Positions 1 to 64,000 of a stretch of 64,000 nt of DNA are shown piece by piece. Numbering within the stretch: position 1 is the first letter of the stretch; each line of letters starts with the position of its first letter. The notes beneath the pieces were generated by a model that searched no databases, was not told the DNA's origin, and saw nothing but the letters and a program-made list of their open reading frames with translations. The stretch spans positions 62,001 through 126,000 of the forward strand of contig CAMVJD010000001.1 in NCBI GenBank assembly GCA_947167715.1. The letters run 5' to 3'. This DNA comes from an uncultured Eubacteriaceae bacterium (GTDB lineage: Bacteria; Bacillota; Clostridia; Lachnospirales; CAG-274). A program made the translations under genes and the position numbers.

Positions 1-3000
1 CAAAAGCTTGGCGGCGGTGAGCTTAAGGGCGCGATACTTACTCTTACGGGCAAGAACAGCGCAGGCGATGTAGTTTTCACAGATGCTCAACTTAATGCTG
101 CAATTGATGCAGAGGTCAAGTCGGCATCCGGCAGCTCGCTGTCATGGGTATCGGGTTCGACACCTACGGAGATCAAGTCTCTTGAGGACGGCACCTATAC
201 TCTTAAGGAGGATACGGCACCTCTTGGCTATAAGAAAGCAGCCAATATAACATTTGTTGTTAAGGACGGCAAGGTCGTTGACGGTACTTCCGTTAAGGAC
301 GGCGTTGTAACGATGATAGACGAGGATTCCGAGTCTAATGTCAAGATAAGCAAGCAGAATGTTCACAGTAAGGAAATAGAGGGCGCACAGCTTGAACTTA
401 CAGGTAAGGACAGCGCAGGCAATGCAATAGACTTTATCGAGGGTCAGCTTGTTCCGGGTACAAACGCAAGTGCATCCCAGACATCCGGTTCTGTGCTTAA
501 GTGGACATCGGGTACTGCACCTACAGAGATACTTTCTCTTGCAGACGGTGATTATACACTTCACGAAGAAGTAGCACCCGAGGGCTATGTTGTTACAACA
601 AATATTGAATTTAAAATCAGAGACGGCAAGCTTGCAGAAGAAGGCAACACTGTAAAGGACGGAACCGTTACAATGGTTGACGACTACAAGAAGGCCGATG
701 TGGAGATAAGCAAAAAGAATATCCACAGCGATGAAATAGAGGGCGCAGAGCTTAAGCTTACTGGCGTAAACGGAGATAAAACTATCACCTTTACATCCGA
801 GCAGATAGCAAAGGCTGACGGCGACAGCGCAGAAATATTAACAAGCAGCGGCAGCGAGCTTTCGTGGAAGTCGGGTAAGAAACCTGTAAGCATCAAGTCT
901 CTTGAGGACGGTACTTACACACTTCACGAAGAGAATGCACCCAAGGGCTATGTAGTGGCAACAAACATAACATTTGTTATTAAGGACGGCAAGCTTATGG
1001 ACGGCGAGACCGTTGCAGCAAGCAATGTCATCACAATGACGGATGATTATGACAAGGCTAATGTTAAGGTATCAAAGGCTGATATCTACGGAGCAGAGAT
1101 CGAGGGCGCAGAGATCACTCTTACGGGTAAGAAGGGCGACAAGGTCATCAGCTTTACCGCAGATCAGTTAAAGATAGAAGACGACAATACCGCAAAGATA
1201 GTTACAGGCTTTGGCGAAAAGCTTGTATGGCAGTCCGGTAACAAGCCTGTTGAGATCAAGGCACTTCCCGACGGCGATTATGTAATGGAAGAAACAGCAG
1301 TACCCAAGGGTTATGTTGTGGCTACAAATATTACATTTACCGTAGAGAACGGCGTGATCAAGAATGTAAGCGGTAAGGGCATCACAAATGACGGCGTTAT
1401 CGTTATGGAGGATGCTTTTGATAAGGCAGATATCAAGATAAGCAAGCAGGACACTCATTCAAGAGAACTTGAAGGCGCTTTACTTGAACTTAAGGGCAAG
1501 AACGGCGACAAGACTATCTTCTTTGAAAAGGGTCAGCTTAACAAGGGTGAAGGTGCAGAGATAGTCAGCGAGGTAGGCGATACCTTAAGCTGGAGATCGG
1601 GCACAACACCGACAGAAATTTTGGATCTTTCCGACGGTGATTATATTCTTCACGAGGAAGCAGCACCAAGCGGTTACAAGGTTGCTACCGATATTTACTT
1701 TACTATAAAGGACGGCAAGCTTGATAAGGACAGCGTTCGCAACGGCAGTGTTGCAGACGAAGGCACTATCATAATGGTAGATGATGCTGCACCTACAACT
1801 ACTACAACCGAAGCAACTACGGAGGCTACAACCGAAGCAACTACGGAAGCTACAACCGAAGCAACCACAGAGGCCACTACGGAGGCTACAACAGAAGCAA
1901 CCACAGAGGCAACAACGGAAGCTACGACCGAAGCTACCACAGTAGTAACTACAGAGGCTACAACAGTAGTAACAGAGGCAACAACGGAAGCTACAACGGT
2001 AATTACAGAGGCAACGACCGAAGCAACGACCGAAGCAACCACAGAGGCTGCAACAGAAGCAACTACGGAAGAAACTACGAACGAAGTAACTACCGAAGCT
2101 ACGACCGAGGCAACAACAGTTGTCACGACCGAGGCAACTACGGTTACCGAAACATCTTCAGAGACAACAACAATTGATAACTCACAGCCCGGCGATGACA
2201 CTACGGAAGAGCAGCAGACGGGTAATGAAGATAACAAGACAAGTTCTACTACCACAACCGAAACTACCACAGCTGTAACAACAGAGGCTACCACAGAGGA
2301 AACGACCGAAGCTACTACGGAAGCAACGACAGAAGCAACTACGGCAGCTGTTACAACGGAAGTGACCACGGAGGCAACTACCGAAGCTACTACAGAAGCT
2401 ACTACAGAAGCTACGACCGAAGCTGTTACAGAGGCAACTACAGTAGTTACAACACAGGAAGTAACTACACAGGAAACTACGGTGGTTACAACTCAAGAAG
2501 TGACTACGGAGGCAACTACAGCTGACCACGGTCACAGCGATGAGGATGAGTCAAGAACAAGGGTAACAACACAAGCAACGACGGAAGCTGCAACAGAGGC
2601 GACTACAGAAGCAACGACGGAAGCTACTACGGTTGTAACCACAGAGGCTACAACAGAGGCAACTACTGAAGCTACAACAGAAGCTACTACGGTTGTAACG
2701 ACCGAGGCTACCACACTTGCCGAGACATCTTCGGAGTCAACAACAATTGATAACTCACAGCCCGGCGATAATACTACGGAAGAGCCGCATACGGGTGGAA
2801 ACGAAGATAACAAGACAAGTTCTACTACTACAACAGAAACTACTACTGCTGTTGTGACTACCGAGGCTACCACAGAGGCAACCACGGAGGGAACAACAGA
2901 GGCTACTACCGAGGCAACAACAGCTGTTACTACAGAGGCTACTACCGAAGTAACAACAACTGCTACTACCGAGGCAGCAACAGAAAATGTGACAAACGCC

Positions 3001-3900
3001 GCAACAGAGACAACAACAGTATCGGGCGGCGGCAGTCATGGCGGTAACGATGATGTTACCAAGGCAACGACCGAGGCAACAACAGAGGTTACCACCGAGG
3101 CAACTACACAGGCTACAACCAAGGCAACGACCGAGGCTACCACAGAGGCAACGACAGAGGCAACTACCAAGGCTGTATCCGATAATACGACCGATGAGGC
3201 TACCGAAACAACAACTTCGGACAGCAGTCACGGCGAAGGCACAGACGATTCAGGCAAGGACAAGACTACAGATTCTACTACCGAAGCAACAACGGCAGGC
3301 TCTGACAACGGTCATGGTTCCGGCGGTTCGTCAAAGGATAACGACACTACAACAGAAACAACTACTGCAAGCAGCTCTTCAAGAAACAGAGGTTCTTCAA
3401 CCGATGACGAAAGCAGGGGCGGCGGACATTCAAGCTCTGTAAGAAAGTACAAGAGCAACGAAGACAAGAAGGATGTTGAGCAGACAGAGGAAACAAATAC
3501 TGTAGCTGTTGAAGAAGAAAGTACAGAAAGCACAACCGAAAAGGATCGCGACCGTGTAGGTTCTTACGATGATTTTGAACGCACGGATTCTACCGACGGT
3601 GTTGAAAACAACGGCGGCAGCGGCGAGTATTCAAGCAGCGAAGGCATTATTGAAGAAAGCGGCGAAAGCGAAACAACCGACAATACAGGTCATGCAGGCG
3701 CTAACGGCAGCGGATTTAACAGCAATAACTTTGCTACGGCAAATGCTAACGGCAATAATCCCAATACACCGGCAGCTGCAAAGTCAAACGGCACACTTCC
3801 TCAATCGGGAAGTCCGATAGATACTCAAACAGTATTTGGCTTTGGTGCATTACTTATGGCAGCAGGTTTGTTTGTACTTAAAAAGAAAACTGTAAGATAA
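1..3900 (+). CDS. LPxTG-like cell-wall surface adhesin with SpaA/prealbumin-like repeats (5' end outside window)
   Basis: Reading frame is open from base 1 (QKLGGGELKGAILTLTGKNS...), so ORF start 313 is artificial. About five ~115-120 aa repeats (EIEGAELxLTGK...SLEDGTYTLHEExAPKGYVVATNITFxIKDGK), TTEATTEA stalk, C-terminal LPQSG, hydrophobic segment and KKK tail. Confidence 0.9.
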   Translation, partial: QKLGGGELKGAILTLTGKNSAGDVVFTDAQLNAAIDAEVKSASGSSLSWVSGSTPTEIKSLEDGTYTLKEDTAPLGYKKAANITFVVKDGKVVDGTSVKDGVVTMIDEDSESNVKISKQNVHSKEIEGAQLELTGKDSAGNAIDFIEGQLVPGTNASASQTSGSVLKWTSGTAPTEILSLADGDYTLHEEVAPEGYVVTTNIEFKIRDGKLAEEGNTVKDGTVTMVDDYKKADVEISKKNIHSDEIEGAELKLTGVNGDKTITFTSEQIAKADGDSAEILTSSGSELSWKSGKKPVSIKSLEDGTYTLHEENAPKGYVVATNITFVIKDGKLMDGETVAASNVITMTDDYDKANVKVSKADIYGAEIEGAEITLTGKKGDKVISFTADQLKIEDDNTAKIVTGFGEKLVWQSGNKPVEIKALPDGDYVMEETAVPKGYVVATNITFTVENGVIKNVSGKGITNDGVIVMEDAFDKADIKISKQDTHSRELEGALLELKGKNGDKTIFFEKGQLNKGEGAEIVSEVGDTLSWRSGTTPTEILDLSDGDYILHEEAAPSGYKVATDIYFTIKDGKLDKDSVRNGSVADEGTIIMVDDAAPTTTTTEATTEATTEATTEATTEATTEATTEATTEATTEATTEATTEATTVVTTEATTVVTEATTEATTVITEATTEATTEATTEAATEATTEETTNEVTTEATTEATTVVTTEATTVTETSSETTTIDNSQPGDDTTEEQQTGNEDNKTSSTTTTETTTAVTTEATTEETTEATTEATTEATTAAVTTEVTTEATTEATTEATTEATTEAVTEATTVVTTQEVTTQETTVVTTQEVTTEATTADHGHSDEDESRTRVTTQATTEAATEATTEATTEATTVVTTEATTEATTEATTEATTVVTTEATTLAETSSESTTIDNSQPGDNTTEEPHTGGNEDNKTSSTTTTETTTAVVTTEATTEATTEGTTEATTEATTAVTTEATTEVTTTATTEAATENVTNAATETTTVSGGGSHGGNDDVTKATTEATTEVTTEATTQATTKATTEATTEATTEATTKAVSDNTTDEATETTTSDSSHGEGTDDSGKDKTTDSTTEATTAGSDNGHGSGGSSKDNDTTTETTTASSSSRNRGSSTDDESRGGGHSSSVRKYKSNEDKKDVEQTEETNTVAVEEESTESTTEKDRDRVGSYDDFERTDSTDGVENNGGSGEYSSSEGIIEESGESETTDNTGHAGANGSGFNSNNFATANANGNNPNTPAAAKSNGTLPQSGSPIDTQTVFGFGALLMAAGLFVLKKKTVR
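1795..3320 (+). repeat. Low-complexity Thr/Glu/Ala stalk repeats (TTEATTEA)
   Basis: Long runs of ACnACnGAAGCn triplet repeats in frame. Confidence 0.95.
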
Positions 3901-3910
3901 TTACAATTTC

Positions 3911-3944
3911 AAGATACGGAGTCATTTGGCTCCGTATCTTTTTG
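3911..3944 (+). terminator. Rho-independent terminator after surface adhesin
   Basis: AAGATACGGAG-tcatttgg-CTCCGTATCTT followed by TTT. Confidence 0.85.
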
Positions 3945-4001
3945 TATACAAAAAAGAGCATCGCGCATATACTTATAACAATTAAGGTGGCGGAGGCTAT
4001 T

Positions 4002-4421
4002 ATGCAGGCTTTAGATATAATACGCTCATTAAGTGAACAAAACGGTTCAAACGATATGGCAGAGGCTGTCGCTTTGCTGGGAGAACACTTTAGGCATAAG
4101 TATATATCGCCCATAAAGCAAAATTTTGACGAAAAATGCAGATATTGCGATAAAAATCCAAGTCCTCGGGTAAATTTATTACGGGCATTTTTGCCGTTTG
4201 TAAAGGACGGAAAAGCCATTGAAAAAATGACAGATATCATGATAAAATATGATGCCTTACAAGAAATTATACGCGAAAAAAGTAATAAAGATACACAAAA
4301 AAAAGAAAAAACACAAATAATTGATAAAAAAAATTTGGAATATTTAGAGTATAAATCTAATGCAATTGATAAAAACACATTGCTATTTATAGTATTAGCT
4401 ATGATGATAAGCAAAATTTAG
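4002..4421 (+). CDS. hypothetical protein
   Basis: ORF with RBS-like AAGGTGGCGGAGG upstream of internal ATG at 4002 (MQALDIIRSLSEQNG...). Confidence 0.6.
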   Translation: MQALDIIRSLSEQNGSNDMAEAVALLGEHFRHKYISPIKQNFDEKCRYCDKNPSPRVNLLRAFLPFVKDGKAIEKMTDIMIKYDALQEIIREKSNKDTQKKEKTQIIDKKNLEYLEYKSNAIDKNTLLFIVLAMMISKI

Positions 4422-4737
4422 GAAAAAATACACAAATAATAGAATATTTATCTTTCGTATTATAATGAAAATATCGTTAAAAAGCATAATTATACAAAGC
4501 AAAATTATAGTAAGGTATATAATTTCATATAATCCATATAAACAAATTGATAATGAATCATTTTATTTGTATGATTTTTTTGTGAATAACGTATTGAATA
4601 GATTATTGTTGACAAAATGGCTATTATGCACTAAAATTAAAGTAATAGTAAAGGTAATATGTATTCTTATTGCTAAAAATAATTTGTGAGGGAGAACTAT
4701 TAAAAACATATATATATAGAGGATTGGAGGAATTGTT

Positions 4738-5130
4738 ATGAACAGAGTTATTTTAACGGAAAAAGAATATGAAGTTATGGAGATACTTTGGAAAAACAAA
4801 AAACCTATGTTAGCTTCGGAGGTGACAAAGTCAGTTAGTACGGCTTCGGGAAATTCTACACATCATTTGATAAATAGGTTAATGGAAAAGGGAGTAGTTA
4901 AGGTAGCAGGTAATGTAAAGATCGTTAAGGCGCAAAGCCGTTTATATTCACCGTCGATAAGTGTGGCGGAATTTGCAGCGTCACAATCGGCGGAATTATT
5001 TAAATCGACCGTTGAAGATATTGATATTAAAGAATTTTTAACTTGTTTTATAAAGAAAAATAAAAATAAAAGCGAGGACTTGCTCAATAATATAAAAAGG
5101 TTTGTAGAGGAATATTCAAAAGAAAATTAA
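4738..5130 (+). CDS. BlaI/MecI/CopY-family transcriptional regulator
   Basis: LTEKEYEVMEILWKNKKPMLASEV...THHLINRLMEKGVV is typical of the BlaI winged helix; RBS TGGAGG. Confidence 0.85.
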   Translation: MNRVILTEKEYEVMEILWKNKKPMLASEVTKSVSTASGNSTHHLINRLMEKGVVKVAGNVKIVKAQSRLYSPSISVAEFAASQSAELFKSTVEDIDIKEFLTCFIKKNKNKSEDLLNNIKRFVEEYSKEN

Positions 5131-5208
5131 AAAAGGGAAAGATGTTATATTTTTCAATTGAAATGTGATATGAAATGTGATATAATTATACCATGGAAAA
5201 GTAAATTT

Positions 5209-5242
5209 AAGGAGACAGTAATTTGATTTCTGTCTCCTTTTT
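5209..5242 (+). terminator. Rho-independent terminator
   Basis: AAGGAGACAG...CTGTCTCCTTTTTT. Confidence 0.8.
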
Positions 5243-5265
5243 TATGGGAAAAAGGAGGTGAGAAG

Positions 5266-5691
5266 GTGACATTAACACTAAAAAGGAAAAACTTTTGTGA
5301 GCAATACGTTAAAACCATGGATGCTTATGATGCGGCAATAAAGGCCGGGTATTCCGAAAGGACGGCCAAGCATGCGGAGGAAAGCATAATGCAAAATGTT
5401 GAGGTACGGGCGTATCTTGCGGAGCTTTTGCAAAAACAAAAAGACGGTGCTGCCGATGAGGACGAGGTGCTTGGTTATTTAAGCTCGGTAATGAGGGGCA
5501 AGGAAAAGGATGAGGTGCTTTGCAGGATAGGAGGCGGTGCGCAGGATGTGACCGAAATTGATGTTTCGGCCAAGGACAGGCTTAAGGCGGCAGAGCTTTT
5601 GGGCAAGCGCTACAACCTGTTTAAGGACAAGGTGGAGGTGAACGGTGTGACAAAAATAATTTTTTCGGGCGAGGGTGATCTGAGTGAATAA
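5266..5691 (+). CDS. phage terminase small subunit
   Basis: KRKNFCEQYVKTMDAYDAAIKAGYSERTAKHAEESIMQN...; adjacent to large subunit. Confidence 0.9.
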   Translation: MTLTLKRKNFCEQYVKTMDAYDAAIKAGYSERTAKHAEESIMQNVEVRAYLAELLQKQKDGAADEDEVLGYLSSVMRGKEKDEVLCRIGGGAQDVTEIDVSAKDRLKAAELLGKRYNLFKDKVEVNGVTKIIFSGEGDLSE

Positions 5692-6919
5692 TATTTATTT
5701 GCCCGATGCAGTCGGAAAGGGTTATGCAGACTACTGGAATTTTACCGGGCGCTATCGCGTTTGCAAGGGAAGCCGTGCAAGCAAAAAAAGCAAGACAACG
5801 GCGCTTAATTTTATTTACAGAATAATGAAGTACCCCATGTCAAATCTGCTGGTGGTGAGAAAGGTTTTCGGTACGCTGAAGGACAGCTGTTATACGGAGC
5901 TTAAATGGGCAATAAGCAGGTTTGGCGCAGACGAGCTGTTTGAATGCAAATTAAGTCCGCTGGAGATAGTTTATAAGCCTACGGGACAAAAAATATTTTT
6001 CAGGGGTCTGGACGATCCGTTGAAAATAACCTCTATTACAGTTTCTACGGGCTGTCTTTGCTGGCTTTGGATAGAAGAGGCCTATGAGATAAATGATGAA
6101 AACGATTTTAATATGGTAGATGAAAGCATCAGAGGGCAGGTGCCCGAGGGGCTTTTTAAGCAGGTAACGCTTACTTTTAATCCGTGGAATGAAAAGCATT
6201 GGATAAAGAAGCGTTTTTTTGATGTCAAGGATCCGGGGGTACTTGCCAAGACTACCAACTATCTTTGCAACGAATTTCTTGACGAAAGCGATCTGAAGGT
6301 GTTTGAGGATATGAAAAGAAACAATCCCAGACGCTACCGTGTCGCGGGGCTTGGAGAATGGGGCATTGTTGACGGACTTATCTATGAGCGCTGGGAGGAA
6401 CGGGAGTTCAGACTAAAAGATGTTGCAGGCAGCGATACGCAGGCGGTGTTCGGGCTGGACTTTGGATATACCAACGACCCGACGGCGTTATTTTGCGGCA
6501 TTATCAACAGAGAGACAAAGGAAATTTTTGTTTTTGACGAGCTGTATGAAAAGGCGTTGAGCAATGAGCAGATAGCACAGAAAATTATTAAAATGGGCTA
6601 TTCAAAGGAAATAATTGCCGCCGACAGCGCCGAGCCGAGAAGCATTGACAGATTGCGTGAGCTTGGTATAAGGCGTATAAAGGCGGCAAGAAAGGGCAAG
6701 GACAGTATAATGAGCGGAATTGATTTTTTGCAGGATTACAAGTTTATTATAAGACCAAGCTGTGAAAATTTTATCCGCGAAATAGGCAATTACAGCTGGG
6801 ACAAGGACAGAATGGGCAACAGGATAAATAAGCCCGCAGGCGGGTTCGATCACCTTATGGACGCTATGCGTTATGCGGTGGAGGACTGCGCGAGGGGCGA
6901 GGTTTTTAGTTTTAAATAA
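5684..6919 (+). CDS. phage terminase large subunit (PBSX family)
   Basis: CKGSRASKKSKTTALNFIYRIM, WIEEAYEI, FGLDFGYTNDPTALFCG, GGFDHLMDAMRYAVED. Confidence 0.92.
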   Translation: MNNIYLPDAVGKGYADYWNFTGRYRVCKGSRASKKSKTTALNFIYRIMKYPMSNLLVVRKVFGTLKDSCYTELKWAISRFGADELFECKLSPLEIVYKPTGQKIFFRGLDDPLKITSITVSTGCLCWLWIEEAYEINDENDFNMVDESIRGQVPEGLFKQVTLTFNPWNEKHWIKKRFFDVKDPGVLAKTTNYLCNEFLDESDLKVFEDMKRNNPRRYRVAGLGEWGIVDGLIYERWEEREFRLKDVAGSDTQAVFGLDFGYTNDPTALFCGIINRETKEIFVFDELYEKALSNEQIAQKIIKMGYSKEIIAADSAEPRSIDRLRELGIRRIKAARKGKDSIMSGIDFLQDYKFIIRPSCENFIREIGNYSWDKDRMGNRINKPAGGFDHLMDAMRYAVEDCARGEVFSFK

Positions 6920-6928
6920 GGGGGATTT

Positions 6929-8311
6929 ATGAATTTTTTAAATCAAATTTTGAAATTAAGGCAGGCCGAGTATTCGCGGCCGATGACCTATCCCGAATTT
7001 ATTGAAAGACAGATACGGGAATTTAAGCTGTCGCAGACCTTAAGAGAAATGATAGACGGCGAGAGGTATTATGCCGGAGCGCACGATATTCTTTCAAGAA
7101 AGCGTACTGCGATAGGCGAAAACGGTGAGCTGACGGAAATAGACAATTTGCCGAACAACAGAATAATTGACAATCAGTACAAAAGGCTTGTTGCGCAGAA
7201 GGTAAATTATCTGCTTGGCAGGCCTTTGGCTGTTATTGGAAAGGACAAAAAATATGATAGGATATTAAAAAAAATCTTTTCCAGGCAGTTTCAAAGGCTT
7301 ATTAAAAATATAGGCGAGGATGCAATAAACTGCGGGCTTGGCTGGCTTTATGTATATGAGGACGAAAACGGCAGTCTTGCGTTTAAAAGGTTTAAGCCCT
7401 ATGAGGTGATACCCGGCTGGGCAGATGCGGAGCATACGATTTTGGACTATGCGATAAGGCTGTATGAAATTGTTTATTATGAGGGAACGGCAAGAAAAAT
7501 AATTGAAAAAGCGGAGGTGTACGACAGGAACGGGGTCAGTTATTTTACCCTGGAGGGAGGAAAGCTTGAACCCGACGAGGACAAGCTGCCCCACGGCTAT
7601 ATTTTAAGCGGCGGCAAAAGCTACAACTGGGAGAGGATACCGCTTATCCCGTTTAAGTACAATGCAAAGGAAATACCCTTGATAAAGGATGTAAAGACCT
7701 TGCAGGACGGACTTGATCTTTTAATGTCGGATTTTCAAAACGGTATGGAGGAGGATGTAAGAAATACCATACTTGTTTTGAAAAACTATGACGGAGAAAA
7801 TTTGGGAGAGTTCAGGCAAAATCTTGCCGCCTACGGTGCCGTTAAGGTCAGGACGGTGGACGGCAGCGAGGGCGCTGTGGAAACGCTTAATATTGAAGTA
7901 AACAGCGAAAATTACGAAAATATTATAAGAATATTCAAAAAGGCCATTATTGAAAACGGCAGGGGATTTGATGCAAGCGAATTAAGGAACGGCGGTACAC
8001 CGAATCAAATGAATATTCAAAGCGTTTACAGCGATATCGACCTTGACGCAAACGGTATGGAAACCGAATTTCAGGCGGCATTTGAACAGCTTTTGTGGTT
8101 TGTTGACGCTCATCTTTACAACACGGGTATGGGCAGCTTTGAGGGCGGCGCAGAGATAATTTTTAACCGCGATATGCTTATTGACGAGGCGGGTGTTATT
8201 GAAAACTGCGTTAAAAGCAAGGACCTTATAAGCCTTGAAACTGTGGTGAAAAATCATCCGTGGGTGGATGATGTGCAGGGCGAAATGAAAAGGCTGGAAA
8301 CACAAGGATGA
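6929..8311 (+). CDS. phage portal protein (SPP1 gp6-like)
   Basis: ERYYAGAHDILSRKRTAIGE...NNRIIDNQYKRLVAQKVNYLLGRP, typical portal N-terminus. Confidence 0.9.
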   Translation: MNFLNQILKLRQAEYSRPMTYPEFIERQIREFKLSQTLREMIDGERYYAGAHDILSRKRTAIGENGELTEIDNLPNNRIIDNQYKRLVAQKVNYLLGRPLAVIGKDKKYDRILKKIFSRQFQRLIKNIGEDAINCGLGWLYVYEDENGSLAFKRFKPYEVIPGWADAEHTILDYAIRLYEIVYYEGTARKIIEKAEVYDRNGVSYFTLEGGKLEPDEDKLPHGYILSGGKSYNWERIPLIPFKYNAKEIPLIKDVKTLQDGLDLLMSDFQNGMEEDVRNTILVLKNYDGENLGEFRQNLAAYGAVKVRTVDGSEGAVETLNIEVNSENYENIIRIFKKAIIENGRGFDASELRNGGTPNQMNIQSVYSDIDLDANGMETEFQAAFEQLLWFVDAHLYNTGMGSFEGGAEIIFNRDMLIDEAGVIENCVKSKDLISLETVVKNHPWVDDVQGEMKRLETQG

Positions 8312-8513
8312 AAAATATGTTGAAATTTTTTAGGGTGGTGGTATACAAAGAAAACTTTTTTAATACCCAAAAGGAGTTGATGTGTATGGTGTGAAAACAT
8401 AAACAGGACAGGCTATATTTAGTTTCTTAAAGGACAGGCTGCGCGGCTTGTCCTTTTATATTGCAAACGCGATAAAACAAAATTTACACAGTATCAAATG
8501 AAAGGAAGATAGT

Positions 8514-9011
8514 ATGAGATTTAAAGAAAAACTGACGGAAAAGGGATTTACGCAGGAACAGATACAGGCGGTAAGCGAGGCCATAAAGGGCGAGCTTATA
8601 CCCAAGGAGCGTTTTGACGAGGTAAACGGAGAAAATGCATCGTTAAAGAAAAAGGCGGAGGAATTTAAGGAAAAGCAAAAGGAGCTTAAGGCTACGCACC
8701 TGGCGGAGATAGAGGCGCTTAAAATTGACAATGCGATAGAAACTGCGCTTATCAAGGCGGGAGCGAAAAACAAAAAGGCCGTTAGGGCGATGCTTGACAG
8801 GGAAAGCATAAAAATAGACGAAAACGGTGTTGTCGGCGGCATTGACGAGCAAATAAAAGGCCTTAAAAAAAGTGACGGTTATATGTTTGAAACTGCGCCG
8901 AAGCTTACGGGGGTAGCACCCGGAGAGAGCAAGGACGGTCTGCCCGGCAAAAGCTTTGACGAAATGACATATTCGGAACAAATGGAGTATCTTGCAAGGA
9001 CGAATAATTGA
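8514..9011 (+). CDS. phage scaffold-like protein (GP20 family-like)
   Basis: FTQEQIQAVSEAIKGELIPKERFDEVNGENASLKKK...; Lys/Glu-rich coiled coil then SFDEMTYSEQMEYL. Confidence 0.75.
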   Translation: MRFKEKLTEKGFTQEQIQAVSEAIKGELIPKERFDEVNGENASLKKKAEEFKEKQKELKATHLAEIEALKIDNAIETALIKAGAKNKKAVRAMLDRESIKIDENGVVGGIDEQIKGLKKSDGYMFETAPKLTGVAPGESKDGLPGKSFDEMTYSEQMEYLARTNN

Positions 9012-9024
9012 AAGGAGCAGCGAG

Positions 9025-9453
9025 ATGAGCGATTTATCTTTATTTTTAAAAAGCAACAAAAAACAAAGGAGCAATATAAAATATGCGGCGACAAAAAGCC
9101 TTTGTGACGAAAACGGAAAGCCGCTTGAATGGACTATCAGGCCGCTGACTACAAAGGAAAGCGAAGAAATAAGCGAAATGTGCATTAAAAATGTTCCCGT
9201 CAAGGGCAGTCCCAATGTGTACAGACCGCAGCTTGATATAAGAGAATTTTCGTTAAGAACGGCCGCCGCATCGGTGGTCGAGCCCAATTTATACAGCGCC
9301 GAGCTTCAGGACAGCTACGGTGTAAAGACGCCCGAGGAGCTTTTAATGGCTATGATAGACGACCCTGCGGAGTATACGGCGCTTTTAAGTGTAATAAACG
9401 GGCAAACGGAAAGGGAGGATATAGTTAAAAAGAGGGAAGAGGCAAAAAACTGA
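9025..9453 (+). CDS. phage XkdN-like tail assembly chaperone (0-frame product)
   Basis: Start at 9025 with RBS AAAGGAG; PLTTKESEEISEMCIK...; position upstream of presumed tail protein. Confidence 0.75.
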   Translation: MSDLSLFLKSNKKQRSNIKYAATKSLCDENGKPLEWTIRPLTTKESEEISEMCIKNVPVKGSPNVYRPQLDIREFSLRTAAASVVEPNLYSAELQDSYGVKTPEELLMAMIDDPAEYTALLSVINGQTEREDIVKKREEAKN

Positions 9454-9620
9454 TAAAGGGCGGCAGCGCCGAGGCGCAGTATGCATATCTTGCCCTGCAC
9501 AGATTTAAAATGCTGCCGTCTGTTTTTGCGGCTCTTCCCACAAACGAAAGGGCGTTTGTAATGGCGTGCCTTGATATTTGTATAGAAAACGAAAACAAGG
9601 CCGCAAGAAAAAGGAGGTGA
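9450..9620 (+). CDS. -1 frame extension of tail assembly chaperone (programmed frameshift product)
   Basis: A_AAA_AAC slippery heptamer at 9444-9450 directly before TGA; -1 frame open as LIKGGSAEAQYAYLALHRFKMLPSVFAALPTNERAFVMACLDIC...RKRR*. Confidence 0.75.
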   Translation: MIKGGSAEAQYAYLALHRFKMLPSVFAALPTNERAFVMACLDICIENENKAARKRR

Positions 9621-9626
9621 GAGAGT

Positions 9627-10739
9627 GTGGAAAAGGGTATTCGGGAAATGCCGTATATTTTAAAAATTGCGGAAATATTTGCGGATAAGGCGGAGATAAT
9701 TTCAAGAATAGCCGAAAGACCCGAGCTGTATGCGGGTGAGGATAAAATAAGCATTAATATTTTGGGCGAAAAGGAGAATGCCGCGGCGCCGCAGCTTTTG
9801 GCGGACGGCAAATACAACAGCCTATCGGAAATATTGAAAATAGTCTCGGTTTTTTCGGAACTTATGGAAAGGAGGCGTAATGCCGAGAATACAAGTGCAA
9901 CCGAAAAAAACAAGATATTTAATATTGAAAACAGTTTTCTTGAAGAAAAAGGCGGTTTTTACAAATTGCACGAGAGTGTTTTTGACGGAAGATATGCCGA
10001 AAATGCTGCGGAGACAAAGTATGCCGAAAACATTTTTAATGATAGCTATGAAAGCATATTAAGGACTGCCGCAGACGAAAAAAATGATTTTTTCCGGAGT
10101 CTTTACGAAAAATACGAAAAGGTCTTTGCAAGCAGCTTTTCTGCAAAAAACGAAAGAAATAATGCTTATTTTGAGTATATCGAAAAAATTTCGGACAAAG
10201 ACAAAGTTTACAATACCGAAGCAGCAGACCGTTATAGGGATACCGAAAGTCTTTATCTTGACAGATCAAGCCGTGAGAGAGAGGTTTACAAAAATATTTT
10301 CGGTGAGGAAAACAATACTGCCGAAAGCCGAAGAGAGCTGATCGACAGATGCTTTGAAAATTTGAGCCGCACCGCACAGAGAGAATTTTTTAATACACAA
10401 AGGGAAAATTTATCAAGCGAGAAAACGGCGGCATACAGCGACACGGAAAAAAATATTTTAAGCGAAAGCACGGGCTTTTATGTGTTTGACAAGGGTACAA
10501 GCAGCTATGAGGCATACAATGAAATGCTTAAAAACAAGGAGATATATGACAGGATAAATAATGTATCGGAGTTTGAAAGCAGCGAAAAAGAAATAAGCGG
10601 CGAAAAAATAGAGGTTATTTTTGAGGCCGGAAGTATTGAGAACAGCTTTAGCTCGGCAGTCGATATGGACGAGATAGTGAACGAATTTGCACAGCGCTTG
10701 CAGGAGGCGATTTGTTCGGCGGCGGAGGGATGCCTGTAA
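9627..10739 (+). CDS. phage tail-associated / shortened tape-measure-like protein
   Basis: GTG start with AAGGAGG RBS; coiled-coil-rich; located after the chaperone; C-term DMDEIVNEFAQRLQEAICSAAEG. Confidence 0.55.
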   Translation: MEKGIREMPYILKIAEIFADKAEIISRIAERPELYAGEDKISINILGEKENAAAPQLLADGKYNSLSEILKIVSVFSELMERRRNAENTSATEKNKIFNIENSFLEEKGGFYKLHESVFDGRYAENAAETKYAENIFNDSYESILRTAADEKNDFFRSLYEKYEKVFASSFSAKNERNNAYFEYIEKISDKDKVYNTEAADRYRDTESLYLDRSSREREVYKNIFGEENNTAESRRELIDRCFENLSRTAQREFFNTQRENLSSEKTAAYSDTEKNILSESTGFYVFDKGTSSYEAYNEMLKNKEIYDRINNVSEFESSEKEISGEKIEVIFEAGSIENSFSSAVDMDEIVNEFAQRLQEAICSAAEGCL

Positions 10740-10971
10740 ATTATAGTAAGCGAATTAAATAATCGGACTTAAGCTCGCTTAAGGCTGATTATTTATGAGC
10801 CACATCATAAGGTGATACTCCGTAGGGAAAAATTTTTGAACACAAAGGGGTCTGTAACCGCCTTTATTTTTTGAAAAAATGGGTCTATTTTTGATTTTTT
10901 GGAATTCTACGAATAATTCCTTATCGAAAAATCTAAAACCGCAAATAGACACCAAAAATTAAGAAATTAGG

Positions 10972-12591
<1,620 letters not shown>

Positions 12592-13429
12592 CTATGCTTA
12601 AAGCGATAACAGGCAAAAGCAAGTTTGATGTAAACCGATTATACAGTATAAATGACGATAAATCAAGACAAATTATATTACAATTCTGTAACTTCTGAAA
12701 TCACAAAATTAAAAAAATAAATATCAAACGGCAAGCGGTAACTTGCTCCATAGCACAAAACAGGATTATATCAATCTCTGTCGAGTTACTCCGCGCGTGA
12801 CTCTCCCGTCCCGCCCAGTCATTTAGAAAGTATCTTATCGTTGCTTGCGTGTCATCGCATTTTTAAATTTACCATTTTTATTTTCCGCAACACACTTGTC
12901 GCTCGTACCTTTGCGGGATATGATAAAGCATATCAACGCTTACAATGCAAAGTATTTGCACAGGTAGTCATAGCGTGCGTATCGGACGGCTCGGCGCAGG
13001 CAACTACGTTATTTGATATTTAGGCTATGTAGTTTTCAAAATTCCTAAAAGGAATTGGTAGAAACCAAATTCCAAGAATATTTTACCATAAAACGCAGGC
13101 TCGGTCAATCAAAAATTAAAAAATTGTGAAAGTTTTTTTGCTTATATCTATTTGGCAGGACACGACAATAAATTTTCTTTTTTTGACGATAATATATTCT
13201 ATTTCCGTTGACTTTTTATCTTTTTGGGAGTAAAATATATTTGTGTTTAAATTCTATCTCTAATTTCATAAGTTTCTTCAAGGCGGACGGTAACGTGTGC
13301 CTTTTTGTTGTGTCTGAAAAAGTTTCGTTCTGTATATCGTAATTTGCTAATCTGATTTTTCGTTTCCGAGAGTTTTATTTTTCGCCTAACTATATTAAAA
13401 TTTGGGGTATTTGTTACTTTGCAAGTATA

Positions 13430-13553
13430 GCAAGTGTATATACACCTTGCTTTCTTGTTAGGGCATCGCCCTAAGACCTAATTGGGGAATTACTCCCCAA
13501 GCCCCTTACAAAAAATTCTGTGAGAGAATTTTTAAAAATCCATTTGGATTTTT
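13430..13553. promoter_or_regulatory. cluster of hairpins upstream of mobC; candidate oriT
   Basis: GCAAGTGTATATACACCTTGC (13430-13450), TTAGGGC-atc-GCCCTAA (13458-13474), TTGGGGA-attac-TCCCCAA (13482-13500), AAAAATTCT-gtgag-AGAATTTTT (13511-13533), AAAAATCC-attt-GGATTTTT (13534-13553), just before mobC. Confidence 0.5.
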
Positions 13554-13600
13554 GACAAAAAATAACATCAGCTACAAAAAAGAAAGGAAAATTATATATT

Positions 13601-13957
13601 ATGCCGAGATACAGAGACAAGTCGTTATATATAAAACTTACAGCGGAAGAAGAACGTGCAATGTTAGATAAAATGAAAATAATGCGAATGACAAATAAGG
13701 GCGAGTTTGTTCGTCTTGCTTTGACAACAACTCAGCCCGTAAATATTGACACAAGTGGTTTTCTTGCACTGTCTTATGAGATAAATCATTTGGGTATAAA
13801 CTTAAACCAAATAGCAAAAAAGGTCAATACCACAAATGCGGTTTATGAGAACGACATCAGAGAATGTAAAGAGATATTTGCGAAAGCGGAAAAGGCTCTT
13901 TTGAGTTTTTATGATTTGATAGATGAAGTTGACAAATTAAGACAAGGGAGCAAATAA
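13601..13957 (+). CDS. MobC-like plasmid mobilization relaxosome protein
   Basis: KLTAEEERAMLDKMKIMRMTNKGEFVRLAL...SYEINHLGINLNQIAKKVN; adjacent to relaxase. Confidence 0.85.
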   Translation: MPRYRDKSLYIKLTAEEERAMLDKMKIMRMTNKGEFVRLALTTTQPVNIDTSGFLALSYEINHLGINLNQIAKKVNTTNAVYENDIRECKEIFAKAEKALLSFYDLIDEVDKLRQGSK

Positions 13958-13960
13958 AAA

Positions 13961-15649
13961 GTGGCTTATGTAAAAATCAATCCTGTTAAGAGCGCGGAGC
14001 ATTTAACAAACGCAATAGACTACATCTCTAAAGAATATAAAACAAACAATCAAATATTGGTCGAGAGTTTTCATTGCAGTTTGCTAATTGCCGAAAGAGA
14101 TTTTGCAGTAATCAGAAACCGTGCTATGAAAAAAGGAAATAATGTAGCGTGGCACTTGAAACAGTCCTTTGCGCCCGAAGATAATGTTACACCCGAACAG
14201 GCATTGGAACTCGGCAAGGAACTGATGAAAAGAATGTATCCCAATCATCAATATATCATTGCTACACATATTGACCGAGGGCATATTCATAATCATATTT
14301 TGATAAATTCCGTAAATTTTGAGGACTTTCACAAGCTGCACAGCAATAAAAATACGCTTGAAGAATTACGCGAGAAATCAAACGATATAAGCCGAGAAAA
14401 TGGTCTGTCTGTTATCGAAAAAGACAGTTTAAATCATAAGCAAAGGCTGAAAGAAAACATTGATAAAGCGATAGAAAAAGCAGCAGACTTTGACGATTTT
14501 ATAGCCTTAATGCAAGAGTCGGGATATAATGTAAAACTTGACGGCAAGCACCTTGCTTTTAAAGATGAAAAAATGCAGCGGTTTATGCGTTCTTCGTCCA
14601 TCTCTATTGACTATAAGCCGTCTATAATCAAGCACAGAATATCGACAGAGAAAGAGAATATAACAGGCTCACGGACGATATATGACGATAAACTTTCATA
14701 CCGTTCTGCGCGGAAGAAAATGAAAGCGGAAATTGACAGCTCAATTAAAAAATGTAACAGCTACGAAGAATTTATTGCTGATATGGAACGTAAAGGCTAC
14801 ACCACAAAAGAGGGCAAGCATCTTGCTTTTTTGGGTGTGGGACAAGAGCGGCATATCCGTTGTGATAGTATCGACAAGGAACATTCCTACCGATACAGTC
14901 GAGACGGCATCCGCTATCAGATAGAGCATAGAGAATTATTTGAAAAAATCAATAATTCAAAGCTGAAAAGGGTGCTTGATAAGAGCAAACTTAAAAGCGG
15001 TCTCTATAACTGGGTATCGGGCGAGAACGCCAATGCTAAAATAGCCGCCGATAATTTTATAAGGGATATTATTATAGAGCAGAACGGCGCGGAGCGCGGC
15101 AGCTCATACAACAATTATGTATATTTTATGCAAAATATTTACGGCGCGATGCAAGATAAAATATCGACACAAGAGGAGCAAATAAAAGCGTTGGAACAAC
15201 GGGCAAAGGAATTATCGCAGGGCGTTAAATCTCTGCAAAATTACGCCGAATTTAAGCCCAAAGTTATGAAATACCACCGCAAGGGTGTTAAAAATTTAGA
15301 GGGCGAAGATAAGGCAGATTATAAGTCCTGTTACGGCAAATATAAATATGCCGAGGAGCTTATAAATAAATACGGTTTTGAACATTCAACAATGCAAGAC
15401 TTGAAAAACGAGCTTGCCGATGTGCAGGCACAGCTACAAAAAATAAATGAACAGATAATCGTTGACCGTTTGAACTTTGAAAACTACGAAATTGCACGTT
15501 TTAACTGCGAGAGCAAAGACGGTTGGGGTTATTCGGTCGATGATACACACACCGTTCCCGATGAAACGGAACAGGAACGCAAATCACAGGAACAGGAGCA
15601 ACAAGAGGACGGAGCAAAGAGAAGATTAAGAGACTTCTTCCGAAGATAA
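13961..15649 (+). CDS. relaxase / mobilization nuclease (VirD2/MobA type)
   Basis: MAYVKINPVKSAEHLTNAIDYISKEYKT, WHLKQSFAPEDNVTPEQALELGKELMKRM, HIDRGHIHNHILINSVNF (3H motif). Confidence 0.93.
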   Translation: MAYVKINPVKSAEHLTNAIDYISKEYKTNNQILVESFHCSLLIAERDFAVIRNRAMKKGNNVAWHLKQSFAPEDNVTPEQALELGKELMKRMYPNHQYIIATHIDRGHIHNHILINSVNFEDFHKLHSNKNTLEELREKSNDISRENGLSVIEKDSLNHKQRLKENIDKAIEKAADFDDFIALMQESGYNVKLDGKHLAFKDEKMQRFMRSSSISIDYKPSIIKHRISTEKENITGSRTIYDDKLSYRSARKKMKAEIDSSIKKCNSYEEFIADMERKGYTTKEGKHLAFLGVGQERHIRCDSIDKEHSYRYSRDGIRYQIEHRELFEKINNSKLKRVLDKSKLKSGLYNWVSGENANAKIAADNFIRDIIIEQNGAERGSSYNNYVYFMQNIYGAMQDKISTQEEQIKALEQRAKELSQGVKSLQNYAEFKPKVMKYHRKGVKNLEGEDKADYKSCYGKYKYAEELINKYGFEHSTMQDLKNELADVQAQLQKINEQIIVDRLNFENYEIARFNCESKDGWGYSVDDTHTVPDETEQERKSQEQEQQEDGAKRRLRDFFRR

Positions 15650-15662
15650 GAAAGGATTTTTT

Positions 15663-16232
15663 ATGAAAACAGGAGATAAAATAAAATATTTTAGAGAATT
15701 GCGTGGATTGAATAAAAAAGAACTCGGTATAAAATTAGGGTATTCTCCCTCAACAGCAACCGTTAGAATATCTCAATATGAATATAACAAAAAAAAGCCC
15801 AAGTTGGAAACCCTCTCCAAAATTGCAGAAGTCTTAAATATAGATATATCCGCTTTGGTTGATATAAATATTTCAACCAACATTGAATTTATGCGTGCCT
15901 TGTTTAAAATGGAAGAAAAATACAACTTAAAGACCGAAAAAGACGGCGCAGACTTTATACTGCGGTTTAGTAATTTGGTAGAAAAAAACAAGCAGCTACA
16001 AAATTATTTTGTAGCGTGGCTTGATAAGCAAGAACAGCTTGATTTAGGAGCTTGCAGTAAAAAAGAATATGAATTATGGTGTGCTAAATTTCCCGATGTG
16101 GCAGAAGTTAAAAAGGCTCAACTTGCAGAAAAAGAAAAAGAGTTAGAAATACAAATTGAGAAAATACAAGAAGAACTCGAACGGCAAACCGCTTTGTTAA
16201 AGGCAGTAAAAAACAAATATAGTGAGGTGTAA
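15663..16232 (+). CDS. XRE-family HTH regulator
   Basis: KIKYFRELRGLNKKELGIKLGYSPSTATVRISQYEYNKKKPKLETLSKIAEVLNIDISAL. Confidence 0.85.
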   Translation: MKTGDKIKYFRELRGLNKKELGIKLGYSPSTATVRISQYEYNKKKPKLETLSKIAEVLNIDISALVDINISTNIEFMRALFKMEEKYNLKTEKDGADFILRFSNLVEKNKQLQNYFVAWLDKQEQLDLGACSKKEYELWCAKFPDVAEVKKAQLAEKEKELEIQIEKIQEELERQTALLKAVKNKYSEV

Positions 16233-16238
16233 ATATGA
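16126..16238 (+). repeat. 113-bp exact direct repeat, copy 1 (3' end of first XRE gene)
   Basis: cagaaaaagaaaaagagttagaaat...gtgaggtgtaaatatga, identical to 16716-16828. Confidence 0.95.
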
Positions 16239-16822
16239 CCGTCGGCGAAAAAATAAGATATTATAGGGAACTTAATGGTTTTTCTAAGCGAGAACTCGGA
16301 TTGCGTGCAGGATTTTCATTTTCAACCGCTTCTGTTCGCATTAGCCAGTACGAAAGTGGTTTGATGATACCTCGCGAAGATATAATGTCAAAGATTGCAG
16401 ATGCCTTAAATGTTGATTTATCCGCATTAGCAAATATAAATATTTCAAACGAAGCTGAATTATTACACGTTTTCTTTGAATTAGAAAACAAATATAATTT
16501 AAAAATCGACAAAGTTGATAAGGAATACACGCTGCGTTTTGAGGATTTAAAGGAATGGCACTTGAGATTACAGATGTATTTTGAAGCTTGGCTTAATAAG
16601 CAAAAACAGCTTGACTGCGGTATGTGTAGCAAAAAAGAATATGATTTATGGCGTGGCAAATTTCCCAATGTTGAGGAAGTGAGTATAAACGAAGAAGAGT
16701 TAAAGGCTAAACTCACAGAAAAAGAAAAAGAGTTAGAAATACAAATTGAGAAAATACAAGAAGAACTCGAACGGCAAACCGCTTTGTTAAAGGCAGTAAA
16801 AAACAAATATAGTGAGGTGTAA
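16235..16822 (+). CDS. XRE-family HTH regulator (paralogue of preceding gene)
   Basis: [60 protein letters not shown]. Confidence 0.85.
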
Positions 16823-16828
16823 ATATGA
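16716..16828 (+). repeat. 113-bp exact direct repeat, copy 2 (3' end of second XRE gene)
   Basis: Identical to 16126-16238. Confidence 0.95.
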
Positions 16829-17868
16829 GTAAATATGAGGAAAAAATAAAAAAAGAGGTATTAAAAGATTGGGAAGATTATATAGACTGGCTTTCAAAAA
16901 AATATTGGGGTCGATATGCAGAGTACACTATAAATATGTGTAAGAATTTTGATAGTGACTGTAAAAATTGTGGTAAAAGCATAAGTATATTTAAAAAATG
17001 CCCTGCGTATAAAATGTGTACATCAGATAAATCTCCTTATTTTAATTGCAAAGGTAAAGAAAAAGCGGTTGCGAAGTATTATGGAGAAACACAGTTTAGG
17101 AGTTGCGGCGATGATAGTATTCTTGTTGCTGCGTTCTTTTTTGACGAATTTCGTGCCGAATATGAAAAACAAAAGGAAAACAAACTATTGTTAATAAATA
17201 ATGAAACAACAACGAAAAGCCTTGAAAATGCAAAAGAGCTTTTTTCAAGCGGCAAAATAGATAAAATAGAGGTCGGCACGACAAAGGGCTTGCAGGATAT
17301 ACACAAAGCCTTATTTGACGGCTTATATGATTTTGCGGGCAAAATACGCGAATTAAACATTGCAAAGGGCAATTTCCGCTTTGCGAACAGTCTTTATTTA
17401 AAAGAGGTCTTGGCAGCGGTCGAGAAAATGCCCGAAGATACCTTTGAAAACATCATTGCAAAATACGTTGAAATGAATGTTGCGCATCCGTTTATGGAGG
17501 GCAACGGAAGAAGTACACGCATTTGGCTTGATATGATACTTAAAAAGCGTTTAAACAAGGTTATAAATTGGGCGAATATTGACAAGGAACAGTATTTGCA
17601 GGCAATGGAGCGCAGCCCCATAAACGACCTTGAATTAAGGTTTTTACTGCAACCCAATCTGACCGACAAGGTAAATGATAAAGAGGTTATTTGTAATGGA
17701 ATTAAACAATCATATTATTATGAGGAGTATGAAAAAACGGCAGGCTCGTTTTATTCTGATAGCAATATGAGATACTTAAATAAGGTTATTGACGGTATAG
17801 AGGACGGTACAAGACCGATAGTTGAGCATAATTTGATTGACGATACCACTAACGATAATTATAAATAA
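16825..17868 (+). CDS. Fic/DOC family protein with N-terminal Cys-rich segment
   Basis: Fic motif [12 protein letters not shown] at 17485-17520; [14 protein letters not shown]...[23 protein letters not shown]-terminal. Confidence 0.88.
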
Positions 17869-17870
17869 TA

Positions 17871-17899
17871 AAAAGTGTTCTCACAATGATAACACTTTT
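17871..17899. repeat. SHNE palindrome copy 1 (intergenic, convergent genes; possible bidirectional terminator)
   Basis: aaaagtgttctcacaatgataacactttt. Confidence 0.9.
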
Positions 17900-17978
17900 T
17901 ACTGCCGATATAACGGCAGCAACAATTAAGTATTTCTTAATAGTTCAAAAAATACGGGAGGTCGCTCTGACCTCCCTT

Positions 17979-19529
17979 TTAACGTGATTGATTATCCTTT
18001 TTTGGAGCTGATTTATTGTCAAGCTGTTGTGCGGCATCGGCTTTTTTTCGTGCTTCTATCATTTTCGCGGCTCTTTGCGCCCTGTTCATAATAGTGTAGC
18101 CCGAATGTACAGTTTTAGGCTCTGCTGTCTTTTGAACAGCCTGTTCAGCTTGCTTCGGCGGTGTCTGTTGCCCAGGGCGTTGCTCTGGGTATTGTGGGGC
18201 TGCTGCGGAAAAAGTGGTCTCATTGTGAGACACATTTTTCTTTTCGGTCGCAGGCTTCGCCGATGAGCGCGGACTCTTTTCTTTTTGGGCATTGATTTTA
18301 TCCAATGCACTTTTAATGCCGTTTATAGCCTTATTTGCTAATTTTCTTATCGAGGGTAGCTTAATATCTGTCGCGGGCGCAGCCGTAACCGTTCCGTCCG
18401 CAGATATTGTCATTTTGTTTATTTGTGACGATAACGGCACCGTTCCGCTACCACCTACGGAGTCGGCAACCTCTATGCAGTGGCGTTTGGCTTCTATCGC
18501 TTGCAGTTCGTCATTGATAAGACTTTGGGTATCTTCTGCTTTTGAAAAATCGACAGAATTTTTAAGCTCATTCGCTTGCACTTGTAAAATACCTATTGCA
18601 ATATCACATTTTTTTGAACAGTTTAAACTATCCACAAATGCTTTATACTCGCTCATATAGCTATTCAAATTATCTTCCGACATATAAATTTTATCTCGAA
18701 GGTCGGATAAATAAGATATTCTTTCTTTCATCTGTTTATGTACGGATACATCAAAAGAGTGTGTTAAATTATCAAGCTGTTGTTGGTTGAAAAGTACATT
18801 TTCATTTTTAAAACTCGAATAAGAAAGTGTATCTAATAATTCAGATGAAAACATAGCTTTATCAATAGTTATGTTTTTGTTTAAATATTGTAAATGATAA
18901 TTTCTTTCTTCCTTTTCTTTTATCATTATCGCAAGGACAGGGTGTATATCAGTAGCTAAATTTTGAGCTGTACCATTTAACGAGGAAATAGGAATATATA
19001 AATCGGGATTGCTTTGTTCAGTTTTAAAAGCTATCGCACAATTTGCTCTATTTACTATTATATCAAAGGCTTGCTTTCCTTTGTATTTTCCAATGAATTC
19101 AGCTTTTTTTGCGATAGATGTTAATTGAGATAGATTATCCAATTTGTGCTGTGTATAATCAAAAAACATTTTTGTTTGCTGCGCAGTTGCACCCGCAACA
19201 AATGAAATATCATTTAGTAAGCTGGCATCATTTCCAAGTCTTTGGTAGAAATTCAAGGCATTTGTAGATACACTTTTACCTAACACTCTTTTACTATATT
19301 GTAGACTTCGATAATCAAGTCCCGTTAAATGCAAATAATGCTCCTCTGAAAATATAGCTTTTTTTGCACTAACAGTTTGTTCTTGTGTACTTAAATATAG
19401 ATATAATATGTGTTTACCACACAGATTATTGTCATATACCTTCTTTTGCGCCAAAACCCTATCGTATGCCGATTTTATATCGGGATAATTTATAACGCTC
19501 TTTAAATTAGTATTTTTCTTTTTAGGCAT
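17979..19529 (-). CDS. PBECR4-domain-like mobile element protein
   Basis: MPKKKNTNLKS start after AAAGGATAAC; LYLSTQ...EEHYLHLTGLDY...NFYQRLGNDASL; contains in-frame palindrome (KKNVSHNETTF). Confidence 0.6.
   Translation of the reverse strand: MPKKKNTNLKSVINYPDIKSAYDRVLAQKKVYDNNLCGKHILYLYLSTQEQTVSAKKAIFSEEHYLHLTGLDYRSLQYSKRVLGKSVSTNALNFYQRLGNDASLLNDISFVAGATAQQTKMFFDYTQHKLDNLSQLTSIAKKAEFIGKYKGKQAFDIIVNRANCAIAFKTEQSNPDLYIPISSLNGTAQNLATDIHPVLAIMIKEKEERNYHLQYLNKNITIDKAMFSSELLDTLSYSSFKNENVLFNQQQLDNLTHSFDVSVHKQMKERISYLSDLRDKIYMSEDNLNSYMSEYKAFVDSLNCSKKCDIAIGILQVQANELKNSVDFSKAEDTQSLINDELQAIEAKRHCIEVADSVGGSGTVPLSSQINKMTISADGTVTAAPATDIKLPSIRKLANKAINGIKSALDKINAQKEKSPRSSAKPATEKKNVSHNETTFSAAAPQYPEQRPGQQTPPKQAEQAVQKTAEPKTVHSGYTIMNRAQRAAKMIEARKKADAAQQLDNKSAPKKDNQSR
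18210..18238. repeat. SHNE palindrome copy 2 (in CDS, encodes NVSHNETTF)
   Basis: aaaagtggtctcattgtgagacacatttt. Confidence 0.9.
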
Positions 19530-19549
19530 AATTGTTATCCTTTCAAAAC

Positions 19550-19740
19550 GGAAAAAGCCGTCAGTACAAACTGACGGCTCTGTTTCCTTTAAATGCTGAT
19601 TTTTATAGTCGCTCTGGACGACCAACTTTTAATAGTTGCCTTACGGCGCGAACCTCAGAGTTTCGGATACGACAGTCTCCAAACAGAAGATGCCCCCTAA
19701 AGTGTCAGCCCACTAATAAGAGCAGCGGACCACTCTTATC
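19550..19740 (-). ncRNA. candidate structured ncRNA or attenuated leader, ~190 nt
   Basis: Promoter at 19747-19775; hairpins TGATAAGAG-tggtccgctg-CTCTTATTA, GCC-GTAA-GGC, GTCG-tccagag-CGAC; terminal hairpin AGCCGTCAGT-ttgt-ACTGACGGCT followed by TTTTT. Confidence 0.55.
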
Positions 19741-19746
19741 ACTTAT

Positions 19747-19775
19747 AGTATATCCGATTATTGCGGTTTTGTCAA
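19747..19775 (-). promoter_or_regulatory. sigma70-type promoter
   Basis: TTGACA - 17 nt - TATACT on the minus strand. Confidence 0.8.
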
Positions 19776-19909
19776 CAACTTTTTATTACATTTTTATTTC
19801 AAAAAATATGTAAATAAGTAATAAAAAACAACTCCGAACAGCATTTACATACTGCTCGGAGCATAATGATTTTGCGCGGTTATGCAAGTCTCACAAAACC
19901 ACTTGCATT

Positions 19910-22900
19910 TTACAGACAATCATCGCCCTTTTTAGGTGGTTCGGGAGGTTCTTGCTGTGCTGCTATTTTGTCGTTTATTTCTTTCAGCTTTTCTCTCTTT
20001 TCCTCAAGCTCTTTGAGTTGTGGGAATGTTCGGGAAAGCTGTTTTTCAGCCTGTTGGATTTTCAGCTGTGTGCTTTCGACCTTATACTGTGCCGATGCAA
20101 GCTCCTTTTTGAGTGTTGAACCGAGTAAATGGTCAACTCTTTGGATATTGCGCACACCGTCAACCGTACCAAGCTCGACCTTGTACTCATCCGCGCCCTG
20201 CACTTTGAGAACGTAGTGATTTGAAACGCTGCTATAATACGCTTTTAAGTCAAAGCCTTTATAACAGCCTATTTCAACATCTTTTGTGCCGCAGCCGTAA
20301 TAAGGCTTTATTGTGCGGCAAGCAGCTAATAAGGCTTTTTCGGCTTCTGCTCGTTCGGTGTAGGTCTTTCCTTGTATCTCGATGCCTGCAAACTTGTTGT
20401 CGGAGTTTTTGTGCTTTTCAGCCGTTTCAACGTCCTTTGAAAGTTTTTCAATATCGTGTTTGGCTTTCTCGATAGTGAGTGGAAAGTCCTTGTTGAGTTT
20501 GTTTTTGAGTGCATTTTGCCCTCTGCAAAAGGAATTGTAGTTAGTCTCCAATTTCTTTAAGGATATATCCAACATCATCTGCTCACGCAAGAGCGGATTA
20601 TCCATTGCAAGTGCTTTAATCTCTGCATAGCTCAATACGCTGTCATCAACATCTTGTATGCTTCTTTCGGGTGTTTTGGAAGTCATAATCTGCGATATAG
20701 ACTTCTGCTTATTCTCGACAAGCTGATACGAATAGCCGTCAAAAGTACCCGAAGCAACGTAATTAAAGATACTTACATTTTTATTCAAGTTGCCCTGTCT
20801 AATGATGCGACCGTTACGCTGTTGGAGGTCAGCAGGCTTCCACGGGCAATCCAAGTGATGTACTGCTTTTAACAGCCTTTGGCAGTTTACACCCGTGCCA
20901 AGTTTGCTTGTTGAGCCAAGCAGTATCCTTATCTCGCCATCGTTTACTTTGCGCATAACCTCTGCTTTCTTTTTGTCGCTAACATCGTGTATCGCCAAAA
21001 TCTGCTCTTTCGGTATACCATATTGCTCGCTTAACTTGCTTTCAATATCTCTGTATACGCTGAATTCGCCGTTATTTTTGGGTGTAGACAAGTCGCAAAA
21101 GATAATCTGCGTTCCCTTGTAGTCCTTGCTTTCTTCCCAAATTTTAGCAACATTCGCAATACACAAATTGACTTTGCTGTTCGGGTCATCGGGTAATGTC
21201 GGGTCAAGAAGCCTTTGGTCTAATGCTAACTTTCGTCCGTCATTTGTAATACGCAGCATATTGTCCTCGGTCGGCTCAACAAGCCTATTTCGCACATCAT
21301 TTGCACGCTCGGCAAGACCTTGTAACAGTTCTTTTTGTTCGGGGCTTGCAGGTGTATCAATAACCTTAAATTCGGGAGTCGGCATATTGGGGATATTCAA
21401 CACATCAGCGGTCTTAATATCTGCTGTTTCCTTGAACATTGTTGTTAATTCGGGTACATTATCAAATTGCGAAAATCGAATTTTTTGCTGAAACCCCGTA
21501 CTTTCGGGCGTTAGTTCCATACCCGCTTCAATTTTGCCGAAGTTGGCAGCCCAAGCATCGAAGTTCTCCAAACCATTTGCCCGCAGCACATCATTCTGCA
21601 AATATTTCTGCATAGTGTACATTTCGGCTATCCCGTTACTAATAGGCGTTCCTGTGCTGAAAACCGTACCTTTTGAGCCTGTCAGCTCATCAAGGTAACG
21701 GCATTTCATATACATATCCGTTGCTCTTTGACTCTCGACACCCGCATTTATACCCGCAACGTTTCTACCCATTTTTGTGGAGAAAAACAGGTTTTTATAT
21801 GCGTGTGCTTCGTCAACAAAAATCTTGTCAACACCTAATTCCTCAAATGTCAAGGCTCTGTCCTTGTCCTCGGAGTTTATAAGTGTTGTCAGCTTGCGTT
21901 CAAGCTGTTTTTTCTTTGTTTCAAGCTGTTTTACGCTGAAACCTCTGCCTTTGTCCTCGCGCTTGATTTTGTCAAGCTCGTTTGTTATGCTGTCAATTTC
22001 CTTGCGCATATAGTTTTCTTGATACTCTTGCGACATAGGTATTTTCTTAAATTGCTCGTGAGACATAACAATAGCATCATATTCGCCCGTAACAGCCTTT
22101 GCGAAAAAGGTATTTCTATTCGCCTTTTCAAAGTCTTTTTCCGTTGCAACAAGTATGTTTGCAGACGGGTAGAGATGCATAAACTCTTTTGCGAACTGAT
22201 TTAAAATTGCTTTGGGTACGGCGTATAAGCTCTTATGGAACAATCCAAGCCTTTTGCCCTCCATACCCGCAGCCTGCAATGTAAATGTTTTGCCTGCACC
22301 GACTTCGTGCGCAATCAAAGCGTTTCTATTGCTATAAAGAATACGCGCAATCGCATCTTTTTGATGCTTTCGCAACTCAATGTTAGGGTTAATGCCCGAT
22401 AAAACAAGGCTGTTGCCGTTATACTCACGCGGCACAACTGAATTGAATTTTTCGTTGTATATCTGAACGAGGTCGTTTGCTCTGTCCTCATCGGCATATA
22501 TCCAATCAGCGAACATTTCCTTAATCATTTCTTGTTTTGCCTGTGCTTCGGCTGTTTTTTCTTTGTTTACATACCGCTTTTCTGTAACAGGGTCTTTGTC
22601 ATAGACCGTTACAAGTGTCTGATTGAGACACGCTTCAATCAGTTCATAGGCACTTTTATACGCTGTTCCGTAGGTAGAGCGAGACGGAACATCATCTTTA
22701 CCTATAACATTTTTGTTGCTGATGCCGTATGTTGCTGTTGTTGGGTCATAAGCAACGGCTATCGTTGCCCAATTTCTGCCCCTTGCCGCAAACGGGTCAT
22801 CATTGCTCTTATATTCATAATCTGAACGACTATATGTAGGAGTTTCAAGCAGTTCATAAATGAACTGTTCAAAATACTTTGTCGGTATCCACGTTGAGCC

Positions 22901-25900
22901 GAGCTGTGCCATAATCTCGTCCGATGTAAGGTCAATGGGCTGCACCGTTTTTAACGCATCCACATTGATTTTATAGCTTTCATCAGCTACCGAACTTTCA
23001 ATAGCTGTTTCGAGTTTTTTACGCACATTGCCCGACAAGTATTCGTCTCTTGTTTCATATTGCTCCGTTTCGGGATTTTTGAAAATCTGCCCGTCTGCCT
23101 GCAATGAAGAAATAACATATTCTTCACTTTGATTGCATAGCTTCGCCATAAACTCAATATCGACCCTTGCCTTTTCGCCAAGCGAAACGACAAGTGCTTC
23201 GGCAGGCGTATCAACCTTTTCGACTGGCGCGGGAACAGACACCGTCCTTTTTGTGAAAATATCGGCTTTTCGTTCCAACTTGCCGTCATTGTCAATAAAT
23301 TCCAATGATTTCACAATGTTTTTTCTGTCGTCTTTGGCGAGAAGATTTATGCTTTTATCAATAAGCCCGTGTTGCTTTGTAAAATCATCATATTTGATAT
23401 TCAATTCTGCCTGCAAATCAGCTATTCTGCTGTCGGGTGTTCCAAAACGGCTCTGTTCCTCAATGAGTGTTTTAAGAGTTTCGGCAATGCTTATAAGCTC
23501 AATAGTCTTTACTTCATCGCTTGACCTCTTAAAAGTCTGCTTTTCCATTGTGTCATTTTCGCGATAGTAAACTTCGCCATCAATGACGGATAAACAGAAA
23601 TTAGGGTATTTTGACGGGTCTATTTCATTGGTTTTTTCCGCTGAAATATCTCTGTCAAAAATGTTCTCATTGTGAGACACATTTTCTATTTTGCCGCTGA
23701 CTGTTTCCAATGCAGCGTTAATACTCTCCGCAAGCGTTTCGTTTTCTTTGGCATCACAAGTAATACCAAAGCCATACGCATTTGAAACTACCTTAATATC
23801 GCCCGCAACAGCTTCGGGGTGCGACTTGAAATAATCGTTGATACGGATTGTTTCGCCGCTTTCCCGTGCTTTCTCGGTGTACAGACTATCGTCTATCTCG
23901 CTTGCGTTTACCCATTCGGGCATATCTTGTGTTAAGTCTCTCGGTTCTGATCTTTTTTGCAAAAAGAGAATGTCCGAGACGACTTCCGTTCCCGCATTTG
24001 ACTTAAATGCCGTGTTCGGCAGTCTGACCGCACCCAAGAGGTCTGCACGCTCTGCGAGATATTTTCTAACGCTGCTGTCCTTTTTATCAAGCGTACCGCT
24101 TGATGTGATAAAAGCTACAACACCGCCTGCGTGTACCTTATCCAAGGCTTTTTTGAAAAAATAATCGTGGATAAGTTCGCCTTTTTTAAAGGTTTTATCC
24201 GATAATCGTACTTGTCCGAAAGGCACATTGCCGACAGCCAAGTCAAAAATATCGCTTTGGAAATTCGTTTTTTCAAGCCCGCGTATTTGTATTTTCGCAT
24301 CGGGATATAGCTGTTTAGCTATTCTTCCAGATATATCGTCAAGCTCAACACCGTAAAGGGTGCTGTTCTTTTCGATATTTTCGGGCATTGCTCCGAAAAA
24401 GTTACCGATACCCATTGCAGGCTCAAGGATTTTGCCGCCCTCAAAGCCCATTTTTTCAAGTGTTGAATACATAGCCTTGATTATTTCGGGCGAGGTATAA
24501 AATGCGTCTGTTACGGAAGAACGCGCAGACTCATATTCGCTGTCGGTAAGCAATTCTTTTAATTCCGTGTACTCTTTCGACCAACCTTTTGACGGGTCTG
24601 TGTCAAAGGCTTCGGAAAGACCGCCCCAACCGACATATTTTGACAAAATCTCCTGTTGTTCTTTTGTCGCGGGAACATTTAAGCGTTCAAGCTCCTTTAA
24701 GGTCTTTATCGCTTCAATGTTTGCACGGAATTTTTCTCTCGGTGTGCCTACACCGAGTTCAGTATCCGTTATTTTGAAATTTTCTGCAACTCTGTCGGGG
24801 TTGCCAAGATAATTGCCCTCGGCGGCAAGTTTAAATTTATCAACATTCTCCGTTATAACAAAATTGCCGTCCTTTTTGCTTATGCCTATATCATCGGGAT
24901 ATACGCCATACATTGCAGTAACGGTATATTCTGTGTTCTTGTAGATAAACGTATCTCCAAGAGTTATATCGGCAGCGTTGATATGCTTTATTTCCGCTTC
25001 GGGTGCAGGCTCTTTTATAGGCTCTGCGCTGTCAATGATTTTTTCTTGTTCGGATAAGTCTTTTTCAACCACAAGCGGTTTATCTCCAAGCTCATTAAGA
25101 AGATTTTTCTTCCAATGACCTATGAAAGACCTTACTTGTATAGGCGCAGTCTTATCGGTATTTTCAAAGCCCATTCTAAAATCGCTGTCAATCTCTGTTA
25201 TTTTGAGTTTTTCGCCGCCAAGCTCAATAATATCCCCGACAACAAGTTTGTCGGCAATATCGCCGTTTATAAAGGCTCTTGCTTCGTCAAGACTTGTACA
25301 GAATTGTCCTCTGCCTGCATAATTATAAGTCTCGCCATTGTCAATGCTCGTCATAATCTGCACATTACAGGGATAATCGGCATTATCGGTACTTTTGATA
25401 ACATACTTTGTGCTGTTATCATAGCCGTTTATTTCCTCTGAAAAATCGTTCTCATTGTGAGACACATTTTCTGCTTCGGGTGCGGCTTGTACGCTTGTGC
25501 TTGCTTTTTGGGCATCTATTTGGCTTTCAGCCTTATCAAGTGCATTGCCAAGATACTTGCCCTCTTGCAATAATGTGTCCCTGTTGATGTTTTCATAAAT
25601 GGGTTGCGGAAAATCTATTGTATCGTTATCATAGGTTATAGTTATGTCATTTTCGGTTTGACCCGATAATTCATAAACTTCACATTCGCCACCTCGATAA
25701 TAGAACATATCGCCGACTTTGATGCTGTCGCGGTCGGGCGTATTATTTTGAGGTATATTTTCCGTTTCGGTCGCAGGTGGAATAAATGCAATTTCATCAC
25801 TCATTTCATTGACAATATAAACGGTTTTGTTTCGGTCGTTTAATGCTTCGTCCAAAAACTTTTTAACGATTTCTTTGGCTTCATCCAAATCAATGCTAAT

Positions 25901-28900
25901 ATCTATCGGCATACTATTTACTCTATCATAATATGCAGTTCTGATTTCGCCCGCTTTAAATTCAAAAAAAACATCATCTTCTACTTTTTTAACATCAATT
26001 CCATCGCGTTTTTCGTAAGAAACGGTATTTAACTTGATTGTTGAGTCTTTTAAATCAACTTTAAAACCGTATTCGGGTATATCAATAACCAAATCTTTTG
26101 GTTGAATAGTATAGTCGATATTTCTATCGTCTAATATTGTTTTGATATACGCTTCATCATCGGCAAGAACAGATAAATATGAAACATCGTAAAAGCTCTC
26201 TTTGGAAATGTCGAATTTATATCCGTTCAACTCCAAGTGTTCCGTTAAATCGGCAATTTCATTGTCGTTGCCTTTAAGATTAAATACAGTTCTATCTTCT
26301 TCCTTTTCCTGCACAGGCGTAACAAACTGCTCAATAACGCCGTTTTCAGCCAAAGCAAACGCAAAAGCAGCTATTTCTCTGTCGCTTGAAAGAATATCCC
26401 CGCGAAGTTCATTAAAATCTCCAGTAAAAACAGGGTTTTTCTTGATAAAATCGTCTCCAATGCTTACGGCGAGGTCATAGCCCTCAACGGCATTGTTGCC
26501 CTGCTCATAGAGCTTGTTATAAAATTCTGTATAGCTGTCAAAGACTGCCGAAAGCTCTTTATCCTCTGAAAAATCGTTCTCATTGTGAGACCCTTTTTCA
26601 GCTTCATAGCTCGGTGTTTCCTCTGCCGTATTTGTATTCTGTACAAATAAGTCAAAAGCCTGTTCGACAAGCGTTTCGTCAGCGAGAATATCATAAAATG
26701 CCTTTTTAATTCTGTTTTCTTTGACTTGGTCTCCTTGCCAACCGTGAATACTATTTTCGTTAAATGCTGTTTTTATTACATCAAGTCTATCCGCGCCGAC
26801 AACATTTTCAAGTGCCTGTTCAAAATCAGTTTTTTCTGCATTTTGAACGGAGCTGTTAAGCATATCTGCGGCGATAGCTTTTGCCTGCTCCAAGTCTGTA
26901 ATGCCTTGATTATTCAGCGCATCGGCTATTTGTATACACAAATCTTTATCCTCGATATATGACATTGCCATTTCACGATTGCCCGAATGGTCAACCTTGT
27001 TTTTGTCGATAATTCGATACACGGAATAAAGCATTGTATCTCCGACAGGGTTTGATGTATAGTCCCAATCGTTAATCGGTTCTTTGACGGCTTCACGCGG
27101 TTCATCGTGAATTTCAACGCCATAACCGTTTTCTTTGAGCCTGTCGATAAAGCGGTCTAAAGCAAAACTCGGTATTCCTGTCATTTTCTCTCCGTTTCGC
27201 AGAGATGAATGTAATTCAAGGACATCAACCATAATCTGTGCTTCTTCTCCAAACGCTTCGTAAAAGTCTCCGAGTTTGTATAAGTTTATAATTTGCTTAT
27301 TGGGAACAGATATTTCCTGCTCATTAAAAGTGGTCTCATCGTGAGACACTTTTTCAGCGGTCGAAAGTTCGGCTTGCTTTTCAGCTAATGATATTTCTTT
27401 TATATAATCTCCGTTTTCAGTTAAAACAATATGACCGACTTTATCGGTAAAACCATAATTATCGCTTTCAAGTTCAAATAACTTTTTGCCGTTTTCCTCA
27501 AAACTATCTACAACGCTCCAAGAACCGTCATTACCAAGTAAATCAAGGGATAACCCTTTTGTATTTTCATCAATGTGCAGTTCTTCTCGTTTTTCGTTGT
27601 ATGCTTTGAGCAAGTCGTTCCAATCTTTGCAGCCGTCATTACCGCATAATTCAAAAATCGTGTCATCTGTAAGCTGATGAGCGGGTATACCAAGCGTTTC
27701 TTGCATTTTTTGTGCAAAGTTCCTGCCTGCTTCGTCATTGTCAGTTGCGACAAGAGCATTTGCAGGTGTAATACCATAACGCTCAAGCGTGGTATTTACA
27801 ACTTTATCTTTTAAGCCGCCCATAGACACAAGCAGCGCATCTGTATCTCTGTGCAAAGCATAAAAACTCATCGCATCTATGCCTGCTTCAAAGAAAATAA
27901 CTTTTTCGGGCTTATCTGCGCCTGTTGGGTTAATGGTAAAGCCATTTCCTCCGCGCTCGGTCGTTTGTTTGAAACGGTGGCTTGTATTTGTACTCGTCAG
28001 CTCTGCGCCCGTCAATTCGCCGTTCTCGTCAAATATCTTAAATACGGCATTTCCGCGCATATCTTGTGCTATACTGCCGTTCTCGATAAGAGATTTTACT
28101 ATATCTTCGGGTATACCGCGTGTTTTCGTTAAATACGCATAAGTTCTATTGGTCTTGTTGTCAAGCTCGTTAGGAAGAACAACGTGCGGCTCATCGGCTT
28201 GCGGCTGTTCTTGCTTTTCGGTCTGAACGGGTGTGACCGTACCGATATTATGAAAATCGGTATATCCCGCAAAGCTCAATAAATCCTCTAATGCCTGTCG
28301 ATATTCCATACCGAGGACTTCCATAGCAAAATTTACGGCATTGCCGCCTTTGTTTTGACTATTCCAATAGTAGCTGCTATCCTTAATACGCATACTATCG
28401 TGTTCAAGCATTGTATATTCATTAGAACCGACACGTTTTGTCTGTATGCCCTTGCTGTTCAAGTAATCAACGATATTTATTCTTTTTGCCGCTTCAACAA
28501 GTTCATCGGAAATGCGGTTGCTTTCCTTTTTGGGTGTGTCTTTTTTGCGTGCTTCGGTCACGCGCGTGACTATTTCATCAAGTTTGCTCTTGTCGGCAAA
28601 GGAAATAGTTATAGTTGCGCTATTGCCGTCTATAACACCGCTGTATGGTATGCCGTCCTTTTCAAGTTCGGCAGCAATAGCTCTTGCGGTCGGTGTAACA
28701 TAAGTATTAAAGTTCTTGCGCTTGATTTTAGCATAGGCAGTATTGCCTATAATCTCGCGCCCGTCCTTTGTTTGATTGCTTTTTTCAGCCTGCGGCTTGT
28801 CAATCTCGGCTTCTTTTTGCTGTTCCTGCTCAACAGCGTGGAAATGCCTTTCAATATCCCTTAAAACGGTTTTTGAAGCGACATTTATCGTGTCGGCAAG

Positions 28901-31426
28901 GACAGGGAATTGGCTGCGGTCTATGCTCGATACAGCATCAAGGTTTGCGGCAGTATAATCAATGCCGCAACGTGTGCAAGCTATAAGCATTGCACTTTCT
29001 ATCGCAAAGTCCTTGTACTCCTGCGGCATTTGCTTAATATTGTTATTAGTATCGAGCGCCGTATTTACAAGCTCTCTGATACTGTTTTCCGAAACTCGGC
29101 TTAAATCGGGCTGCCAAAGTTTATGTTTGCTGTTTGTCTGTGAAATATCATAAAGATATTCGAGCTTTTTATTGCCGTTGTTATCTTGAATAACAACGGG
29201 TACGCCTTTTGCGCCGCGATTGATACGCGCACCGAGCCGTCTTGACCAAACGCCAAACTCTGCCATAGCTGTTGCGTTCGGCATTTGGCTTGCCATAATA
29301 AGTGTTTCGTTAAACGAATACTTATATGTATATGCTGCGCTCTTGCAGTATTCAGCCCAATTTTCGCCCGATGCCGTAAACTTTCGTAACGCATCGGACT
29401 GTATTTTTTCTACTTCATCAACGGTAAATCTTGTGTTTCGTGCGGGCGTTTCGACAAGCTTACTGTCCTTGTTTTCCGTTTCGGCAAAAGTGGTCTCATT
29501 GTGAGACACTTTTTCTGCTTCGGGTGCAGACGGTACAATTTCAGCCTTATATCCCCATTCGGCAAGACCTTTAACGGCATTGTCATAGTCAGCCTGCGGA
29601 ATAACAACTTTATTTATGCCGTCATTCAAATCCATTTTTATACGCAGCGCGAGAGATGCTTTGTCAGCTTCATCTCCATACGCTTCGTAAAAATCGCCAT
29701 TGATACTAAAATGTATTGTATTTGTATAAACAGGCTCTTTTTCTTCGATAACATTTTCTATCTCGACGGGTCTTTCGTGGAATATTTCTTCTATTTTCAG
29801 CTGTTCTATCAACTTGTCAATAGCAGCGTTAATATTTTTGCGTTCCTCGCCTGTCGGATATGTGCAGGCAGCACCACCGCCCATTTCTGCGTGACCGCAT
29901 AAATAGTCGCTTTTTTCGGGTGCGAGCTTATCCATTACATAGCAAGCAAAAGCGCGGGCAAAAAGCTCAACTTCGCTTGCCCAATAACCGTGTCCCGCCT
30001 TGCTGTGCGCTGCATCGAGCTTGCGGGCGTTTTTATAATACTCTGTATAACTGCGGTTGTTGTCGTATTTTATTGCAGACATAACATCGCCAAATGCAAG
30101 ACGAGCGTTGTAGTCTGCGGTGGTGGGGTTTAACTGAAAATGTATTGAGCTTGTTGATAAACGGCTCTCGCTCATAAAAGAGTTTTTCAAGCCATATTGC
30201 CTTGCTATAAAAAAGTCGAGAGCGTGTCCCCATTCGTGCGCAAGAGTGCCTGCACCGCGCATTTTGGTCAAATTTATTACGTTCTGCGCAGGCTCGTAAT
30301 GTGCCAGGGCAGAACTATGACCGCGCGCGCCGAAAGCTATTGCAAGCTGACCGCCTAACGATACATCTTTGTCGTCAACACCGAGCGCAGCAGCCAAGTC
30401 TTTGAACGAGTCAAAGCACATATTAAGGTTTGCCTGTCTGTCGTTCTGATTGAGCCATTCGCCAAACTGTCCTCCGCGCATTGCAAATTCGGTTAAGAAG
30501 TCCTCGCCCTCAATATCCTTATCGGCGCGATAGTCTTTACCCGTGCGCTCGATGTGTTCAAGCTGCGGAGGTGTCAGCTTTGTTTTCCTTGACTTTGTTG
30601 TCGGGTCTTTTTCAAGCTCCGTTTCATATTCAAGCGCAAATGCTTTTGCCGCTTCTTCGGTCTCAAAATTATTTCCAATAATGGTGTAAGGGTACGAATT
30701 TGTCATAACAAAGAATTTTCCGTTTTCCCAATTTTCGGGACGGCAGAAATCCTCGGTCTGATTATATAAATAGCGTGTGCCTATATCGGAAACAGCAAGT
30801 CTGTTATCTTCTGCTGCATCAAAACTGACATTGTTGTTATACTTGAGTATGTCATACTTTGACAATTTCTTTTCATCATCGCTGAAAAGAAATTTTTTCG
30901 CATCTATATCCAAATCAAGTAAATACATTGATGTATATCGGCTTATTGCACGGCGCAGTTTGGTCGAAAATGCGCCTGCTGTGTTTGAACCAAACAAGCC
31001 GCTGCGATTTTCGTCCAAATGCTTGAAATTAGTCAGCAGCAGGCTGTAAAAACCCCTTATATCATCGTCTGTTTTGATAAGTTTGCATATTTCACGCAGC
31101 TGTGAGACAGCATCGGTATATATATCTATATTGTCATTGCCTTTAGTGTCATAGACATAGGAATAACTATCGGGAGCCTTTGTCGGGATAGAGTCATAAA
31201 TAGCCTTAATGAAAAAGGCGCAGCGTTTGGTCAGACCATCATCAACAAGTTTCTGATAATTGGGTCTTTCCCAAATGTTGGTTTTGGTCGCAAGGTTTTG
31301 TCTTTCGTACTCCGTCCAATTTGCTATATCCTCAAGGTTTAACTTGCCTTTTTTTGTGTAGAGGTCTTTTCTTGCACCCTCTATCTTTTCGCCAAAATCT
31401 TCAATTTTTTTCTTCTCGTCAGCCAT
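19910..31426 (-). CDS. giant polyvalent ICE protein: zincin metallopeptidase, ArdC-N-like, primase/TOPRIM, MutS-I-like, N6 DNA methylase, SNF2-like helicase
   Basis: LAHEWGHALDFF; ENWAEYCKSAAYTYKYSFNETLIMASQMPNATAMAEFGVWSRRLGARI; INIVDYLNSKGIQ...NKGGNAVNFAMEVLG; FFEAGIDAMSFYALH; LYKLGDFYEAFGEEA; EPAMGIGNFFGAMP...AVGNVPFGQ; HEVGAGKTFTLQ...KIFVDEAHAYKN. Confidence 0.9.
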   Translation of the reverse strand: MADEKKKIEDFGEKIEGARKDLYTKKGKLNLEDIANWTEYERQNLATKTNIWERPNYQKLVDDGLTKRCAFFIKAIYDSIPTKAPDSYSYVYDTKGNDNIDIYTDAVSQLREICKLIKTDDDIRGFYSLLLTNFKHLDENRSGLFGSNTAGAFSTKLRRAISRYTSMYLLDLDIDAKKFLFSDDEKKLSKYDILKYNNNVSFDAAEDNRLAVSDIGTRYLYNQTEDFCRPENWENGKFFVMTNSYPYTIIGNNFETEEAAKAFALEYETELEKDPTTKSRKTKLTPPQLEHIERTGKDYRADKDIEGEDFLTEFAMRGGQFGEWLNQNDRQANLNMCFDSFKDLAAALGVDDKDVSLGGQLAIAFGARGHSSALAHYEPAQNVINLTKMRGAGTLAHEWGHALDFFIARQYGLKNSFMSESRLSTSSIHFQLNPTTADYNARLAFGDVMSAIKYDNNRSYTEYYKNARKLDAAHSKAGHGYWASEVELFARAFACYVMDKLAPEKSDYLCGHAEMGGGAACTYPTGEERKNINAAIDKLIEQLKIEEIFHERPVEIENVIEEKEPVYTNTIHFSINGDFYEAYGDEADKASLALRIKMDLNDGINKVVIPQADYDNAVKGLAEWGYKAEIVPSAPEAEKVSHNETTFAETENKDSKLVETPARNTRFTVDEVEKIQSDALRKFTASGENWAEYCKSAAYTYKYSFNETLIMASQMPNATAMAEFGVWSRRLGARINRGAKGVPVVIQDNNGNKKLEYLYDISQTNSKHKLWQPDLSRVSENSIRELVNTALDTNNNIKQMPQEYKDFAIESAMLIACTRCGIDYTAANLDAVSSIDRSQFPVLADTINVASKTVLRDIERHFHAVEQEQQKEAEIDKPQAEKSNQTKDGREIIGNTAYAKIKRKNFNTYVTPTARAIAAELEKDGIPYSGVIDGNSATITISFADKSKLDEIVTRVTEARKKDTPKKESNRISDELVEAAKRINIVDYLNSKGIQTKRVGSNEYTMLEHDSMRIKDSSYYWNSQNKGGNAVNFAMEVLGMEYRQALEDLLSFAGYTDFHNIGTVTPVQTEKQEQPQADEPHVVLPNELDNKTNRTYAYLTKTRGIPEDIVKSLIENGSIAQDMRGNAVFKIFDENGELTGAELTSTNTSHRFKQTTERGGNGFTINPTGADKPEKVIFFEAGIDAMSFYALHRDTDALLVSMGGLKDKVVNTTLERYGITPANALVATDNDEAGRNFAQKMQETLGIPAHQLTDDTIFELCGNDGCKDWNDLLKAYNEKREELHIDENTKGLSLDLLGNDGSWSVVDSFEENGKKLFELESDNYGFTDKVGHIVLTENGDYIKEISLAEKQAELSTAEKVSHDETTFNEQEISVPNKQIINLYKLGDFYEAFGEEAQIMVDVLELHSSLRNGEKMTGIPSFALDRFIDRLKENGYGVEIHDEPREAVKEPINDWDYTSNPVGDTMLYSVYRIIDKNKVDHSGNREMAMSYIEDKDLCIQIADALNNQGITDLEQAKAIAADMLNSSVQNAEKTDFEQALENVVGADRLDVIKTAFNENSIHGWQGDQVKENRIKKAFYDILADETLVEQAFDLFVQNTNTAEETPSYEAEKGSHNENDFSEDKELSAVFDSYTEFYNKLYEQGNNAVEGYDLAVSIGDDFIKKNPVFTGDFNELRGDILSSDREIAAFAFALAENGVIEQFVTPVQEKEEDRTVFNLKGNDNEIADLTEHLELNGYKFDISKESFYDVSYLSVLADDEAYIKTILDDRNIDYTIQPKDLVIDIPEYGFKVDLKDSTIKLNTVSYEKRDGIDVKKVEDDVFFEFKAGEIRTAYYDRVNSMPIDISIDLDEAKEIVKKFLDEALNDRNKTVYIVNEMSDEIAFIPPATETENIPQNNTPDRDSIKVGDMFYYRGGECEVYELSGQTENDITITYDNDTIDFPQPIYENINRDTLLQEGKYLGNALDKAESQIDAQKASTSVQAAPEAENVSHNENDFSEEINGYDNSTKYVIKSTDNADYPCNVQIMTSIDNGETYNYAGRGQFCTSLDEARAFINGDIADKLVVGDIIELGGEKLKITEIDSDFRMGFENTDKTAPIQVRSFIGHWKKNLLNELGDKPLVVEKDLSEQEKIIDSAEPIKEPAPEAEIKHINAADITLGDTFIYKNTEYTVTAMYGVYPDDIGISKKDGNFVITENVDKFKLAAEGNYLGNPDRVAENFKITDTELGVGTPREKFRANIEAIKTLKELERLNVPATKEQQEILSKYVGWGGLSEAFDTDPSKGWSKEYTELKELLTDSEYESARSSVTDAFYTSPEIIKAMYSTLEKMGFEGGKILEPAMGIGNFFGAMPENIEKNSTLYGVELDDISGRIAKQLYPDAKIQIRGLEKTNFQSDIFDLAVGNVPFGQVRLSDKTFKKGELIHDYFFKKALDKVHAGGVVAFITSSGTLDKKDSSVRKYLAERADLLGAVRLPNTAFKSNAGTEVVSDILFLQKRSEPRDLTQDMPEWVNASEIDDSLYTEKARESGETIRINDYFKSHPEAVAGDIKVVSNAYGFGITCDAKENETLAESINAALETVSGKIENVSHNENIFDRDISAEKTNEIDPSKYPNFCLSVIDGEVYYRENDTMEKQTFKRSSDEVKTIELISIAETLKTLIEEQSRFGTPDSRIADLQAELNIKYDDFTKQHGLIDKSINLLAKDDRKNIVKSLEFIDNDGKLERKADIFTKRTVSVPAPVEKVDTPAEALVVSLGEKARVDIEFMAKLCNQSEEYVISSLQADGQIFKNPETEQYETRDEYLSGNVRKKLETAIESSVADESYKINVDALKTVQPIDLTSDEIMAQLGSTWIPTKYFEQFIYELLETPTYSRSDYEYKSNDDPFAARGRNWATIAVAYDPTTATYGISNKNVIGKDDVPSRSTYGTAYKSAYELIEACLNQTLVTVYDKDPVTEKRYVNKEKTAEAQAKQEMIKEMFADWIYADEDRANDLVQIYNEKFNSVVPREYNGNSLVLSGINPNIELRKHQKDAIARILYSNRNALIAHEVGAGKTFTLQAAGMEGKRLGLFHKSLYAVPKAILNQFAKEFMHLYPSANILVATEKDFEKANRNTFFAKAVTGEYDAIVMSHEQFKKIPMSQEYQENYMRKEIDSITNELDKIKREDKGRGFSVKQLETKKKQLERKLTTLINSEDKDRALTFEELGVDKIFVDEAHAYKNLFFSTKMGRNVAGINAGVESQRATDMYMKCRYLDELTGSKGTVFSTGTPISNGIAEMYTMQKYLQNDVLRANGLENFDAWAANFGKIEAGMELTPESTGFQQKIRFSQFDNVPELTTMFKETADIKTADVLNIPNMPTPEFKVIDTPASPEQKELLQGLAERANDVRNRLVEPTEDNMLRITNDGRKLALDQRLLDPTLPDDPNSKVNLCIANVAKIWEESKDYKGTQIIFCDLSTPKNNGEFSVYRDIESKLSEQYGIPKEQILAIHDVSDKKKAEVMRKVNDGEIRILLGSTSKLGTGVNCQRLLKAVHHLDCPWKPADLQQRNGRIIRQGNLNKNVSIFNYVASGTFDGYSYQLVENKQKSISQIMTSKTPERSIQDVDDSVLSYAEIKALAMDNPLLREQMMLDISLKKLETNYNSFCRGQNALKNKLNKDFPLTIEKAKHDIEKLSKDVETAEKHKNSDNKFAGIEIQGKTYTERAEAEKALLAACRTIKPYYGCGTKDVEIGCYKGFDLKAYYSSVSNHYVLKVQGADEYKVELGTVDGVRNIQRVDHLLGSTLKKELASAQYKVESTQLKIQQAEKQLSRTFPQLKELEEKREKLKEINDKIAAQQEPPEPPKKGDDCL
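23658..23685. repeat. SHNE palindrome copy 3 (in CDS, ENVSHNENIF)
   Basis: aaaatgttctcattgtgagacacatttt. Confidence 0.9.
25442..25470. repeat. SHNE palindrome copy 4 (in CDS, ENVSHNENDF)
   Basis: aaaatcgttctcattgtgagacacatttt. Confidence 0.9.
26570..26598. repeat. SHNE palindrome copy 5 (in CDS, EKGSHNENDF)
   Basis: aaaatcgttctcattgtgagacccttttt. Confidence 0.9.
27326..27354. repeat. SHNE palindrome copy 6 (in CDS, EKVSHDETTF)
   Basis: aaaagtggtctcatcgtgagacacttttt. Confidence 0.9.
29486..29514. repeat. SHNE palindrome copy 7 (in CDS, EKVSHNETTF)
   Basis: aaaagtggtctcattgtgagacacttttt. Confidence 0.9.
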
Positions 31427-31430
31427 TTAT

Positions 31431-31712
31431 TTATTCCACCTCCGCAATAAATACCCATTTTTTTTCATTTACTTCGTAAATTGTAATCAATTCGCCCTCG
31501 GCGGTCGGTGCGCTTATCTGTACGCCGCCCGATAAGTCGAGGTCGAGCGACAATTCATCATCGCCGAAATCAAAAACAAACAAAGCAGTTTGTTTTGATA
31601 TGTCTATCGTCAGCTTGCCGACTGCGGGAGATTGCTCCAGAACGCTGTCGGCAAAGTCCGAGGATTGGACAAGCCTTGCGTTTTCATACTCATAAAAGTC
31701 TTTTGTTTTCAT
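31431..31712 (-). CDS. hypothetical protein
   Basis: ORF with GGGGATATT upstream, in operon. Confidence 0.7.
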   Translation of the reverse strand: MKTKDFYEYENARLVQSSDFADSVLEQSPAVGKLTIDISKQTALFVFDFGDDELSLDLDLSGGVQISAPTAEGELITIYEVNEKKWVFIAEVE

Positions 31713-31735
31713 AAAATAATATCCCCTTTCTCACA

Positions 31736-32395
31736 CTAAAAAAGTGTTCTCATTGTGAGAACACTTTTTATTATATCAATAATCGTTATATGTAATGGAT
31801 AAAAAAATCGATACATATTTTTTATAAAGTGGCTCGAAGTCCGTACTTTATTGTGCCTTTCGGCAAAAAATATAATCGGCATCGCTATTATAGCAAAATA
31901 TTGTAGTGGGTCTTGCCAACATAGGTATATAATACCTACACCTAATGTAGCTATTAAGTCATATATCAGCCCTTTATGCAGGCTTTGAAAATAAAATACC
32001 AATGTTACATAGACACCTAAAAAACGGTAGTCATACGACAAAAAAATGGATATAACTATCGCAAATAGTATCGTTGCCGCTGTTGCTATACGATTTTTTA
32101 TTTTGATGCTATATATAATAGCAAGTGATAAAAGCCAAGTAAAACAAACATTTAACTCAAACGGCTTTTGCATAAGTATCGCAAACGGTATCTGTGATAT
32201 AACACAGCAATTAGCCAAGCGTTTGAAATACTTTTTAATATCCGAAGTATGTTCAAGCCCTTGCACGATAAAATAAGAGTAAATCGGCATTGCCAATCGT
32301 CCTATTATTCTAAAACAATCCATATCGGGAAAGAACACAATGCCTATATGGTCTATAAGCATTGAAATACAAGCTATTATCATAAGCATATACAA
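31736..32395 (-). CDS. TraX family membrane protein
   Basis: ACISMLIDHIGIVFFPDMDCFRIIGRLAMPIYSYFIVQGLEHT. Confidence 0.88.
   Translation of the reverse strand: MYMLMIIACISMLIDHIGIVFFPDMDCFRIIGRLAMPIYSYFIVQGLEHTSDIKKYFKRLANCCVISQIPFAILMQKPFELNVCFTWLLSLAIIYSIKIKNRIATAATILFAIVISIFLSYDYRFLGVYVTLVFYFQSLHKGLIYDLIATLGVGIIYLCWQDPLQYFAIIAMPIIFFAERHNKVRTSSHFIKNMYRFFYPLHITIIDIIKSVLTMRTLF
31740..31768. repeat. SHNE palindrome copy 8 (forms the extreme 3' end of traX, KSVLTMRTLF*)
   Basis: aaaagtgttctcattgtgagaacactttt; stop codon abuts. Confidence 0.9.
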
Positions 32396-32403
32396 TGCCC
32401 CCT

Positions 32404-32970
32404 TTATAACTTGTACATCGTATTAAGTTGTTCTATATTCTCAAACTTGTCGTCAAATGCAAGCATATAGGGTTTTACTAATTTATCGCTTGATTTAAGT
32501 GGAAAAAAGACTATATTACATAAGTCCCCGATATTCAGCTTGTTGTATGAAATACTGTCTATTTCTATCCATATATCATCATTTATGCCATCAACATTGA
32601 CCCTTATATGACATTTTCTTCGATGACCACCTATATTTGAAAAGCGTGCTTTTTCCAGAATAATAGTGGTAGTTGCTCGTGCCAAGTCATACTCAATCGC
32701 CGTTATTTCTCTGCGGCACAGACGTAAAAGCCAATGTGGTATAAAACAAAACATTCCTATTCCTATAAACAGAAAAAACGGGAAAAATACTGTCTGCACA
32801 AGGGGTAAGGTCTTTATGCTTTGTAAATAATAAATAAAGCCCATAAAACCATAAAACGCCCCAAAGTATTTTACCGCGGTAAAAAATATCACGGACAGCC
32901 TTGCTCTATATTTTAAATATGGTAAAAGTATGCCCTTTTCATAAGAATTTAGTTCTTTCCAATTTTCCAT
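32404..32970 (-). CDS. hypothetical membrane protein
   Basis: Two hydrophobic segments, operon context. Confidence 0.7.
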   Translation of the reverse strand: MENWKELNSYEKGILLPYLKYRARLSVIFFTAVKYFGAFYGFMGFIYYLQSIKTLPLVQTVFFPFFLFIGIGMFCFIPHWLLRLCRREITAIEYDLARATTTIILEKARFSNIGGHRRKCHIRVNVDGINDDIWIEIDSISYNKLNIGDLCNIVFFPLKSSDKLVKPYMLAFDDKFENIEQLNTMYKL

Positions 32971-32985
32971 TTTGTTCTCCTATGC

Positions 32986-33014
32986 AAAAGTGGTCTCACA
33001 ATGAGACCACTTTT
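32986..33014. repeat. SHNE palindrome copy 9 (intergenic)
   Basis: aaaagtggtctcacaatgagaccactttt. Confidence 0.9.
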
Positions 33015-33571
33015 TATAAATCATCTTCGTCCTGTTCATAATCGTCAGCATCTTCCTCGGTATAGCCAAGTGGCGGCACAAATATCAGCTGTTCCTGTAC
33101 CGCATCGCGGGCAGCGTGTTCGATACCAGTTAAAAGTCTTGCCCATTGGATGTGGTCTTTTCTCTTGTATGCTTCGTCAAGCCCCTCAGCCTCCATCTGT
33201 GCAGCTACTATATCGGCTTCCATCTGTTGAGCCTGTTTATCTATCTCTATAAGATAACTGCGCATTTTGTTATGTGTTGCAAGGTCAACATATACTGCGT
33301 GATAATGTTCGTATAAGTATTCTCGTCTTGCTTCGCCGTACCACGGGGTCAGCATATATGTTTCGTACTCTCTGTTGCGTTCATCGCTTAAATCAACGGT
33401 ATCGCCCTCGGCTACATATATAAAATACTTTTCGTCAAGTTCCAAGCGGTAGCCTGCGCCGCTGTCCTTGAATTTGGGATAATAATTGCCGTCCTCCTCG
33501 CAGTATATGTGCAGTTCGCCATTGATTATCCTGTTTTTGGGGTTTCTTAAAGTTTCTTCTGATACAGCCAT
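33014..33571 (-). CDS. TnpV-like protein
   Basis: WYGEARREYLYEHYHAVYVDLATHNKMRSYLIEIDKQAQQM...HIQWARLLTGIEHAARDAVQEQLIF. Confidence 0.7.
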   Translation of the reverse strand: MAVSEETLRNPKNRIINGELHIYCEEDGNYYPKFKDSGAGYRLELDEKYFIYVAEGDTVDLSDERNREYETYMLTPWYGEARREYLYEHYHAVYVDLATHNKMRSYLIEIDKQAQQMEADIVAAQMEAEGLDEAYKRKDHIQWARLLTGIEHAARDAVQEQLIFVPPLGYTEEDADDYEQDEDDL

Positions 33572-33585
33572 AATATAATCTCCTC

Positions 33586-34128
33586 TCACTTTATTTTATC
33601 CAAAAGTTTGCAAAAACAATAGTCTCTGTATTTATCGTGCATCTTAACAAGCTCTACATAGACCTTGTTTTTAAAACTGTACCCGCCTTGCTCTTTGTTG
33701 AAAAGCTCGGTAAATGCGGTTTTATCAAAGTTATCATCGTAACTGTACATTTCCAACATTTTCTCATAGTTTTTGTCATATATGAAGTATAACTTATTCC
33801 GCATAAACGGCTTTATTACAAGTTTTTCAAGTGGTTCATATCCGCAATATTTTGACATTAAGGCTTCTGCCATTGACATATCAAAGTTTTTGTATCTCTT
33901 TTCTTCTGTACGTCCGAGAAGAAAGTCAACAGAACAGCCGAAGAAGTCGGCAAGGACTATCATTTTTGAAGCCGTAGGTCTGGAACGACCGCTTTTCCAA
34001 TCGCTGATATTGCCTGTTGATATGCCCGTAGCTTCGCTTAATTGTTTTTCATTTAATCCATAATACTCTATAAGCTGAAAAAGTTGCGGAAAATGGATTT
34101 CTTTGGGTTCTTCAATACTGTCTACCAT
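33586..34128 (-). CDS. XRE-family HTH regulator
   Basis: LSEATGISTGNISDWKSGRSRPTASKMIVLADFFGCSVDFLLGRTEE. Confidence 0.88.
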   Translation of the reverse strand: MVDSIEEPKEIHFPQLFQLIEYYGLNEKQLSEATGISTGNISDWKSGRSRPTASKMIVLADFFGCSVDFLLGRTEEKRYKNFDMSMAEALMSKYCGYEPLEKLVIKPFMRNKLYFIYDKNYEKMLEMYSYDDNFDKTAFTELFNKEQGGYSFKNKVYVELVKMHDKYRDYCFCKLLDKIK

Positions 34129-34141
34129 AACGCTTCTCCTC

Positions 34142-34687
34142 TCACTTATTTTTTAAAATATTAGTAAAGTATTGATTTTGATAAACATTGTAAATTTTTA
34201 TCACTTTCGCGTATTCCCTCGGATGAATACTGTAACCGCCCTCGGCATCTTTGAATATTGCCTTAAACTCGGTGTCATTATCGGGTATGCTTGTATCAGC
34301 TTCTGCTGCTTGCCGATATATCTCCAAAAGCAATGGAAACTTGTCTTTTGGGATAAAATATACCCTGTTATTTAAAACGGGTGGAATTATCAGCTTTTCA
34401 AGTTCAATAAAATTGCCGTCTCGCTTTAAAAATTTATGTACCGTATCCTGTTCGGCAATTATCGGGTTTGGAATATCCGTTCTGCCACACAGATAATCAA
34501 TCGAACAGCCGAGATAATCAGCAAGGACTATCATTTTTGAAGCTGTCGGGTAACTTCTTCCTTTTTTCCAATCGCTGATATTGCCTGCGGATATGCCCGT
34601 AGCTTCGGCAACTATCTTCGCGTTTATGTTAAACTTGTCAAACAGATTAAATAAATTTGATAAATCAACGGTTTTGTCCATAGTCAT
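34142..34687 (-). CDS. XRE-family HTH regulator (paralogue)
   Basis: VAEATGISAGNISDWKKGRSYPTASKMIVLADYLGCSIDYLCGRTD. Confidence 0.88.
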   Translation of the reverse strand: MTMDKTVDLSNLFNLFDKFNINAKIVAEATGISAGNISDWKKGRSYPTASKMIVLADYLGCSIDYLCGRTDIPNPIIAEQDTVHKFLKRDGNFIELEKLIIPPVLNNRVYFIPKDKFPLLLEIYRQAAEADTSIPDNDTEFKAIFKDAEGGYSIHPREYAKVIKIYNVYQNQYFTNILKNK

Positions 34688-34977
34688 CTGTTGCCCCCCT
34701 TTATTTTGTTAAGCAGTTTATATGCGCATCGCGGGCAAAGGTCGAGCGAATAATGCCCGCGCCCGCTCTGCTCATATTCATCATCGCCAAACACATCAAG
34801 GCTTCGTGTTTGGATTGAATTGAAGTTATAAAAGCTCGGCTTTTCGTGTGGCGCGGAGTTGAGATATTCCTCACGGTTAAGATGTGTTCTGCCGTCCTCA
34901 TATATGCCTTGATAATACTTGTATGTATTATCGCATATATCACAGCGGTAAATATCATTATCCATATCTATCTTCAA
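34684..34977 (-). CDS. hypothetical protein with Cys-pair motifs
   Basis: YRCDICDN...LDLCPRCAYKLLNKI. Confidence 0.65.
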   Translation of the reverse strand: MKIDMDNDIYRCDICDNTYKYYQGIYEDGRTHLNREEYLNSAPHEKPSFYNFNSIQTRSLDVFGDDEYEQSGRGHYSLDLCPRCAYKLLNKIKGGNR

Positions 34978-34996
34978 TTTTCTCGCCTACCTTTTG

Positions 34997-35467
34997 TTAT
35001 TTGTCCAATTTCTCTAACTCGTTGATTTTTTCGTATGTAATATCCGTAAAATCAAGTCCTGTCAGCTCGTAAAATTTACGCTGCATATCAACAAAGGATA
35101 ATCCGTCAAAGGCAGAAGATGTAATTTCAGCGATAGTGCTGCTATGTTCGCCCTCGTTGTTTGTTTCCTTGCTTGCCGTGCCGAACGGAATATTATAGTG
35201 TTTAAATAATATGGAAAAAGCATAAGGCAAATCGGGAGGAAATGAAAATATACTATGTTTAGATACATCGGGCATATCTGCCCATTCGTGCAGTTCCTCG
35301 TTGGTTTGGAATATATATGGTTTTTCGGCTCGGACAAAACCTTTATCTGTAACGAAATTTATCGGTTTATCTGTCTTATAGGAATTGAGACGCTCTTGTG
35401 CCTTTTCTTCGGCTTGATTAAGCATTAAAGCCACAGCAATCCCTTTGGCAATATTGTTTTCAGTCAT
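34997..35467 (-). CDS. hypothetical protein
   Basis: ORF with AAGGAGG RBS. Confidence 0.65.
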   Translation of the reverse strand: MTENNIAKGIAVALMLNQAEEKAQERLNSYKTDKPINFVTDKGFVRAEKPYIFQTNEELHEWADMPDVSKHSIFSFPPDLPYAFSILFKHYNIPFGTASKETNNEGEHSSTIAEITSSAFDGLSFVDMQRKFYELTGLDFTDITYEKINELEKLDK

Positions 35468-35482
35468 TGATTATCCTCCTTG

Positions 35483-35509
35483 AAAATGTTCTCATTGTGA
35501 GAACATTTT
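35483..35509. repeat. SHNE palindrome copy 10 (intergenic)
   Basis: aaaatgttctcattgtgagaacatttt. Confidence 0.9.
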
Positions 35510-36271
35510 TTAATTCATATATAAGTACGAAATGCTTTGTATTTCTTGTGTTTCTTTATCTGCGGTTACTTCGATTATTCGACTAAAATCATCGCCTTGA
35601 TTAAAAGTTACTATTATGTGGTCTTCTCGTGTTTCAACGAAATTTTCTTTAATTCCAAATAACTCCTTAAAATCTTCTATTGTGGTTTTGTCTGTTATGC
35701 CTTTTGGTAAAATAAACGGCGATGGTTTTTCTTCGCTGCCGATATAAAAACCTCTACCCATTTGAATTAAGCACTCCGAAAACGGACAGCCGCTTTCAAT
35801 CTTTTCTTCGGGGATAAAGGCTTCAAATTCGGTAGTAGTACCATTATACTTAACGTATAAGATTTGGCTGCCGTCTGTTTTTTCGACGAAAGTATCTAAC
35901 GGCTTTGTTCTCTCGTCTAATTCAAAATCGGGGTTACTATCCATAAACTCCTGCACGCTTATCGGGAACGTATAGCACTTATCGCCGATTTGGATTTTAT
36001 AGTCGAAAATATCGGCTTCAAGTATTTCATCGGTCGGGACTATATCGTTATTCGCCTGCATCGCTTCTTTTTTCGCTTCTTCTTTTTCGGCGAATTCTTT
36101 TTCGTACTGTTCGCGTTTTTCGGCTTGTTGAGCATCGTATTCATTTATAGCCTGCTCAACATTGTTGCTCGTAAAGTCCTCGATGTTTTCTTTCTTTCCG
36201 CAACCCGAAGCTGACAAAATAATAGCTGCTGCCGTTGCTGCTGTCATAAATCGTAAGATGTTTTTTTTCAT
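35510..36271 (-). CDS. lipoprotein, unknown function
   Basis: MKKNILRFMTAATAAAIILSASGCGKK signal/lipobox. Confidence 0.8.
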   Translation of the reverse strand: MKKNILRFMTAATAAAIILSASGCGKKENIEDFTSNNVEQAINEYDAQQAEKREQYEKEFAEKEEAKKEAMQANNDIVPTDEILEADIFDYKIQIGDKCYTFPISVQEFMDSNPDFELDERTKPLDTFVEKTDGSQILYVKYNGTTTEFEAFIPEEKIESGCPFSECLIQMGRGFYIGSEEKPSPFILPKGITDKTTIEDFKELFGIKENFVETREDHIIVTFNQGDDFSRIIEVTADKETQEIQSISYLYMN

Positions 36272-36352
36272 TTTAAAATCTCCTTTATTGTTTGTTTTTA
36301 GTAAAAGACATTCTCATTATACCGCATTATTACTTAATTGTAAATGCTATGA

Positions 36353-36532
36353 TTAAATGTTTTCGTAATTTTCCTTTTCAGTAAGATTTATGTGTTGTAT
36401 GCGGAATTTAGGACTTATAGCTTCTCTCGGCTCGGTCTCGAAAACTATATCATATTCATCTGATAACAGTTTGTAAAGGCGTTCAAGAGCTTTTGGCTTT
36501 GCTACAATCCGTACTCTGATTAAGTCTTTCAT
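36353..36532 (-). CDS. small hypothetical protein, 59 aa (absent from ORF track)
   Basis: Translated by eye: MKDLIRVRIVAKPKALERLYKLLSDEYDIVFETEPREAISPKFRIQHINLTEKENYENI*. Confidence 0.6.
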   Translation of the reverse strand: MKDLIRVRIVAKPKALERLYKLLSDEYDIVFETEPREAISPKFRIQHINLTEKENYENI

Positions 36533-36536
36533 TTAT

Positions 36537-36875
36537 TCACTCCCTATCAGTCTTTTTATTAAGTATCGGCAAAGAATAATATATATTTTCTAACGATACC
36601 TTTATTAAAATAAGGCTAAAAGCAATTATAAGCAACATTATCCCGACCGCGCATATTTTTTGTATTGACACTTCTGTTGTCCCGAAATATGCGTAAACGC
36701 TTGCTATAACAGATATTGCAAGCATCTTGATTTTATCGGTGTGTGTCAGCTCGCCGTAGGATGTTCCGTTTTTTAGTGTTAAAACGGAAGAAACTAAAAA
36801 CAGTATTGTTGTAATAAGCATTGTCGCTGTCATTACATAAAAAACGCTTTTTAAAATTTCGTTCATTGTGTTCAC
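36537..36875 (-). CDS. hypothetical membrane protein
   Basis: Hydrophobic segments, operon context. Confidence 0.6.
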   Translation of the reverse strand: MNTMNEILKSVFYVMTATMLITTILFLVSSVLTLKNGTSYGELTHTDKIKMLAISVIASVYAYFGTTEVSIQKICAVGIMLLIIAFSLILIKVSLENIYYSLPILNKKTDRE

Positions 36876-37213
36876 TCCTTATAAAATCTCGGTGTCCAAC
36901 CATAGCCCCCCGTGTTACCTTTGCCGTAGTAACGGAAACCAACGGGGACTCTATACACGCCGCGTTTGCGTGTAGGAATTTCTGTTCCTTTGTTTATCAG
37001 CTCCATATATGCAACTGCTGTTTCAAGTAAATTTTCGATTGATAGAAAATACGAAGTGGTAAATGTTGAAACTTCAATCTCGAAGTTATCCTCGTAAAAC
37101 ACTTCAAAACTTATGAAAAATTTTTCAATAAACTTTTTCCTTAAAAGATAGGAAAGATAGGGTACTTCCGTTCCGCACTTTACTATTTTCTGTTTTTCTT
37201 TATTATCGTTCAT
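36872..37213 (-). CDS. hypothetical protein
   Basis: ORF overlapping neighbour by 4 bp. Confidence 0.6.
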   Translation of the reverse strand: MNDNKEKQKIVKCGTEVPYLSYLLRKKFIEKFFISFEVFYEDNFEIEVSTFTTSYFLSIENLLETAVAYMELINKGTEIPTRKRGVYRVPVGFRYYGKGNTGGYGWTPRFYKE

Positions 37214-37215
37214 AT

Positions 37216-37431
37216 TTATTTCTCCGTTTCCAACACTTCATATTTCGTTCCTGTGTTTACGCAACTACAAAACAATTTTTTCCCCGCAAGTTCTGCCTGC
37301 TTTTTGGATTTATATAATTTAGGTTTGCTGCTGTTTAATACGGCGTATTTTTCTCCGTGTACTGTATATGTCCCACCGCCATAAACCTCTGCATTTGTGC
37401 CGTCAGAATAGCAAAATATTATATAAAACAT
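37216..37431 (-). CDS. hypothetical protein
   Basis: ORF with AAAGGAGA RBS. Confidence 0.6.
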   Translation of the reverse strand: MFYIIFCYSDGTNAEVYGGGTYTVHGEKYAVLNSSKPKLYKSKKQAELAGKKLFCSCVNTGTKYEVLETEK

Positions 37432-37447
37432 ATATTATCTCCTTTCT

Positions 37448-37471
37448 AACCTATCCCTTACGGGATAGGTT
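37448..37471. other. perfect intercistronic hairpin
   Basis: AACCTATCCC-ttac-GGGATAGGTT; GTAA tetraloop on minus strand, no U tract. Confidence 0.7.
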
Positions 37472-37494
37472 ATTTGCTCCAAAAATAAAGGATT

Positions 37495-38400
37495 TTAAAA
37501 CGGCAATTCGTAATTCTTTGGGTCGGCGAAGAAGTCGGCAAGCAGCTTGTTTGCTATATCATCAAGCTGTTCCTGTGTAAAATCTTCGGGGATAGATTTC
37601 TGAACTTCCTTTTTTATCTTGAATGTACCGCTGAACTTTGTCTTTTCGAGCTTTGCGGCAGTCAAGATATATTTTGCGACCTCGATAGTAAGGGTTTCAT
37701 CAGCGGCAGCACTCTTTATATCTTTTGCCTGTGCAGGGGTCGGCATCGTTTCCGTTTCCTCAATAGCTCGATAAAGTACATCCTGCGCGGAAGAGTCAAG
37801 GGATGTCAATTCTAATGCCGCATTGAGCTTTATTTTTTTGTCGTCAACAAGCTCCAAAAGCTCTCTGCTTAACGATGTTAAGCTGATATAACGCATTATT
37901 GTTGCCTTGCTTGTGCCGAGTTCTTCCTCTGCCTTTTCTGATGTGCGTCCTGTTGCTGCTTCGTCTTTTTTTGGTCTGCCGAGCTTGCTTGTTGCTTTTA
38001 AGGCATCATACTTCATTTTATATGCAAAGGCTCTTTCCGAGGGCAACAGTTCTTCTCTTTGGAGATTGCTGTCTACCATTGCTATTGTCGCTTCATCGTC
38101 CGTCATTTCGCGGATAACAACGGGTATCTTTGTTAAGCCTGCTTTTTCGGCAGCGTGAGCGCGCCTGTGACCCGATATAATTTCATAACCGCCCGATGCA
38201 AGAGGTCTGACTGTTGCAGGAACAAGTATTCCGCTTTCCTTAATGCTTTCAATGAGCTGTTCCATTGCATCATCGTCAAAGACTTTGAAAGGGTGTTCTT
38301 TAAATTCGTGCAGTTCCGAGAGCATAACCTCTGTTACGCTTTCGGAGCTACCGAATAAACTGTCGATGCTATTTAACTTTATTTTACTTCCTACTCCCAT
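37495..38400 (-). CDS. parB: ParB/RepB/Spo0J-family partition protein
   Basis: MGVGSKIKL start with AAGGATTGAAG RBS; MEQLIESIKESGILVPATVRPLASGGYEIISGHRRAHAAEKAGLTKIPVVIREM. Confidence 0.92.
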   Translation of the reverse strand: MGVGSKIKLNSIDSLFGSSESVTEVMLSELHEFKEHPFKVFDDDAMEQLIESIKESGILVPATVRPLASGGYEIISGHRRAHAAEKAGLTKIPVVIREMTDDEATIAMVDSNLQREELLPSERAFAYKMKYDALKATSKLGRPKKDEAATGRTSEKAEEELGTSKATIMRYISLTSLSRELLELVDDKKIKLNAALELTSLDSSAQDVLYRAIEETETMPTPAQAKDIKSAAADETLTIEVAKYILTAAKLEKTKFSGTFKIKKEVQKSIPEDFTQEQLDDIANKLLADFFADPKNYELPF

Positions 38401-38683
38401 TTTCTTCAATCCTTTCGTTATATACTTTGTTTGCTGTTTCCAACAATTCATCGGGTATGTGTGCGACCGATTTTGTGTCTGTTCTGCCGAGCAAGTAATC
38501 AACGGAACAGTTTAGATATTCGGCGATTGCTTGTATTTTATCAATAGACGGTACTTGACCTTGCTTTATGCGGTCAAATAAACCTTTGCTTAAATTTGCA
38601 TTCTGTAACAGTTTATTCTTTGATAGCCCTTGATTTTGGGCTAATTCAACGGTTCTTGTTTCCAGTAAAGGTAAATCAAACAT
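38384..38683 (-). CDS. XRE-family HTH protein between parA and parB
   Basis: GLSKNKLLQNANLSKGLFDRIKQGQVPSIDKIQAIAEYLNCSVDYLLGRTD. Confidence 0.85.
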   Translation of the reverse strand: MFDLPLLETRTVELAQNQGLSKNKLLQNANLSKGLFDRIKQGQVPSIDKIQAIAEYLNCSVDYLLGRTDTKSVAHIPDELLETANKVYNERIEENGSRK

Positions 38684-39458
38684 TTGTACCTCCTATTTCC
38701 TGTGCTAATGCGCCGTATGCTTCGGCTACCTTTGAACGCTTATCATACTTGAAAATGCTTTCGCCTGTTGTACTGCTTTCCTCTGCCTTGACCGAGCGCG
38801 GGATAGTCGTTTCAAATATCTTGACTTGTGCGCCGTAGCTGTTTTTGAGCAGTTCCATAATTTCCTTTGCGTAGTTTGTGCGCTTGTTGAGCATTGTTAT
38901 TAAAATGCCCTCTATTTCAAGTTTTGGATTGAGCTGTCTTTTTACATTGCCTATCGTCTTTATAAGCTCCTGCAAGCCGATAACGGGCAAATACGAAGTC
39001 TGTACGGGTATCAATACTGTATCTGCCGAGGACAACACATTTACTGTTACCATACCCAACGAGGGTTGACAGTCAATTATTATGTAGTCATAATCTGACT
39101 TGACTGTTTCTATGTACTGTCGCAGTATAAGCTCTCTGCCCATTATGGAAACTAATTGCAGCTCCAAAGAAGAAAGTTTCAAGTTCGAGGGGATAAGGTC
39201 AACGCCCTCCGCGTGATGTATAATTCCCTTGTTCTTAATATCGTTCTGCTCGTTTATGACATCGGCAAAGATGTTTGCCAAAGTGTAGCTTTGAGCATCG
39301 GGGTCGAAACCGAGGGCAGCAGTTAAACTGCCCTGCGGGTCTCCGTCTATAAGAAGTACCTTGTTACCGAGATTTGCTAACCCTATGCCGAGGTTAGCGG
39401 CGGTTGTGGTCTTGCCGACACCGCCTTTTTGATTTGCGATTGCTATAATTTTACTCAT
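38676..39458 (-). CDS. parA: ParA-family partition ATPase
   Basis: IAIANQKGGVGKTTTAANLGIGLA; LLIDGDPQGSLTAALGF; YIIIDCQPSLG. Confidence 0.95.
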   Translation of the reverse strand: MSKIIAIANQKGGVGKTTTAANLGIGLANLGNKVLLIDGDPQGSLTAALGFDPDAQSYTLANIFADVINEQNDIKNKGIIHHAEGVDLIPSNLKLSSLELQLVSIMGRELILRQYIETVKSDYDYIIIDCQPSLGMVTVNVLSSADTVLIPVQTSYLPVIGLQELIKTIGNVKRQLNPKLEIEGILITMLNKRTNYAKEIMELLKNSYGAQVKIFETTIPRSVKAEESSTTGESIFKYDKRSKVAEAYGALAQEIGGTNV

Positions 39459-39476
39459 TTTGTTATCTCCTTTGCT

Positions 39477-39659
39477 TTAATGTTTTAATGTATAGCAGGC
39501 TTCGCCGTTATCGGCGGTAAAGTGATACCACTTTGTTATTCCGTCTTTGCAGAAACCCATATTTTCAAAAAGGTCTGCGCAAAACCTGTTCAGCTCGTCC
39601 CAGTTTTCATATCCCATTGCTGCGGGAACATCTTTTAAACTAACATATCTGCGTTTCAT
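39477..39659 (-). CDS. small hypothetical protein
   Basis: ORF in par operon with RBS. Confidence 0.55.
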   Translation of the reverse strand: MKRRYVSLKDVPAAMGYENWDELNRFCADLFENMGFCKDGITKWYHFTADNGEACYTLKH

Positions 39660-39722
39660 ATCTTAACCGCCTTTCTGCGGAGATTTGCCGCTCCGCTCGG
39701 CTGTGAATTTGGGCGTTTCGGC

Positions 39723-39899
39723 TCAAAATTCGTAACATTCAATTTCTGCTTCATCATCCTGCCACGCAAAGTTTAGGCGTTCTTTGAGCTCGTGTACCTC
39801 GATAGCTGCGTCTATATCATCTGGGTGCTCGTTTGCGTATGATTTTGCCTTTTCAAGCAAGACTTCAATCGTATGAGGATTTTCGTATGTTCTGTACAT
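39723..39899 (-). CDS. small hypothetical protein, 58 aa (absent from ORF track)
   Basis: MYRTYENPHTIEVLLEKAKSYANEHPDDIDAAIEVHELKERLNFAWQDDEAEIECYEF*; first ORF after the promoter at 39949-39977. Confidence 0.6.
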   Translation of the reverse strand: MYRTYENPHTIEVLLEKAKSYANEHPDDIDAAIEVHELKERLNFAWQDDEAEIECYEF

Positions 39900-39948
39900 T
39901 TAAGTCTCCTTTTAAAATTGTTCTTTTATTTCCTTGTTTCTATAATAT

Positions 39949-39977
39949 ATTATACCACGCATTGCGTGGTATGTCAA
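39949..39977 (-). promoter_or_regulatory. promoter with operator palindrome in spacer (par operon)
   Basis: TTGACA-taCCACGCAATGCGTGG-TATAAT. Confidence 0.85.
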
Positions 39978-40004
39978 CATATTTTTTTATTTTTTTAAAA
40001 TTAT

Positions 40005-40709
40005 TTAGGCAGGGCGATTTATTCTTGTTAAGTTTGTTATTTTAGAAGAGTCGCAGCATATTTCATCCTCGTTTCTACCGTTGAAGTATGCAAATATGTC
40101 CTCTTTTTTTATCGTTCCTTTTAAAATGTACCCTTTTTCTTGGTCATTATCAAAGCGTTCCGAAAACCATTTTGCAGTCTCAAAATTACACGTCCACGAC
40201 AGACCTTTGCTCTCGGCTCTGCCGACAGCGACCCCTCGATATACGTTTACCTCCGCAGGCAGTTCAATATAGTATTTATACTCGCTTAATGTCATAAGAC
40301 TGCGCTTATTTGCTCGTTTAAACCATTCTGTTAAGGTTTTAATACCAACATTAGCATCTTGGTTTGGGTTTTCGCTGTTGACCCAAATATAGGCTAACAG
40401 CTTGTCAAATTCACGCTTGCTGAAAGCTCGTTTAGTATACTTCAAAAAAGCAAGATGATATGGCGTTCTTATCATACATAGCAGTTTATATACATTTGTT
40501 GTTTTCATTATCTGTCGCTCAATATCCCGTTGTATATGCTCAAGCCCTTTTGAGTCGTTGAAAATATCGACAAAACTGCCGTCCTTTTTTATATAGATTT
40601 GATTTTCAAAATAAGGGTGGTCGGCAAAGATAGGAATAACCTCGTTGGGAACAGGGTCAATATATAAAAATTCAATAGCAACTTTTTTTACTTTTTCAAA
40701 ATCAGTCAT
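40005..40709 (-). CDS. putative ADP-ribosyltransferase-like protein
   Basis: VNVYRGVAV...GLSWTCNFETAKWFSERF...GYILKGTIKKEDIFAYFNGRNEDEICCD resembles an R-S-E ART core. Confidence 0.6.
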   Translation of the reverse strand: MTDFEKVKKVAIEFLYIDPVPNEVIPIFADHPYFENQIYIKKDGSFVDIFNDSKGLEHIQRDIERQIMKTTNVYKLLCMIRTPYHLAFLKYTKRAFSKREFDKLLAYIWVNSENPNQDANVGIKTLTEWFKRANKRSLMTLSEYKYYIELPAEVNVYRGVAVGRAESKGLSWTCNFETAKWFSERFDNDQEKGYILKGTIKKEDIFAYFNGRNEDEICCDSSKITNLTRINRPA

Positions 40710-40726
40710 TCGGGTTGTCTCCTGTA

Positions 40727-40755
40727 AAAAGTGTTCTCATTGTGAGAACACTTTT
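40727..40755. repeat. SHNE palindrome copy 11 (intergenic)
   Basis: aaaagtgttctcattgtgagaacactttt. Confidence 0.9.
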
Positions 40756-40761
40756 AAAACC

Positions 40762-40965
40762 TTAATAATTATCTACCTCGTCAAGTATTAAATCTATTGC
40801 GGCGCGTATCCTGTTAATTTTCTCCAAAGTATGAAAATCTTTGTTTTCAGTTGCCTTGTCCTCGGCAGGACGGATATTTTTGATATTCCAATCAATCAAT
40901 AGAGATTGTAAATTTATCTTGTCTGATGCTTGCAGCATAATTACACATCCTTTCTTAAAAATCAA
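40762..40965 (-). CDS. small hypothetical protein
   Basis: ORF with AAAGGATG RBS region. Confidence 0.5.
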   Translation of the reverse strand: MIFKKGCVIMLQASDKINLQSLLIDWNIKNIRPAEDKATENKDFHTLEKINRIRAAIDLILDEVDNY

Positions 40966-41458
40966 AGCGTTTTAAAACGCTCTTTTTATCTGCTTTGCGA
41001 AGCTCGACAGCTTTTATTGCTCCGCGAGACTCCCACGTTTTTTTAAATTCGAGAGCTTCATTCTCTGATAATGTATCGCAGTTCGACACATTTTCGGTCT
41101 GACCGTTTTCATATATAACATATACCCAATTTTCGGGCAAGGTTAAAGCACCAAAAAAATTATTCATATTTTTACCGCCTTTCTTAATAAAATGTTGCAG
41201 GATATTCCTCGCCTGCGAGAGTGCAGACATCAAAGTCTCCGTTGAAATCGTAAAACCCAAATTTCAGCAGCTCCGCATATATTTTTTCGACAGCTTCAAA
41301 AAAAGAAGTATCTTTGTTTTTGGCTGCCGTCATTTTGGCGACAGCCTGTTCTATTTTGTCTATAAATTCCGCTTTACCATATACTATCTCGGTTGGACGG
41401 AACATTGGAAAGTCCTTGTGATAAATCACGCGGAACTGACAGTTATTGAGTTTCATTT

Positions 41459-41830
41459 TTACTCCTTTGATGCTAATATATTTGCAAAGTCCATAAGCCA
41501 ATCCTCGGAGACATATCCCGATAATATATTCATCATATCGCGCATAATAGCATTTACTGTAGGTTTGATGAATAACTCGGCTTCTTTGAGCTTATCGAGC
41601 TTCTTTTCAATAAGCTCCGACAAATTGACGGTAACGCCTTTAACATAAAAGAAACCGTCTCTTTTTTCAATTTCCACAACATCAAGGACAGATGCTATTT
41701 TAAGCATCGCCTTGTCCCATTTATCTTCTGGCTTGTCATTATAGAAATAGCTTTCCATTTCATAGTTTTTGTCGTGTACGGCTATTTCCTCGCCCGCACT
41801 CCGTGTTTTGATATATTCTAATAATGTCAT
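41459..41830 (-). CDS. hypothetical protein
   Basis: ORF with AAGGAGGGC RBS. Confidence 0.6.
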   Translation of the reverse strand: MTLLEYIKTRSAGEEIAVHDKNYEMESYFYNDKPEDKWDKAMLKIASVLDVVEIEKRDGFFYVKGVTVNLSELIEKKLDKLKEAELFIKPTVNAIMRDMMNILSGYVSEDWLMDFANILASKE

Positions 41831-41843
41831 TTTGTTGCCCTCC

Positions 41844-42089
41844 TTACGCTTGATATGTGCAGTAAACGTGATATGTTAAGTTATTATCGAAATATCCTAC
41901 CTCAACTGCTACATCATCGCCATACTTACGATACATTGCGTTGGCGTATCTACTTACTGCGGCTGCTGATTTTCTTATAACGGGCTTGTATGATTTTTTG
42001 CTTGTTGATGTGGAGCATATAAAATCTGTAATTCCGTTTCTTTTAAGTTCATCAAAGTTTCTAATCATTTCTTCGCTTGCGGTATTCAT
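41844..42089 (-). CDS. hypothetical protein
   Basis: ORF with AGGAGG RBS downstream of promoter at 42159-42187. Confidence 0.6.
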   Translation of the reverse strand: MNTASEEMIRNFDELKRNGITDFICSTSTSKKSYKPVIRKSAAAVSRYANAMYRKYGDDVAVEVGYFDNNLTYHVYCTYQA

Positions 42090-42109
42090 TTTATCAAACC
42101 TCCTGTTGA

Positions 42110-42138
42110 AAAAGTGGTCTCATTGTGAGACACATTTT
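42110..42138. repeat. SHNE palindrome copy 12 (5' UTR)
   Basis: aaaagtggtctcattgtgagacacatttt. Confidence 0.9.
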
Positions 42139-42158
42139 ATTACCTGTTTCTATAATAT

Positions 42159-42187
42159 ATTATACCACGCATTGCGTGGTGTGTCAA
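42159..42187 (-). promoter_or_regulatory. promoter with operator palindrome in spacer
   Basis: TTGACA-caCCACGCAATGCGTGG-TATAAT. Confidence 0.85.
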
Positions 42188-42210
42188 CAGTTTTTTATAA
42201 AATTTTCTTA

Positions 42211-42239
42211 TTGATTTTTCACGCATTGCGTGGTACAAT
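42211..42239 (+). promoter_or_regulatory. promoter with operator palindrome in spacer, drives small HTH gene
   Basis: TTGATT-tttCACGCATTGCGTGG-TACAAT. Confidence 0.75.
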
Positions 42240-42262
42240 ATTCAATAAGAGAGGTGAGATAA

Positions 42263-42457
42263 GTGACCGTAAAGGAAATTAGAGGGCTGACAGAATTAAG
42301 TCAACGCGCGTTTTCTGTAAAGTATAATATTCCCATAAGAACAATAGAAGATTGGGAAACAGGCAAGCGAAACGCTCCCGATTACGTTTTGCAAATGCTT
42401 GAACGCATCGTCCGAGAGGATTATAACAAGCCCGCAGAAAAAGATATTGACAATTAA
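42263..42457 (+). CDS. small HTH DNA-binding protein, probable autorepressor
   Basis: VKEIRGLTELSQRAFSVKYNIPIRTIEDWETGKRNAPDYVLQMLERIV; GTG start, GAGGTGAG RBS. Confidence 0.8.
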   Translation: MTVKEIRGLTELSQRAFSVKYNIPIRTIEDWETGKRNAPDYVLQMLERIVREDYNKPAEKDIDN

Positions 42458-42615
42458 GCCGCTATCATTTACAATATATGTATAGCAGGCGGGCGTATCC
42501 TATTTGTATTCAGTGAATACTTATCCCCGTTAGCTATGCTGTTAATTTTACTCAATATAAAAGAAACAAGGAAATTATGCCAAACACCTTGTTTCTTTTT
42601 TTTTGCTTTTTTATC

Positions 42616-42999
42616 TTATGAGCGAGGTATATTAAACTGTTCGTACTTTTGTGCCGTCCAAGTATCATACAGACTGCCGTTTTGACTTAAACGGCTATTG
42701 GGCTTGCGGACTGCTGCAAGCGTTTCATACCATTCTCCGAGAAAATTGTTTATCTGTTCTTCCCTAAATGCTATAAAAAACAGTTCCTCCGTTTTGCCGT
42801 CCTTACTGCTTGTACGTTTGCCGAGAAGTACATTGCCCTCACGTTCCTGTTCTAACGCAAGGGCTACAAAATGAGATATTTCTGTATTTGGTGCTTTGGC
42901 AGCAGAAGTTTCATTTTCGGTCGATTGTTCGGTCGAAGGCTCGGTCTTTGCCTTTTTTTTGAAGTTAAATAGGCTCAACAAAACACACCTCGCTTTCAA
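42616..42999 (-). CDS. hypothetical protein
   Basis: ORF, operon context. Confidence 0.6.
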   Translation of the reverse strand: MKARCVLLSLFNFKKKAKTEPSTEQSTENETSAAKAPNTEISHFVALALEQEREGNVLLGKRTSSKDGKTEELFFIAFREEQINNFLGEWYETLAAVRKPNSRLSQNGSLYDTWTAQKYEQFNIPRS

Positions 43000-43300
43000 C
43001 TCCGTTATCCTTGAAATATTCCTTTATCTCCTGCAAAGCATCAATTTTTTCATATTCGGAAAAATTGTCGTAAAGCTCGAAATACTCTCTGACCTCTATT
43101 ATCTCCGAGTTATTGAATAACGCATCAGCAAAGTTTTCGTCTTTGTTAAGGTTATTTTTTCGCCGTTCTTGCAGAATAAGGGAATTGACCAAGTATAATA
43201 TGTTTTCAAACTCCCATTTGTCGCTCGGCAGTTCATAAAACACAAATGAGCTGCACATTTTGACTATACATCTTGCCGTATCACTTAAAATATTATCCAT
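42965..43300 (-). CDS. hypothetical protein
   Basis: ORF, operon context. Confidence 0.6.
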   Translation of the reverse strand: MDNILSDTARCIVKMCSSFVFYELPSDKWEFENILYLVNSLILQERRKNNLNKDENFADALFNNSEIIEVREYFELYDNFSEYEKIDALQEIKEYFKDNGVESEVCFVEPI

Positions 43301-43301
43301 A

Positions 43302-46193
43302 TTATCGCGCTCCTTTGTCTTTTGTTTTTTTCGGTACTGCTTTTTCGCGTTCTTTTATATCACGCATCGGCGTTTCAATATCTTTATGCTTTTGAGGATT
43401 GAGTTTAGCCGATAATTTTTCAACCTCCTTAATTGCCTTTGTATTGCCCATAGCAGCCGCTTTTTGATAATACTCCAATGCTTTCATCGGGCTTTGCTTA
43501 ACGCCCTCGCCGTTCTGATAACATTCGGCGGTTCGCAGACAACCAAGCTCATTGTTTTTGTTCGCGGCTTCTTCATATAAGGCAAAGGCTTTTTTCTGAT
43601 TTGGATTGATGCCGTTGCCAAGCGAATAGCTGTCTCCGAGATTGACAAGGGCAAGGCTGTCGCCTGCCTTTGCCGCTTCTGCAAAGCATTGTACGGCAAG
43701 TTTGGCATTTTGCTCCGTTCCCTCGCCGTTCATATACATACAGCCAAGGTTTGTTTTTGCTTGTATATCGCCTTTATCTGCCGCCTGCTTGTACATATCA
43801 AATATGTTTTCGGCAGTCTTTTCTTCGGCTGAAATAGACAGCGTATCGGCGCAGTTTTCGATAAGTATCGCCTTATTTCTTAATCCCTCTGCGTTCCCTG
43901 CTAATGCCGAGCTATTCAAGGCTTTAAATGCCTTGTCAATATCGCCCGTCTTGTAAAGCTGTACCGCAAGAATATTGGAGTACATACCCGATTTATCATC
44001 ATTCGTGCGTTCTTTAAGATAATTTATCAACGCTTGATTTTCCTCGAAACGCTGTCTTTCATCGGGCGTGAGGTTTTCCTGTTCCTTTTCGGCAAGCTCT
44101 AACGGTGTCAGCTCCATATCCTGCTGTGTGAAATTATCCTGCACAAATTCTTCTATCGAGTTTTGTGTCGTCTGCTCATAGCCGAGTTCTTCCAACTTTT
44201 GATAGACTTGCCGTTCAATATCACTTATCAAATTTCCGATTGTTGAAACAAATGCCGTTTTGTCCTTTGCTTTAATTTGATTAAGCAGATTGAAACTATC
44301 CGCTGTTATGCCAGTTTCAAGCCCGCATCGCGCGGCTACTTGATACAGTACGCTTGACGATATAAAATCTTTTTCCTTTTTTGAAAACTCGTCCTGTCCC
44401 GTTGCGGTCAGCATAATATCCGATATAATCTGTTTTACGTTTTCCTGTGCTTCTGTTGGTATCTTAAATGCCTTTAATGCCTTTTCAATACCGCCGTTTG
44501 TCTGCTCCGCAGAAAAAACAGATAAAAGCCCGATATTGCCGTCCTCGTTTTTGGTTAAGACTTCGGCAGCGCGTTCAAGCGGCTTGACATCAATGCCGAG
44601 CTTATTCCACATCTCCATAGTGGCAAAAGCTGTCGGCGCGGCAGAAATACCGTGTAAAAGCACCTTGTTGTCAAAGCCTATATTCTGCATATACCTTGTC
44701 TTGCTTAAAAAATCAAGCCAATTTGCGGGATTTGCCAAGGCAGCCTTACCGACTGCCAAACTTTCTTTCAAGGCTATTATACTACTAATATTCGATACCG
44801 TATCGGGGCTTTCCTTTTGTTGACTTTGCTCATTTTGTCGCTGTTGCTCTTTCGCAAGTGCTTCGGCGTATAAAAGCGTGTCGCTTGCTACCGCCTTAAT
44901 TATGCCGCCTATTTCGTTCATAAACGAAACCTTTTCATTTTTCGGCAGTGAAGAAACATACTCAAAGTCTTGTGGCGTGTAGTCTGTTTCAAGCCCTGTG
45001 CGTTCCGCAACTTGCAACATAACGCTTGATTGAATAAAGCCTATAATCTTATCGTCAACGCCCTTGCCAAGCTCTGACAGCTTGTCCATAGTGCGCCGTG
45101 TTATCGTCTGCGCAATATCGCTTAACTGCTTATCATTTAACTGCATTTTCCAAGGTTTATAATCGGAATTTGTATCACTTATATCATACACAAACGATAA
45201 GCTCTCCGCACCGTTTGTGTTTACATAAAGCGGAATAGGCTTTGCATCGGCGTTTAATTCGGCATTAAGCCTTTTTGTCCACACATCAGCTTTTGCACAT
45301 AATGTAGCCGAGGGTTTGTGTGCGTTTATAAGTATTGCTTCGTCAAGATTATACTTATATAAGTACGCCGTTTGTTTGATAAAGTCAAACCAACTTTTAC
45401 CATTATCGGCTATTGAGTGTTTGGCAACATCAAGCTGTGTTTTGACCGAGTTAATGTCAAACGGCAGATAATCTGCTTTCAGCTTGTCTATTTCTGCCTG
45501 CTCCGCAGGGGAAACTTCAAGCTCGTTATGCTTTGTTATCTGTACATCGGCAACGCTCTTTTCTGCGTGGTCTTTGACTTCAAAAACGTGCGATTTTGAG
45601 TCATATTCCTCATTAAATGCAATATCTTCGATAAGCTCCGTGCGCGGATTTATCGAAGATATAAAATCTGCTGTGCGCTGAACGGCAGATTTTACAAAAT
45701 CCGTTAAACGGGTTTTATTGTCTTTTTTTATTTCTTGTGCCGCTTCTTGCGGATATAGCTCCGAAAACATCATATATAATTGTGGATTTTGACTGAATAA
45801 TTCATCGGCAAGCTCATTATCTGTCCCAGTCTCTCTATATGCTTTGTCCGTAACTTCGGTCGGCGTGTAGGCATATAAAAGCTGCATAAGGACTTCTTTT
45901 CCCTTATGCTCTGCGAAAAGTAATTCATTTTCTTCGGGGACAGTACCCGAAATCATAAGATATTCGGCAGCTTGTTTTACTTTGTTAATATCATCGGAAT
46001 AATTACGGAGAAAGTCCTCTTGTTGCGGAGAAAATGCGCCCTCACTTGAATTATTCATCTCTCTTATTATTTTGTTGATTTGTTCTGCTATTCTTGCGGA
46101 ATAATTCTCCGCAACAATTCCGTTGTTTGCATCTGTCATTTCTTCGGGCAGATTTGTTGTAGGGGTGTGTGTACGTTCCTTTATTTCGTCCAT
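43302..46193 (-). CDS. polyvalent protein with ArdC-N-like domains and C-terminal Sel1 repeats
   Basis: SWFDFIKQTAYLYKYNLDEAILINAHKPSATLCAKADVWTKRL; NWLDFLSKTRYMQNIGFDNKVLLHG; AVQCFAEAAKAGDSLALVNLGDSYSLGNGI...ALEYYQKAAAMGNTKAI. Confidence 0.8.
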   Translation of the reverse strand: MDEIKERTHTPTTNLPEEMTDANNGIVAENYSARIAEQINKIIREMNNSSEGAFSPQQEDFLRNYSDDINKVKQAAEYLMISGTVPEENELLFAEHKGKEVLMQLLYAYTPTEVTDKAYRETGTDNELADELFSQNPQLYMMFSELYPQEAAQEIKKDNKTRLTDFVKSAVQRTADFISSINPRTELIEDIAFNEEYDSKSHVFEVKDHAEKSVADVQITKHNELEVSPAEQAEIDKLKADYLPFDINSVKTQLDVAKHSIADNGKSWFDFIKQTAYLYKYNLDEAILINAHKPSATLCAKADVWTKRLNAELNADAKPIPLYVNTNGAESLSFVYDISDTNSDYKPWKMQLNDKQLSDIAQTITRRTMDKLSELGKGVDDKIIGFIQSSVMLQVAERTGLETDYTPQDFEYVSSLPKNEKVSFMNEIGGIIKAVASDTLLYAEALAKEQQRQNEQSQQKESPDTVSNISSIIALKESLAVGKAALANPANWLDFLSKTRYMQNIGFDNKVLLHGISAAPTAFATMEMWNKLGIDVKPLERAAEVLTKNEDGNIGLLSVFSAEQTNGGIEKALKAFKIPTEAQENVKQIISDIMLTATGQDEFSKKEKDFISSSVLYQVAARCGLETGITADSFNLLNQIKAKDKTAFVSTIGNLISDIERQVYQKLEELGYEQTTQNSIEEFVQDNFTQQDMELTPLELAEKEQENLTPDERQRFEENQALINYLKERTNDDKSGMYSNILAVQLYKTGDIDKAFKALNSSALAGNAEGLRNKAILIENCADTLSISAEEKTAENIFDMYKQAADKGDIQAKTNLGCMYMNGEGTEQNAKLAVQCFAEAAKAGDSLALVNLGDSYSLGNGINPNQKKAFALYEEAANKNNELGCLRTAECYQNGEGVKQSPMKALEYYQKAAAMGNTKAIKEVEKLSAKLNPQKHKDIETPMRDIKEREKAVPKKTKDKGAR

Positions 46194-46205
46194 AATATCC
46201 TCCTG

Positions 46206-46232
46206 AAAGTGTTCTCATTGTGAGAACACTTT
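46206..46232. repeat. SHNE palindrome copy 13 (intergenic)
   Basis: aaagtgttctcattgtgagaacacttt. Confidence 0.9.
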
Positions 46233-46233
46233 T

Positions 46234-48321
46234 TTATTTCTTTTTTTCGGGAAATTCCATTTTAAAGTTTACATACTTGCCGCCCGTATCGTCAAGCAAA
46301 ATGTCTGCTTCGTAAGTTTTACCCGTTTTTTCGGAGTAAAGGTCTTTAACTCTGACTTTGCCCTTGCTCAAAAGAGCTTTGGCAGCAGCCTTTGTAATTT
46401 CTTTCTTTTTTGTCTCCCAAAACTTGTTTTTCTTCCACAGCGTAAACTCACATTCCTTGTTTTCACAATAAAAATTGAGTTTACCCTCATAAACATTGTT
46501 GCCGCATCGCGGGCATTTTCCTATGACCTCGCGGTCGTTGAATGCCTTTGTTGCTTCTGCGGTTGTTGTTTCTGTATTGCCGACAATATCAACAACAAAC
46601 TCGGTTATGCCCTGCATAAACTCGCTGTCGGAAAAACTGCCCTTGCTTACAAGCACAAGTTTGTTTTCCCAATCGGCAGTCAGTTTTGCGCTTTTCAGCT
46701 TATCGGGCAAAATCTTAACAAGGCTTTTGCCCTTATCTGTCGATATAAGCTGTTTTTTATTACGCTCAACATAGCCGCGCGTAATAATGCCCTCGATTAT
46801 ACCCGCGCGTGTCGCGGGAGTGCCGAGACCCTTGCGTTCAACCTCGTCCGTATCATAATCGTTATTGCCTGCACGTTCCATAGCACTTAACAGCGTATCT
46901 TCCGTGTACGGCTTTGGTGGTGTAGTGTAGTGTTCGGCAACAGCGGCAGATGCGTTTATCGCCTGCTGTTCTTTAACTTCGGGCAAGGTCTTTTCGTCCT
47001 TGTCCTCGGTTTCTTCCTCTTTACAGTTAAGAAAATTCTTGTAATTTTCTTCAACGGCTTTAAAGCCCTTGTTTGTGACCGTTCTGCCGCTTGCTTTAAA
47101 CTCGGCATCGGCACAGTTAAGTTTGATTTGTGTGCTTTCGTACTCAAACGGCGCAGCCGTTGCGGTCAAAAGCCTATGGGCTATCATATATAATACCTTT
47201 TTATCGGTATCGGTCAGCTTTGAAAGGTCAGCAGCCCCGATATTCGCTGTCGGTATTATTGCGTGGTGGTCGGAGACTTTTTTATTATCCATAACCACCT
47301 TGATATTCGGGGTTATGTCGGTGTTCTTACAAAAATCGGGAAATATCTTGCAGATGATCCCGATTATATTTCTTGCAGTATCTTCCATATCCTCGGTCAG
47401 ATATTGGCTATCCGTCCTCGGATAAGTCGAGAGCTTGTTATCATACAAGCTCTGAACAGCCTGCAAGGTCTGATTTGCCGTGAAACCGTATAAACGGTTT
47501 GCATCTCTCTGTAATGATGTTAAATCATACAGTTTAGGCGGCTTTGTTTTCTTTGCTTCTTTCTTTACTTCCGTAACAATCGCCTGCGTATTATCGCAGT
47601 TCGATTTAAGGCTCTCGGCAGCCGTCAATTCTTTTATTTTATCGCTTACTGCGGTAAAACCGCCGCAGTCAAGCTCAACGGTATAGTATTTTTCCTTAAC
47701 AAAATTCGCTATCTGTTCATCACGCTCAACTATCATTGTAAGGGTGGGCGATTGAACGCGACCAACACTCAAAACTTTTGTGCTGTTGTATTTTGTCGTA
47801 AAAAAACGTGTCGCGTTTATGCCGACAAGCCAATCGGCGCGTTCACGGCACAATGCCGATTTATATAAATCGTCATAGTCTGTACCGTTCTTTAAATCTT
47901 CAAAGCCCTGCTTTATTGCGCTATCCTCTAACGAGGAAATCCAAAGGCGCAAAAAAGATTTTTTACAGCCTGCAAGGTTATATGTGTGTCGGAAAATGAG
48001 TTCTCCCTCGCGCCCCGCGTCCGTTGCGCACACAAGCGCATCGACTCTGTTATCTCGCATAAGCTGTTTAAGGGTGTTAAACTGCGCTTTTGTTGCAGGC
48101 TTGACCTCATAGCTCCAATTCTGCGGGATAATAGGCAGGCAATCCCATTTTTTGTACTGTTCGCCGTATTTATCGGCTTCTGACAATCCCACAAGATGTC
48201 CGACACACCAACTAACCATATATCCGTTGCCCTCAAAATAGCCGTCTTTGCGTTCCGTTGCGCCGATAACCTTTGCAATAGATGCTGCGACCGAGGGCTT
48301 TTCTGCTATAACTAACTTCAT
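46234..48321 (-). CDS. topB: DNA topoisomerase III
   Basis: MKLVIAEKPSVAASIAKVIGA; CATDAGREGELIFRHTY; LSVGRVQSPTLTMIVERD; CPRCGNNVYEGK. Confidence 0.95.
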   Translation of the reverse strand: MKLVIAEKPSVAASIAKVIGATERKDGYFEGNGYMVSWCVGHLVGLSEADKYGEQYKKWDCLPIIPQNWSYEVKPATKAQFNTLKQLMRDNRVDALVCATDAGREGELIFRHTYNLAGCKKSFLRLWISSLEDSAIKQGFEDLKNGTDYDDLYKSALCRERADWLVGINATRFFTTKYNSTKVLSVGRVQSPTLTMIVERDEQIANFVKEKYYTVELDCGGFTAVSDKIKELTAAESLKSNCDNTQAIVTEVKKEAKKTKPPKLYDLTSLQRDANRLYGFTANQTLQAVQSLYDNKLSTYPRTDSQYLTEDMEDTARNIIGIICKIFPDFCKNTDITPNIKVVMDNKKVSDHHAIIPTANIGAADLSKLTDTDKKVLYMIAHRLLTATAAPFEYESTQIKLNCADAEFKASGRTVTNKGFKAVEENYKNFLNCKEEETEDKDEKTLPEVKEQQAINASAAVAEHYTTPPKPYTEDTLLSAMERAGNNDYDTDEVERKGLGTPATRAGIIEGIITRGYVERNKKQLISTDKGKSLVKILPDKLKSAKLTADWENKLVLVSKGSFSDSEFMQGITEFVVDIVGNTETTTAEATKAFNDREVIGKCPRCGNNVYEGKLNFYCENKECEFTLWKKNKFWETKKKEITKAAAKALLSKGKVRVKDLYSEKTGKTYEADILLDDTGGKYVNFKMEFPEKKK

Positions 48322-48343
48322 ATAATATCTCCTCGTACATAAT

Positions 48344-48484
48344 TTATTCTAACATTTCGCCCGCAAGCTCAATAAGTGTATGAATATCCTGTGCGGCATT
48401 TTCTTTTGTTGGCTTTCGCTCATCATCAACTGCTTTAAGCAGTATATTTAATTCCTTTTCCGATAACTTTATTGTAACTACCAT
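48344..48484 (-). CDS. small hypothetical protein, 46 aa (absent from ORF track)
   Basis: MVVTIKLSEKELNILLKAVDDERKPTKENAAQDIHTLIELAGEMLE*. Confidence 0.55.
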   Translation of the reverse strand: MVVTIKLSEKELNILLKAVDDERKPTKENAAQDIHTLIELAGEMLE

Positions 48485-48492
48485 AATGCACC

Positions 48493-48774
48493 TCAATTAT
48501 GCTTATTCTGATAATTTGTATTATTGTTTGTTTGTGTTGCAGCATTGATGCTTGTTTCTTTATCGCCTGCTATATCATTATTTGCTGTCTTTTTCTCTGT
48601 AACAAGCTCGGCTAAATCGTTAAAACTCATATTATTTTTTGCCATTAAGTCATTTATCCATCTTGACTGTAACTCCGCCCGCTTGTTTTCAAGCTCCTTG
48701 ACCTCCGCTTTTTTCTGCTTAATTCTGTCATCAAGGTTTGTTATTTGTCCTATTACTTTTTCTGCATCTGCCAT
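48493..48774 (-). CDS. coiled-coil hypothetical protein
   Basis: ITNLDDRIKQKKAEVKELENKRAELQSRWINDLMAKNNMS. Confidence 0.65.
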   Translation of the reverse strand: MADAEKVIGQITNLDDRIKQKKAEVKELENKRAELQSRWINDLMAKNNMSFNDLAELVTEKKTANNDIAGDKETSINAATQTNNNTNYQNKHN

Positions 48775-48795
48775 TTTGCTATTCTTCCTTTCTTA

Positions 48796-49173
48796 TTAAA
48801 ACGGTAATTCCATTTCGCCTAAATCTTCAACTTCGTAAAATTTTGCTTCGTTTTCAGTTTCAATCGGGTCTGTGCTGCTTTCTGCTCCCTTGCTGTCGGC
48901 AAGCTCTAAAGCATCGACCCTTACGATATTTCTATCTCGCTCATTTTCCTTTTTGACCGTTTCGACATAGCCTTTTACACAAATTCGTGAACCTTTACTT
49001 GCATACTTTTCAAGTATGCTTGCGTTGCGGTCATACGCAATGCAGGGAATAAATGCCGTATTGTCGGCATAATTTCTGCTTGCGACAGTAAAGAAAACAT
49101 AGGGTTTTCCGTTTTTTGTTTCTTTTAGTTCGAGGTCTTTTGTTAGGCGACCCAAAATAGTGATGTTGTTCAT
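48796..49173 (-). CDS. ssb: single-stranded DNA-binding protein
   Basis: MNNITILGRLTKDLELKETKNGKPYVFFTVASRNYADNTAFIPCIAYDRNASILEKYASKGSRICVKGYVE; start at 49173 after AAAGGAG. Confidence 0.92.
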   Translation of the reverse strand: MNNITILGRLTKDLELKETKNGKPYVFFTVASRNYADNTAFIPCIAYDRNASILEKYASKGSRICVKGYVETVKKENERDRNIVRVDALELADSKGAESSTDPIETENEAKFYEVEDLGEMELPF

Positions 49174-49189
49174 AATTTCTCCTTTCATA

Positions 49190-49218
49190 AAAAGTGTTCT
49201 CACAATGAGAACACTTTT
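49190..49218. repeat. SHNE palindrome copy 14 (intergenic)
   Basis: aaaagtgttctcacaatgagaacactttt. Confidence 0.9.
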
Positions 49219-49229
49219 TAAATGATTTT

Positions 49230-52200
49230 TTAGTTTTCGGGATATTTAAGGTGTAATTCGGGGTCAAGTGAATTTTTCCGCATCGAATAGTAGTTTGTCA
49301 TATCGCAAGGAAGTTGATACAACTCCAAGTGTATATGCGGAGCAAGCGCGGACGGCGTAATTTCCTCATAACCGATTGTGTATAATTCGGTAAGGGAAAA
49401 ACAAGGATACACCATACGACTGGATACATCTCCCTCTGGCTGATGTGTTAGTAAATCGTATGGCGGTATACTATGATTTACATCAAAATCTATTTGACTG
49501 CAAGTACCAAGTTCTTGCCCCGCCTTTACAAAAAAGTTCGTGTTTTCGGTAATAGCTGGGTCTAATTTGTTGATGCACGATAATTTAACAGCAATTCCAT
49601 TGCCGTCAAAGTTAAATTCTCCGTCCTCCGTAAATGAATTAGATATAACAAATTCATAACCGCGACCCCATTGCTTCGTTACCTTGCACAATCCACTAAT
49701 AGGGGCATAGACTTTTTGATATTCTTCGGTATCGCCCATTTCAAAGTCAATAGCGCGATGTTCTGTAAGCAGCGGTGTATTGTTTGAATACTGTCCATAA
49801 TGTAGTTTCATATTTCCCTTAATTGGTTTGCCGCTGTTTTCGTTATATTCGGGCAAATCGACATTCATTTTTGACGCATCGAAAACCAAAATATATTGTT
49901 TGCCAAAATGTTTACAAATGCGATTTTTCAAATCCTCTCGGCTATCATATTTGATAGGTGGCTGTAAATACGAAACAAACAAATTTCCGTATTTTTTTAC
50001 TTGTTCATATCGTTCTTTTAGCTGCTTGTTACGTTCATCATCGTTTGATAAACGCACTATGTCATTTTTAATAAGAAAATCGACAGAGTATTTTTTATAA
50101 AATCTATATTCTTGATATTTATATTTTCCAGAACAAGTATATCTAATCGGAAAATCTGTCGTTTTATAATATGTATAAGTTTGAATTGAACCATCCGAAT
50201 TTTTTTCTTTTTCTGCATACCACATTGGCTGCGAATAAGTAGCTTCGTGTAACTCTTTTAACTTATCCCTTAAATTTCCCTCTGTTATACCAAGGATATT
50301 CAATTTTTGAAAACCCGTAAGATTTTCCTCGACCACCTGTAAATAAGCCATTGTAGAAATAATATCATCCGTTGTCCAACGATATTTTTCAAGCACCTCA
50401 TCTTTTGACCTAAAGATTTTCCATTCAGAAGAAGAATAATCGGGAGGGTAATCATATCCATTACTATCCTCCATATTGGTTTTTAATGTGAGTGACAAGT
50501 GCATCGGAGTACGTTCATTGTAAGTTGTAGGGTAACTATCTTCTTCTTCCAACGGCACATCTTCCGCAAATAAATAGTAATATTCATATTTATGGTCGGG
50601 GTCGTGTGAAGTGCTTAATCCGTCTATATTTTTGCGGATTATATCAAAATGGTCAAAACCAACATATAATTTTTGTTGGCGTTTTAAATCTAACGCATTT
50701 ATTGTCTCTGATATTTCTGTAGTGTCCATTATTTGCTTTGTATTCCAAATAAAAGTAAGAATAAAGCCGAAAATCATACCTCCCGCAGCGGTCATAAGCA
50801 GTAAATATCCAATAATGCCTGCAATAGCGGCTTTTGCGCTGTTGCCTGCTTTTTTGGTTGCCTGCTTTATCAGCCCCGTAAAACCGTTTCCGATTTTCTT
50901 TCCTGTTTTCTTCGCGGCTTCTTTGACTTGTTTACGCAGGCGCATCTTATTTTGCAGGCGTTTTAATTCTTGTAAGCCTTGTTTTACCGATTTATACGAT
51001 TTTGACACTGCTGTTGTCGCTTTTTCTGTGCCTTTGCCAACATTTATCATTTGTTTAATGCCGTCGGCTTCGGGTGTTTCCTCTGCCGCAGCATATAAAC
51101 CTGACATAAGCGCAGTTTTGGTAAAGTTGATACCTTTATCGGCAACATTTTCAAAACTGTTGCCGACATAGACCAAGCCCTGTTTTGTACCCTCAACAAC
51201 AGTCGGTAAAATCATATCTTTTATTGATTTTGTAACATCCGACTGCTGTTTGATGCCCAACTTCTTTGCGGCTTGCTTTGCTTTGGACTGTGATACTATT
51301 TTACCTTTTTCGCCGTGAGCAAACTTGTCAAATTTTTCTTGCTTGACCTTATAAGACATTCGTTTTTTCTTTAAGGTAAGTTGCTTTTTTTCAAGTGAAG
51401 ATTTCATTTTGACAAGCTCGGCTTCTTTGGCTTTTATTTCTTCAACCGTAAAATCGCCCTTTGTGGTCTTTGCTTTCAATAAAGCCAACTCTTTTTCGGC
51501 TTTTTCGATGTCTAATTTAGTCATTTGGACATCTAATTTTGCCATACGAAACTCGTCTCGCGCGTTTGCTGCGCCAAGTTTAAGCAAATCGTAATTTTGT
51601 TTCGGGTCTGCGGTAAAAACGGCTTTGGAAATAAGCGTTTTTGCTATTGTACCGTCAACGGGTATAACCGTTTCGCCAAATTCTTCTTTTGTGTTTATAG
51701 GCAGGCTTTTTATTACATCTCCTGCGGATAAGTCCATAGAACTTTTAGTCGGCTCTTTTTCGTCCTTATAAGTAATAAGCCCATTGCCGTATGAACTTGA
51801 ACTACCTTTTTTGTTAAAAGTTGTCTCACCGTGAGACGACTTTATGCGCAAGCCTTTGCGGTTGGCTTTCTTTTTGGACTTTGGTATATCCGCTTTTTTG
51901 CTCGGATTTATCAAAGCGTTTTGGGCGTTTTCCGTAACGATAGGCTGCGCTTTTGCGCGGCTTTCATCCGAATAGGATAATAGAGACGAACTGTTCTTCA
52001 TTTCACGCTCATCATTGTATACATTGATAGAGCCGTTGAGATAACCGTCCGAAATATTATCTTTTGTTTTCTCGGTCGTGGTTTTTACGGAAAAAGTCGT
52101 CTCATCGTGAGACACATTTTTTTCTTTTGATGCTTTCCGAAACTCGGAGCGGAAAGAAACTCCGTGAGGTTTGCTATAAGCAGGGGCTTCTTTACTTGTT

Positions 52201-54005
52201 GATGAAGTCTGACCCGAAGTCTGACTTGTTAGCATTTCTTTTTCGGCTCTGCTTGTGTCAACCGCAGAAATAAGGCTGTTTTCATCTGAAACGATAACGC
52301 TTTCTTTTGCTCTGTCGTGTACAAAATCCGCATTACTCGTTTCGTTTACCATTTTGCTGTATTTTTCTTGCGCATTGAGAGCGGCTTTCTGCGGTGCGGC
52401 AGCAGTCGAAGAACTGTCATAGGCAGCTTGACCGCTTTGCTGAAAAGTGTTCTCATTATGAGACACTTTTTTTCTGTTGTCCTTTACGGACTTTGTAAAA
52501 CGGTCGTTACCGCTGTTTCTTGCTCGTTCTGCGCCCGTTCGGTTATCCGAAAGTGCGCTGTTATAGTCTGCTGACCTTATGTTGTCAGTATTACTGTCGC
52601 CGTGTACAAGCTCACTATTGCCGCTGTCGCTTACCATTGACCGCGCCTGCGCTTCGGAATTTATAAAAGATTGACTCGCTGTTGAGGACGAAACCTCTTG
52701 CGTATATGCTTCTTGCCGCGGCGCAGGCGTGTAGGCGTACTCCGAAGAATACGCGCTGTCGGTTTGTCTGCCGCTTGCGTGTGTATGTTCTGCTCGGTGT
52801 TGTGCATCGGCAGCAGCACTCGAAGAACTGTCATAGGCAGCTTGACCACCTTGCTGTTGAAAAGTGTTCTCATTATGAGACACTTTTTTTCGATTGTCCT
52901 TAACGGACTTTGCAAAACGGTCGTTGCCGATGCCGCTTGTGCGCTCTGCGCTTTCACGACCGCTCGTGAGTGCGCTGTTATAGTCTGCCGACCTTATGTT
53001 GTCGGTATTAGTGCCGCCGTGTACAAGCTCACTATTGCCGTTGTCGCTGACCATTGACCGCGCCTGCGCTTCGGAATTTACAAAAGATTGACTCGCCGTT
53101 GTTGACGAAACTTCTTGTGTATACGCTTCTTGTCGCGGTGCAGGCGTGTAGTCGTATTCCGATGAATATGCGCTGTCGGCTTGTCTGCCGCCTGCTTGTG
53201 TGTGTTCTGCTCGATGTTGTGTGTCGGCAGTACCACCCGAAGAACTGTCATAGGCAGCTTGACCGCCTTGCTGTTGAAAATTGGTCTCATCGTGAGACAC
53301 TTTTTTTCTATTGTCCTTGACGGACTTTGCAAAGCGGTCATTGCCGCTGCTGCTTGTGCGTTCCGCGCTTTCACGACCGCTCGTGAGTGCGCTGTTATAG
53401 TCTGCCGACCTTATGTTGTCGGTATTAGTGCCGCCGTGTACAAGCTCACTATTGCCGTTGTCGCTGACCATTGACCGCGCCTGCGCTTCGGAATTTACAA
53501 AAGATTGACTCGCCGTTGTTGACGAAACTTCTTGTGTATACGCTTCTTGTCGCGGTGCAGGCGTGTAGTCGTATTCCGATGAATATGCGCTGTCGGAATA
53601 AGCAGAACTGCTTTCCCTTTGCGCTTGTGCAAATTCACGTTGAACAGCTTTTGTCTGTTTTTCAAAAATCCGTGATGTGCTTGACGGCGTGTTATCCGTT
53701 GCTTTGATAGAGCCGCTGACATCGGTTTTTGTATAATTCACGCTCTCGCTTGAAACTCCCGAAGAACTTACGGGCATTTCTTCTCTGTTAAGCGCATCAT
53801 ATTGAATTTTATTAGAGTTATTGCTGACGGGAACATAACTGTCAAGCTCGTCATTTTCAAGCTCGTCAAGGAGACTGCTTGATGTTTTGACGGAGCTTTT
53901 AACTCCGTCCTCGACCTGTCCTTTGTGTTGCGCGTTCTTGTCGGTAAGATGTGCCTTGTTTTGCTCGTCTTTGCTGATTATCATATCCTTGTTCGACATA
54001 ATCAA
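49230..54005 (-). CDS. conjugation-associated membrane protein with C-terminal M23-like domain and long repetitive N-terminus
   Basis: TM segment IAGIIGYLLLMTAAGGMIFGFILTFIW; HRAIDFEMGDTEEYQKVYAPISGLCKV...APHIHLELYQ; follows virB4. Confidence 0.75.
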   Translation of the reverse strand: MIMSNKDMIISKDEQNKAHLTDKNAQHKGQVEDGVKSSVKTSSSLLDELENDELDSYVPVSNNSNKIQYDALNREEMPVSSSGVSSESVNYTKTDVSGSIKATDNTPSSTSRIFEKQTKAVQREFAQAQRESSSAYSDSAYSSEYDYTPAPRQEAYTQEVSSTTASQSFVNSEAQARSMVSDNGNSELVHGGTNTDNIRSADYNSALTSGRESAERTSSSGNDRFAKSVKDNRKKVSHDETNFQQQGGQAAYDSSSGGTADTQHRAEHTQAGGRQADSAYSSEYDYTPAPRQEAYTQEVSSTTASQSFVNSEAQARSMVSDNGNSELVHGGTNTDNIRSADYNSALTSGRESAERTSGIGNDRFAKSVKDNRKKVSHNENTFQQQGGQAAYDSSSSAAADAQHRAEHTHASGRQTDSAYSSEYAYTPAPRQEAYTQEVSSSTASQSFINSEAQARSMVSDSGNSELVHGDSNTDNIRSADYNSALSDNRTGAERARNSGNDRFTKSVKDNRKKVSHNENTFQQSGQAAYDSSSTAAAPQKAALNAQEKYSKMVNETSNADFVHDRAKESVIVSDENSLISAVDTSRAEKEMLTSQTSGQTSSTSKEAPAYSKPHGVSFRSEFRKASKEKNVSHDETTFSVKTTTEKTKDNISDGYLNGSINVYNDEREMKNSSSLLSYSDESRAKAQPIVTENAQNALINPSKKADIPKSKKKANRKGLRIKSSHGETTFNKKGSSSSYGNGLITYKDEKEPTKSSMDLSAGDVIKSLPINTKEEFGETVIPVDGTIAKTLISKAVFTADPKQNYDLLKLGAANARDEFRMAKLDVQMTKLDIEKAEKELALLKAKTTKGDFTVEEIKAKEAELVKMKSSLEKKQLTLKKKRMSYKVKQEKFDKFAHGEKGKIVSQSKAKQAAKKLGIKQQSDVTKSIKDMILPTVVEGTKQGLVYVGNSFENVADKGINFTKTALMSGLYAAAEETPEADGIKQMINVGKGTEKATTAVSKSYKSVKQGLQELKRLQNKMRLRKQVKEAAKKTGKKIGNGFTGLIKQATKKAGNSAKAAIAGIIGYLLLMTAAGGMIFGFILTFIWNTKQIMDTTEISETINALDLKRQQKLYVGFDHFDIIRKNIDGLSTSHDPDHKYEYYYLFAEDVPLEEEDSYPTTYNERTPMHLSLTLKTNMEDSNGYDYPPDYSSSEWKIFRSKDEVLEKYRWTTDDIISTMAYLQVVEENLTGFQKLNILGITEGNLRDKLKELHEATYSQPMWYAEKEKNSDGSIQTYTYYKTTDFPIRYTCSGKYKYQEYRFYKKYSVDFLIKNDIVRLSNDDERNKQLKERYEQVKKYGNLFVSYLQPPIKYDSREDLKNRICKHFGKQYILVFDASKMNVDLPEYNENSGKPIKGNMKLHYGQYSNNTPLLTEHRAIDFEMGDTEEYQKVYAPISGLCKVTKQWGRGYEFVISNSFTEDGEFNFDGNGIAVKLSCINKLDPAITENTNFFVKAGQELGTCSQIDFDVNHSIPPYDLLTHQPEGDVSSRMVYPCFSLTELYTIGYEEITPSALAPHIHLELYQLPCDMTNYYSMRKNSLDPELHLKYPEN
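51816..51844. repeat. SHNE palindrome copy 15 (in CDS, IKSSHGETTF)
   Basis: aaaagttgtctcaccgtgagacgacttta. Confidence 0.85.
52092..52120. repeat. SHNE palindrome copy 16 (in CDS, KNVSHDETTF)
   Basis: aaaagtcgtctcatcgtgagacacatttt. Confidence 0.9.
52443..52470. repeat. SHNE palindrome copy 17 (in CDS, KKVSHNENTF)
   Basis: aaaagtgttctcattatgagacactttt. Confidence 0.9.
52860..52887. repeat. SHNE palindrome copy 18 (in CDS, KKVSHNENTF)
   Basis: aaaagtgttctcattatgagacactttt. Confidence 0.9.
53277..53304. repeat. SHNE palindrome copy 19 (in CDS, KKVSHDETNF)
   Basis: aaaattggtctcatcgtgagacactttt. Confidence 0.9.
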
Positions 54006-56602
54006 CTCACTCCCTTTTCAGAACTTGCTTTTTCATTTTCGATAACTTCATCCAATTTCGTTGTCATCATCTTATAGAGCTGCGTATCGTTAGGGAAGTT
54101 ATCCAAGAACGGAATTATTGCCTTGCCCGCAAAAAGCAAGCCTTGTCCCGCATTTGCCGAAGTGACATAATCAAGCTGATTGCTTGATATGTTAAGTAAC
54201 TCGGCAAGTTTAACTCTGTCGCTTGTTGCTTGATTAAGCATCATAATATAATCGCTGTTTGAGAGCATTTTTCTTGCAAGGTCACTTTCGAGCAAATCTT
54301 CAACATTTTGCGTAATTCCCGTACATATACCGCCGTATTTACGGGCGCGTTTCCATAAGGACGACAAAAACCTTGCCGAAAATTGATTGCTGAAAAGCAA
54401 ATGCGCTTCATCGACAACTATCCAAGTCTTTTTACCCAAAGCACGGTTTGTTGTAACTCTGTTCCAAATTTGGTCGAGTATGACAAGCATACCGAGGGTT
54501 TTTATTTGGTCGCCAAGCTCCTTGATGTCAAATACAACAAATCTGTTGCTTATATCGACATTTGTGCGATGTGCAAACAAATTAAAACTACCCGAAGTAT
54601 ACAGACCGAGGGCTTTTAACATATTTTCTTTTTCGCGTTCAAGCTCTTTGTCTTTGACATCGCGTAACGCATTATAAAAATCAACCAAAGTCGGCATACC
54701 CGTTTTGGGATTTTTAAAGTATTTTTCATACGTTTTCGATAATGCTATATCGACAAGCGTTCTTTCGCCGCCCGATAAGCCCGCGCCGCTTTCCTTTGTT
54801 ACTATGACATCACAGAGAGAAAAAATAAATTCCGTCTTGAAAACAAGCGGATTTTCGCTGTTGTCAATATCATCTTCATCATCGCCACCGCCCGAATAAT
54901 CCCAAGATATATCAAGCGGATTGAAATAGGTATTTGTATCGTTACTTATCTTGATTATTTCGCCGCCAAAATTACGGCAGAGGTTGCCATACTCGGACTC
55001 AGGGTCGATAACAAGTATCTCATCGCCCGTAGACAAAAGCGCGTTCACAAGCTCGCGTTTTGTTGCGAACGATTTACCCGACCCAGGCGTACCGAGAACG
55101 AAACCCGCAGGGTTTTTCAGACCTTTACGATTAAAGAAAATCAGATTACGGCTTATTGCATTAAGCCCGTAATACATACCGTTTTCCTCGAACAATTCTT
55201 GTGTCGTGAACGGTATAAATATAGCCTGCGAAACGCTTGTGAGCGTTCTTCTTATGCCTATATCCATTTTGCCTATTGGCAGGGTTGCGTTAAGTCCCGA
55301 CTCTTGTTCATAAGCAAGAGGGGCTAACTCGCATCCGTTCTTTCGGGCTACACCTTTTAATTTTTCGACATTGCTCTTTAACTCGTCCTTATCCTTTGCC
55401 GAAGTAAAAACAATAATCGCGCCCTTGAACATACGCTGATTACGATTTTGCAAATCGTCAAGAAAACGTGTGCCGCCCTCCATAGAGTGCTTTAAGCCCT
55501 GTGTTATCATATCGGGGTCAACCATCTGCTGCATAAGTTTTTGCTGTTGGTTCATTTTTTCCTGTTCCATCAACGCGATTTTCATTTGCACCTTTTCAAG
55601 TGCCGTTGCATTATCAACGCTGTTTGTGTGTATGGAAATGGTAACATTGCACGGAATATCCGTTAACTCACTTATCAGCTTATCGGTCATTTCGGTCGGG
55701 AACTTTTTTATCATAAGAACTTGTCCCCAATAATCGCCAAATTCAAAAAGAATTTGCTTCTCGCCGTAAGGACGGAAATTAAAGTCATACGGAGCGATAA
55801 AGGACTTTGTTGTTAAGCCCGAACTTATAAGATAGTCGTAGTCGAACTTTAACGGCTCATCGGGATTGAGGATACTGTTCATAAAATTGAGCCTTTGTTC
55901 TCCCGACAATGGTGTAACATCACAGCCCAAACTTCGCATTTGGCTTGTAATATCCGTTTCAAGACGAATAAGTACGGGGAGAGCTTCTTTGTAACTTTCG
56001 GCTTTAATGGAAAACGTAATATACTTTTCCTTGATGATACTGTTTTGCCCTTGAACAGCTTTTTTTAGCAGCATTTCATTATATTCTCGGCGGTAAAGGT
56101 CAAGCTCGTCATTTTTCAAAGGTAAAAGCATCTGCTGTTTAAAAGCATCTTTGTCAATACGGCGGTTATGTACGCTTATTTGTACATTGACATCGGGGTC
56201 GAAATAATTGAGGACTTCACAATACTTTGAAAATATTTCGATTTGCTCGTCTTGTTGAGCCACCTTATAGTTAATGTCGCTAAATTTAAGCGTTTTTGAA
56301 AACATATCGTCCGTAATTTGGCAAACGCCATCGTCAAACATATACTTATACTTTAACGTATTTTGTGCCGTATACGGCGCGGCTTCTTTTTTAAGCTGCT
56401 TTTTCTGCTTTTCGTTTTGCTTCTTTAAGGCTTCTTCTCTTTGCTTTAATGCTCTGTAGTGCTGCCTTTCTCTTTCTTTTGCGGCTTTTCTCTGTGATTT
56501 CAGCTGTGCTATATTCTGTTGTACGGCTTTCTCTCTTTCCTTTTTTGCTTTCTTTTTGTCCTTTTCTGTTACGAGAAACAACCTTTTTACCCCCTTTTCC
56601 AT
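54002..56602 (-). CDS. virB4: VirB4/TraE-like conjugation ATPase
   Basis: NPAGFVLGTPGSGKSFATKRELVNALL; EILVIDPESEYGNLCRNFGGEIIKI; TWIVVDEAHLLFSN; GGICTGITQNVEDLL. Confidence 0.93.
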   Translation of the reverse strand: MEKGVKRLFLVTEKDKKKAKKEREKAVQQNIAQLKSQRKAAKERERQHYRALKQREEALKKQNEKQKKQLKKEAAPYTAQNTLKYKYMFDDGVCQITDDMFSKTLKFSDINYKVAQQDEQIEIFSKYCEVLNYFDPDVNVQISVHNRRIDKDAFKQQMLLPLKNDELDLYRREYNEMLLKKAVQGQNSIIKEKYITFSIKAESYKEALPVLIRLETDITSQMRSLGCDVTPLSGEQRLNFMNSILNPDEPLKFDYDYLISSGLTTKSFIAPYDFNFRPYGEKQILFEFGDYWGQVLMIKKFPTEMTDKLISELTDIPCNVTISIHTNSVDNATALEKVQMKIALMEQEKMNQQQKLMQQMVDPDMITQGLKHSMEGGTRFLDDLQNRNQRMFKGAIIVFTSAKDKDELKSNVEKLKGVARKNGCELAPLAYEQESGLNATLPIGKMDIGIRRTLTSVSQAIFIPFTTQELFEENGMYYGLNAISRNLIFFNRKGLKNPAGFVLGTPGSGKSFATKRELVNALLSTGDEILVIDPESEYGNLCRNFGGEIIKISNDTNTYFNPLDISWDYSGGGDDEDDIDNSENPLVFKTEFIFSLCDVIVTKESGAGLSGGERTLVDIALSKTYEKYFKNPKTGMPTLVDFYNALRDVKDKELEREKENMLKALGLYTSGSFNLFAHRTNVDISNRFVVFDIKELGDQIKTLGMLVILDQIWNRVTTNRALGKKTWIVVDEAHLLFSNQFSARFLSSLWKRARKYGGICTGITQNVEDLLESDLARKMLSNSDYIMMLNQATSDRVKLAELLNISSNQLDYVTSANAGQGLLFAGKAIIPFLDNFPNDTQLYKMMTTKLDEVIENEKASSEKGVS

Positions 56603-56999
56603 TTTGCTCCGAAACAGCCATTTGTTCGGCTAATTCTTCTTTTTTTACTTCGTTATAAACATCGTAATATTTGAGTATTTCAATCGGAACACCCTCGGTG
56701 TCGTTTTCCTCTGTGCCATAGCTTCTTTCGGCTTTTCCGAAATTTGCTTTAAACCATATCTTTGAAAACTTGTCAAAGGTATAACCGTCCTTTTTTACAA
56801 AGCCTATCAGCCCTGCGGGTGCAGCCGCAAGCATCGCGCCATACATCGCAACATCTTGGCTTACTCCTTTTAAAAGGAAAAACATAGGAACTGCACAGCC
56901 TATCGCAAGACTTCCGAAAATAAGCTGCCGTCCCGATAGACCCATAATGATTTTACCTTGATAATCTTCGATTTCCATAGGTATTTTTACGCTTATCAT
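56391..56999 (-). CDS. PrgI-family protein
   Basis: VKIPMEIEDYQGKIIMGLSGRQLIFGSLAIGCAVPMFFLLKGV...AAAPAGLIGFVKKDGYTFDKF. Confidence 0.85.
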   Translation of the reverse strand: MISVKIPMEIEDYQGKIIMGLSGRQLIFGSLAIGCAVPMFFLLKGVSQDVAMYGAMLAAAPAGLIGFVKKDGYTFDKFSKIWFKANFGKAERSYGTEENDTEGVPIEILKYYDVYNEVKKEELAEQMAVSEQNGKGGKKVVSRNRKGQKESKKGKRESRTTEYSTAEITEKSRKRKRKAALQSIKAKRRSLKEAKRKAEKAA

Positions 57000-57013
57000 C
57001 TATTTTCCCTCCG

Positions 57014-57898
57014 TTATGTTGCATTTAATAATGATTTTGAGAGTTTGCCCGAACTTAAAACAGCCGAAACCAATATGCCGTAAAAAATCAACATTTTTAA
57101 CATTGCACCACAAAATGCGCCTGCCGTTAATGGAACAGGATTTCCAGCAGCATCTACCATACTTAAAGCGTTAGCAAAAATATCTGTTTTTAAAAGATTG
57201 GTATTTAGTAAATTGTAAATTTTAAATGCTGCCAAAATGATAGCACCCGACATACACGCTGCCGCGTAAGATTTTAGGTAATTAAAAGCTGTATGTTTAA
57301 ATTCTTGACTCGGTAAAGTTGCTAATGGGATTGGGGCAAAAACGGTCATTATATATATTGAAAAAACACGATAAATAACAAAAGCATTTAACAGTATGCG
57401 TAATGCTGAAAACAAAAACCATATATTCATCATAATGATATAACAAACTATTTGACTAATCATATCCATACTGGATATTGCTGAAACAACATCAAGTGCA
57501 GAAAAATCAAAAGTTTTAACCTGCCCGTAAGCAATACTTGTAGCAAAATCTGCCATAACCAAATTTATGCCCTCTAACACAACACGAAGATGACAATATA
57601 AAAATGTGATTATGACCCATCTAATTAGTATGGTTGCGGGAATATTTATGCCCATCATACCTTGTCCTGCGTTATCCATACGCTGAATAATGCCAACTAT
57701 TTCCATAAGCATAAAAATAGTAAGTATTGCTGCTCCTATCGGAAATGCCGAGTCGGTCATTATTTTAACAACCGCTGTCCAAATAGCACCACCTTTATAT
57801 GATGCCGCAGCAGTCGTAATGCTTTCGTAAAATGATAAATCGGCATCGCCATTTAATAAGTCGTTGATAATGTATTCAATTATTCCTCCGCTACCCAT
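57014..57898 (-). CDS. VirB6/TrbL-like conjugal transfer membrane protein
   Basis: Multi-TM; GMMGINIPATILIRWVIITFLYCHLRVVLEGINLVMADFATSI; synteny. Confidence 0.8.
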   Translation of the reverse strand: MGSGGIIEYIINDLLNGDADLSFYESITTAAASYKGGAIWTAVVKIMTDSAFPIGAAILTIFMLMEIVGIIQRMDNAGQGMMGINIPATILIRWVIITFLYCHLRVVLEGINLVMADFATSIAYGQVKTFDFSALDVVSAISSMDMISQIVCYIIMMNIWFLFSALRILLNAFVIYRVFSIYIMTVFAPIPLATLPSQEFKHTAFNYLKSYAAACMSGAIILAAFKIYNLLNTNLLKTDIFANALSMVDAAGNPVPLTAGAFCGAMLKMLIFYGILVSAVLSSGKLSKSLLNAT

Positions 57899-57970
57899 AT
57901 ATTTATCCTCCTTATGGTTTAGGAACGGAGCGCGGCATTATGCCTGCGCCCGTCCTAAACCGAAATAATA

Positions 57971-58375
57971 TTAAAGTACGCGGCTTATATCTTCTGTTAT
58001 AGTATAAGGTGTTGCCGATGCTGTAGGAGCTGCGCCAGAACCCATACTTAAATCTGTGTTGTTGATAAGTGCTGATGCGGCAATAATAACTGCGCCACCA
58101 ACTATCTGCCATATTGCACCCTGCATACCGGGACCATTATGGTCTTTAATGGCAATACCTAACTGTACAAGACCCCAAACTGCCCACAAAGTGCCGCCTG
58201 CGCCTGCCGCTTTGGATAATAAACCTTTTGCGCTTTCGAGCGTGGTAGCAGCAAATGTAGGAACAATCATAATTACAAACGCAAATATTATTGTCATTAC
58301 GATTAAATTACACGCTTTGCTTGTTAAAAAGCTCTTTTTAGCTTCTTTGTTTTTTCTTTTGCTTAATAAGTACAT
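57971..58375 (-). CDS. Maff2-like small membrane protein
   Basis: Two TM, AGAGGTLWAVWGLVQLGIAIKDHNGPGMQGAIWQIVGGAVIIAASALI; adjacent to VirB6. Confidence 0.75.
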   Translation of the reverse strand: MYLLSKRKNKEAKKSFLTSKACNLIVMTIIFAFVIMIVPTFAATTLESAKGLLSKAAGAGGTLWAVWGLVQLGIAIKDHNGPGMQGAIWQIVGGAVIIAASALINNTDLSMGSGAAPTASATPYTITEDISRVL

Positions 58376-58507
58376 TGGAATAAATCCCCCTTAATTATAA
58401 TTTTTTTTGTTTTTTTGTAAGCTCTTTTTATTTTCGTGGATAATCGGTTATTGTTAAGGTGGTCGCACCATAAAAATTGACATAATCAATCTCCTTTCTC
58501 ACAACAA

Positions 58508-58536
58508 AAAAGTGTTCTCATTGTGAGAACACTTTT
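58508..58536. repeat. SHNE palindrome copy 20 (intergenic)
   Basis: aaaagtgttctcattgtgagaacactttt. Confidence 0.9.
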
Positions 58537-58595
58537 GGAACGACATTTATTATGTAAAAACTCGCGTTTCACGAGAATTTAACCGATATTTATTA

Positions 58596-58623
58596 AAAAG
58601 TGTTTCACTGTGAGAACACTTTT
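58596..58623. repeat. SHNE palindrome copy 21 (intergenic, degenerate)
   Basis: aaaagtgtttcactgtgagaacactttt. Confidence 0.85.
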
Positions 58624-58632
58624 CTTTAATAT

Positions 58633-60543
58633 TTAAGCTCCTTTTTCCTCGTCTGATGCGGCTGCTTCGGTCAGAATATCATCAACAGATACGTTTTCTT
58701 CATCATCGAAACCGATATTATCTATTGTTGAGGTCGATATTTCTTCTTGCTTAACAGCATCGGCAATTTTTTTGCGATACTCATTGACATCAAAAATATT
58801 ATTGCTGTCAAAATCGGCAAGTTTTTTATAATTCTTATGTGACTTAATATCAAATTTACGCGATTTAAAGGGCTTAACGCCGCGAATAAACAATAAGCAC
58901 TCCGAATTATCGAGCAAGCCGACTTCGGCAGGCGTGATAAGCTCACGCGCTATAATTTGGTCGTTTACTGAAAAACTGCCGTTTTGTCCTTTTTGGGTGC
59001 TTGTGCCTTTATGGTCTATTGTCGTTTTACCAACTTTTTCGGAAACAGACTTCATTGTTTCGTCCTCGCCCGAGCCGAGGAAAAGCATAGTATCGCAGTT
59101 ACCGACAATAGTGCCTGCTTGCTTGTCGTACAAGCCTTTAAGCTGTGCCATATTTTGAATAATAACATCCGCAGAAATTTCTCGACTTCGGATAGTGGCT
59201 ATAAGTTTTTCAAAATCGGGTATCTGCCCGATATTTGCAAACTCGTCCAATAAGCAACGAACGTGAACAGGCAGCTTGCCGTTATATTCGTTATCCGCTT
59301 TATTACATAAAGTATTAAAAAGCTGCGTGTAAAGCATACCCGCAAGGAAGTTGAACGTAGACGATGTATCATCAATTATGATAAATAACGCTGTCTTACA
59401 AACGCCTATCGAGCCAAGTTCCATTTCATCGCGTTCGGTCAAATCACGCAAGGCTTTTATATCAAATGGCGCAAGGCGAACGCCACAGCTAATCAAAATA
59501 GATTTTGCGGTCTTACCTGCCGCCATTTTGTATTTTTTGTATTGTAATACTGCATAGTGGTCGGGTTTTGGTTTTTTCGCTTCAGACTTTATCTCGTTGC
59601 CGTCCTTGTCATAATCAGTCAACCACGAATTTATATCAATACCGTTTAATTCGCACATATCTTTTGTACCGTATTCCAATTCTTCAAACATAAGGTCAAC
59701 GGCGTTTTTAAAGGTCTCATCGTCCTCTCGGACTTCCATACTGTTTAGAATTTCCAAAACCGCACCAAAATTGCGCTGTTCTTCGGGAAATTCATAGTAT
59801 ACAAAGGCGATAAGTGCTTGATATAACAATTTTTCGGCTTTTACCCAAAAATCTTGTTTTTCGCTCTTATCTCCGCAGTTTTTTATTATTAAATCTGCGA
59901 GTTTAAGTATATCTTCCTCATTTTTTATGTACATAAAAGGGTTATAGTGCATAGATTTTGTAAAATCTATAAGATTAAGCACCTTTATGTTGTAATTGTT
60001 TTCGGCAAGCATCTTGCCACATTCGAGAATAACCGTTCCTTTTGGGTCGGTTATTACATAAGATGTGTGCATCTGCATTAAATTTGGTTTTAAGAAAAAT
60101 CGGGTTTTACCCGAACCAGAGCCGCCGACAACTAAAACATTATTGTTTCGCATTGTTTTACGACCATTAAGGCTCATTCGTTCGGTCTGCGTAAAAAGCA
60201 TATTGTTTTCATACTTGCTGTCGATATATTTACCTATATCCGAGGAAGTACCCCATTTAGCCGAGCCGTGTTCAACGCCGACCATATAATTATTTCGTCT
60301 TGTAGCATACAAAAGTATTGCCAATGCGCCGCCTACTGCGGCTATTGCGCCCCAAATTAAATCAGGGACGGCAAGTGATAAATGAATATCCGTATATAAT
60401 GTATTAAGGTTATCGTTGATAATACCCATCATATTCCCTATATCTTCGTTTGGATGTGCGTGATACAATTCGCCAAAACGGTCGCCAATATAGAACACAA
60501 CAATCAAAAGGATAATAGCAAATATGATATTTTCTTTTTTCAA
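58633..60543 (-). CDS. virD4: VirD4/TraG-type coupling protein
   Basis: NNNVLVVGGSGSGKTRFFLKPNLMQMHTSYVITDPKGTVI; VRCLLDEFANIGQIPDFEKLIATIRSREISADVIIQNMAQLKGLY. Confidence 0.95.
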   Translation of the reverse strand: MKKENIIFAIILLIVVFYIGDRFGELYHAHPNEDIGNMMGIINDNLNTLYTDIHLSLAVPDLIWGAIAAVGGALAILLYATRRNNYMVGVEHGSAKWGTSSDIGKYIDSKYENNMLFTQTERMSLNGRKTMRNNNVLVVGGSGSGKTRFFLKPNLMQMHTSYVITDPKGTVILECGKMLAENNYNIKVLNLIDFTKSMHYNPFMYIKNEEDILKLADLIIKNCGDKSEKQDFWVKAEKLLYQALIAFVYYEFPEEQRNFGAVLEILNSMEVREDDETFKNAVDLMFEELEYGTKDMCELNGIDINSWLTDYDKDGNEIKSEAKKPKPDHYAVLQYKKYKMAAGKTAKSILISCGVRLAPFDIKALRDLTERDEMELGSIGVCKTALFIIIDDTSSTFNFLAGMLYTQLFNTLCNKADNEYNGKLPVHVRCLLDEFANIGQIPDFEKLIATIRSREISADVIIQNMAQLKGLYDKQAGTIVGNCDTMLFLGSGEDETMKSVSEKVGKTTIDHKGTSTQKGQNGSFSVNDQIIARELITPAEVGLLDNSECLLFIRGVKPFKSRKFDIKSHKNYKKLADFDSNNIFDVNEYRKKIADAVKQEEISTSTIDNIGFDDEENVSVDDILTEAAASDEEKGA

Positions 60544-60561
60544 AAAAATCTCCCTCCCGTT

Positions 60562-60590
60562 AAAAGTGTTCTCATTGTGAGAACACTTTT
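60562..60590. repeat. SHNE palindrome copy 22 (intergenic)
   Basis: aaaagtgttctcattgtgagaacactttt. Confidence 0.9.
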
Positions 60591-60874
60591 TACTTACGTT
60601 TATTGTTATATTCGATTAAATCCGATAAATCAAAGTGTAGTTTTTCCCACATAAAAAGCTGATATTCTTTAAAAGCATTGCTATTTTTAGGGTCATAGTC
60701 CTTAAATTTTTCGTCTACTTCGGTAAAAAATTCTTCGTATGTAATACCTTGTTTTTGGCATTGCTCCGATAGTATATCTTCGACAATCGGACCCCAAAGA
60801 TTATCGTTTACAAATTTTTTGTTGTATTTCATCATTTCTTCTTGTGTTTCAAATATGCAGGGTGCAGTTTTCAT
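60590..60874 (-). CDS. hypothetical protein
   Basis: ORF in transfer operon. Confidence 0.6.
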   Translation of the reverse strand: MKTAPCIFETQEEMMKYNKKFVNDNLWGPIVEDILSEQCQKQGITYEEFFTEVDEKFKDYDPKNSNAFKEYQLFMWEKLHFDLSDLIEYNNKRK

Positions 60875-61130
60875 TTTGTTTCGCCTTTCTTAAATTATTT
60901 AATAATGCTTTCCTTTTCGATAATAAATATTGTTCCGTGCCGTAATTAAGCATTGACAGGGAACAGTTCGCCTGCTTGTTTTGATATTGCATCAGCAGGC
61001 TTTCAGTCGTTGAAATGCTTTCAACAAGCAGCTTTTCAAGTATTTCTTTTTCTTTGGAGCTTAATTTTATAAGCTCCGTCATAGACGGAGTATGCTCCAA
61101 AAAATAAATATCTGTGATTTTGGTGTTCAT
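60849..61130 (-). CDS. hypothetical protein
   Basis: ORF with AGGAGG RBS. Confidence 0.6.
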   Translation of the reverse strand: MNTKITDIYFLEHTPSMTELIKLSSKEKEILEKLLVESISTTESLLMQYQNKQANCSLSMLNYGTEQYLLSKRKALLNNLRKAKQNENCTLHI

Positions 61131-61141
61131 AATATCCTCCT

Positions 61142-61170
61142 AAAAGTGTTCTCACAATGATAACACTTTT
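61142..61170. repeat. SHNE palindrome copy 23 (intergenic)
   Basis: aaaagtgttctcacaatgataacactttt. Confidence 0.9.
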
Positions 61171-61712
61171 TAAATTGCCCCAATATCCTTATGCTTTGTA
61201 GGCGTAGCCCTATCAGAATGTCGTTCTTTGAGCTTGTTTGCTTCACGTTTGGCGCGACTAACAACATTTGTGATACTTTCAGCGGCACGTACGCGCTGTT
61301 CTTTAGTCATTGATTTTTTGTCAAGTTTTGCTTGTACAGATTTTTGACATTTGGGCAAAAGCTCGTCCATAAGGGATGCGTTCGCCTTTGTGACAATAAT
61401 ATCAAATTTACCATTGCCGTTACTTGTTTTAACAAAGTCTTGATTATAACTTTTTAATTTTTTTGATAATTCATTTGCAAGATTAGCATCTAAATCTTGC
61501 ATTTTATATATTCCTTGATTTCTATGCTTGCGCATAAAACTTTTTACATTTTTTGCGGGAGCATTTTCTTTTTTCGAGTTTCCGTAATTTTTTAGCTGTT
61601 CTTTCTTTTTTTCGACATCGTTAAGAATTATTCCCAACAATTTTGATAAAAGTTTCTTAACGACACCGATATGCTCTTTTTGCATTTCATCTTGCATATA
61701 ATCACTCCTCAT
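61170..61712 (-). CDS. ICE accessory protein, possibly PcfB/DUF3801-like
   Basis: Position upstream of virD4; KSFMRKHRNQGIYKMQDLDANLANELSKKLKSYNQDFVKT...; family tentative. Confidence 0.5.
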   Translation of the reverse strand: MRSDYMQDEMQKEHIGVVKKLLSKLLGIILNDVEKKKEQLKNYGNSKKENAPAKNVKSFMRKHRNQGIYKMQDLDANLANELSKKLKSYNQDFVKTSNGNGKFDIIVTKANASLMDELLPKCQKSVQAKLDKKSMTKEQRVRAAESITNVVSRAKREANKLKERHSDRATPTKHKDIGAI

Positions 61713-62302
61713 TTTCGGTTTGCAAGCTGCGCGGCGACTCTTTTAGCCCTGCTTAATATCGTATTTGCGTATATTGTTTTTTGTTTTTTCGTTTCTTCCG
61801 TGTTTTCTTGTGCTGTGTTTTGTGTTCTGCTGCCATCGGCAAACTTTATGTCAAGTTCTCCGACAACAATTCTATCTCTTTTTTCGAGTTCTTCTTTGGC
61901 TTCTCTCTTTTCTGTTTCGTCTAATTCGCGTTTGGCTGCTGTTATAGCATCGCCCTCGTTTTCTCCGTCCTCCTTTTCTGCAAAAATATCGTTTATAAGG
62001 GCTTTGACCTTACTGTAATTATTGATTTTTACAGCATATTCAAGGATAAATTCCTTTTCGTCCTCGGTCAGACCGTATTCGGGCTGATACGAAACACCTG
62101 TTTTATCTTCGTAGTAGGCTTCAATCTCGCTTATTTCCGCTGTTCCAAACATCAACCCGTTCAATGCTGTTATGTCATATTCGACAAGTGTGATAAGCAG
62201 CTGTGCTTTTGCTACGCAGTCGTCATATTCACTCAATTTGTCTTTAACGCAGGCAGCAAGCAGATTTTCAATGTTAAAAGCAACATCAAACATTAGCTGC
62301 AC
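61709..62302 (-). CDS. hypothetical protein
   Basis: ORF overlapping repA by 17 bp. Confidence 0.6.
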   Translation of the reverse strand: MQLMFDVAFNIENLLAACVKDKLSEYDDCVAKAQLLITLVEYDITALNGLMFGTAEISEIEAYYEDKTGVSYQPEYGLTEDEKEFILEYAVKINNYSKVKALINDIFAEKEDGENEGDAITAAKRELDETEKREAKEELEKRDRIVVGELDIKFADGSRTQNTAQENTEETKKQKTIYANTILSRAKRVAAQLANRK

Positions 62303-63458
62303 CTCCGTACATATCGTGATTTACTTCGCTTTCGTAATAGTGGACAGGGGTCATATAAGAGTTATATAATGCTGTTATTAAATAAGCCCGCATATTTTCA
62401 ATCTTTGTTGTGTTTTTACTCATTCGGTCTCTCACATACTCGATATGTGTTGAGTTCAATTTCAAAAAAACAGATTTTACCGTCTCATACGGATAATCTG
62501 TGCCGTTGATTTTAACAGTTCGGCGCGGAACGCAGACCACATCGCAGATTATTTTATATATTTCAGCAACATATTCTTTGTCGCGTTGCTTATCTCGTGC
62601 GGTCATATATAAGTCGTATGATATATTTTCGCGTATCTGCTGTTTTAATTGCTCTGTATTAAATTCATCCGAAAACATATCAAGCTGATTTTCGATAACA
62701 TCATCGGTCTGTCCGTCTATCTCTTTTGATTGATTGATAGATTGATTATTTAGATTATTTGTTATAGTTTTATTATTATATAGTTTTTTGTACGAACAAT
62801 TTGTTTGTGCAAGTACAGACTTATCGTCTGTACAAGTACCGACATTTTGTTTGTGCAAGTACGAACTTTCTGTTTGTACAAGTACAGACATTTTGTTCGT
62901 ACTGTGAGAAATAGCGGCTTTCGAGACTTTTTCTGTATCTGAATTATCTGTTGAACAAGTACAAACATTTTGTTCGTACTGTGAAGAACAGCGGCTTTCA
63001 GAGGTGTTTTCTTTTTTTCTGTTTTTTTCAGCACGTCTTTTTTCTTGTTCACGTTTTTCTTGTATCTCACAAACTCTCTGATTTCCTTTTTCAACCAATG
63101 ATAGTAACAGCTGCATATCAAAACAAATTTTATAGTATTTTTTTGCGGGAATACCTTTTTTAGCGGTTTTTATTAGACCTATTTCTTCAAGTTTTCGCGC
63201 AATAGGTAATTGCTGCCGTTGCGTAAGAGTCGTACTCTCCTCGATATCGTAAACTGTTGCGTAAAAAAAGCCATCTTCGGACAGCTTGTCGTTCTTCGAG
63301 TAATAATACATTTTTGATAAAAGGCATTGATACATTTGGGCTTCAAGGTTACCAATAGCGTGAGAAAGTATACGGTTATGGGAAATTGTATTATCACTTG
63401 CCAAAATATCAAAAAAGGCTTTTAAAAGCTCGTTATAGTTATTTTCCACAGCTTTCAC
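62286..63458 (-). CDS. repA: RepA-like replication initiator
   Basis: HNRILSHAIGNLEAQMYQCLLSKMYYYSKNDKLSEDGFFYATVYDIEESTTLTQRQQLPIARKLEEIGLIKTAKKGIPAKKYYKI. Confidence 0.85.
   Translation of the reverse strand: MKAVENNYNELLKAFFDILASDNTISHNRILSHAIGNLEAQMYQCLLSKMYYYSKNDKLSEDGFFYATVYDIEESTTLTQRQQLPIARKLEEIGLIKTAKKGIPAKKYYKICFDMQLLLSLVEKGNQRVCEIQEKREQEKRRAEKNRKKENTSESRCSSQYEQNVCTCSTDNSDTEKVSKAAISHSTNKMSVLVQTESSYLHKQNVGTCTDDKSVLAQTNCSYKKLYNNKTITNNLNNQSINQSKEIDGQTDDVIENQLDMFSDEFNTEQLKQQIRENISYDLYMTARDKQRDKEYVAEIYKIICDVVCVPRRTVKINGTDYPYETVKSVFLKLNSTHIEYVRDRMSKNTTKIENMRAYLITALYNSYMTPVHYYESEVNHDMYGGAANV
62790..62904. repeat. five tandem 23-bp iterons inside repA
   Basis: gtacgaacaatttgtttgtgcaa / gtacagacttatcgtctgtacaa / gtaccgacattttgtttgtgcaa / gtacgaactttctgtttgtacaa / gtacagacattttgttcgtactg; sixth copy 62959-62981. 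Confidence 0.85.
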
Positions 63459-63780
63459 ACTCCTTATTGGGAAATATATCGTTCCAAGAATTTACAACTT
63501 TTAGCATATCTTTTTTCATTTTGTTAGCTATTTTCTCGTTGTTATCGGCATATATAAGCAAATAATCATCATCATTTGCATACTCCGCAACAATGTCTTT
63601 TACTTCGGCTATGCGTTTAAACTTATTGTCTGTGATTATTTCTGAAATCAACAAAGTTGCTTTATCGTTTAATCGCATAAGTGCTATTGCCTTTGGTATT
63701 ACGATTTGGTCTAATGATAAAAGCATTTGCGCGGTTTCTAACCATTTTGTCATTTCGTCTTTTACAGCTTCGCTCATTTT
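63439..63780 (-). CDS. hypothetical protein
   Basis: MSEAVKDEMTKW start after GGAGATAAC. Confidence 0.6.
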   Translation of the reverse strand, partial: KMSEAVKDEMTKWLETAQMLLSLDQIVIPKAIALMRLNDKATLLISEIITDNKFKRIAEVKDIVAEYANDDDYLLIYADNNEKIANKMKKDMLKVVNSWNDIFPNKECESCGK

Positions 63781-63813
63781 TGTTATCTCCTTTCTTTTTT
63801 TTTGAACACAAAA

Positions 63814-63852
63814 AAGGCACTCCAAAGATTTAATATCTTCAAAGTGCCTAAT
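63814..63852 (-). terminator. terminator/attenuator upstream of the repA-side operon
   Basis: Minus strand AGGCACTttgAAGATattaaATCTTtggAGTGCCTTTTTT. Confidence 0.75.
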
Positions 63853-63935
63853 TTCTTAATATTAAGTTACACCAAACTTGCTTAAACTGCCCGTTTCAGC
63901 TTACTTTTTATTTTTTACCCTTGAGAGTTCCACCG

Positions 63936-63972
63936 TATCGTGAACGTCTAAATATTTTTGACGTTCACGATA
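63936..63972. other. perfect 13-bp inverted repeat with 11-nt A/T loop
   Basis: TATCGTGAACGTC-taaatattttt-GACGTTCACGATA. Confidence 0.9.
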
Positions 63973-64000
63973 ATAAACCCAAATTTGAAAGGGGGTGAGG

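What the first reader, a model, noticed from the sequence alone, without database searches (positions are those of the whole stretch)
19550..19775. Candidate ~190-nt structured RNA with its own consensus promoter and terminator
On the minus strand, TTGACA-17-TATACT is followed by ~190 nt with several hairpins (including a GUAA tetraloop stem) and a 10-bp terminator hairpin plus U-run, ending ~25 nt before the PBECR4-like gene. No plausible CDS fills it. It may be a stand-alone sRNA, a riboswitch-like attenuator or an antisense copy-control RNA. I do not recognise the class.
Basis: partly seen in the sequence, partly recalled or inferred. Interest (0 to 1): 0.72.

Follow-up and report, generated by a model that had tools for sequence, protein, structure and literature searches.

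The report
RNA partner of a nuclease toxin
The stretch encodes a small structured RNA that sits, with its own promoter and stop signal, just in front of a predicted RNA-cutting toxin; it is a divergent copy of a widespread but undescribed RNA family found in front of the same toxin family in many gut bacteria, enterococcal plasmids and a phage, and it most likely works as the toxin's RNA antidote.

Summary
In detail: TTGACA-17-TATACT, about 190 nt of RNA (fold z -4.65), a 12-bp terminator, then RBS and ATG of a PBECR4-domain gene 24 nt on. Rfam has no match. No close homologue exists in the genomes searched, so I followed the downstream gene. Of 71 PBECR4 loci (other genera and families, Enterococcus plasmids, one phage), about 34 carry a shared RNA ("type A", not in Rfam) and 24 carry Rfam "drum" RNA (function unassigned), each as promoter - RNA - terminator - PBECR4. 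Type A is a twin-repeat, double-pseudoknot RNA with strong covariation (95.8% paired; 23 of 32 pairs with two-sided changes). The window RNA keeps type A's closing helix (GGGCTGACACT...AAAAATCAGC), its last hairpin with a CAGA loop, promoter spacing and neighbour, but its interior has diverged and it scores only 8.6 bits with the full model. Best reading: the RNA antitoxin of a type III-like toxin-antitoxin module carried by an integrative conjugative element. The toxin is not of the ToxN family, so this is a new variant, not a ToxIN member. Toxicity and neutralisation are untested. The riboswitch and copy-control readings are poorly supported.

The parts
19747..19775 (-). Promoter: -35 TTGACA (19775-19770), 17-nt spacer, -10 TATACT (19752-19747)
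   Evidence: 11/12 consensus; same position relative to the RNA block in homologues
19554..19741 (-). Structured RNA, about 190 nt, start inferred at about 19741 from the promoter
   Evidence: fold z -4.65; no Rfam match; family evidence
19714..19741 (-). 5' hairpin UGAUAAGAGUGG..CUGCUCUUAUUA; most type A relatives also have a hairpin here, of different sequence
19701..19711 (-). Conserved 5' block GGGCTGACACT with 5' strand of closing helix P1 (GCUGA 19709-19705)
   Evidence: PSSM of 24 type A RNAs; P1 covariation in the family
19684..19687 (-). UCUG: candidate 5' strand of pseudoknot stem S2b, pairing with loop CAGA 19616-19613 (alternative: CUCUG 19660-19656 with CAGAG 19616-19612)
   Evidence: inference from type A structure; not significant on its own in this sequence
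19662..19683 (-). Hairpin UUUGGA..UCCGAA, possible counterpart of type A hairpin a
   Evidence: fold; inference
19634..19654 (-). GGTTCGCGCCGTAAGGCAACT: divergent stretch holding the GUAA hairpin option (GCC 19647-19645, GUAA 19644-19641, GGC 19640-19638) where relatives have the first pseudoknot
   Evidence: sequence; first pseudoknot not recognisable here
19608..19622 (-). Last hairpin GUCG-UCCAGAG-CGAC, counterpart of the second pseudoknot hairpin (GUUG-GCRGA-CAAC) of type A
   Evidence: this module occurs 48 times in 1.1 Mb, 47 of them in type A RNAs; only one place in the window
19595..19604 (-). Conserved 3' block AAAAATCAGC: A-rich loop plus 3' strand of P1 (UCAGC 19599-19595)
19554..19581 (-). 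Intrinsic terminator hairpin followed by a T run
19537..19544 (-). Ribosome-binding site GAAAGGAT of the downstream gene
   Evidence: sequence
17979..19529 (-). PBECR4 gene, 516 aa: N-terminal predicted BECR-fold RNase (residues 30-211) with conserved HLTG, plus a long low-confidence C-terminal part
   Evidence: PF18813 E 2.9e-11; alignments; model
19910..31426 (-). Upstream 3838-aa multidomain (polyvalent-type) conjugative-element protein; same gene order giant gene - RNA - PBECR4 in L120/L060 of another genus

Best explanation
The region is the RNA half of a type III-like toxin-antitoxin module carried by an integrative conjugative element. One promoter makes a short, highly folded RNA that mostly stops at the terminator; occasional read-through gives the mRNA for the PBECR4 protein, a predicted metal-independent endoRNase. 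The RNA folds into a closed, pseudoknotted scaffold that binds and blocks the nuclease, so the RNA stays in excess and the cell is safe until transcription is shut off (phage attack, loss of the element). Shown here: the architecture, the family-wide association, the conserved pseudoknotted structure of the family, and that the window RNA shares its ends and last hairpin. Inferred: read-through, RNA-protein binding, toxicity and neutralisation.
For: Of 71 PBECR4 loci examined, about 34 have the type A RNA and 24 drum RNA (three of these just or clearly below the Rfam cut-off, one by near-identity), nearly all directly upstream with promoter and terminator. Terminator-like hairpins: 47 of 71 PBECR4 starts against 28 of 184 control genes. 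Type A covariation: 95.8% of cells paired (at most 46.4% when slid), 23 of 32 pairs changed on both sides, pseudoknot S2a 4 of 4 pairs with compensatory changes. Window RNA: closing-block score 35.0 bits (members 23-36), unique in the window, 3000 shuffles reach at most 22.8; last-hairpin module found only in type A RNAs apart from one chance hit. Same gene order in another genus. Found on Enterococcus plasmids, in one case beside abiH, and in a phage. PBECR predicted RNase with catalytic His (PMC5512222). Type III layout as reviewed in PMC5086642; AbiF-RNA is an experimental precedent outside ToxN (PMC12373285).
Against: The full type A model gives the window RNA only 8.6 bits, E about 4 over 64 kb: its interior (first pseudoknot, second arm hairpin) is not recognisable, so it may be decayed or specialised. 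The window PBECR4 protein is about 25% identical to relatives and is fused to a long extra region. No experimental evidence of toxicity, RNA binding or a transcript was available. Foldseek finds no significant solved-structure match for PBECR4, so even the RNase activity rests on a published prediction.
Confidence: 0.66

Rival explanations
1. Cis-acting leader: a riboswitch or protein-responsive attenuator whose terminator controls the PBECR4 gene, without acting on the protein.
For: Terminator directly before the RBS; GGCUGAC (5' side of P1) could pair with GUCAGUU inside the terminator, a possible antiterminator (inference from sequence).
Against: In the family the covarying elements are P1, arm hairpins and pseudoknots, none of which involves the terminator. 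A type A RNA lies downstream of PBECR4 in L065. Six drum RNAs in one genus have no PBECR4 gene next to them. Two or more unrelated RNA architectures serve the same protein family.
Confidence: 0.14
2. Decayed remnant: the window copy was a type A antitoxin but the RNA and toxin have degenerated and no longer function.
For: Interior of the RNA not recognisable by the model; protein divergent, with residues conserved in the type A proteins missing.
Against: Promoter, both closing blocks, last hairpin, terminator, RBS and a 516-aa open frame with the conserved HLTG are all intact; the fold is far more stable than shuffles.
Confidence: 0.12
3. Guide or effector RNA: the RNA forms a working ribonucleoprotein with PBECR4 and directs its cleavage, rather than only inhibiting it.
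For: AbiF proteins, which have an RNA partner, are linked to the origin of RNA-guided Cas13 (PMC12373285).
Against: No spacer-like variable segment; type A loops vary only to keep internal pairing.
Confidence: 0.05
4. Independent sRNA or antisense copy-control RNA of the element, next to PBECR4 by chance.
For: Own promoter and terminator.
Against: The RNA family follows PBECR4 across many genera, plasmids and a phage; no replication gene is adjacent.
Confidence: 0.03

Closest known systems
Type III toxin-antitoxin systems (ToxIN, CptIN, TenpIN)
   Same: Promoter, repeated pseudoknotted RNA, terminator, endoRNase gene; type A has two repeats, a one-base first loop and an A-rich loop, like CptI as described in PMC5086642
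   Different: Toxin is PBECR4 (PF18813), not ToxN; no sequence or significant structural match to solved ToxN/CptN; type A pairs loop 2 with the start of repeat 1, closing the RNA on itself
drum RNA (Rfam RF02958)
   Same: Same genomic place before PBECR4 in 24 of 71 loci, with promoter and terminator
   Different: Window RNA does not match the model; listed as an sRNA gene with no function found here; orphan copies exist in one genus
AbiF with its RNA (RF03085, RCd22)
   Same: RNA with own SigA promoter and terminator before a toxic protein, neutralising it by direct binding (PMC12373285)
   Different: Unrelated protein and RNA; no RF03085 match here
PBECR domains of polyvalent proteins (Iyer et al. 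2017, PMC5512222)
   Same: PBECR as predicted BECR-fold RNases; solo copies on mobile elements were noted
   Different: The passages read propose mRNA or CRISPR RNA as targets and mention no RNA partner

Membership tests
Type A PBECR4-associated RNA (defined here) | Closing helix blocks NNGCTGACAC..AAAAATCAG | tested here: met
   35.0 bits, members 23-36, shuffles at most 22.8
Type A PBECR4-associated RNA (defined here) | Last hairpin with CRGA loop followed by A-rich tail and TCAG | tested here: met
   GTCG-TCCAGAG-CGAC-TATAAAAATCAG; 47 of 48 hits in 1.1 Mb are type A
Type A PBECR4-associated RNA (defined here) | Promoter about 30 nt before the block; PBECR4 gene downstream | tested here: met
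   33 nt; PF18813 E 2.9e-11
Type A PBECR4-associated RNA (defined here) | Score with the full covariance model | tested here: not met
   8.6 bits, E 4.1 over 64 kb, in the right register; other divergent members score 69-98 bits
Type A PBECR4-associated RNA (defined here) | Two tandem repeats with two pseudoknots | tested here: inconclusive
   Second pseudoknot possible (UCUG or CUCUG with the CAGAG loop); first repeat not recognisable
Type III toxin-antitoxin | Single promoter, RNA, intrinsic terminator, toxin gene | tested here: met
   family-wide
Type III toxin-antitoxin | Tandem-repeat pseudoknotted RNA | tested here: inconclusive
   Met for the type A family; not established for the window copy
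Type III toxin-antitoxin | ToxN/CptN/TenpN-family toxin | tested here: not met
   Pfam gives PBECR4 only; no solved-structure match by sequence or fold
Type III toxin-antitoxin | Toxin is an endoRNase, RNA binds and neutralises it | not testable with these tools
   RNase activity predicted only (PMC5512222)
drum RNA RF02958 | Score over the gathering threshold | tested here: not met
   No match in the window
Riboswitch or attenuator | Conserved alternative antiterminator overlapping the terminator | tested here: inconclusive
   Covarying pairs of the family stay inside the RNA core, but the terminator itself was not part of the alignment

The most novel reading that the evidence does not exclude
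A large, undescribed class of RNA-protein toxin-antitoxin modules exists in which PBECR4 nucleases are held in check by at least two unrelated RNA architectures, a head-to-tail closed twin pseudoknot (type A) and the orphan 'drum' RNA. It spreads on conjugative elements, enterococcal resistance plasmids and phages, and the window carries a reduced RNA paired with an enlarged toxin protein.
Probability: 0.58. Interest if true: 0.85.

Novelty: new variant of a known kind. Interest (0 to 1): 0.74.

Why it matters
If right, it gives an immediate hypothesis for drum RNA, for which I found no assigned function, and for a Pfam nuclease family known only by prediction. It extends RNA-antitoxin systems beyond the ToxN and AbiF protein families and shows one toxin family using several unrelated RNA folds. 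It also points to a possible maintenance or defence module on conjugative elements and a vancomycin-resistance plasmid. The type A pseudoknots make clear, testable predictions about assembly.

Tried and rejected
Direct DNA homologues: only promoter look-alikes before tRNA, rRNA and protein genes and a chance match in miaA; no match in plasmids, phages or viral contigs. Single-sequence covariance model R1: only a weak hit, but at a PBECR4 locus. Relatives of the whole downstream protein in viral contigs and GTDB species genomes: none. RNA-like regions after homologous giant genes in L019 and L020 look like a different element. Rfam low-score hits (BTnc060, RcsR1, Pistol) are far below threshold and dismissed. 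A strict terminator definition missed many AT-rich or long-loop terminators, so a looser one was used for genes and controls alike. Reading the window RNA as a full two-repeat type A was rejected for lack of model score.

Full report
OBSERVATION. On the minus strand the window holds TTGACA (19775-19770), a 17-nt spacer, TATACT (19752-19747), about 190 nt without a plausible reading frame, and a 12-pair terminator (19581-19554), followed 24 nt later by the ATG (19529) of a PBECR4-domain gene with RBS GAAAGGAT. The RNA folds much better than shuffles (-72.1 against -52.05 kcal/mol, z -4.65). No Rfam family matches. An 11/12 promoter match alone is unremarkable: 11 occur in the window. The GUAA stem is one option among several, not part of the minimum-energy fold.

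NO CLOSE HOMOLOGUE. Searching the RNA by BLAST in 61 relatives and 392 genomes of the order gave only promoter-like stretches and a chance hit in miaA. The whole downstream protein has only weak matches in its own family and none in viral contigs or GTDB species genomes.

THE NEIGHBOUR GIVES THE KEY. The downstream protein carries PF18813, PBECR4 (E 2.9e-11). A search for PF18813 in 295 genomes of the order and 341 of the class gave PBECR4 genes in 31 and 23 genomes, and more came from GTDB genomes, plasmids and phages. Reading upstream of these genes showed, nearly every time, promoter, structured RNA, terminator, PBECR4 start. Of 71 loci examined I count 34 with an RNA I call type A (the window included, by its motifs), 24 with Rfam drum RNA RF02958, and 13 others. 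Of the 24 drum calls, L072, L104 and L109 lie below the gathering score and L102 is assigned by near-identity to L101. Among the 13 others, L064 and L071 have two tandem H-type pseudoknots by eye, L065 has a type A RNA downstream of its PBECR4 gene, and L067 and L097 show none. A terminator-like hairpin precedes 47 of 71 PBECR4 starts and 28 of 184 control genes. Conversely, in 28 PBECR4-bearing genomes 21 of 27 drum matches sit directly before PBECR4; the other six, all in one genus, have no PF18813 match beside them (five were read downstream, the sixth lies at a contig edge). A second type A RNA in L077 precedes a broken PBECR4 gene.

TYPE A STRUCTURE. Twenty-four type A RNAs were aligned (A5). 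The structure: closing helix P1; two repeats, each with an arm hairpin and an H-type pseudoknot (GUUG-loop-CAAC with one-base first loop and an A-rich third loop). Loop 1 pairs with the start of repeat 2 (CGGG/CCCG, CGAG/CUCG, CAGG/CCUG, GGAG/CUCC, UGAG/CUCA) and loop 2 pairs back with the start of repeat 1 (CGGA/UCCG, CAGA/UCUG), so the RNA closes head to tail. Counted on the alignment, 95.8% of cells are paired, 23 of 32 pairs have changes on both sides, 127 such cells against 40.3 in shuffles, and sliding the partner drops pairing to 22-46%. RNAalifold finds P1, both arms, S2a and one S1 independently. The structure was written from these sequences, so the percentage paired leans towards it; the two-sided changes are the stronger evidence. 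None of the type A RNAs scanned matches Rfam.

IS THE WINDOW RNA A TYPE A RNA? By the full model R2 it is not significant: 8.6 bits, E 4.1 over 64 kb, though in the correct register 19592-19713; the next weakest members score 69-98 bits. By the parts that do align it is clear. The two closing blocks score 35.0 bits against 23-36 for the members, nothing else in the window comes within 6 bits, and 3000 shuffles reach at most 22.8. The last-hairpin module (4-bp stem, loop with CRGA, short gap, AAAATYAR) occurs 48 times in 1.1 Mb of held sequence, 47 of them type A RNAs including this one and its overlapping loci; the single other is a chance hit on the reverse strand of L059. The promoter is 33 nt from the block; most members have 26-35. 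The gene order giant protein - RNA - PBECR4 recurs in another genus with a canonical type A RNA of 98 bits (L120). I conclude it is a divergent type A RNA whose first pseudoknot and second arm are gone or changed. Two strands (UCUG 19687-19684 or CUCUG 19660-19656) could pair with its CAGAG loop; neither is significant alone.

THE PROTEIN. AlphaFold2 gives a confident model of a solo PBECR4 (L074, pLDDT 91.9) with no significant match among solved structures and two in a viral library. [quoted passage not shown] The window protein keeps HLTG and has Ser-Ser where relatives have Thr in PNT (assigning these as the active site is my inference). Its C-terminal 280 residues are modelled with low confidence. 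PADLOC and NCBIfam have no convincing match for these proteins.

MECHANISM. The anatomy is that used to recognise type III systems: a single promoter, repeated RNA, terminator setting the RNA to toxin ratio, and an endoRNase gene (PMC5086642). AbiF of C. difficile shows that an unrelated toxin can use the same plan, with its RNA acting in cis and in trans by direct binding (PMC12373285). I therefore take the RNA as antitoxin to PBECR4. Shown: architecture, association, conserved structure, window ends. Inferred: read-through, binding, toxicity, release on transcription loss. The element setting, the occurrence on 76 Enterococcus plasmid records (one examined is a vanA plasmid, L122, with a type A RNA of 69 bits), and an AbiH gene next to PBECR4 and drum on pKUB3006-2 fit a maintenance or phage-defence role.

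WHAT IS KNOWN. No held paper mentions PBECR4 by that name or gives drum RNA a function; the PBECR paper's passages that I read mention no RNA partner. The library is open-access only, and the 2017 paper that I recall as the source of drum RNA was not held, so prior description cannot be excluded.

Noticed in passing
window 17879-61162, 21 sites, e.g. 18218-18230, 29494-29506, 42118-42130: The near-palindrome TCTCACAATGAGA (context GAAAAxTGTCTCACAATGAGACnACTTTT) occurs 21 times with at most 1 mismatch (0.08 expected). In genes it is read in frame as VSH(N/D)E(T/N)xF, including in the PBECR4 protein and the giant protein, and it is also intergenic. A 15-base version has all 10 of its genome hits inside this window. 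A ParA-like gene is at 38679-39476; perhaps a dispersed partition or regulator site, or a palindromic element.
   Followed up: partly
L019 3680-3930 and L020 3690-3890: Two related genomes carry a different structured RNA-like region after the homologous giant gene, with shared motifs (GGGCGTGT, CTGCAGATTG, GTTTAGCCAA, TTTGCAAAT) before a gene for a predicted secreted protein; no Rfam match.
   Followed up: partly
L064 and L071, upstream of PBECR4: Third RNA type: two tandem H-type pseudoknots (GGTC-loop-GACC with 7-bp second stems such as GGAACAG/CUGUUCC), strongly ToxI-like by eye.
   Followed up: no
L144-L148 (two genomes of one genus): Orphan, near-identical drum RNA copies with no PBECR4 gene downstream; possibly solitary antitoxins.
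   Followed up: partly
L122 (pEfm741160-vanA), L125 (pKUB3006-2): Enterococcal plasmids carry PBECR4 with type A or drum RNA, the latter next to an AbiH gene.
   Followed up: partly
window 15663-17868: Two adjacent HTH regulators of similar sequence followed by a Fic/DOC gene, next to a relaxase gene at 13961-15649.
   Followed up: no
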